A stretch of 32,312 bases of DNA from Bacteroidota bacterium (GTDB lineage Bacteria; Bacteroidota; Bacteroidia; Chitinophagales; Chitinophagaceae), in the NCBI GenBank assembly GCA_030706735.1, contig JAUZNZ010000043.1, positions 1-32,312 on the forward strand. The letters run 5' to 3'. Positions within the stretch are counted from its first letter, which is position 1. Every line of letters begins with the position of its first letter. Below the pieces are notes generated by a model. It was not told where the DNA came from. It ran no database searches and saw only the letters and a list, made by a program, of their open reading frames with translations. The translations under genes and the position numbers were made by a program. Positions 1-32,312 of this stretch are shown here, one piece after another.

Positions 1-1179
1 ACCCAATAGCCTGGTGAAGTGAATGATCGCCGACTCCCAGGGATGATCTTTCCAGGGAAAGCGGGCGGGATGGAAGGTCAGACGGGCGGCTTGGTCCCAG
101 AGCCGGTTCTCCAGCACATAGCGCGAAGGGATCGAGGCAAAGCTATATGCGACCTTAAAATTCGAAGGATACACTTCATCAAAGCTGCGGAGAGAGTCAC
201 ATTGTTCTTTGGCAAGGCCGTTTGCTCCTTTCTGGAGGTAGGCATAGACCAGGTAGTCCATGCCATGCAACTCCTCATCCCAATGACCCTTTATGCCCGC
301 CGATTCTGCATAGCATCTGGCAGAGGAAATGGAAGCAAGATTTGATCGTATGCATTCATCCCAAAGACCCAGCCTGGTGAAAATATGTGAAGGCATATGC
401 AAGGCATGGGCGGAAGAAGGAGCGACCGAGGCGTATTTCCTTGCGGCCGGGAGGGCTAACGCGGCAAGTGCGGGGAAGTCAAACGTGTGAATGATATAAT
501 GGATAATCCCGGGATGGTTCGGTTCCCGGGCATAAAGAGCGGTCAGGATCGAGCCGGCCTTCTTTTGCCTGCTTAAGGACTTATCGGCGGGATCGGCCGC
601 GGCATCCAACGCCAGGGCATAAAATATGGCAGCTTCCTTATCTTCGGGATACGCCGACTGCAATTTTTCCATGCCCTTTTCAAAACGCAGGCATCGCGTA
701 TGATGATCTGCCTTTTCCCAATCCTTATAGAAAGAGGCGATCGCATCGATATAGGCTGCCTCCCGTTTGGTCTTTTGGGGTATGGACTGCGCGATGTTGA
801 TTGCTTTCGCTCCCTTGACCAGTTCCGGTTCCGAAGGGGGAGACCATAATGGATGAAAATTGCTCATGGCGATCCCCCAATAGGCCATGGCGCAGTCATG
901 GCGCTTATCAATGATCCTGGCAAAAACCTTTTCAGCCTCGTCATATTCGAAGGAATGCAATAATTCCATCGCCAGATTGAAGTCCGGCGCCGCTGCGGCA
1001 CAGGAGGTTTCGAACACGACGGAACCAAATTCCTTATCCGGGGGCCCGCATGAGATCATCTCGCCTCTTTTGAGATTCAGTTCATTGATCGATTCTTCGG
1101 ATGGGCCTGCATTTTTTTCCCGACACGACGGGTGGGCAAAAAAGATCAGGGTCAAAAGGGGAAGGAAGCGCTTTAGCAT
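1..1179 (-). CDS. TPR-type secreted protein, probable lipoprotein (3' end cut by window edge)
   Basis: The reading frame is open from an ATG at 1179 down to base 1 with no stop, so the gene continues beyond the left edge; 393 residues are visible. The N-terminus (MLKRFLPLLTLIFFAHPSC) is a short lipoprotein-like signal with Cys about residue 19. The body is helical with TPR-like repeats. Segments such as AYWGIAMSNFHPLW, EPNHPGIIHYIIHTFD and SSAHALHMPSHIFTRLG are typical of a widespread Bacteroidota family annotated only as tetratricopeptide repeat protein. Its biochemical role is not known to me. It starts 2 nt after the stop of the PqiA-like gene, so the two are almost certainly co-transcribed. 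The many conserved His, Trp and Cys residues could suggest ligand or metal binding, but that is speculation. Confidence 0.85.
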   Translation of the reverse strand, partial: MLKRFLPLLTLIFFAHPSCREKNAGPSEESINELNLKRGEMISCGPPDKEFGSVVFETSCAAAAPDFNLAMELLHSFEYDEAEKVFARIIDKRHDCAMAYWGIAMSNFHPLWSPPSEPELVKGAKAINIAQSIPQKTKREAAYIDAIASFYKDWEKADHHTRCLRFEKGMEKLQSAYPEDKEAAIFYALALDAAADPADKSLSRQKKAGSILTALYAREPNHPGIIHYIIHTFDFPALAALALPAARKYASVAPSSAHALHMPSHIFTRLGLWDECIRSNLASISSARCYAESAGIKGHWDEELHGMDYLVYAYLQKGANGLAKEQCDSLRSFDEVYPSNFKVAYSFASIPSRYVLENRLWDQAARLTFHPARFPWKDHPWESAIIHFTRLLG

Positions 1180-1181
1180 TC

Positions 1182-2495
1182 CTATAAGGTAGGATTTTTC
1201 CCCGATTTACGCAAGGAGGTCCGTTTAGTGATCATTTTCAGGATCTGGGACAGAACCAATCCCCAGAGAACAAACCCGACAAAGACGAGGTAGCCCGGCT
1301 GAAGGGACGTATGATTCGTGGCGATACTGGTAAGACTGTCCGAATGGACGTCCAGGTCGGACATCTGATCGTTGAGTATGCCGTTAAAGCCGATATAGGC
1401 CATGAAAATAGCGACGACCATCACGTCGGCCATGCTCCACTTTCCGGAGTGGAATGCGAAATACGCTATCCACTTATTTTTCGACCATTGTTTTTCCCCA
1501 AGCAGGTAAACGCCGGTGGACAGTAGTTTCGTGATCGGGAAAAAGATACTGAAGCACAGGATCAATACCCCAACCAGTATGGAATCGTACTTGCCGGTAT
1601 GGATCAATAGTCCTACTACGTTCAAAATAGACTTGCTTTGAAAAAAGAGTACCTGGTCCTTGAATGAGATCGATTCGCCGATCAAATGGAAGTCAAGGGA
1701 ATTGATCCGGGCGTCGATCTCGATCATGGTGGAGGTAAGGCCCACCAGGAGCAGGATCAACGCCATAAGAATGGACATGATGTAGAGGGGAACATACAAC
1801 GGGCGCCTGTTTCGAAGGAGATACCACAACAAAGCGAGGATCAGTACGCCTCCCAGCATGCCGAAAGTATGAATGACAGTCTCCCTGCGGATCACCGATA
1901 AGGCGTCATTTGTCTTTGTTGAGAATGCCGTTGCATCGGTCACTCCATATTTCTGATATATGGAATCTACCGTTTTCTCATTGCCCGTTCCCGAGCTGTC
2001 GTAGGTTGCCTGGCCCAGGTCTTCGAGCTTATCGATTGCCAGATTCTTTAATTTTTGCTTGTTACGCGGTTTCATGACCTCGCCGATGATCCGGTGGGCA
2101 TAGGACGGCACCTCGCGGCGGAGATTCTTTTTATCGATCAGCGCATTAAAGGCCAGTTTCCCCAATTTCCCCTTCATGGTCTTTTGGGGTGCATTGATCA
2201 TGCTGTCGGCCTTATCGATCAACGCATTTAAGATGCTTTCCACCTCCTGCTCAAGAGAGTCCTGTTCGGCCTTTGTCAGGGTAAAGTGCTCTATCCGGTG
2301 GCTGACGGAGGTCACGAGCAGGTCCCGCCATTTGTTAACGGATAATATCCCGAAGCTGATGTTATTGGCGATGCTATAGTCCTGCTTGATAATTTTTTGT
2401 TCCGCGGAAAGTTCATGGACGCGCCAGCCGCAGAAGCCTACGACAACCAGCAACAGGGAAACTCCGGCCATTAGCGCTCCACGTTGAACTTTCAT
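1182..2495 (-). CDS. PqiA-like integral membrane protein with large periplasmic domain
   Basis: This is a 437-aa membrane protein. A first transmembrane helix (about residues 8-26) is followed by a hydrophilic, mostly helical domain (about 30-220) rich in Lys, Asp and Glu. Four or five more hydrophobic segments follow. The C-terminal part contains FHSGKWSMADVMVVAIFMAY, which resembles the conserved core of paraquat-inducible protein A (PqiA, PF04403). PqiA proteins are inner-membrane components linked to envelope lipid homeostasis and stress. No MCE (PqiB) partner is seen in the window. I chose the ATG at 2495 because it gives a compact signal-anchor; in-frame upstream starts at 2543 (ATG) and 2600 (TTG) would add a weak, Ala/Gly-rich extension. 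It ends 2 nt before the TPR gene. An inverted repeat sits about 9 nt upstream of the start. Confidence 0.75.
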   Translation of the reverse strand: MKVQRGALMAGVSLLLVVVGFCGWRVHELSAEQKIIKQDYSIANNISFGILSVNKWRDLLVTSVSHRIEHFTLTKAEQDSLEQEVESILNALIDKADSMINAPQKTMKGKLGKLAFNALIDKKNLRREVPSYAHRIIGEVMKPRNKQKLKNLAIDKLEDLGQATYDSSGTGNEKTVDSIYQKYGVTDATAFSTKTNDALSVIRRETVIHTFGMLGGVLILALLWYLLRNRRPLYVPLYIMSILMALILLLVGLTSTMIEIDARINSLDFHLIGESISFKDQVLFFQSKSILNVVGLLIHTGKYDSILVGVLILCFSIFFPITKLLSTGVYLLGEKQWSKNKWIAYFAFHSGKWSMADVMVVAIFMAYIGFNGILNDQMSDLDVHSDSLTSIATNHTSLQPGYLVFVGFVLWGLVLSQILKMITKRTSLRKSGKNPTL

Positions 2496-2504
2496 AAATA
2501 GGAA

Positions 2505-2526
2505 GACTCCGGTTTGAGCCGGAGTC
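2505..2526 (-). promoter_or_regulatory. Perfect 8-bp stem hairpin in leader of PqiA-like gene
   Basis: GACTCCGG and CCGGAGTC form a perfect 8-bp GC-rich stem with a 6-nt loop. Read on the minus strand it ends 9 nt before the ATG at 2495, where it could cover the ribosome-binding region. A proper U-tract is missing, so a terminator is less likely. If translation really starts further upstream, the repeat would lie inside the coding sequence and mean little. Confidence 0.35.
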
Positions 2527-2616
2527 CTGCTTGCACCCAGCATAAAAAATTGTGCCAGGGCGCCATGCCGCCACGCCGCCGGCTCACCGGAAATAGCCAA
2601 CGGCTAATTCAGCGTA

Positions 2617-2642
2617 TGAATTGAGGGATATTTTCTTGAATT
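2617..2642 (+). promoter_or_regulatory. TGAATT direct repeat, candidate LytTR operator upstream of surface operon
   Basis: Two copies of (A/T)TGAATT begin at 2617 and 2637, exactly 20 bp apart (about two helical turns), in the AT-rich 177-bp spacer between the divergent genes at 2495 and 2673. LytTR-domain regulators are known to bind short direct repeats spaced by about two turns. The last gene of this operon encodes such a regulator, so autoregulation is an attractive inference. No clear Bacteroidota promoter (TTTG and TAnnTTTG boxes) could be assigned. Short AT-rich repeats also occur by chance. Confidence 0.25.
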
Positions 2643-2672
2643 TTCTGCCTGCCGGACATCAAGCCTAATTAC

Positions 2673-4388
2673 ATGAACCAGCTAACCAGTTTACTTACAG
2701 CCCGTTGCTTCGTGGGTATGCTGCTGATCCTTCCAATGAGCCTCAGGGCCCAGCAAGTGGAGCAGATGATGCAAGCGCGTCCTGTCGTTCTTTCAGGCAG
2801 CGTGGATGCAACGGCCATTTTCTACTCCAGCACGGGTATCTCGCCCCGTTACCTGCCCTTCAACTACGTCCTTGCAGGTTCGCCGGTACTTTCACTTTAT
2901 GGATGGCAGGTTCCCTTCAATTTTATTATTGGAAAACAACAAAACAGCTTTACCCAGCCTTTCAACCAGTTTGGCCTGAGTCCCTCTTACAAATGGATTA
3001 CTGTGCATGCGGGCTATCGCAGTCTCAACTTTTCTCCCTTTACGCTGGCCGGGCACAGTTTTCTGGGCGCCGCGGTCGAATTAAATCCCGGTAAGTTCAG
3101 GTTTGCGGTGCTATACGGTCAGTTTAATAAGGCGACTCCCCTGGATACGGCCCAGGCCTTGTATTTTTCGGGGTTCTCCTATGATCGTAAGGGCATGGCG
3201 GTGAAGCTGGGCTACGGAACGCAGGAGAGCTACTTCGACCTGATCGCCTTGAAAGTCCGTGATGACCCAGGTAGCGTAAGAGGCCGCAAGGGCATGGCCG
3301 ATTCGCTGGGAATCGCCCCTGCGGAGAATATGGTGACCGGGTATAGCATGCGGCTAAGTGTCTGGAAGCGGCATCTCAGCCTGGAAAGCGATGGCGCCAT
3401 CAGTCTCTACAATAACGATATTCGAACGCCGCGAATACAAGATTCCGCTTTTGAAAAAGTGAAGTGGCTGAATAGCCTGGCAACGGTCAGTACCAGCAGC
3501 GAAGTGTACGGCGCCATTCAGGCCGCGTTGCGGTATAAGACCAGGAATTTCTCCGTTCGCCTTCAATACCGGCACGTCGATCCGGGTTATCAGACGATGG
3601 GGGCTTACTTCCTGAATAATGACCTGGAGAACTATACCCTTGCTCCGGCCTTCGCTATATTACGGAGCAGGCTGCGATTCAACGGCAGCATTGGGTTCCA
3701 GAAGGATGATCTGGCAAACAAGAAGAGATCCCGCTCGAATAAGGTCATCGGCTCAGCCAATCTTTCCGCCGAGATCAGCCCGAGATTGGGCCTGGACGCC
3801 AGCTTCAGCAATTATTCGATCAGCCAGACGGTCAAGACGATCCGGTTTGCCGATTCGCTGAAAGTGGTCGAATCGAGCAGCCAGCTGTCCCTGTCACCCC
3901 GTTACATCGTCGGCGGGAGGGAATACAGCCATTCGATATTGTTCTCCGCAAATATCAGCCGGGCCAGAGAATTGAACCCCGCAAGAGTCGATTCTTTCAA
4001 TAGCGACATAGACACCTACAATTATCTGTTGAACTACCAGCTCGGACTTACCCGGCAATATGCTTCGATCTTCATCTCTCTCAATCACACCGAGATGAAG
4101 GGTGCAAACCTGACGGATGGGAACATGGGGGCGACCATCGGCTGTTCCAAGGCATGGAAAAAAGGTAAGTTGAACCTGTCCGTTACCGGCGGCTATCTGT
4201 TAAGCAAGAGAAATGAAGAAAAGGGGAAGATCCTAACCGGGTCGATGCAGGCGAGGTACAACTTCATCGGCAAACATTCCTTACACCTGACGGCATATTA
4301 CACGGCAAATACACCAGATCAAGTCACGGCCTATTATCCGAAATATACGGAAACACGAGGGGAGATCGGATATGGGCTTTCTTTCTAA
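2673..4388 (+). CDS. Outer-membrane beta-barrel protein, first gene of the surface operon
   Basis: This 571-aa protein has a clear Sec signal peptide ending LRAQ (about residue 26). It is followed by a long series of amphipathic beta-strands with alternating hydrophobic and polar residues and frequent aromatic girdle positions. The C-terminus is GEIGYGLSF, ending in the Phe typical of outer-membrane barrels. A motif-rich early region (QPFNQFGLSP, GYRSLNFSPFTLAGH) looks well conserved. I recognise this style from Bacteroidota hypothetical outer-membrane proteins but not a named family. It heads a tightly packed seven-gene run and its end overlaps the next gene by 17 nt, which suggests it is the outer-membrane port or anchor for the giant protein that follows. 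It shows no SusC plug and no TonB box. Confidence 0.8.
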   Translation: MNQLTSLLTARCFVGMLLILPMSLRAQQVEQMMQARPVVLSGSVDATAIFYSSTGISPRYLPFNYVLAGSPVLSLYGWQVPFNFIIGKQQNSFTQPFNQFGLSPSYKWITVHAGYRSLNFSPFTLAGHSFLGAAVELNPGKFRFAVLYGQFNKATPLDTAQALYFSGFSYDRKGMAVKLGYGTQESYFDLIALKVRDDPGSVRGRKGMADSLGIAPAENMVTGYSMRLSVWKRHLSLESDGAISLYNNDIRTPRIQDSAFEKVKWLNSLATVSTSSEVYGAIQAALRYKTRNFSVRLQYRHVDPGYQTMGAYFLNNDLENYTLAPAFAILRSRLRFNGSIGFQKDDLANKKRSRSNKVIGSANLSAEISPRLGLDASFSNYSISQTVKTIRFADSLKVVESSSQLSLSPRYIVGGREYSHSILFSANISRARELNPARVDSFNSDIDTYNYLLNYQLGLTRQYASIFISLNHTEMKGANLTDGNMGATIGCSKAWKKGKLNLSVTGGYLLSKRNEEKGKILTGSMQARYNFIGKHSLHLTAYYTANTPDQVTAYYPKYTETRGEIGYGLSF

Positions 4389-7300
4389 AATCAAGTTCAT
4401 GCGTTTGCGAAGCATCCTTCTTTTAGTCATTTTGACCCTGTATGCAGGCATGCATCGGCTGCATGCCCAGCAGGATATCAGCATCAACGTGCAGGTTAAC
4501 CGAATGGCCGATGGATCCTATCCGACCAGGATCTATCAATTCAACAATACGCCGGGTCTGATCATGGTGAACCTGATCAATCATACCAATACGGTGCAGA
4601 CTCTTTACCTTGACGGCGCGGTGACCGGCGACAATGGCGTCAAGATCATTACCGCCAGGGGCTATCAGCCTGCTTCTTTGACTCTCAAGCCTTTCGAAAC
4701 CAAGATCCTCAATGCCATCGAGGCCGGCAGTCTCTTCGATCCGAATAGTCTCATTTACCTGTCCGGGAATACGAGCGTAAAGGCCTCGGTGTTTGGTGAA
4801 CAGGGCTTGCCGGAGGGAACCTACCAGGTTTGCGTGCGGGCCTTCGACGCGTCCACGCGTAAACCCTTGTCCGAAGAGGATCCTGTCGGCTGCAGTAATA
4901 TTTTTACGGTGGCCAGCCTCGAACCCCCGGTTATTCTGAGTCCCATCAACGAAGATTCGATCCGGGCCGTCGGCCCGCAGAACATCGTCATGCGATGGAC
5001 GACCCCTCCCGGCGCTCCGCAATCCACACAATACCGCATCCTCCTTTATGAGGTCATGAGCAATTATTATACGCTCGATAATGCGTTGTTGTCACAGCGC
5101 CAGGCCTTTTTCGACCTGACTGTCCAAGGCACCCCGCTGTTGTTGTACTCGATGCAGTATCCACGCTTGCAGGAGGGTCGAAGTTATGTGATGGCCGTCA
5201 TCGCCTCCGATCCTTCCGGTTCTGTCCATTTTCGTAATCAGGGCGTGAGCGAACCGGTACAGTTTACCTACGCGCCGAAGCAATCCGGATCGGGCATTTA
5301 TGCCCTCTCCGCAAATGACCTCATCGTTTGCCCCACCTGTATGAATACAATAGCGGATACCAGGGCGGTCGATGTGTCCAATATCGGCATTGGCGACAAA
5401 CTGCAGATCGACGGTTTTACGCTCGAGGTTACTAAACTGATCGGAAACAGCAGTGGCATCCTGCGAGGCAGCGGGAAGATCAAGGTGCCTTTTTTAAAGT
5501 TCATTCCGGTCGAGGTTCGTTTCGACGATGAGGACGGCATCCAGCTCAATGCCTCCAAACAAGTCATCAGCGGGCGCGTTTACGGACAACGACGTAATGA
5601 CGCGGCCAGCATGGTGCCGGCCTATGACCCCCTCCAGCCGAACCTTACACTGAACCCAGCCACTTTACAGAATTTTAGTCAGTACCTGTCCAGTTATTTG
5701 GCCAGTAACCTGAGCCCTGATAACGCGCTGGGGTATTCGTTGCCGGTAGGCTTGGACAATGTCGGCGGGGTGACGATCGCCATCACCGATATGACTTTTA
5801 CCCCCACTTCCGCGATCTTCAATGCCGGAGCTGAACTGGACATTCCTGAAGCCTCCATGACCGTCGCGCTGGGGGGCTCCCATATCTGTTTTTCAAACAG
5901 CACCATGGTATGCGGCACCGGCCGTCTCTACCTTGAGAAGGACTTCGTCCTGGCCGGTACCGGCCTGGCCCTGCTAACGAAGGCGGGGGCAGATGATGGA
6001 ACCTATATCGAATTGGGAAAGGATGGGATGGACCACATGCGCATCAAAGGCCAGTACAGTTTTGCCGCCACGCTGTTGGAGAAAAAAGGAGGCGGTACAG
6101 TGAATGCCCGGTTGACAGTGGAATCGACGAAATCATGGTCGGACTGGATCGCATCCGTTCAAATCGACCCCTTCCATATCACAGGCAATGCCGATTTCGG
6201 ATTCGATCCGGGAACCGCCTGGTACGATCACTCTGACAAGCAAAACCCGCCGGGAATTCCCGCGACCTATGAAGAAGGCCAGACACCCACATGGCGTGGA
6301 TTTATCATCCCCCAGATGCAGATCGAATTGCCGCCGGTCATCCGAAGCTTTGCCAATAGCCAGATCATGGCGTCGGCGCAGAACTTTATTATCGATAACC
6401 AGGGAGTCTCCGGCACACTGGGAGCGGATAATATACTCGATATCGGGAGCGGTTCCCTGGGCGCCTGGCAGTATTCCGTAGACCGGATCGAAGCGGTGTT
6501 CGTAAAGAATTCCTTCACGACCGGCAATATGCGTGGTCAGGTCGTTTTGCCGATCACCGACGCCAACGACATATCCTCAAGGCTGGATTATACTTGCCTG
6601 CTCAATAACCGGAATGGCCTTCAGTTCCAGTTTGCTATCGTTCCCAGGAACGATATTAATGTTCCGCTATGGTTGGTGCAGCTTAAACTGGACGCCACAT
6701 CGAGCATCCTGGTCACGGCAGGTGGGGGGTCCGGGTTTAAGGCCCAGGCCATATTAAATGGCGACCTCAGCTTCAAGACCGACCTGGGGAAGCCGCTGGG
6801 TCATGTGGACCTTACGCTGATCGGGTTCAATAAGCTCACGTTGAACAGTAGCGCTCCCTTTATCAGCGACGGGCAGTTTGTGGCAGGCCACTCGAGCCCG
6901 CCGAAATTCCTGAGCGGTTTTCCCGTCAGCATCCCGGAGGGACAATCGCCTTCCTTTGTCTTCAAGGGCAATTCGGCAGGCCTGAGGGTCCCCTTGCTCA
7001 TCCAGTTGACCGAGGCGCAAGGCCAGCCTTCTGCGGCCTTCAGTTTTACGGTGACGGGGTCGCTGCGTGTTGACGCGCAGGGCAGGGTCAGCCCCGATCC
7101 CAATCCCAGCCTTTCAGTGGACTCCATCGCCGTTGATGGGGACCTCGGGCCCGTCTCCATACATGGCCATGTCCGCTTTTTCGACCAGGATGATTATCCC
7201 CAATGGGGCGAAGGGGTGGTCGGAAGTCTTGGAGCCACTTTCCAGCCCGGGTTTTCCGTTAAGGCCACTGCACTATTCGGGAAGAAGGACTTTTCGTATT

Positions 7301-9984
7301 ATTTCGTTGGCGCCAACCTGACCCTGCCTGTGCCAGGCATCCCGATCGGCGGCGAGATCATCCCGCTCAGCCTGTTTGGGTTTGGTGGAGGAGTGTATCA
7401 CAATGTGAAGCTGGTGAATGATCCGAACAATAGTTCCCTCATCAATGGCGACGATCCCATGAATATGTTCACCCTGTCGCAAGGCACGGTGGGATTCATG
7501 GGCAGCATCACATTGGGTTCCAGCGATGAACAGATCCTGGTCGGCAAGGGCATCCTGGATGCCGAACTAAATGAGAATATGTCTTTTAAATCCTTCTCGA
7601 TCATCATGGCCGCATCGATGTTCACCCAGACACCCGGGGACGCTTCGACGGGGTTGATCACCGGGCATGGAGGGATCGAATATGATTTTTCCCAGCAACA
7701 GCTCAACGCCGGCATCGATGTGGACATCGCTGTACCGGGAGGATTCGCCCAGGGCAAGGGCAAGCTGGCGCTGATGGCCAATTTCAACACGGGCGATTGG
7801 TTCTTCAAGATCGGGGAAGCGGTGCCTGAGGATCAGCGCGTCAGCATGCAACTTTCCACACCCCTTCTCCGTCAGCTCAACTTCGATTTCAAAGCCTATT
7901 TGAACCTCGGCAAAAACCTCCGCCTTCCTTCGGATCTGGAAGCGATCTACAGCAGTGTGGAAGGAGATTTGGTAAAGCCGGCCAGCTATGTCGATCCCGT
8001 CAGCAACCAGGCAAAACCCTACCTAAGTACGGACGGCATGCTTTTGGGCGCCAAAGCCAGCGCGGACCTCGACCTTCGGTTCCTGATCTTTTATGCCAAA
8101 ATGGGCGGATACCTGGGCTTCGACCTGGCATTGGTCAGGACACAACGCAAATGCGACGACGGAAATATGGCCGGATTGAACGGTTATTACGCGATCGGCA
8201 AGTTGGGAGCGGGCTTCACGATGGATTTCGGGCTATATGTGGACGTATGGTTCTTCAAGGGGACGGTCAGTCTGGCGGCCGCGGATGTCGGGGTAGACAT
8301 TACGGCCGGCTTCCCCAATCCCCTCGTGTTGCAGGGATGGGCCTATGCCAGGTATAGCGTGCTGGATGACCTGATCAGCGGACAAATGAATTTCCGGGTA
8401 AGTTATTCGAGTGGCGGAGGTACGAATTGTTCCCTGCCGGCCAATCCATTCGGCGACCTGCCCCTGATCAGCGGCATCTACCCGGCCAACGGCGACCTGG
8501 CTGTAAATATCATGAGCAACATCAACGTCGCTTTCAATTTCCCTGTGAACAGCGAGTTTACGGTGAACACGCTCGACGAAAGCACCGGGAAATTCAGTAC
8601 AAAAACGCTGAAGGTCGTAGTCAGCCACCTCGAAGTCAAGGCAGGGGGCGGAAAGAATTATACCTATGCCGCGGACATGGACGCAAACGGGAATGCGACG
8701 ATCAGTGGATCCGACGAGGGAACGAAGATCTCGGCCATTTATCATAATGCCCTGTTATATGGATGGAAGAATGCGTTCGATGCGAATCGTGTACACCAGA
8801 TCAAACTGAGCGTGTTAGGGCTAATGCTCAACGAGAAAACAAAGGCATGGGATATCAAGGCGAGCGTGATCGATTCCGTCCTCACGTTTACTACAGGCGA
8901 ATGTTTAAAGCGGTTGGATCAAACCGATACGGTGAGCGTCGGCAGATTGGGCAATGTCGTGCTTGCCGCGGCGGCCAGGGCAAGCTATCCTTTTCCGAAC
9001 CAACGTTATTTTCTGCCGGGACAGTATGACCATGGCTTTATTCAGCTCGGCCGGCAGATCGATTGCCTGTCCGATCCGCCGCAGCAAAGCAAGTTGTCTC
9101 CCATCCACATCACCAAATACGATCTGTTCGCCAGGTTCATATCGGAGACCGACCGCTTCGAATCGCCCGTCACCCAACAGGGCTTGCAGTTGGTCTTTCC
9201 GATCCCCAACTTGTCCCCCGCCACCGTATATAAGCTCCAGATCGTAAAAAGGCCTGCATATAATACGACGCTGCAGGACGCCATGAGCGTTGCCCGCTTG
9301 CAGACTCCCCCGCCGAATAGTGTTACGAAGACGATCGATTATATCGGCCAGGACAAGACCCTTACCAGGAACGACGTTGTCGTACAGAACTTTTCGGCGG
9401 CCATGGTCACCTCCACGAGGATCGACGACGAAGAGATATACCACTACTATTTCAGGACGAGCCGGTTTAACAAGTTGCAGGAGAAGATGAGCGGGTCGGC
9501 TCAGGGAGGGGGCGTAACCTGGGCTTTGTATATGCCATCCTTCCAGGTCTCGATGGTAGAGGGTTTGGACGTCTATGACGCCAGTGGATATGCCTTTGAT
9601 GGATCGGGTACCGGTGAAACGGACTGGTTCATACCTCCGACGGTCAACCTGGATGAGAAATACAGCGATAATCCATGGATGCAAAAGGTGATCACTCCCC
9701 TCGTTACAAATTACAATATCATCAGTCCCTATGATCCGATGGCTGTCTACAACAACCAATGGAGCCTGATCAGTCCCGTGGGAGGCGGTAGTGCTTTTAC
9801 CCGGACGGTCATCCAGGGAGAAGAGCCCTTTGTCGTCTCGGGTGCGGAACAACCGTTGCAACCAAATGAGATCCCACTCTTACTCCGTTTTGGAGATAGC
9901 TTTTTCGTGACGCCCAATCTGAATAACGGGGTGGCTACTCCCGCAGTCAATAAGATATCTCCGAAGCTAAAAGTTATCAAATGA
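4372..9984 (+). CDS. Giant secreted beta-rich protein with TANFOR-like N-terminus
   Basis: This 1870-aa protein is predicted to be exported by a signal peptide ending LHAQ. The ATG at 4372 overlaps the barrel gene and is preceded by a purine-rich stretch; an ATG at 4399 would give a cleaner signal peptide. Residues about 35-180 resemble the N-terminal region of large Bacteroidota surface proteins labelled TANFOR (LPEGTYQVCVRAFD is characteristic). An FN3-like Ig segment follows (about 185-310), then a CPTC motif at 320-323. Residues about 330-1350 are long beta-rich stretches without a family I can name. An SbsA/Big_5-like Ig domain (ISGIYPANG, FNFPV) starts near 1364. No catalytic motif and no recognisable T9SS C-terminal domain are visible. 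It is probably a surface-exposed filamentous or scaffold protein that works with the adjacent barrel; that role is inferred. Confidence 0.8.
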   Translation: MGFLSKIKFMRLRSILLLVILTLYAGMHRLHAQQDISINVQVNRMADGSYPTRIYQFNNTPGLIMVNLINHTNTVQTLYLDGAVTGDNGVKIITARGYQPASLTLKPFETKILNAIEAGSLFDPNSLIYLSGNTSVKASVFGEQGLPEGTYQVCVRAFDASTRKPLSEEDPVGCSNIFTVASLEPPVILSPINEDSIRAVGPQNIVMRWTTPPGAPQSTQYRILLYEVMSNYYTLDNALLSQRQAFFDLTVQGTPLLLYSMQYPRLQEGRSYVMAVIASDPSGSVHFRNQGVSEPVQFTYAPKQSGSGIYALSANDLIVCPTCMNTIADTRAVDVSNIGIGDKLQIDGFTLEVTKLIGNSSGILRGSGKIKVPFLKFIPVEVRFDDEDGIQLNASKQVISGRVYGQRRNDAASMVPAYDPLQPNLTLNPATLQNFSQYLSSYLASNLSPDNALGYSLPVGLDNVGGVTIAITDMTFTPTSAIFNAGAELDIPEASMTVALGGSHICFSNSTMVCGTGRLYLEKDFVLAGTGLALLTKAGADDGTYIELGKDGMDHMRIKGQYSFAATLLEKKGGGTVNARLTVESTKSWSDWIASVQIDPFHITGNADFGFDPGTAWYDHSDKQNPPGIPATYEEGQTPTWRGFIIPQMQIELPPVIRSFANSQIMASAQNFIIDNQGVSGTLGADNILDIGSGSLGAWQYSVDRIEAVFVKNSFTTGNMRGQVVLPITDANDISSRLDYTCLLNNRNGLQFQFAIVPRNDINVPLWLVQLKLDATSSILVTAGGGSGFKAQAILNGDLSFKTDLGKPLGHVDLTLIGFNKLTLNSSAPFISDGQFVAGHSSPPKFLSGFPVSIPEGQSPSFVFKGNSAGLRVPLLIQLTEAQGQPSAAFSFTVTGSLRVDAQGRVSPDPNPSLSVDSIAVDGDLGPVSIHGHVRFFDQDDYPQWGEGVVGSLGATFQPGFSVKATALFGKKDFSYYFVGANLTLPVPGIPIGGEIIPLSLFGFGGGVYHNVKLVNDPNNSSLINGDDPMNMFTLSQGTVGFMGSITLGSSDEQILVGKGILDAELNENMSFKSFSIIMAASMFTQTPGDASTGLITGHGGIEYDFSQQQLNAGIDVDIAVPGGFAQGKGKLALMANFNTGDWFFKIGEAVPEDQRVSMQLSTPLLRQLNFDFKAYLNLGKNLRLPSDLEAIYSSVEGDLVKPASYVDPVSNQAKPYLSTDGMLLGAKASADLDLRFLIFYAKMGGYLGFDLALVRTQRKCDDGNMAGLNGYYAIGKLGAGFTMDFGLYVDVWFFKGTVSLAAADVGVDITAGFPNPLVLQGWAYARYSVLDDLISGQMNFRVSYSSGGGTNCSLPANPFGDLPLISGIYPANGDLAVNIMSNINVAFNFPVNSEFTVNTLDESTGKFSTKTLKVVVSHLEVKAGGGKNYTYAADMDANGNATISGSDEGTKISAIYHNALLYGWKNAFDANRVHQIKLSVLGLMLNEKTKAWDIKASVIDSVLTFTTGECLKRLDQTDTVSVGRLGNVVLAAAARASYPFPNQRYFLPGQYDHGFIQLGRQIDCLSDPPQQSKLSPIHITKYDLFARFISETDRFESPVTQQGLQLVFPIPNLSPATVYKLQIVKRPAYNTTLQDAMSVARLQTPPPNSVTKTIDYIGQDKTLTRNDVVVQNFSAAMVTSTRIDDEEIYHYYFRTSRFNKLQEKMSGSAQGGGVTWALYMPSFQVSMVEGLDVYDASGYAFDGSGTGETDWFIPPTVNLDEKYSDNPWMQKVITPLVTNYNIISPYDPMAVYNNQWSLISPVGGGSAFTRTVIQGEEPFVVSGAEQPLQPNEIPLLLRFGDSFFVTPNLNNGVATPAVNKISPKLKVIK

Positions 9985-10607
9985 GGAATATAATGGCTAT
10001 AACCCGGTTATGCGCATTGCTCTTGCTTGCCCGCCCTGCACAAAGCCAGCTGGCCCTGACGCGGAATGGCGCCCTGGCGGCACTGAACAGTAGCCTTGCG
10101 GCATCGGCGCGCAACCTGCCGCCGGTAAATCCGGTAAGCCTGGCGACGAACCCGGTTCCTGTTCCGCCGGTGACCAAACCGGTCAACCTCAGCAACCCCG
10201 TGCTCCTGCCGCAGGTCATGAACGACAAAACGCTATGGTTCACCTACCGTTCGCCCCTAACCTGGTGGACAGCGTATTTCAATTACAAGACTGCGGCGGA
10301 AGGGGCCATGATCGGCGGCTTTGCGCTGATGAGCCACCCGGAGGTGGCGATCGCGATGGCCTTCCTGGAGGATCAAGGACATTTCATCCCGCTGCAGTCT
10401 TTTAGCCCGCGACAGACGACGATGACGATCCGTGCGAATGATCCTGTGCCCGTGCAGTTTTCGGATGTACGGAACATTAACAACGCGACCGTGTCGCTGC
10501 GTGAATATGTCCCGCACCTGGCGGGATTTTACGCGGAGCTTCCGTTGAGCTTTCCCGGACCGATCAACATCCCATTCAATAACCCCAACAATGCCGTGTT
10601 GAAATAA
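9981..10607 (+). CDS. Small secreted protein, unrecognised, coupled to the giant protein
   Basis: This 208-aa protein starts inside the stop codon of the giant gene (ATGA overlap, 9981-9984), a strong sign of translational coupling. A Sec signal peptide runs to about residue 23 (RPAQSQ); an alternative ATG at 9993 would give the same mature protein. Residues about 25-75 are a low-complexity linker rich in Ala, Asn, Pro and Val (repeated NPV/KPV and PPV). The C-terminal half (about 80-208) is a compact beta-rich domain with many aromatic and Pro residues (LWFTYRSPLTWWTAYFNY). I do not recognise the family. A role as accessory or capping subunit of the giant protein fits the coupling but is not shown by the sequence. 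Confidence 0.75.
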   Translation: MRNIMAITRLCALLLLARPAQSQLALTRNGALAALNSSLAASARNLPPVNPVSLATNPVPVPPVTKPVNLSNPVLLPQVMNDKTLWFTYRSPLTWWTAYFNYKTAAEGAMIGGFALMSHPEVAIAMAFLEDQGHFIPLQSFSPRQTTMTIRANDPVPVQFSDVRNINNATVSLREYVPHLAGFYAELPLSFPGPINIPFNNPNNAVLK

Positions 10608-10618
10608 TCTGATCCATT

Positions 10619-12733
10619 ATGCGCATGTACAGATCGCTTTTTCGTCCGGGACTCTTTTGCTGCCTGCTGTTGGCGTTGGCCGGGCAAAAAGCCCATGCAC
10701 AGCAAAAACGAAAAGAGTACATGATCATGGGTCGTTATTTCGGACGGGCCGTGGTGTTGCGATGGGCTCCTGCTACGTCGCAAGCCTGGGAACGGGCCAA
10801 TGCGGCCGGCTATCGCTTGTACCGTTTTGATTTCAATGAAACGGAGAAGAATCCGCTTAGTAACCTGACCACCTTGAATGCCGTTCCATTCAAACCCTTT
10901 ACGCTCGACCAATGGAAAGAACGATTTGGGCCTGCAGATACGGCTGCGGCCATTGCGGCCGAACTGTTGTATGGCAAGAAATTCGAGACGGCGGTAAAGC
11001 GACAGGGTCAGCTGAGTTGGGGAGACGCCTATACGCAGGCGATGGATAGGGACAACCGCCTCGGGTATGCCTTGATGAATGCGGATATGCATCCGAAGAT
11101 TGCCGCGGGCATGGGGTGGCGATGGGAGGATAGTACGGCAGCGCCCGGAAGAGAATATGTATATATGTTGATCATTCCTGCCTCCGGTACGCATGCTGCC
11201 GATACGGTCTCGACAATGGTGTCTTCACGGGAGGCATACAAGAGGCCGGACATGCTACCCGTTGCGGCTATGCCCTGGGACAGGACCGTCACCTTATATT
11301 GGAATAAGCGAATGGCTGCACAGCTATTCGGGAGCTATTTCATCGAAAGGTCCGATGATGGAGGCCAACATTTCCATCGTTTGAACAAGTTGCCTTACTT
11401 CAGTAACGGCAAGAACGGCGGGAAAGAAGACTGGATTCAATACACGGATAGCATCCCCCGGAATTACATGATCTATTATTACCGGGTGGTTGGGTTGACC
11501 GCATTCGGCGAGACCAGCCTGCCCTCGTCCCCGGTTAAGGCATCGGGCCTGGACAAGACGGCGCCGGGCTCGCCACTCAATGTAAGGGCGGAAAATATTG
11601 GGGGCAGTCAGGTAAGGATCAGCTGGCAGAAGCCTGTATTGGAAAAGGACCTTGCCGGGTATCTTGTGGGCAGGGGCCATTCCGCAGAGGGGCCGTTCTT
11701 TCCTCTGGACACGGTACTATTGTCTCCGGAAAGGCAAAATACAATTGACCCTTCGGCGGTGGCCTGGGACGAGAACTTCTATATTGTCGCGGCCATCGAC
11801 ACGGCGGGTAATACGGTGCGCTCGCTCCCTGCCTATGTGATCATGAAGGATACCATTCCACCTGCCGCGCCCGTGGGCCTGAGAGGCAAGATCGATTCCA
11901 ATGGGCGGGTACAGCTACGCTGGCTTGCGAACAAAGAACCCGATGTGGAAGGATATAACGTGTACGTATCCAATAACGCGGCACAGGCGTTCTACGCAAT
12001 TACTCCCAAACATATACGCGACACCTCATTTGCCGATTCCATTACGCTCAAGTCTCTAACCCGCCAAGTGTACTACCGTGTATGCGCATTTGACAGGGCC
12101 GGGAATCCGGGGTCCTATTCCGACATTCTAACGCTTACGAGGCCGGACATCGTCCCGCCGGTTCCCCCGGTATTCAACCGTCTCCTGATCACGGATAGCA
12201 GCGTTACCGTGCAATGGGCGCCTAGCAGCAGTGAAGATGTTGCATGGCAGACCATTTGGAGGAGAGAGAAGAATGCCGCGGCCTGGACAAGGCTCGACTC
12301 CCTGTCGAAAGACAAATTTATTTTTATCGACCGCGGGGTGGAGCGCCTGAAGGTGTATCAATATAGCCTGAGGGCCATCGATAGCTCCGGTCTTTCCTCA
12401 GAATTTGCCTTTCCGCTGGAGGCGCGTATCTATGATAATGGCAGGCGAAAGGAGATAGATGAGCTCAAGGTGAATATTACGCCCGACCGGCAGATCCGCC
12501 TGTTTTGGACCTATAACCTGCCTGACCGCCTGCATGTGCGCTTTATCATTTACCGGAACTATAATGATGGGGGGCTGGAGATGTATAAAAATATCCCGGG
12601 GGAACAGAGCGTCTTTACCGACAACCGGCTGCCCGGACCGGGCAATTACCAGTATGCGGTGAAAGTCGTCACGGATGATGGCGGGGCATCGCGGCTGGCG
12701 ATGTCGGGAACGGTGCACTATGAAAATAAATAA
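10619..12733 (+). CDS. Secreted multi-fibronectin type III protein
   Basis: This 704-aa protein has a signal peptide ending AHAQ (about residue 29). An N-terminal FN3-like beginning (VVLRWAPATSQAWERANAAGYRLYR) is interrupted by a helical insertion (about 75-150). Four or five tandem FN3-type modules then follow from about 205 to the end, each with the usual pattern: a Pro-rich start, a conserved Trp in strand B (LYWNK, ISWQK, LRWLA, VQWAP, LFWTY) and a Tyr in strand F (YYYRVVG, YYRVCAFD, YQYSLRAID). Linkers such as DKTAPGSP and DTIPPAAPVG mark module boundaries. FN3 arrays in Bacteroidota surface proteins act as spacers or adhesion rods. No enzyme domain is visible. It lies 11 bp after the 208-aa gene and 15 bp before the IPT/NHL gene, as part of the same operon. 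Confidence 0.85.
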   Translation: MRMYRSLFRPGLFCCLLLALAGQKAHAQQKRKEYMIMGRYFGRAVVLRWAPATSQAWERANAAGYRLYRFDFNETEKNPLSNLTTLNAVPFKPFTLDQWKERFGPADTAAAIAAELLYGKKFETAVKRQGQLSWGDAYTQAMDRDNRLGYALMNADMHPKIAAGMGWRWEDSTAAPGREYVYMLIIPASGTHAADTVSTMVSSREAYKRPDMLPVAAMPWDRTVTLYWNKRMAAQLFGSYFIERSDDGGQHFHRLNKLPYFSNGKNGGKEDWIQYTDSIPRNYMIYYYRVVGLTAFGETSLPSSPVKASGLDKTAPGSPLNVRAENIGGSQVRISWQKPVLEKDLAGYLVGRGHSAEGPFFPLDTVLLSPERQNTIDPSAVAWDENFYIVAAIDTAGNTVRSLPAYVIMKDTIPPAAPVGLRGKIDSNGRVQLRWLANKEPDVEGYNVYVSNNAAQAFYAITPKHIRDTSFADSITLKSLTRQVYYRVCAFDRAGNPGSYSDILTLTRPDIVPPVPPVFNRLLITDSSVTVQWAPSSSEDVAWQTIWRREKNAAAWTRLDSLSKDKFIFIDRGVERLKVYQYSLRAIDSSGLSSEFAFPLEARIYDNGRRKEIDELKVNITPDRQIRLFWTYNLPDRLHVRFIIYRNYNDGGLEMYKNIPGEQSVFTDNRLPGPGNYQYAVKVVTDDGGASRLAMSGTVHYENK

Positions 12734-12748
12734 CCTTAATCGGAGAAC

Positions 12749-14698
12749 ATGAGAGCAAGCAAACCATTCCAAACCGACCGGGGAGCGGTCCCCGCCTGCC
12801 GAAGCATACCGGCGATCGCCATGCTCTTCGCGCTGTTGTGTGCCACCTGTGCCAAACAGAATGTATTCCAGGAGCCGCCGGACGCGCCGGCGATCGACAG
12901 CGTCGCTCCGGCCAGGGGTAAGGTGGGCACGCAGATCCGTCTGTTTGGGAGCGGGTTCGCCTATTCGCCGTCCCGGAATATAGTGAAAGTAAACGGCACG
13001 ATGGTTCGCGTCGATTCCCCTTCTTCAAGCACGGTCGTACTGGCGACCATAACAAGCGTTACCGGAACGGGCCATGTACAAATCACGGTAGACAGCCGGA
13101 ATGGGGAAGGCCCGATATTTACATACGACGAAAATGCGGTGAGCCTCAATAGCCTTACGCCCTCCGTGGGTTGGGTCGACACGCTCGTGACCCTCCGCGG
13201 CGCGGGATTCGGGACCAACCCTGATTCGGTAACGGTAGACTTCGGGGGGCACCCTGCGTCGATCCAAAAATTGTCAGATACGCTGATCCTGGCCGTTGCG
13301 CCGGATGCGCTCAATCAAAATACGGGGACCGTTGCGGTGACGGTGACCGTGAATGGAAGAGGATCAAACGGGCTCAATTATACCTATGCCGCCAAACCAC
13401 AGATCACCAGCGTAACTGTGCCAAACAGACCGGCGTATCATATTGCGGCGGGAGACACAGCCACGATCACCGGTCTGCATTTTGGGGTGTTGCAGCAAGG
13501 AGCCGTCGTCGAACTATGGCATACTCAAATCGATGTGGTACACCTTACACCCGATCCCGCCATTCTTTCCTGGAATGATAATCAGGTCAGGGTTATCATT
13601 CCCGCATACAATGAATCTGATGGCGCGTTATTGCAATTATTTGTGAGGCAAGGCAGCCAGTTTGGAGAAGCGGACGTGACCTACCAGGCGGCTGTTACGC
13701 AAGGTGCGGCCGTCGTTTCGACCATTGCCGGGAATGGCCTGCTCGGTCTGGTCGATGGTCCCGGTTCCAGTGCCGAATTCTCCTACCCGAATGGGATTGC
13801 GGTCGCCCCCAACGGCAATATTTACGTGGCGGATATGGGAGCCATACGCATGATCGACCAGGCGGGTCAGGTCAGCACCATTGCGGGAGCAGCCCTGACG
13901 GGATACCAGGACGGATTGGCCTCTGTCGCCCGCTTCGATCATCCATCTGCATTGCTCATCGATGCGGCTGGTGATATCTACGTGGTGGATAGCTACAACC
14001 ACGCGATCCGGAAGATCACGTTCAATCACAATCCGACGTTGACCCTGCCGCCGCAGGTCAGCACGGTTGCGGGCGGCACGAGGGGCAACCTGGATGGAGT
14101 GGGACAAGGCGCGGAATTCAACACGCCGGAGGACATTTGCATGGACGCACAGGGGAACCTGTTCGTAACCGACGCATATAATCATCTGGTCCGCAAGATA
14201 ACGCCGGGAGGAACGGTGACGACCGTAGCCGGAAATCCAACGGCTGGATATGCCGACGGTACGGGGACGGCCGCATCCTTCTCCGATTTCGGGCCTGACG
14301 GGATCATGATCGACGGCTCGGGGAATTTCTATTTGGCGGAGGCCAATGCCAACAGGATAAGGATGATGACGCCCGGGTATGTGGTCAGCACGTTCGCCAG
14401 TTTTAAATTCGGGTATGCCGACGGGCCGCTTACCGACGCTTACCTGCTGCACCCTTATGGCATGTGTCATGACCAATCGGGCGCTATTTACGTTTGCGAC
14501 ATCGATAATAACATGATCCGAAAGATCGCTGCGGGGCAGGTGACCCGCGTGGCGGGTTCGGGCCATGCAGGGTTCGACGACGGTCCAGGGCCTTCGGCGA
14601 CCTTACATGCACCGACGAAGATCGCCATTGACCGTCAGGGTAATTTATATGTGACGGACCTGGCAAATTATGCGATCAGGAAGATCAGCTTCCAATAG
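12749..14698 (+). CDS. IPT/TIG and NHL-propeller surface protein, probable lipoprotein
   Basis: This is a 649-aa protein. The N-terminus has a hydrophobic segment (AIAMLFALLCATCAKQ) with Cys near residue 34 that could be lipidated, although the lipobox is not canonical; an internal ATG at 12821 would give a shorter signal. Three IPT/TIG Ig-like domains follow at about 50-128, 129-213 and 215-308, shown by SVAPARGKVGTQIRLFGSGF and SLTPSVGWVDTLVTLRGAGF. From about 320 to the end there are five or six NHL repeats of the type VSTIAGN...DG...F..P.GI..D..GN.YV.D..N..IRKI, forming a six-bladed beta-propeller. IPT-plus-NHL proteins are common Bacteroidota surface proteins thought to bind carbohydrate or protein ligands. 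No catalytic residues are evident. Operon position suggests that it is part of the surface assembly or presents a ligand to the downstream sensor. Confidence 0.88.
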   Translation: MRASKPFQTDRGAVPACRSIPAIAMLFALLCATCAKQNVFQEPPDAPAIDSVAPARGKVGTQIRLFGSGFAYSPSRNIVKVNGTMVRVDSPSSSTVVLATITSVTGTGHVQITVDSRNGEGPIFTYDENAVSLNSLTPSVGWVDTLVTLRGAGFGTNPDSVTVDFGGHPASIQKLSDTLILAVAPDALNQNTGTVAVTVTVNGRGSNGLNYTYAAKPQITSVTVPNRPAYHIAAGDTATITGLHFGVLQQGAVVELWHTQIDVVHLTPDPAILSWNDNQVRVIIPAYNESDGALLQLFVRQGSQFGEADVTYQAAVTQGAAVVSTIAGNGLLGLVDGPGSSAEFSYPNGIAVAPNGNIYVADMGAIRMIDQAGQVSTIAGAALTGYQDGLASVARFDHPSALLIDAAGDIYVVDSYNHAIRKITFNHNPTLTLPPQVSTVAGGTRGNLDGVGQGAEFNTPEDICMDAQGNLFVTDAYNHLVRKITPGGTVTTVAGNPTAGYADGTGTAASFSDFGPDGIMIDGSGNFYLAEANANRIRMMTPGYVVSTFASFKFGYADGPLTDAYLLHPYGMCHDQSGAIYVCDIDNNMIRKIAAGQVTRVAGSGHAGFDDGPGPSATLHAPTKIAIDRQGNLYVTDLANYAIRKISFQ

Positions 14699-14730
14699 CT
14701 TACCATTTTAAAATCCAGTAGCTTTAATAC

Positions 14731-17700
14731 ATGCGCATACGCAATATCATATGGTTATGCGGCATCCTGCTGTTTACTGCGGCGGGCGCACAACCCATCG
14801 ACACTTATTCATTTCGCCACATCAGTCAGCTGGAGGGGTTGGTCTATAATAATGTGTTCACCATGTTCCAGGACGCCAGGGGTTATGTATGGATCGGCAC
14901 CGAGAACGGACTTCAACGCTATGATGGCTCCCGTTTCGTCACCTACCAGGAAGAACTCAGTCCGTCGAACAAGAGTCACCTGGAGATCGGCATATTGGAT
15001 CCGATCGGCAGCGATCGCCTATTCCTGTCATTGCGAAGGAAGTTGGATATTTCCACGAATGCGTTCGGTTACTTTACGAAAAAGGACTTGCTGGCAAGTG
15101 CCGCAGGACCGGACGCCATCTTTCAGGGTGCAGGCGATACGTTATGGATATTGGGAACAAGGTTCGCCTATGCATGCACAAAAGGGGATACTATCAATGC
15201 CTACAGTATGGTAAGGGATACGGTCGCCAATCAGGTATGGGTAGCCCGCGAGCAGGGGCTGCTGCTCCTGGACGGCGGTACGAAAAGGATCTATTCATCC
15301 TCCAACAATGCCATTCATCATCCCTTGCTTGAATTGGCAGGCCCGATCGGAGCCAAGGGGATCATGATCGATAGCCGGCGGAACTTATGGATCAATACCT
15401 GGGTACACGCTTTTTACCGGTATGACGTCCGCACCAAAAAGCTGAGGAGTTATTCGCTGCGGGACTATAAATCGCCGGCCAGTGACGACGTGCCGCTATT
15501 GGTGAACCAGTTTTTCGAGGACAACCATCAACAGCTCTGGCTGGCCACCGCCAATGCCGGGTTGCTGAGGTATGACCGCGGAGCGGATCGTTTTGACGCG
15601 ATCACCGTCTCCAAAGACAATAGCCGGGGCATCCAGTATAATTACGAGATCTTTTGCTTGTTCCAGGACAGAGAGGGGAATATCTGGCTGGGGACGGACA
15701 AAGGCATCAATATTTTTAATCCCTATCGCCGGTATTTCCAGGTGATACGTAGCGAGCCGAATACGGCCAATACGTTACCGAGGCGGGAGATCGATGCCGC
15801 CATACAAACCAGGCAGGGGGATTTACTGATCGGGACCTGGGGCGGGGGCATGGTGGTCTATGACAGGTTCATGCAATTCAGGAGAAAGATCAGTTTTCCG
15901 GGGCTGGTCGAGGAGAACCTGATATGGTGCTTTGCGGAAGCCGCCGATGGGACGATATGGATCGGCTGCCAGCACGGCTACCTGCATATCTATGATCCAA
16001 AAACAGGCAAACTCTCGACCCTTCATCCCCCGGCCCTGGAGAACTCCACCGTACGATGCATGCGAATAGACGGCGCGGGAAATATTTTCTTCGGCCTCCA
16101 CAATGGAAAAGTTGCCCTATGGAACAGGCAGACTCAGGATTTCCAGGCCTATGCCGGCAAGAGGATGGATCCCGCCGACCCATTTACCCCGGTGTACAAT
16201 ATTTATGTCGATTCCCATAATTCCTGCTGGGCTGCGACAGGGAACGGGTTGAAGGAATTTGATAGGCGCCAACGGGTATTTACTCATGTTTATCGTCCGG
16301 CGGAGAGCAGTGCCAACGCCTGCAGGGGAATAGCGGAAGAAAATGATTCCACCTTGCTGTTGGGTCTCGTAAATGGCGGACTGGCTGCCTTTAATACCGC
16401 AACCCATGCATTCTCCTTCCCGCTCAGGGATTCGCGCTTAGCCGCATCGACGATTCATTCCATTCAAAAGGACCGGCATGGCAATACCTGGTTTACGACT
16501 GATTATGACCTGTATACACTAAACCCTTCGCAAAGTAAATACAGCAGCTATTCTATGGAACCGGGAGTCGTCAATTCCGCGTTCGAATCCTGCAATTTCG
16601 TCGCATTGAGTCACGGCCGCTGGCTAATCTCCAGCTTTACCGAAGCACTGGTTTTCTGTCCGGACTCACTCATCAATAAGGAAAATGCGGATTTGCCGGT
16701 GGAGATCACGGGGATGCGATTGTTCGACAGGCCATTATTCGTCGACTCCTTTCTATTGCAGCGGAAGCCTATGACTTTTTCGTATAAGGACAATTTTCTG
16801 ACTATCGAGTTCTCCACGCTGCAATTCTCCAACATCCGTAAGACAAAATACACGTACAAACTATCCGGCGTCGATCGCAACTGGGTGCGAACTGAATTGA
16901 CAGCGGCCAGCTATACCAATCTCAACCCGGGTAGCTACAGCTTCTTCGTGACCACGGATGACGCAGGAGACCGGAACAGGCCGGCAGTCTTTACCTTCGT
17001 CATACGTCCGCCGTTCTGGCAAACCTGGTGGTTTCGTCTGGTCTGTCTGGCGACCGCGATCTACCTTATTTATATCATTGCCAGGAGAAGGATCGGGGTG
17101 ATCAGAAGAGAACTTACGCTCAAAAGACAAATGCAGGAGGCAAAAATGATGGCTTTGCGCGCCCAGATGAACCCTCATTTTATTTTCAACTGCATCAACA
17201 GCATCGATGCCCTGATCCAGAGCAATGACAAATACCAGGCGACCGTATATCTGAATAAATTTGCTAAATTGTTGAGGAACATCCTTGACAGCTCTAAAGA
17301 GAATACGGTCCCGATCGGCAAGGACCTTGAAACGCTGGAGTTGTATATTCAACTGGAACAATTCCGAAACAATAACAGCTTCACCTATACCGTGCACATC
17401 GATGCCGCCTTATTGGCCTATGACATCCGGGTCCCGCCGCTAATCGTGCAGCCCTATGTGGAGAATGCGATCCAGCATGGACTGCGTTATCGCAACGACA
17501 GGGACGGTAAGCTGAAAGTGGATGTCAGGCAGCAAAACGGGCAGTTATTCTATACCGTGGAAGACAATGGCATTGGCAGGGAACTATCGGCCAGACTGAG
17601 GAGTGGTGAAAAGAGATCTTACGGGATGGATATGAGTGCAGACCGGATACAACTTTTCAACAAGGAACAGCAGGCATCCGTACGGATCGAGGACCTGATG

Positions 17701-17754
17701 GAGGAGTCCCGGCCGGCGGGTACGAGGGTGACGGTGGCTTTAAAAATCGACTGA
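14731..17754 (+). CDS. Sensor histidine kinase: Reg_prop propeller, Y_Y_Y, LytS-type kinase
   Basis: This 1007-aa inner-membrane sensor has a signal peptide ending GAQ (about residue 21). A long periplasmic region carries Reg_prop two-component-regulator propeller repeats (GYVWIGTENGLQRYDG, GNIWLGTDKGINIFNP, GTIWIGCQHGYLHIYDP). A Y_Y_Y Ig-like domain (about 690-755) follows, then a single transmembrane helix (about 768-787). The cytoplasmic part is a LytS/YehU-type His_kinase (PF06580) with the phospho-His in MNPHFIFN (His816), an N-box VENAIQHG (Asn912) and DNGIG at 945-949. The kinase passes phosphate to the separate LytTR regulator 2 nt downstream. Unlike hybrid two-component systems of polysaccharide-utilisation loci, receiver and output are not fused here. 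The gene follows the surface genes by 32 bp, so the sensor probably monitors assembly state or a ligand of that system. Confidence 0.93.
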   Translation: MRIRNIIWLCGILLFTAAGAQPIDTYSFRHISQLEGLVYNNVFTMFQDARGYVWIGTENGLQRYDGSRFVTYQEELSPSNKSHLEIGILDPIGSDRLFLSLRRKLDISTNAFGYFTKKDLLASAAGPDAIFQGAGDTLWILGTRFAYACTKGDTINAYSMVRDTVANQVWVAREQGLLLLDGGTKRIYSSSNNAIHHPLLELAGPIGAKGIMIDSRRNLWINTWVHAFYRYDVRTKKLRSYSLRDYKSPASDDVPLLVNQFFEDNHQQLWLATANAGLLRYDRGADRFDAITVSKDNSRGIQYNYEIFCLFQDREGNIWLGTDKGINIFNPYRRYFQVIRSEPNTANTLPRREIDAAIQTRQGDLLIGTWGGGMVVYDRFMQFRRKISFPGLVEENLIWCFAEAADGTIWIGCQHGYLHIYDPKTGKLSTLHPPALENSTVRCMRIDGAGNIFFGLHNGKVALWNRQTQDFQAYAGKRMDPADPFTPVYNIYVDSHNSCWAATGNGLKEFDRRQRVFTHVYRPAESSANACRGIAEENDSTLLLGLVNGGLAAFNTATHAFSFPLRDSRLAASTIHSIQKDRHGNTWFTTDYDLYTLNPSQSKYSSYSMEPGVVNSAFESCNFVALSHGRWLISSFTEALVFCPDSLINKENADLPVEITGMRLFDRPLFVDSFLLQRKPMTFSYKDNFLTIEFSTLQFSNIRKTKYTYKLSGVDRNWVRTELTAASYTNLNPGSYSFFVTTDDAGDRNRPAVFTFVIRPPFWQTWWFRLVCLATAIYLIYIIARRRIGVIRRELTLKRQMQEAKMMALRAQMNPHFIFNCINSIDALIQSNDKYQATVYLNKFAKLLRNILDSSKENTVPIGKDLETLELYIQLEQFRNNNSFTYTVHIDAALLAYDIRVPPLIVQPYVENAIQHGLRYRNDRDGKLKVDVRQQNGQLFYTVEDNGIGRELSARLRSGEKRSYGMDMSADRIQLFNKEQQASVRIEDLMEESRPAGTRVTVALKID

Positions 17755-17756
17755 GC

Positions 17757-18494
17757 ATGTTAAAGGCAGTGATCATTGACGACGAACTCAGGGGCCGGCA
17801 GGCCCTGTTGCAGAAACTTCGGGACTATTGCCCGGAAGTAGACGTGGTGGGAGAGGCCACAACGGGCCTGGAGGGGATCGAGGAGATCAAAAAGCACCAG
17901 CCAAACGTTGTCTTCCTGGATATCGAGATGCCAAGGATGGATGGTTTCGATATGCTCCGCCATATCGATAACAAGGAATTTCATATCATTTTCACTACCG
18001 CCTATGATCAATATGCCATAAAGGCGATCAAGTATGCAGCATTCGACTACCTCCTGAAACCGGTGGATATCGATGAACTGAAGGCATGCATCGGCCGGCT
18101 GACCAATCAGGCCAGCAACCAGATGGCCAGGAAGCTGGTGGCGCTCGAAGAGAACCTCCGTCCGGCTGTGAAATTGCATAAGATCGCCATACCCACGCTC
18201 GAAGGCCTGTCGTTCTTTAACCTGGCCGACATCATACGGCTCGAGGCCCAAAGCAATTATACCTGTCTCTACTTCACCGACCAGCCGCGCGTCCTGGCCA
18301 GCCGCACCCTGAAGGAATTCGAAGAGTTGCTGCCGGGCGATCTGTTCTTCCGGGCACATCATTCGCATATCATCAACCTGCATTACATCAAGAAATACGT
18401 CAAGGGCGAAGGCGGCCAGATCGAAATGAAGGACGGCGCCTTCGTGGACCTGGCCAGGCGTAAGAAGGAGGAGTTCCTGAAGCTGATCCGGTGA
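17757..18494 (+). CDS. LytTR-family response regulator
   Basis: This 245-aa protein has an N-terminal receiver domain (about 3-118) with the acidic pair Asp8-Asp9, the phosphoacceptor Asp55 (FLDIEMP), Thr81 and Lys101 (LLKPVD). The C-terminal LytTR DNA-binding domain (about 140-243) includes IRLEAQSNYTCLYF, ASRTLKEFEELLP and FFRAHHSHIINLHYIKKY. LytTR regulators bind direct-repeat DNA sites after phosphorylation. It starts 2 nt after the sensor kinase stop, so the two form a cognate pair. It closes the plus-strand operon and probably regulates it, perhaps through the repeat at 2617-2642. The next gene is convergent and ends 40 bp away. Confidence 0.95.
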   Translation: MLKAVIIDDELRGRQALLQKLRDYCPEVDVVGEATTGLEGIEEIKKHQPNVVFLDIEMPRMDGFDMLRHIDNKEFHIIFTTAYDQYAIKAIKYAAFDYLLKPVDIDELKACIGRLTNQASNQMARKLVALEENLRPAVKLHKIAIPTLEGLSFFNLADIIRLEAQSNYTCLYFTDQPRVLASRTLKEFEELLPGDLFFRAHHSHIINLHYIKKYVKGEGGQIEMKDGAFVDLARRKKEEFLKLIR

Positions 18495-18534
18495 TTAGGC
18501 CGGGGATTCGCTGCGATAAGGGCTCTTCGCGTAA

Positions 18535-20046
18535 TCATTGTAGCCTGACATCAAAGCCAAGGACCTTCCAACCCGGCAGAGCTGCGGGGAGGGTAATGAC
18601 CAATGCTTCGTTGGTTTGGCGCCATGTGATCGGCGTGCTGCTGCCCATGAGGGTCACGCCGGCGATCTTGCGGGTATTGAGACCGGCCTTCATCCCGAGC
18701 GAGCGGATGATGAGATCGCCGTCCTTTGGAACATCCAGGCAAAAGGCAAAGAGGTGGTTCCCTTTTACGGTAAAGCGGATATCCCGGGCGGTGTATTTCA
18801 GCCTGCCTTCATTGAAATTGCCCGCCTTTACTACCGCCGCATTCTCCGGCTTTTCTCCAAATATCTTCCAGGGTCGGGTGCCATAAATGCCGTCGCCATT
18901 AGCGGCCGTCCAGGCGCCGATCTCATCCAGGATCTTCAGGATGTCGGGCTCCAGGTCTCCTTCGGGCGTTTGCACGATGTTGATGAGCAGGTTCCCGTTC
19001 TTGCTGACGATATCTACGAGCATCTGAATGATCTCGGTCGACGTCTTGTACTTCTGGCCTTCGCGATAGAACCAGTCCCCGATAGACGTATCCGTTTGCC
19101 AGGGGAAGAGGCTGATCGTATCCTGCACGCCACGTTCCAGGTCTTGCGCCCATTTGCCGCCGGAAGGCTCTTTGCAGGTGTAGACAGCGGTGAGCAGGCC
19201 ATTGTGGAAGGCCAGGTTCCCATTGTAGTAGTTGGCGAGCATGTTACGGCCGAACTCATCAAAAGGCAACTTACTGTCCGAATAGAGCAGGTCGGGGTGA
19301 TAGTTGTCCACCAGTTCTTTTACATCGGCAAACCATTCCTTCATCCATTCGGGGTTGGTCGTGAGCCATCCGTTGTCGCCCGGAGCAGCCTTTGTATGAT
19401 AGAGATCTGCATATTGCGGATCATTGCCGTCATACGGCAGCCCTTTGTTGGGGCCGGAGGTATCCGCTTTATGCGCCATTTGAAACCACGTATAGCTGGC
19501 GGCGAGGTGTTCGGATACGCCAAAATACAAGCCTTCTTTTTTGGCGGCGGCCTGCCAGATGCCGACCACGTCTTTGTGGGGACCCATCTTCACCGCATTC
19601 CATCGATGGATGCGCGAATTCCATAAAAAGAAATTATCGTGATGGCTTCCCATGCTGACAAAGTATTTTGCTCCCGTCCGTTTGTACAGGGCCATGAGTT
19701 TTTCCGGTTCCCACTTTTCTGCCTTCCACAACGGAATGATGTCTTTGTAACCGAACTTGCCAGGGTGACCGTACCTGGCGAGGTGATCCTTATAGTCATC
19801 CGACCCCTCCTGGTAGAGCAGCCTGGCGTACCAGTCTCCGTGCCGCGGAACAGCCTGTGGCCCCCAGTGAGCCCAGATGCCGAACTTGGCATCCCGGAAC
19901 CAATCCGGGCAGCGGTAGGCGCTTAGGGATTGATCGGTCGGCTGGTAAGGTCCGCGGGCGATGGATAATTCCTGTGCAAAAACAGGATTCATCAGCAAGG
20001 AGGTCAATATGGCGGTGAGAGCGAGGCGATTGGATGAACCGGGCAT
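18535..20046 (-). CDS. GH29 alpha-L-fucosidase
   Basis: This 503-aa exported glycoside hydrolase has a signal peptide ending PVFAQ (about residue 25). The GH29 catalytic barrel is recognised by FGIWAHWGPQAVP (about 55-67), a conserved HHD (135-137) and PDLLYSDSKLPF, in which Asp257 aligns with the retaining nucleophile of the family. A small beta-sandwich C-terminal domain follows from about 400. The enzyme removes alpha-L-fucose from glycans in the periplasm or at the surface. I chose the ATG at 20046; the in-frame TTG at 20073 would only lengthen the signal n-region. No SusC/SusD pair or other glycosidase lies nearby, so it is not in a typical polysaccharide-utilisation locus. It is the last gene of the minus-strand run, separated by 107 bp from the hemerythrin gene. 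Confidence 0.92.
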   Translation of the reverse strand: MPGSSNRLALTAILTSLLMNPVFAQELSIARGPYQPTDQSLSAYRCPDWFRDAKFGIWAHWGPQAVPRHGDWYARLLYQEGSDDYKDHLARYGHPGKFGYKDIIPLWKAEKWEPEKLMALYKRTGAKYFVSMGSHHDNFFLWNSRIHRWNAVKMGPHKDVVGIWQAAAKKEGLYFGVSEHLAASYTWFQMAHKADTSGPNKGLPYDGNDPQYADLYHTKAAPGDNGWLTTNPEWMKEWFADVKELVDNYHPDLLYSDSKLPFDEFGRNMLANYYNGNLAFHNGLLTAVYTCKEPSGGKWAQDLERGVQDTISLFPWQTDTSIGDWFYREGQKYKTSTEIIQMLVDIVSKNGNLLINIVQTPEGDLEPDILKILDEIGAWTAANGDGIYGTRPWKIFGEKPENAAVVKAGNFNEGRLKYTARDIRFTVKGNHLFAFCLDVPKDGDLIIRSLGMKAGLNTRKIAGVTLMGSSTPITWRQTNEALVITLPAALPGWKVLGFDVRLQ

Positions 20047-20153
20047 GATTACAGGGATTTTGATCCAGGTCAAATAAAAATCATTTTATAATACCGGCGC
20101 CTAAAAAGGTTATCCTTTCATTGTGCTATTTTAACATGGAATCCATCCTGACC
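20047..20153. other. AT-rich spacer between fucosidase and hemerythrin genes
   Basis: This is a 107-bp spacer with no coding sequence. A short inverted repeat, AAAGG-TTAT-CCTTT at 20105-20118, gives a 5-bp hairpin followed by two more T on the minus strand. It could be a weak terminator for the hemerythrin gene. An AT-rich stretch at 20066-20095 probably contains the fucosidase promoter, but I could not assign both promoter boxes. Confidence 0.3.
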
Positions 20154-20846
20154 TCATTCCCCGATCTTCGGCGTGAATTGCGCCAAATCGTAAATACCCA
20201 GGGCGCGTTCGATATGGGCTACTTTTTCGACCATGGTCTCGAATCCGTCCTTGCCAAACAGCTTATGTTCATTGTTCTCGAACTCCTCTCCCAGCGAAGC
20301 GTACTCATGCCTGGAAGTAATTTGACGAAAGGCCGGGAAAAGTACCGTGTCCTCCCTGGCCTCGTGCGGGCGGTACATCTGGTTGAAGGCTGCCAATGAA
20401 CCGATCAGCCCGGCTTTTTCCGAGTCCGACAGCGTGGCCGGCCCCGCCAGCCTGATGATCCGGTCCGTCAGGGCCCTACCTGCCTGGTGTTGCGCCAGGA
20501 GAGTGTCAACCAGGTCGGTCAGGCGGTTGGCTTTGCGGAATCTCGGAAAAAGGTAGTTCTCTTCTTGCTTTTCATGATAGTCCTCCACGAAGGTCCGGAT
20601 GATCCCTGCCGCGCCGGAAAGAGATTCCCGGGGAAAGCTGACGCCCGTCTCCAGACGGGTCCGGCAGGTATCATAGATCAGCAATACCCTGTTTAACAAA
20701 CCGTGTTCCTGCATGAGGTCTTCCGGAGGGGAAACCTCTTTGTCTTCGCCTTCCGATTGTTTGCAGCCCGACCATGTCGTAGCTCCTGCCAGGGCGGATA
20801 CCGAAACCAGCAGAGCTCCCTTGATAAAACTCCTTCTTCGTTCCAT
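20154..20846 (-). CDS. Exported hemerythrin-domain protein
   Basis: This 230-aa protein starts with a twin-arginine-like signal (ERRRSFIKG then a hydrophobic stretch and SGC at 26-28), so it is probably Tat-exported and possibly lipidated at Cys28. Residues about 42-190 form a hemerythrin HHE domain whose diiron ligands are all visible: His48, His91 with Glu95, His120, and His161 with Asp166. Hemerythrins bind O2 or NO, or store and sense iron. Tat export is consistent with cofactor loading before secretion. Most bacterial hemerythrins are cytoplasmic, so an exported one is slightly unusual. It sits 84 bp downstream of the metallophosphoesterase gene and may have its own promoter. Confidence 0.88.
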   Translation of the reverse strand: MERRRSFIKGALLVSVSALAGATTWSGCKQSEGEDKEVSPPEDLMQEHGLLNRVLLIYDTCRTRLETGVSFPRESLSGAAGIIRTFVEDYHEKQEENYLFPRFRKANRLTDLVDTLLAQHQAGRALTDRIIRLAGPATLSDSEKAGLIGSLAAFNQMYRPHEAREDTVLFPAFRQITSRHEYASLGEEFENNEHKLFGKDGFETMVEKVAHIERALGIYDLAQFTPKIGE

Positions 20847-20930
20847 TTTGCATCGTTTTATAAGGGATTTGCTGCAAATTATCTGCCACCAGCCCAGGAT
20901 CGCCTTCCCGGCATCCGGGGGCGACGTGGC

Positions 20931-21869
20931 TTACTTTGGTTTTATGGTAAAGGAATAGCCTTCGGAGAAGCCTGAAAAATCCGGCTTTTCGAAGTGCGAC
21001 GTGAGGATCAGCGCTTCCCCGCTCCGACGGATGGACAGATAATGGAACATGGGCTTATAGGCGGCGGCCAGGTCGGGTATGCATTTGGAGGAGGTATCGA
21101 GGGGCTGATGCAGGCCTCCTCCTCCGCCGATGACGACAAAATCCTTTTCGCCGAAGTTAAAATGCTCGAAGGAATGGGCATGGCCGGTCATGAACAGACG
21201 GCATTTGGCTGTTTGCAGGAAGGCGGGTGTGAAGTACTGTTGCACTTGCTTTGAACAGCCTACGATGAGGCTGTTAGAGTATGGGGCATGGTGACAGCAG
21301 ACAATGATGTCCAGGATGGCGGGGTCCGTGTTAAGGCTGTCCAGTGCCGCCTTATACCAATGCATTTCGCGCGCGATCTCCGCGCCGGACAACTTCTTAA
21401 AGTTCGAATTCAGCAGCACGACGGCCACTGAATCGACGACGGTCAGGAAGCCGGTATCCACAAAGTCCGGGAACCTCTTTTTGAAATTGCGTTCTCCCAT
21501 GCGTCTCGTCCACATGACATCGTGATTCCCAAGCTGGCCGTGAACGGCAATTCCATATTGCCTGCAGCTGTCGAGGAACCTGTCCACTTTTCGCCATTTC
21601 GACGTTTCAGACCCGACGGCGGTCACATCTCCCAGCATAAACAGCGCTGATGGTCTTGTACGCAGGATTTCGGCAAATAGTAGCGCAGTCGCTTTGATAT
21701 TGTGGTTGGAACGGAGCTTGATCTTCTCAATGGTCATTGGTTGTTGGGTATCGCTGACAAAATCGATATCGGCGGTGGACGGCGCAAACGGCGATTGTGA
21801 TCTGGCGGTTACCGTCAGGAGCAGGAGCAGGTATACCCCAAACCAGTCAGGGCTTCTTAAAGAACTCAT
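20931..21869 (-). CDS. Secreted calcineurin-like metallophosphoesterase
   Basis: This is a 312-aa protein with a signal peptide of about 25 residues (ending TARSQ). The five metallophosphoesterase motifs are present in order: DxQ at 40-42 (the usual His is replaced by Gln), GD at 80-81, GNHD at 114-117, HH at 193-194 and GHAH at 229-232. The order resembles purple-acid-phosphatase-like or 3',5'-cyclic-nucleotide phosphodiesterase-like enzymes; the substrate cannot be told from sequence. The ATG at 21869 gives a normal signal peptide; an upstream ATG at 21890 is possible. Either way the start lies inside the end of the alpha/beta hydrolase gene, so the two are translationally linked. Confidence 0.85.
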   Translation of the reverse strand: MSSLRSPDWFGVYLLLLLTVTARSQSPFAPSTADIDFVSDTQQPMTIEKIKLRSNHNIKATALLFAEILRTRPSALFMLGDVTAVGSETSKWRKVDRFLDSCRQYGIAVHGQLGNHDVMWTRRMGERNFKKRFPDFVDTGFLTVVDSVAVVLLNSNFKKLSGAEIAREMHWYKAALDSLNTDPAILDIIVCCHHAPYSNSLIVGCSKQVQQYFTPAFLQTAKCRLFMTGHAHSFEHFNFGEKDFVVIGGGGGLHQPLDTSSKCIPDLAAAYKPMFHYLSIRRSGEALILTSHFEKPDFSGFSEGYSFTIKPK

Positions 21870-22656
21870 CGACCAATTTATTGAAGTCATCCCTGTGTTC
21901 TATCAAGGTGGCGTGTCCCGAATTGGGCACTACCCACAAGTAAGCATGAGGGATATTCTGGTAAATCCTGGTAGTATGTTCAATGGGTATCACATCATGA
22001 TCGCCGCAAATGATGAGGGATGGACATTGAATTTCGTGGAGTGCGGAAAAGGCTATATTGGGTTGCAACCAGTCGAGCATGAATATTTTCCAGTCATTCT
22101 TTTCTTTTTCGGTCGTGCGCACATGGTCTTTGTTCGATTCAAAGTGCCGCCGCATGTCTTTCCAGGCCTTTGGAACGATCCCAAGGGAATCGGGGGTCAG
22201 GTTGGCGCCGGTCGAGGCCAGCCTGATCACCTTTTGGGGATGTCTCATAGCCAATAGGAGAGCGTTGATGCCCCCATCGCTCCAGCCGAGGACATAGGCC
22301 GAATCGATGTCCATCTTGTCCAGGAGCGCAGAAAAATCATCGGCCATCATTTCAAAACTGAGAGAATCCCCGGTGTCGATGGTTTTGCCGTGCGCTCTGC
22401 TGTCCACGGCAATGACCTTGTATTGTTTGGAGAAGTAGGGGATGGTTTGAGAAAAGGCCTTTATGCTTCCTCCATTTCCGTGGATCAGGAGCAAGGGTTT
22501 GCCCTCGCCATATGTTTCTACATACATCTTTATACCGCGAACTTCGTAATATTTCCCCGCTGAAGGGTTGTCTCCATATTTGTTGTCATGAGACTGGCTA
22601 ATAGCAGGTAGCCAGGCCAGGGCAAGGAGAGCAAGATTCAATGCAGCTCTATTCAT
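21847..22656 (-). CDS. Secreted alpha/beta-fold hydrolase
   Basis: This 269-aa exported hydrolase has a signal peptide ending PAISQ (about residue 21). The alpha/beta-hydrolase features are LLLIHGNGGS (oxyanion region, 56-64), the nucleophile elbow GWSDGG with Ser126, the acid in CGDHD (Asp219 or Asp221) and the catalytic His248 in NSGHAT. The substrate is unknown; esterase and lactonase activities are both common in this group. The ATG at 22656 is preferred over an upstream TTG at 22692 because it places the signal peptide at the N-terminus. Its 3' end overlaps the start of the metallophosphoesterase gene by 23 nt. Confidence 0.88.
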   Translation of the reverse strand: MNRAALNLALLALAWLPAISQSHDNKYGDNPSAGKYYEVRGIKMYVETYGEGKPLLLIHGNGGSIKAFSQTIPYFSKQYKVIAVDSRAHGKTIDTGDSLSFEMMADDFSALLDKMDIDSAYVLGWSDGGINALLLAMRHPQKVIRLASTGANLTPDSLGIVPKAWKDMRRHFESNKDHVRTTEKEKNDWKIFMLDWLQPNIAFSALHEIQCPSLIICGDHDVIPIEHTTRIYQNIPHAYLWVVPNSGHATLIEHRDDFNKLVDEFFKKP

Positions 22657-22677
22657 GATTTGAAGGTAAATAAAAGC

Positions 22678-22717
22678 ATTGAGCCTGCCCAAACCGAAAT
22701 GGGTCGCTTACCTCAAT
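22678..22717 (-). terminator. Possible weak rho-independent terminator after the 213-aa gene
   Basis: On the minus strand ATTGAG and CTCAAT enclose an inner CCCA/TGGG pair, and the outer arm is followed by GCTTTTATTT. The structure overlaps the stop codon of the 213-aa gene. The stem has internal loops, so termination would be partial at best. Confidence 0.3.
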
Positions 22718-23354
22718 CTACCCCAAAACAAAAGAGATTGGCGCCGCCGTGCATGCCTTGCACTCCCCCGGACAGGGTCACAAAGGCATATTCTCCTTTG
22801 GGCAGGCGCTTGTCAACGACCATTTCAAAATAGCCTTCCCGGATCTTCCTCATGCTCGTCGAATATTTTTCGCTGCCGGAACTGCTCTTCTTGCCAAAGG
22901 AGAACCCGCCGGCTTTGACCAGGATGATGCTTCGCTTACCGCCGGAGACCTCCATTTTATACAGCGTGAACTGGGAGGGACCATTCATGCCGGCGGCCTG
23001 TGTGATCATATTCGGATCGACCCCGCTTGCCCGCATCATGGAGTCGCCCCGGTTGCCTGCCACGGTGGCGCCGCCGGTCGAACCGTTCCAGAAGACAAAG
23101 GAATATTTCCCGATATCACTCAATCGGATGGTAGAGCGTCCCCCGTCAATATCATATTCCGTCGTAGAAGGGGTGAATCCACCAAAGCCGACCTTATTGC
23201 TTATTTCCGAGGTCTGCTTTTCGAGGCGGCTCACCCGGTTACTGTCTTTGCGATATGCGCATACTTCGTTGTTGAAGTCAGGATTCGGATATTCCTGCGC
23301 CGCGGCGGCCAGGGTGCCGAAGAGGATGGAAAAGGACAGGATTGCCGTTTTCAT
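22713..23354 (-). CDS. Secreted protein of unknown function (213 aa)
   Basis: A Sec signal peptide (MKTAILSFSILFGTLAAAAQ) is followed by a mature protein with no family I recognise. Visible features are a conserved-looking N-terminal part (NNEVCAYRKDSNRVSRLEKQ), a Gly/Ser/Thr-rich centre suggesting beta structure, and a C-terminal segment (LPKGEYAFVTLSGG) with the look of a small beta-sandwich. The leader upstream of the ATG at 23354 is extremely A-rich on the coding strand, as often seen in Bacteroidota, and there is no Shine-Dalgarno sequence. It lies 26 bp downstream of the PorT-like barrel gene and may be co-transcribed with it. Confidence 0.75.
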   Translation of the reverse strand: MKTAILSFSILFGTLAAAAQEYPNPDFNNEVCAYRKDSNRVSRLEKQTSEISNKVGFGGFTPSTTEYDIDGGRSTIRLSDIGKYSFVFWNGSTGGATVAGNRGDSMMRASGVDPNMITQAAGMNGPSQFTLYKMEVSGGKRSIILVKAGGFSFGKKSSSGSEKYSTSMRKIREGYFEMVVDKRLPKGEYAFVTLSGGVQGMHGGANLFCFGVD

Positions 23355-23380
23355 ATTTTCTTATATTTTTTGTTATGTTT

Positions 23381-23995
23381 TTATTTGCCCTTGCCGCCGA
23401 AGATCCAGCCGGTAAAGACCTGAACGATATTATTTTTTGCATCCGCCGAAGAAAAGGCGGGCGCCTGGCCCGTCTCCAGGGAAGAGTACATTTTACTGAT
23501 GCTGATATTGTACCTGGCCCCGATGACGAGGCCGGCGACAGGATGGAGCTCGACGCCGGCGCCAAAGCCATAGTCGAACTTGTTGTAGTAGCTCAGCGCC
23601 CCCGGATATTGTCCGGCGCCGCCCTGCGCGGAGCTGCTGTCCGCCTTCGCATTGAGAAGGAAGGCCAGCTGGACGCCAAACTGGACCTGAACGAACTTGG
23701 TGATATTCAGCGCCATGAACTGGGGGATGACCAGGTAATCGAGCTTAACATTGCCTGTCGTCGCGCCGCTCTTGAAACTATATCCCTGCCTGGAAAAGAG
23801 CAGCTCGGTCCGCGAGCCGATGATGCCCCTGGATTGCGGGGCGAGGAATAGACCGGCTACAAAACCCGATTGACTCCCGGGATTTATGGAAGAGGCGCTG
23901 GTCACGTTTGCGAAATTGATACCCGCCTTGATCCCGAGCTGGGCAGACAGCAGGAACGGCGCCAGGGCTGCCAGGAGAAGAATTGATTTACGCAT
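23381..23995 (-). CDS. PorT-like small outer-membrane beta-barrel protein
   Basis: This 204-aa protein has a signal peptide ending LLSAQ (residue 19). The mature part begins LGIKAGINFANV, which is typical of the Bacteroidota outer-membrane barrel family OMP_b-brl_2 (PF13568, PorT-like). Eight amphipathic strands can be picked out, including VKLDYLVIPQFMALN and FDYGFGAGVELHP. The last strand (NNIVQVFTGWIF) is followed by a short GGKGK tail. Members are structural or accessory outer-membrane proteins with no assigned enzymatic role. It starts 57 bp after the ZU5-like gene. Confidence 0.87.
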   Translation of the reverse strand: MRKSILLLAALAPFLLSAQLGIKAGINFANVTSASSINPGSQSGFVAGLFLAPQSRGIIGSRTELLFSRQGYSFKSGATTGNVKLDYLVIPQFMALNITKFVQVQFGVQLAFLLNAKADSSSAQGGAGQYPGALSYYNKFDYGFGAGVELHPVAGLVIGARYNISISKMYSSLETGQAPAFSSADAKNNIVQVFTGWIFGGKGK

Positions 23996-24052
23996 ATAAC
24001 ATGTATTGAAGTTTGAATGATTCGTTTTCGGACCCTTGCCCCACTCGTGAAC

Positions 24053-25444
24053 TCAGGGAATATGGGATACGCTGATGGCAAATCCCTGATCGCCTGTTGT
24101 GAACTTGCTCAGGGTATTATCTCCCTGTGCGCCCCCATAATGGATCCGGATATTCCCATCCGTCAAGGGCTCAAATTGAATGCTGCCAGGGGATGCCATG
24201 ACCGGCATGGAAGGGACGTTATTTGTCCTGCCTTTGCAGCGGGCCATATAGCGTGGACTGCTGCCCATCGTCGGTATCAATTGGATCTGCACCTGTGCAC
24301 TCGCGGGGCTTGCCGGGTTACGTGAGTAATTCCCGCTCTGCATCCCCGCAATTTCTGCCAGGCCCTTCCAACCGGTCTTGTCGGGATAGGTATAGCTGCA
24401 GTCTCCAAGTCTCTGGGGCCAATCGGACCAGGGTACCGGGTTCTTTATATCTGAGAGCTGGACCTTGCCTGACGAGAAAACCTGAATGTTGCAGATGGCG
24501 GAATCGTCCATGTGTAAATGCCCCACCTTGTCAAACGCCCTGAATGAGTAGCGAAATTCATCATATATATCCGCGGCGGCAATGGATGTCACATTCTCTG
24601 AAAAGGATCCAAGGCCCATCGGAACTAACCCGATATATTTTGCGCGTATCTCGACGGGTGTTGCGGGCACCACGGGGGGTGCGGTATAGATGGCCGCATT
24701 TTGCTGATCGGGTGCAAACAGTTTGATCCGGCCAGTGATATCGTTCCCTCCGACAATCCCATCGACCGACCATTCGACCGTTTGGGTCTTCCAGAACGTG
24801 GCATTTGCGTCAAACCCCGACGCATAGTTCTTACCGTCCGGGTAGGGACCGGAAATGACTAACATAAATACATGCTCACGATTTACTTTGACGCGATTAT
24901 TTCGTGGTATGATCTTGAACTGCGTGCCCGCATTGGCCGCCGAATAACCGGAAAAATGTTCGATGACGCAGCTGATGCGGCGATTTGCCGAGTCCGATTC
25001 CACTTTTTCCACGCGGCTCCATTTTCCCGTCTTGTCCTGCCAAAGGATCGTTTGCTTCCGGGGTGATATGCCTTTTGCCGCGCTGTCCGTATAATGGATC
25101 AGCAATTGGACGGGCTTTTGGAACCGCATGCCGTCGGGCGTGCAGGCATAGGTATTCCCGAATCCGGCGATCGACGTATTCTCGACCGGCTGTATGCCGA
25201 TCTCGGTGGGAACCGCCAGGGCGCCGGCCGGGAAGGTCAATTCCATCATGCTGTCTGCCGAAATGATGGTTCCACCCCCGGGGCCGATCGTTTTTGTCGC
25301 GAGGTTGCCGACGGGTTTTCCGATCGCCGAACTGTCGGGATTGACAGACAACAGAGCGGCTCTCAGCGAGTCGGCGGGCAATTTCACCTGGGCGGTGAGA
25401 GCCAGCCCGGGGAGGAGAAAGATCAGCGAAAGGGTTCGTTTCAT
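24053..25444 (-). CDS. Secreted ZU5-like domain protein with HFS motif
   Basis: This 463-aa protein has a signal peptide ending LTAQ (residue 19). Residues about 52-120 match the ZU5 pattern (IGPGGGTI, LTFPAGAL, YACTPDGMRFQKPVQLLIHY), followed by a UPA-like stretch ending in an EHFSGYS motif (His163-Phe164-Ser165). In the eukaryotic ZU5-UPA proteins PIDD1, NLRP1 and CARD8, autocleavage occurs just before the Ser of such a motif; whether this protein cleaves itself is not shown. A beta-rich Ig-like region (about 175-275) and an unassigned C-terminal part follow. It starts 11 bp after the 369-aa gene, so it belongs to the operon with the M48 and TPR genes. Confidence 0.78.
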   Translation of the reverse strand: MKRTLSLIFLLPGLALTAQVKLPADSLRAALLSVNPDSSAIGKPVGNLATKTIGPGGGTIISADSMMELTFPAGALAVPTEIGIQPVENTSIAGFGNTYACTPDGMRFQKPVQLLIHYTDSAAKGISPRKQTILWQDKTGKWSRVEKVESDSANRRISCVIEHFSGYSAANAGTQFKIIPRNNRVKVNREHVFMLVISGPYPDGKNYASGFDANATFWKTQTVEWSVDGIVGGNDITGRIKLFAPDQQNAAIYTAPPVVPATPVEIRAKYIGLVPMGLGSFSENVTSIAAADIYDEFRYSFRAFDKVGHLHMDDSAICNIQVFSSGKVQLSDIKNPVPWSDWPQRLGDCSYTYPDKTGWKGLAEIAGMQSGNYSRNPASPASAQVQIQLIPTMGSSPRYMARCKGRTNNVPSMPVMASPGSIQFEPLTDGNIRIHYGGAQGDNTLSKFTTGDQGFAISVSHIP

Positions 25445-25455
25445 GACCGGTGCAT

Positions 25456-26565
25456 TTATTGGTCCAGCATTTGACGGAAGGCGTCCGGGTCCAGGTTCTG
25501 CTCCATGCTTTCCTTGAAAAATTTGTCCACCCGGCAGCAGACATTCAGGTCCGGGGGATGCGGCTTCAATAAGCCCCCGCTCGGCCCCTCGCCGTCGTTC
25601 CAGCCCCAGACCACGACGATAAATTGGGGGAGACAGGGCGTTTGCTGCGGGCGGAAATACCCCGCATTATTAATGACGGCAGCGCATCCGCCCTCTTTTT
25701 CCGTATAGAACCGGGTGAATTCCTGTAAATTCTTGATATAGGCGGTCTGGGCCAGGTCGTCTTCCGAGGCGTTGGCCAGATAATCGTTGATGAGCTTGAG
25801 CTTCGGGTCATAATGGCTTTGCCAGTAGGGGACGACCTGGCTTTTTTGCTGGTCATTCTTCGCATATTTAAGCTCATTGGCGATCCCTCTCGCCTCTTCT
25901 CTTTGCAGTTTGCCCTTGAGGCAGATCAGGTATTGCTTTCTGCTGAGCATGGTCAGAGGGAATTGGCCATCGCGGGCAATGACGATGAATTGCTCATTCG
26001 CACGCACGAGGCTGGTCTGGTAGAGGTCGGCGTCCTTTACCTTGCCCACCCGGGCAGGCATGAGCGCCACATAATAGCGACCTACGTGCATGGAGGTATC
26101 GAAGTACAGAAGGCCTGCATAGGTATTGAAATGTACGCCGAACCCTCCATCCGATTCATCGTCCACTCCCAAATGCTGCAGGTCCGGATTGCAATAGAAA
26201 TGAAAAACGCCCGCACTCAGGTTATAGCCGAGGGTCCCGCTCCTGCCGGGAACCACGTACCCAAAGCTATGCTCCCATTTCACTTCCATGCCCTTCGGGT
26301 CCGGCCAGGCGGCCTGTACCAGATGGAATGCCTTGTCCATGCGCAGGATCATCTCGCGCTTTTGAGATGCTGAAAATGTACCCTCCTGTCCGGTGATGGT
26401 ATGATCTTCCACTTTTACCCATTTGCCTTTGATCGTCATCAATTCCTCTTGTGAGCAGGGCGCCGTCCTTGTCTGCGATTGAGCGATCGGAAGGATCGGC
26501 GTCGCGACCATGCACACGGCGACCAGGCATGCCGTCATCAGGCACAGGTTTCTTATCTCTTGCAT
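25456..26565 (-). CDS. Secreted protein of unknown function (369 aa)
   Basis: A hydrophobic N-terminus with signal-peptide character ends near PIAQSQ (about residue 31). The mature protein has no family I can name. Residues about 40-200 look beta-rich (GTLGYNLSAGVFHFYC, YAGLLYFDTSMHVGRYYVAL), the next part is helical with many Lys, Glu and Gln (about 205-300), and the end contains a Cys/Pro-rich patch (TPCLPQF, LNVCCRVDKFF). Several Cys residues could form disulfides in the periplasm. It starts only 1 nt after the stop of the TPR gene and ends 11 bp before the ZU5-like gene, so a joint function with these is likely. Confidence 0.78.
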   Translation of the reverse strand: MQEIRNLCLMTACLVAVCMVATPILPIAQSQTRTAPCSQEELMTIKGKWVKVEDHTITGQEGTFSASQKREMILRMDKAFHLVQAAWPDPKGMEVKWEHSFGYVVPGRSGTLGYNLSAGVFHFYCNPDLQHLGVDDESDGGFGVHFNTYAGLLYFDTSMHVGRYYVALMPARVGKVKDADLYQTSLVRANEQFIVIARDGQFPLTMLSRKQYLICLKGKLQREEARGIANELKYAKNDQQKSQVVPYWQSHYDPKLKLINDYLANASEDDLAQTAYIKNLQEFTRFYTEKEGGCAAVINNAGYFRPQQTPCLPQFIVVVWGWNDGEGPSGGLLKPHPPDLNVCCRVDKFFKESMEQNLDPDAFRQMLDQ

Positions 26566-26566
26566 A

Positions 26567-28774
26567 TCAATGCGATTTATTATTGTACATTTTTATGTTC
26601 TTGTTGAGCTGTGGAGCGGCGGGCTGTATCCCCTCATACCTGTCGACCCAGGCATTGGCCGCGTCCACCAGTTTGCCCTTGCCATGCGTCTCCCACATGT
26701 GGTTCATGCTAAAGCTGTATCCCGCGGTATTCTTCCCTCCCAGCCAGCCGGGCAGGTTCAGCGTGCCTTCCCATTTAAAGCCGATGTCGAATGGCTCGTT
26801 GCCGCCAAAGCTGATAAACGCGCCCATCGTGGCCGAGATCGGCAACATTTTAATGACCTTGTGTTTGCTTTTACCGGCGTCCATGCCCGCGCCGATAGCG
26901 ATGGTGTTCGACCCGGCGGCGGAATGCCGGTAGGATAACGAAGCGCCTTCGGGCAGTTCGAAATCTACCTTGAACTGCTCGCAGTCGATATCGAAGCTTG
27001 CGAATTTGTCAAATTTGGGTTTTCCGGTCTTTTCATCGACTTCCGAAAGCCCCACGTCGATCTTGCTGCTTAGCGGGCACTTGCCTTCGGCGATCTCCAG
27101 GGAGTCCGCTTCATTCTTGTCATAGGTCACCGGCAAGTGGCAACTGAGCAAGGTGGTCCGGTTCAGTTTCATGATCTGGGCGATGTATTGTTCGATCAGG
27201 GAATAGAAGGCCTTGTGATAGGAATGGTCGTCCATGGACGCGAAATAGCACCAGTACGCATAGTCATTGAAATAATCCTTAGTTTGCTGTATCCACTGCC
27301 GCTGCCATTCCTCGGTCAGTTCCGCGAATTGCGGGAGATATTTATTGTGCACCGCATTAATGGCCTTGCATTCATCCGATTCGAGCTCCATGTCCGGATT
27401 GCCTTCTCCTGCGGCATCGGCGCGCTTGTCAAATGACTTGGCGACTATTTTGATCTGTTCATCATGATCCTGCGTCAATTCCCTCATCTTCCGGAAATAA
27501 TTGGAGTCGACGTCGTTTAATTTTTTCAACCGGTCCGACAAATCCTCGCCGAGATCGCCGATAACGGCCATGGCAAGCGCGCTGAAGGGACGGAGCGGAT
27601 TTTGACCGTTATGCACCTGGGCCATCACCTCGTTGGCAAGGTTCTTTTCGACGTATTTCGATTCGACCTGCATCATGCGATCGTATTTCTGCCTCGAGTC
27701 CATCAGCATGTTCTTGTACTCCGCATATTTTATGGTAAGTTCCTTTACGTCCTTTACTTCCCTGCATTGGGGGAGAAGGGGATATTTATGCGGGCTGAAG
27801 TAATCGGTTTGTTTGTATCGCTTTTTTATCAATTCCATCAGGCGCGCGTCGGGCTTGATGGATTTCAGCATCCTCCAGGCATCGGCGACGTAGGCTCCGT
27901 GTATGGCGTTCTCGCAGTAGGTGGCGGCCCGGTTCTTGTCCCCCTGTGCGAGGGCAATATAGGCGAGGGCATAGTTGGCATGGGGATGATCCGGGTTGTC
28001 TGCGAGGGCTTGCTGTAAATAGCCCGTGGCTTTTTGCGCATCTCCCAGTTGGAGCCAGGCCTGGCCGAGATTGTTGTTGATGGTCGAGTTCGACGGATCT
28101 TCCTGGCGAATAAAATCGAGGATCGGCACTGCCTCCGTCGGCAGTCCGCAGATGGTCAGAAAGGTTGACAGGTTGTTTAGGGCATTGTCGTTGTCGGGGT
28201 TTAAGTTGGCTGCCTGCAGGGCCAGTTGGAGGGCTTGTTCGGGGTGGTTGGACACCCAGGCGATCACCGAGGCATTGTCGATGGTTTCGTCGTCTGTGCC
28301 CGACATGCTGATCACCTGTAATCCGGTGCTTGTCATCGCCGCCAGAATATTTTTTTTCAGATTGGCGAGATGCAAGGCCATCTGGGACCGGGTCGTCGGA
28401 GTAGCGGGGATGGAGCCGATCGCCTTATTGTCACGCGGAGGTATTTTGATCCCGGACAGGAAGGCGGTATCCGGTTTTTTGGGACCTGCCAGAAATGCCA
28501 TCGGGTTGGCGGCCATGGCCGCCACGTCGGAAGGCAGTGTGGGTACGGATGGGGTTCCGCCCTTGCCGTTCGGGGGATTGCTCTTGTTCATATATTGCCT
28601 GAGCTTGGGATCCTTCATGATGGAATCGATCTTCCGCTGGGCTTCGGCAAGTACCCTGCTCTGCTCAGGGGTCTGCCAGCAAAAGGCGGCGGTCCAACAA
28701 AGAACTCCTGCCAGCAGACAAAGGGTCCGCCTGTAAAAGACTGTACTTCCGCTGTGTAAGGAATTGGGCGTCAT
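26567..28774 (-). CDS. Secreted TPR protein with unassigned C-terminal domain
   Basis: This 735-aa protein has an N-terminal hydrophobic signal (about residues 16-33). A Pro/Asn/Lys-rich stretch (60-130) is followed by three or four TPR units (about 175-305), for example NSTINNNLGQAWLQLGDAQK and HANYALAYIALAQGDKN. A long helical region, probably coiled-coil (about 340-560), follows. The C-terminal part (about 590-735) is beta-rich with Gly repeats (SNTIAIGAGMDAG, MGAFISFGGNEPFDIGFKWEG) and ends in a short Lys/Asn tail. TPRs provide a protein-binding scaffold; the other parts are unrecognised. It is placed 6 bp after the M48 protease gene and 1 nt before the 369-aa gene. Confidence 0.82.
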   Translation of the reverse strand: MTPNSLHSGSTVFYRRTLCLLAGVLCWTAAFCWQTPEQSRVLAEAQRKIDSIMKDPKLRQYMNKSNPPNGKGGTPSVPTLPSDVAAMAANPMAFLAGPKKPDTAFLSGIKIPPRDNKAIGSIPATPTTRSQMALHLANLKKNILAAMTSTGLQVISMSGTDDETIDNASVIAWVSNHPEQALQLALQAANLNPDNDNALNNLSTFLTICGLPTEAVPILDFIRQEDPSNSTINNNLGQAWLQLGDAQKATGYLQQALADNPDHPHANYALAYIALAQGDKNRAATYCENAIHGAYVADAWRMLKSIKPDARLMELIKKRYKQTDYFSPHKYPLLPQCREVKDVKELTIKYAEYKNMLMDSRQKYDRMMQVESKYVEKNLANEVMAQVHNGQNPLRPFSALAMAVIGDLGEDLSDRLKKLNDVDSNYFRKMRELTQDHDEQIKIVAKSFDKRADAAGEGNPDMELESDECKAINAVHNKYLPQFAELTEEWQRQWIQQTKDYFNDYAYWCYFASMDDHSYHKAFYSLIEQYIAQIMKLNRTTLLSCHLPVTYDKNEADSLEIAEGKCPLSSKIDVGLSEVDEKTGKPKFDKFASFDIDCEQFKVDFELPEGASLSYRHSAAGSNTIAIGAGMDAGKSKHKVIKMLPISATMGAFISFGGNEPFDIGFKWEGTLNLPGWLGGKNTAGYSFSMNHMWETHGKGKLVDAANAWVDRYEGIQPAAPQLNKNIKMYNNKSH

Positions 28775-28780
28775 ATGCGG

Positions 28781-29578
28781 CTATTGAGGTTGATAATATT
28801 TTTGTTTTACTTCCGGGATCAGGGCAGACAGCCTTTTGATCCGGGTCGCGTCAGAAGGGTGTGTGGAGAGGAATTCAGGGATCTTATTCCCCTTGCTTGC
28901 TGCGGCCATCCGCTGCCAGAAGAGAACGGCCTCGTCGGGATCGTATCCTGCCATGGCGGCAAATATCAGCCCCAACTTATCGGCTTCGGATTCCTGGAGG
29001 CGACTGTGCGGCAGGAGCACGCCCAGATTGGCGCCCACGACATAGAGACCGAGAAAGATCGCTTGCGTCTGCTGCGATTTTTGCTTAAGCGCCTCTTCCA
29101 GGGTCAGACCGCCCAGTTGGACGAGCAAGGCCTGGCTCATCCGTTCATTCCCATGACGGGCAATGGCATGACCGATCTCGTGCCCGAGTACGATGGCCAG
29201 GGCGGTTTCATTCTGGGTCACCGGCAACAGGCCTTCATAGACGACAACTTTTCCGCCGGGCATGCACCAGGCATTGACGATATTTTGGTTGATCAGATTA
29301 TAATCCCATTTGAACCCATTCAATTCCTTACCGAACCCGTTCTGGTTCATGTAATTCTCTACGGCATGCTGTATCCTTGTCCCGACGCGCCGCACCATCT
29401 GCGCTCCGGCATCCGAGGCAGGCATGACCGGGCTGCTTTGCAGGACCGCATCATATTGGGAGAACGACATGGATTGGATAAGAAAATTGGGCACGAGGTT
29501 CAACTCCTTGCGGCCTGTGACGGGAACCGTCTTGCATGAGAAGCAGAGACAGGCGATAATGAGTATTTTATGGTTCAT
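28781..29578 (-). CDS. M48-family zinc metalloprotease, probable lipoprotein
   Basis: This 265-aa protein starts with a short hydrophobic signal rich in Cys (MNHKILIIACLCFSC), so lipidation is likely at Cys10, Cys12 or Cys15. The peptidase M48 core shows HEIGH (His133, Glu134, His137), the downstream ESEAD segment (about 196-200) supplying the third zinc ligand, and LSTHPSDATRIKRL (237-250). It resembles the periplasmic LoiP/BepA group, which degrades or helps assemble misfolded outer-membrane proteins. Upstream in-frame ATGs at 29584 and 29614 would overlap or abut the end of the preceding gene; the ATG at 29578 gives the best signal. Its position in an operon of secreted proteins fits an envelope quality-control or maturation role. 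Confidence 0.9.
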   Translation of the reverse strand: MNHKILIIACLCFSCKTVPVTGRKELNLVPNFLIQSMSFSQYDAVLQSSPVMPASDAGAQMVRRVGTRIQHAVENYMNQNGFGKELNGFKWDYNLINQNIVNAWCMPGGKVVVYEGLLPVTQNETALAIVLGHEIGHAIARHGNERMSQALLVQLGGLTLEEALKQKSQQTQAIFLGLYVVGANLGVLLPHSRLQESEADKLGLIFAAMAGYDPDEAVLFWQRMAAASKGNKIPEFLSTHPSDATRIKRLSALIPEVKQKYYQPQ

Positions 29579-29585
29579 GTGCATG

Positions 29586-30845
29586 CTATGGTTTATTCTT
29601 TTCGAGAACGTCATTGTGCCAGCCCAGGATCAGTTGGTCCGGCGAACAGACCCCCGGATGCAGATCGAGTTCCGCCAGGGCCGCCTGCGTAGTCATCCCG
29701 CCAGCATAATGGAAAATGATGGAATGGTTGCTGATCTCGTAGGTGCCCTGCGCCTTTTCCGGCAGGGCCTCATTGCAGGTGGTGGGCCTGTGCTCGATCG
29801 AGCGGAGGACGCCCTGGTCCGTGAATTGGCCATCCGCCGTAAAGGCAATGCTGATCGCCCCCTTAAATTCATTCCAGGTCCCGGCGAGACGCACTTTTTC
29901 CAGGAACGGCATTTTCTGAAAAGTCCGTTGGGCACCATTCAGCCCCGCGCTCATCCTGCCGTCGGCAATGGAGAAGGGAATGGTCTGCCAGGATATTTTC
30001 ATGACGCCGCTGCCCCCCTGGTAGCTATAGGTCCCCCAATGGGGAGGATCATTCGCTGCGGCGGCAATGGTATTCAGGTTCGATAGTCCGTATTTCGGCA
30101 GGTCTGAATTATAATAGACCTGGCCATTGTCGAAGAGCACGAAAAACGAAGCCCGATACATTCCCTGGATATAGGAAACCCCGGACCAAACAGCGGAAAT
30201 CCCGGTATTGCTGATCTTGCCGGGCCTGGAATGCGTATCCTTCCAATCGTCGAATTCGAGGTTAAAAAAGAAATCGTCGACGACCGGCCCATAGGTCCAT
30301 TTATAGGAGGTCGTTGTTTCATAATTACCGCACTTGAAATCCCTGCTGATATAACAGACGCGTTCCATGCGGCCATTCAATCTTGCGAGGAAGACGCCGA
30401 TGCTGAAGTCTATGCTCGTCACGTAGGGGTTATTGGGATCCTTATACGGCATGCGGATAGAGCCGGTGCCCATCGAATAGTCCCAGCCTTTGAGGCATTG
30501 TCCGGAGTATAATTGGAAATAGAGCGGGTGATTGGCAAACGGCTGCGTAATGCCCGTTCCCTGCATGGCGGTGGCCACCTGGCTGATCGTAGCGTCGGCG
30601 ACTGCCAGAAAGCCGGTGTCTGTGACGGGGGCGAGGAACAAAAAGCTCAGCAGTTCATCACTTCCCAGGTCCGGCGGCGTCATGGAGAAGAGATCTCCTT
30701 GCTGTGTCGTTTTCCATCCTTCGGGTACCCGGAACAAAAAATGGCCAGCATGGGTCTGAGCAGTAGACTCCTGCGCGTACAATCCCCGGACGAGCGGTAA
30801 AAAGGTAAGCGGTAATAATGCAAGAAGAAGTGTTGTCTTTTTCAT
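29586..30845 (-). CDS. Secreted protein, tandem paralogue B of an unknown family
   Basis: This 419-aa protein has a signal peptide ending LYAQ (about residue 25). It is collinear along its full length with the gene immediately upstream and shares RVPEGW, PPDLG, LNGRMER, EFDDW, FDNGQVYYN, TIPFSI and QGTYEI at matching positions. The N-terminal half (about 30-215) and the C-terminal half (about 230-410, with WGTYSYQGGSGV and TADGQFTDQGV) look like two beta-rich domains, the second lipocalin-like. I do not recognise a named family and see no catalytic motif. It starts 4 bp after its paralogue and ends 7 bp before the M48 protease start. Confidence 0.82.
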   Translation of the reverse strand: MKKTTLLLALLPLTFLPLVRGLYAQESTAQTHAGHFLFRVPEGWKTTQQGDLFSMTPPDLGSDELLSFLFLAPVTDTGFLAVADATISQVATAMQGTGITQPFANHPLYFQLYSGQCLKGWDYSMGTGSIRMPYKDPNNPYVTSIDFSIGVFLARLNGRMERVCYISRDFKCGNYETTTSYKWTYGPVVDDFFFNLEFDDWKDTHSRPGKISNTGISAVWSGVSYIQGMYRASFFVLFDNGQVYYNSDLPKYGLSNLNTIAAAANDPPHWGTYSYQGGSGVMKISWQTIPFSIADGRMSAGLNGAQRTFQKMPFLEKVRLAGTWNEFKGAISIAFTADGQFTDQGVLRSIEHRPTTCNEALPEKAQGTYEISNHSIIFHYAGGMTTQAALAELDLHPGVCSPDQLILGWHNDVLEKNKP

Positions 30846-30849
30846 AGCG

Positions 30850-32124
30850 CTAGTTCCTTATGAATGTATCGTCATGGAAGCCGAGATGGATCTCATGGGG
30901 TGAACGGTCCCCTTTTTGCAGGTTCAGTCCTGAAAAAGCGGCCTGGTAGGTGAAGCCGTTATCGTACCGGAAGAGAATGGAATTGTCCCTGATCTCATAG
31001 GTTCCCTGTCCCTGTCCGGGTATCGAACGGTAGCAATTATCCACCGAGTGCTCTATCCGGGAGACGACGCCCTGATCTGAAAAGTGTCCGTCGCCGGAAA
31101 ACCGGATACAGGCGGGATTTCCCAGTCCGTTGGCATGTTCACACCAGGAGCCTTCCAGGGACATGCCATCCGGAACGGGCGTCCGGTTATATGGGATGCT
31201 GGACCTGTAGATGTCGAGGTAGATCTTTCCTTCTTTTATCGAGAAGGGGATCGTTGCATAGGAAAGCCTGATCACGCCGGCGCCGTCATGATAGGTATAC
31301 GTCCCCCACCAGCGGGGAAAGTGCCCCGATTCGGCAAAGGGGTCGAGATGCCGGAGTCCCTTTTTGGGCAGCTCTTTATTATAATAGACCTGGCCGTTAT
31401 CGAAAAAAGCCAGATAGGTGACCTTCATCGACCCTTCGGAAAGCGCGGATCCTTCGGAGCCTTCGAAATAGGCCAGGCCGACCCAGAGATCGGAGATGCC
31501 TGCATGGGAGATCTTCCCGGGAATGGATTGCGCGTCCGTCCAGTCGTCGAACTCCATGTCGAAAAAGAAATGACTGATCACCGGTTCATAGGCGGGCTTC
31601 AGATAGGTTCGGCAGTCCTGGAAGTTGGCGCGGAAGTCCTTGCTGATGAAGACCGCTCTTTCCATGCGACCGTTCAATTTGACCAGGAAGACGCCGATAT
31701 AATAGTTCACCAGTTGATCGAGGCCCACGGCATCTTTTCCAGCCACTCCCTGGGCGAGGCCATGGCCCAGGGAATACTCCCATCCTTTCGCGTGGCGGGC
31801 GGAATTTTCTTTGACATAAAGGGGGCCGGGACCAAAGCCATCCCGGACAGGTCGTCCACCCAACCGGAGCGCCACTTCGCGGATGGTCGCGTCCGCGACC
31901 TGGTCGAAATCCATCGCGTCCGACGGTGGCATCAGAAAATAGGTCAACAGTTCGCCTGGCCCCAGGTCGGGTGGCGCGACCACATAATAGTCGGCGATCT
32001 GCGCGCCTCTCCATCCCTCCGGCACCCTGAAAACGAAATGATTGAAGTGCGTGGGATTGGCGGCCGGTTGAGCGCAAAGCGCCAGGCGGAAAGAAAGGAA
32101 CCCTATGGTTATTAGTTGCTTCAT
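30850..32124 (-). CDS. Secreted protein, tandem paralogue A of an unknown family
   Basis: This 424-aa protein has a signal peptide ending ALCAQ (about residue 19). The ATG at 32124 is chosen because it places the signal at the N-terminus; an upstream ATG at 32190 would add 22 mostly basic or Pro residues and overlap the previous gene. It matches the next gene across its whole length, with shared motifs RVPEGW, VADATI, LNGRMER, FDNGQVYYN, WGTYTY and QGTYEI. Differences are concentrated in short loops, for example the Ser/Glu/Gly-rich segment near 235-250. The duplication is also visible in DNA as an identical 18-bp stretch near 30108 and 31378. Function is unknown. Confidence 0.82.
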   Translation of the reverse strand: MKQLITIGFLSFRLALCAQPAANPTHFNHFVFRVPEGWRGAQIADYYVVAPPDLGPGELLTYFLMPPSDAMDFDQVADATIREVALRLGGRPVRDGFGPGPLYVKENSARHAKGWEYSLGHGLAQGVAGKDAVGLDQLVNYYIGVFLVKLNGRMERAVFISKDFRANFQDCRTYLKPAYEPVISHFFFDMEFDDWTDAQSIPGKISHAGISDLWVGLAYFEGSEGSALSEGSMKVTYLAFFDNGQVYYNKELPKKGLRHLDPFAESGHFPRWWGTYTYHDGAGVIRLSYATIPFSIKEGKIYLDIYRSSIPYNRTPVPDGMSLEGSWCEHANGLGNPACIRFSGDGHFSDQGVVSRIEHSVDNCYRSIPGQGQGTYEIRDNSILFRYDNGFTYQAAFSGLNLQKGDRSPHEIHLGFHDDTFIRN

Positions 32125-32143
32125 GGCTGTGTCCGGGGGCTTG

Positions 32144-32312
32144 TCACAAGGTGGCCTGACCATAGTTATTCTTCCAGGCCGGTTCGGCATATTTGCCTAC
32201 CGCGTGCGCCCAGACCTTGACCGGACTGGTATTGGTGGCAAATGTGAATTGGATGGTCATCACCTGACCCGCGTTCATATGTCCGATCACGATGTGGGCG
32301 GGCGAGGCGATC
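32144..32312 (-). CDS. C-terminal end of an unrecognised protein (cut by window edge)
   Basis: An open frame on the minus strand enters at the right edge and stops at a TGA (32144-32146), giving the last 56 residues. The visible part (for example HIVIGHMNAGQVMTIQFTF and VWAHAVGKYAEPAW) looks beta-rich. It is too short to assign. It ends 19 bp before the start of paralogue A, so it is probably the preceding gene of the same operon. Confidence 0.6.
   Translation of the reverse strand, partial: IASPAHIVIGHMNAGQVMTIQFTFATNTSPVKVWAHAVGKYAEPAWKNNYGQATL

What the first reader, a model, noticed from the sequence alone, without database searches (positions are those of the whole stretch)
2673..18494. 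Seven-gene surface assembly with its own LytS/LytTR control
An outer-membrane barrel, a giant beta-rich protein, a small coupled protein, an FN3 rod, an IPT/NHL propeller protein, a propeller-type sensor kinase and a LytTR regulator lie head-to-tail with gaps of 32 bp or less. No SusC/SusD, glycosidase or transporter is present, so this is not a standard polysaccharide-utilisation locus. The gene set reads like a self-monitoring surface structure (adhesion, sheath or filament) and I know of no named system with this content.
Basis: partly seen in the sequence, partly recalled or inferred. Interest (0 to 1): 0.7.

Follow-up and report, generated by a model that had tools for sequence, protein, structure and literature searches.

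The report
Outer-membrane platform for giant TANFOR-like protein
Seven neighbouring genes form a real, inherited unit: a wide outer-membrane barrel protein, a giant partner protein related to a family of bacterial toxins, helper surface proteins and their own sensor and switch; the barrel-giant pair recurs widely in the phylum Bacteroidota and seems not to have been named.

Summary
The seven genes are there as described: one strand, gaps of 32 bp or less. All seven recur in the same order in one other genome of the genus (L165), beside different genes. So the order is inherited, not a chance run.

The core is a pair. The 571-aa barrel has no Pfam, NCBIfam or PDB-sequence relative; AlphaFold gives an outer-membrane barrel, pLDDT 90, about 24 strands by my count. 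The giant's first ~300 residues are homologous to TANFOR-type domains, known from Bacteroidota polymorphic toxins (PMC7073777). Of 296 phylum genomes, 69 have a strong barrel hit, 71 a TANFOR-like hit, 68 both. Of 80 loci found with the barrel alone, 79 have the TANFOR-like gene directly downstream. Six single-chain TANFOR-barrel fusions exist.

The window's giant has no recognised toxin domain, and its C-terminal region is conserved in kin. The FN3 rod is a usual third member; the other three slots vary.

Best reading: a dedicated outer-membrane platform that exports or displays a TANFOR-related giant. Whether the barrel or the type IX system moves it is open. The paper searches found none on this barrel.

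The parts
2673..4388 (+). outer-membrane barrel, 571 aa, signal peptide by eye, about 24 strands predicted; constant partner
   Evidence: AlphaFold pLDDT 90, pTM 0.81; Foldseek best hit MtrB, E 8e-10; no Pfam, NCBIfam or PDB-sequence match; 1 of 16 family barrels matches OMP_b-brl at 0.0017
4372..9984 (+). giant protein, 1870 aa, signal peptide by eye
   Evidence: ORF; matches in 29 of 147 family genomes, own included
4420..5274 (+). TANFOR-like N-terminal domain of the giant (residues 17-301)
   Evidence: 40% identical over 287 columns to the C35 paralogue, which matches TIGR02542 at 2.9e-13; boundaries
5737..8583 (+). CORE region of the giant (residues 456-1404), all-beta, no known fold
   Evidence: HMM; AlphaFold pLDDT 73, pTM 0.46; query-normalised TM 0.15 or less in the 50 rows listed
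8938..9738 (+). conserved C-terminal region of the giant (residues 1523-1789)
   Evidence: present in 14 of the 20 CORE proteins of the family set; giant aligns up to residue 1851 with L166
9981..10607 (+). small protein, 208 aa, variable accessory
   Evidence: 2 of 58 genomes, own included; same place in L165
10619..12733 (+). FN3 rod, usual third member of the cassette
   Evidence: fn3 5e-9; N-terminal profile strong in 30 phylum genomes, 29 of them with CORE; in 50 of 80 loci
12749..14698 (+). IPT/TIG plus NHL propeller protein, exchangeable slot
   Evidence: TIG 2e-26, NHL 1e-28; Kelch instead of NHL in L165, OmpA-family protein in the C19 paralogue
14731..17754 (+). Reg_prop/Y_Y_Y sensor histidine kinase of LytS type
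   Evidence: Reg_prop 1.5e-27, His_kinase 5.9e-21
17757..18494 (+). LytTR response regulator
   Evidence: Response_reg 7e-23, LytTR 2.7e-16

Best explanation
A dedicated outer-membrane platform for a giant TANFOR-related protein. Proposed working: the structural proteins cross the inner membrane by Sec. The barrel folds in the outer membrane as a wide pore without a plug domain of its own. The giant's N-terminal TANFOR-like domain docks on the periplasmic side of the barrel, and the rest of the giant is exported or displayed outside, with the FN3 rod and the exchangeable propeller protein as accessories. The propeller kinase senses the envelope or an outside ligand and, through the LytTR regulator, sets expression of the operon. 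Shown by computation: gene order, homology, co-occurrence, a predicted barrel fold, natural TANFOR-barrel fusions. Inferred: signal-peptide export, docking, export at the barrel, the roles of rod and propeller protein, what is sensed and what is regulated. In this copy the cargo looks structural; in some relatives the TANFOR-like protein ends in a toxin domain.
For: Strong barrel hits in 69 and TANFOR-like hits in 71 of 296 phylum genomes, 68 in common (hypergeometric p 4e-62, not corrected for relatedness). Of 98 strong barrel hits, 63 have a TANFOR-like hit within 1.5 kb, all 63 on the same strand, 59 downstream; 22 more at 1.5-15 kb, all on the same strand. 79 of 80 loci found with the barrel alone have the TANFOR-like gene within 300 bp downstream. 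31 of 33 in the family set, but that set was seeded with the giant. Six single-chain fusions, TANFOR-like domain first and barrel last, among 20 regions picked partly for this; the window's domain matches one directly at 2e-11. TANFOR-like domain and CORE are separate neighbouring genes in G138, G016 and G146. CORE strong in 31 and rod profile in 30 genomes, 29 in common; all 31 CORE genomes have a strong barrel. Barrel model. Seven-gene block in L165.
Against: No direct evidence of docking or export. All 69 strong-barrel genomes also have SprA (229 of 296 have it; p 1e-9, uncorrected), which fits type IX export as well. TANFOR-like proteins occur without a barrel nearby: 8 of 41 regions of the family set hold no barrel gene (some are contig ends), and of 122 TANFOR-like hits in the phylum 32 have no strong barrel within 15 kb (20 of them none on the contig). 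10 of 98 strong barrels have no TANFOR-like hit on their contig and 3 only a far one. The two family-set barrels without an adjacent TANFOR-like gene (G114C1a, G071C3) lie in loci with an SprB/sorting-domain protein. The gate of so wide a pore was not identified. Fold hits are broad: MtrB, SlpA, ushers, but also porins, LptD and TonB receptors. The regulator link is adjacency alone; no repeat pair of LytTR type was found upstream of four operons.
Confidence: 0.5

Rival explanations
1. The giant is exported by the type IX system (SprA), and the barrel is only its surface anchor or shuttle, as PorV or SprF are for other cargo (recalled).
For: SprA in all 69 strong-barrel genomes and in this genome; PMC7073777 proposes type IX export of TANFOR proteins; SprB plus Por_Secre_tail proteins lie in three related loci.
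Against: None of the seven proteins matches a sorting domain at E 0.1, and the barrel matches no family. Co-occurrence is confounded by lineage: of the 20 SprA-free genomes that one search lists (47 more are not listed), 17 are of one family, f17.
Confidence: 0.3
2. An uptake or transfer device: the barrel is a large porin, and the giant beta-rich protein captures or shields a lipid or glycan at the surface.
For: Convergent alpha-L-fucosidase next door; local fold similarity of CORE to LptD, SlpA and ApoB100, with query TM-scores of only 0.10-0.15; one of 18 related giants matches the SusC/RagA model at 2.8e-5 and two match CarboxypepD_reg-type domains.
Against: No SusD or inner-membrane transporter matched in the run; two related TANFOR-like proteins end in nuclease toxins.
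Confidence: 0.12
3. A toxin system in which this giant is itself a polymorphic toxin with an unrecognised C-terminal toxin.
For: TANFOR relationship; EndoU and colicin-type DNase C-termini in two related proteins; among CORE giants the last 150 residues fail to align in 138 of 214 ordered pairs.
Against: No toxin Pfam domain in the window giant or in 73 related C-termini, 16 of them of CORE giants; 53% identity to L166 as far as residue 1851 of 1870; among giants without CORE the end aligns in 563 of 660 pairs; the downstream 208-aa protein matches no family. The unaligned CORE pairs printed are at 26-34% identity, so sensitivity limits that test.
Confidence: 0.08

Closest known systems
TANFOR-domain polymorphic toxins of Bacteroidota (TIGR02542; Jana et al. 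2020, PMC7073777)
   Same: Homologous N-terminal domain behind a signal peptide; very large proteins; FN3, SprB and sorting-domain neighbours in related loci, as that paper reports.
   Different: The window giant does not itself match TIGR02542, has no recognised toxin C-terminus and no evident immunity gene; its constant partner is an outer-membrane barrel, which the parts of that paper that I read do not mention.
Type IX secretion and SprB-type loci
   Same: SprA in every strong-barrel genome; three related loci include an SprB-repeat protein with a sorting domain.
   Different: No sorting domain in the seven proteins; the barrel matches no family.
MtrB and chaperone-usher ushers (PapC, FimD)
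   Same: Large outer-membrane barrels among the best Foldseek hits (8e-10, 3e-8; SlpA and its kin rank between).
   Different: No family match to ushers, chaperones or multihaem proteins; TM-scores of 0.2-0.5 only.
Two-partner secretion (TpsB/TpsA)
   Same: Barrel gene directly upstream of a giant whose common part is the N-terminal domain.
   Different: No POTRA or TPS domain matched.

Membership tests
TANFOR-domain proteins | match to TIGR02542 | tested here: not met
   Window giant: no match at E 0.1. 8 of 18 related giants match at E 0.01; 9 of 296 genomes match at 0.001, none over the curated cut-off. So TANFOR-related, not filed as a member.
TANFOR-domain proteins | homology to proteins that do match | tested here: met
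   40% over 287 columns to the C35 paralogue, itself a match at 2.9e-13; 2e-13 to the EndoU-bearing protein.
Polymorphic toxin | C-terminal toxin domain and adjacent immunity gene | tested here: not met
   None recognised; C-terminal region conserved in L166.
Type IX secretion substrate | C-terminal sorting domain | tested here: not met
   None of the seven matches one at E 0.1.
Type IX secretion substrate | SprA translocon in the genome | tested here: met
   G000:C13, 2447 bits.
Polysaccharide-utilisation locus | SusC/SusD pair | tested here: not met
   No such match in the seven proteins.
Chaperone-usher system | usher family sequence and periplasmic chaperone | tested here: not met
   No match.
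Two-partner secretion | POTRA domains and TPS domain | tested here: not met
   No match.
Any export system | giant reaches the cell surface in a barrel-dependent way | not testable with these tools
   needs experiment

The most novel reading that the evidence does not exclude
An undescribed two-partner-like outer-membrane route spread through the Bacteroidota: a wide, roughly 24-strand barrel is the dedicated port for giant proteins that carry an N-terminal TANFOR-like address domain, some structural (as here) and some ending in nuclease toxins. It would be the export step that TANFOR toxins have lacked.
Probability: 0.3. Interest if true: 0.87.

Novelty: new variant of a known kind. Interest (0 to 1): 0.7.

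Why it matters
TANFOR proteins were described in 2020 as a toxin class whose way out of the cell is a hypothesis (PMC7073777). A barrel that nearly always sits with TANFOR-like proteins in the genomes sampled gives that question a concrete candidate that can be deleted. It also shows that many TANFOR-like giants have conserved ends without a recognised toxin, so 'toxin' may mislead annotation. The window's barrel matches no Pfam or NCBIfam model, and profiles of barrel and CORE match no solved structure at E 0.5 or better.

Tried and rejected
All seven genes as one indivisible system: rejected; the 208-aa gene, the fifth slot and the regulator pair vary. Polysaccharide-utilisation locus: rejected. 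Toxin reading of this giant: lowered. LytTR-type repeat pairs in 300 bp upstream of four operons: none, null means 0.14-0.37. Promoter and terminator scans uninformative. RNA families: none over threshold. CORE fold search: no usable match. Named-genome scan with the giant: no relative; with nine barrels: 373.

Limits of the counts. One search prints only part of its weaker matches. Weak TANFOR-like hits (E 8e-6 to 6e-4) in six f17 genomes were not followed up; at least one of these (G214) lacks SprA. Weak barrel relatives of 800-920 aa are in no strong count. In one search the contig-end fragment G356 was not counted as CORE. The 80 loci are the best 80 of 373, and at least four of them are contigs of equal length to ones in my unnamed set (L166, L215, L223, L243). 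The 41 family regions were fetched for their giant matches, so barrel adjacency there is not independent. Regulator counts rest on alignment to the window's regulator, not on a LytTR model. The 24 strands were counted by eye from the DSSP line; signal peptides were judged by eye. Domain scans of related proteins were selections. The promoter pattern, PorV/SprF roles, barrel topology and the taxonomic placing of hosts are recalled.

Full report
WHAT IS IN THE WINDOW. The window is contig 39 of a 5.05-Mb, 100-contig genome. Seven genes lie head to tail at 2673-18494 on the + strand, with two overlaps and gaps of 32 bp or less. Pfam recognises FN3, IPT/TIG with NHL, a Reg_prop/Y_Y_Y histidine kinase and a LytTR regulator; the barrel and the 208-aa protein match nothing in Pfam or NCBIfam, and the giant only fn3, below cut-off.

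THE UNIT IS INHERITED AS A BLOCK. A search of 58 genomes (own included) with the 208-aa protein gave one other, G446 of the same genus, whose contig has the same length as one of MAG SZAS-41 (L166). There all seven genes follow in the same order on one strand: barrel 572, giant 1881, small protein 220, rod 740, IPT protein 760, kinase 1014, regulator 247 aa, at 71, 53, 37, 60, 60 (IPT part only), 48 and 71% identity (kinase and regulator domains). The block lies between a ribosomal S7 gene (S12 beyond it) and a gene with an elongation-factor GTPase domain, EF-G by its start (my reading), so its neighbours differ from the window's. The IPT protein there ends in a Kelch propeller instead of NHL.

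PARALOGUES AND FAMILY. The giant has matches in 29 of 147 genomes of the family, own included; two other genomes of the genus in that sample had none. The own genome has two more cassettes: C19, barrel-giant-rod, then an OmpA-family protein, a Reg_prop kinase and a regulator; and C35, barrel-giant-rod. I read 41 regions of the family set: 33 hold a barrel and 8 do not. 31 of the 33 barrels have a TANFOR-like gene directly downstream (the set was seeded with the giant), 26 of the 33 barrel regions hold the rod, and 7 a kinase with a full-length regulator. CORE is in 20 proteins and the conserved C-terminal region in 14 of those.

THE GIANT IS TANFOR-RELATED. Its first ~300 residues are 40% identical to the C35 paralogue, which matches TIGR02542 (T_forsyth_147, TANFOR) at 2.9e-13. 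8 of 18 related giants match TIGR02542 at E 0.01, the window giant does not, and no genome of the phylum sample passes the curated cut-off. So I call it TANFOR-related, not a TANFOR member. Jana, Salomon and Bosis (PMC7073777; I saw part 1 of 6 of the text, and 12 passages) describe TANFOR proteins as polymorphic toxins, perhaps type IX substrates, with SprB, FN3 and sorting-domain neighbours. Three related loci (L048, L054, L056) hold such SprB plus Por_Secre_tail proteins beside barrel, rod and TANFOR-like genes. Of 20 C-termini scanned from selected TANFOR-like proteins, two end in toxin domains, EndoU and colicin-type DNase. None of 73 C-termini from the barrel-seeded loci has a toxin Pfam domain.

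THE BARREL IS THE CONSTANT PARTNER. In 296 phylum genomes the barrel profile matches 127 and the TANFOR-like profile 84 at E 0.001. With strong hits only: 69 and 71 genomes, 68 in common (barrel only G364; TANFOR-like only G318, G336, G368), p 4e-62 without correction for relatedness. Of 98 strong barrel hits, 63 have a TANFOR-like hit within 1.5 kb (59 downstream, 4 upstream) and 22 at 1.5-15 kb (20 upstream, 2 downstream), all 85 on the same strand; 3 have one further off and 10 none on the contig. From the other side, of 122 TANFOR-like hits 64 lie within 1.5 kb of a strong barrel, 26 at 1.5-15 kb, 12 further off and 20 on a contig without one. In the named-genome collection, 373 stretches encode a relative of the barrel; of the 80 kept, 79 have the TANFOR-like gene within 300 bp downstream, L214 being the exception, and 50 hold the rod; in 48 of the 80 a rod lies within 1 kb behind a TANFOR-like gene. 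Hosts include Sphingobacterium, Pedobacter, Mucilaginibacter, Hymenobacter, Dyadobacter, Spirosoma and Chryseolinea. A full-length regulator of this kind lies in 28 of the 80 loci, an adjoining kinase-regulator pair in 9, a relative of the IPT/NHL protein in 7, and the 208-aa protein in 1.

FUSIONS AND SPLITS. Six open frames of 871-1016 aa carry the TANFOR-like domain first and the barrel last (L139-L144); they are among 20 regions that I fetched partly because the hits suggested this. One is matched directly by the window's domain at 2e-11. In G138, G016 and G146 the TANFOR-like domain and CORE are separate genes beside the barrel. Such fusions and splits usually mean that parts work together (inference).

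STRUCTURE. The barrel model has pLDDT 90 and pTM 0.81, 24 long strands by my count and no separate plug domain in its secondary structure. Foldseek's best PDB hits are MtrB (8e-10), then SlpA and related S-layer barrels (from 3e-9) and pilus ushers (from 3e-8), with porins, LptD and TonB receptors further down, at TM-scores of about 0.2-0.5 for the leading rows: a large outer-membrane barrel, no family assignment. CORE is all-beta with modest confidence (pLDDT 73, pTM 0.46) and no usable match.

HOW IT MAY WORK. The common part of the giants is the TANFOR-like domain just behind the signal peptide; the common partner is the barrel; where fused, the domain precedes the barrel, which by the usual topology of outer-membrane barrels (recalled) puts it in the periplasm unless it is threaded out. 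I propose, at about even odds, that the domain docks on the barrel and the rest of the giant is exported or displayed there. The main rival is type IX export with the barrel as anchor: SprA is in all 69 strong-barrel genomes against 229 of 296 overall (228 over the cut-off). That fits the rival but is confounded by lineage: 17 of the 20 SprA-free genomes listed (of 67) are of one family.

NOVELTY. Searches for TANFOR (as a whole word 3 papers, one of them off-topic), for TIGR02542, T_forsyth_147 and BaCT toxin, for the phrase 'polymorphic toxins in Bacteroidetes' and for a five-term combination listed no paper that by title and abstract start deals with this barrel; only PMC7073777 was opened. 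The library lacks most subscription papers and bioRxiv preprints, so absence is not proven. I file the find as a new variant of a known kind (TANFOR-related loci) with an undescribed barrel partner.

Noticed in passing
window 18535-20073: Alpha-L-fucosidase gene, convergent with the regulator gene and 40 bp from it.
   Followed up: partly
L165 1245-17697: The seven-gene block sits between a ribosomal S7 gene and an EF-G-like gene, splitting what is usually one ribosomal operon (operon recalled).
   Followed up: partly
L145 3800-10526; L146 7515-12226: Distant barrel relatives of 812 and 909 aa with a weak TANFOR-like gene nearby; in L145 the next gene has CHASE2 and adenylate-cyclase domains. 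Possibly a signalling version.
   Followed up: no
L165 5070-7352: IPT protein whose propeller is Kelch where the window's is NHL, behind a conserved IPT part.
   Followed up: partly
L151 9925-16707: A shortened barrel gene (336 aa) about 0.6 kb behind a TANFOR-like protein that ends in a colicin-type DNase domain; two further barrel hits over the whole profile lie elsewhere in that genome.
   Followed up: no
L147 896-13348; L154 7599-19106: TANFOR-like proteins of 4150 and 3835 aa on the same strand as a barrel gene.
   Followed up: no
window 1182-2600: PqiA-related membrane protein read divergently from the barrel gene, 72 bp away if its TTG start is right.
   Followed up: no
G214, G226, G341, G349, G353, G369: Weak matches to the first part of the TANFOR-like profile in short open frames (253-277 aa) of one genus in family f17, where SprA is absent in at least one (G214).
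   Followed up: no
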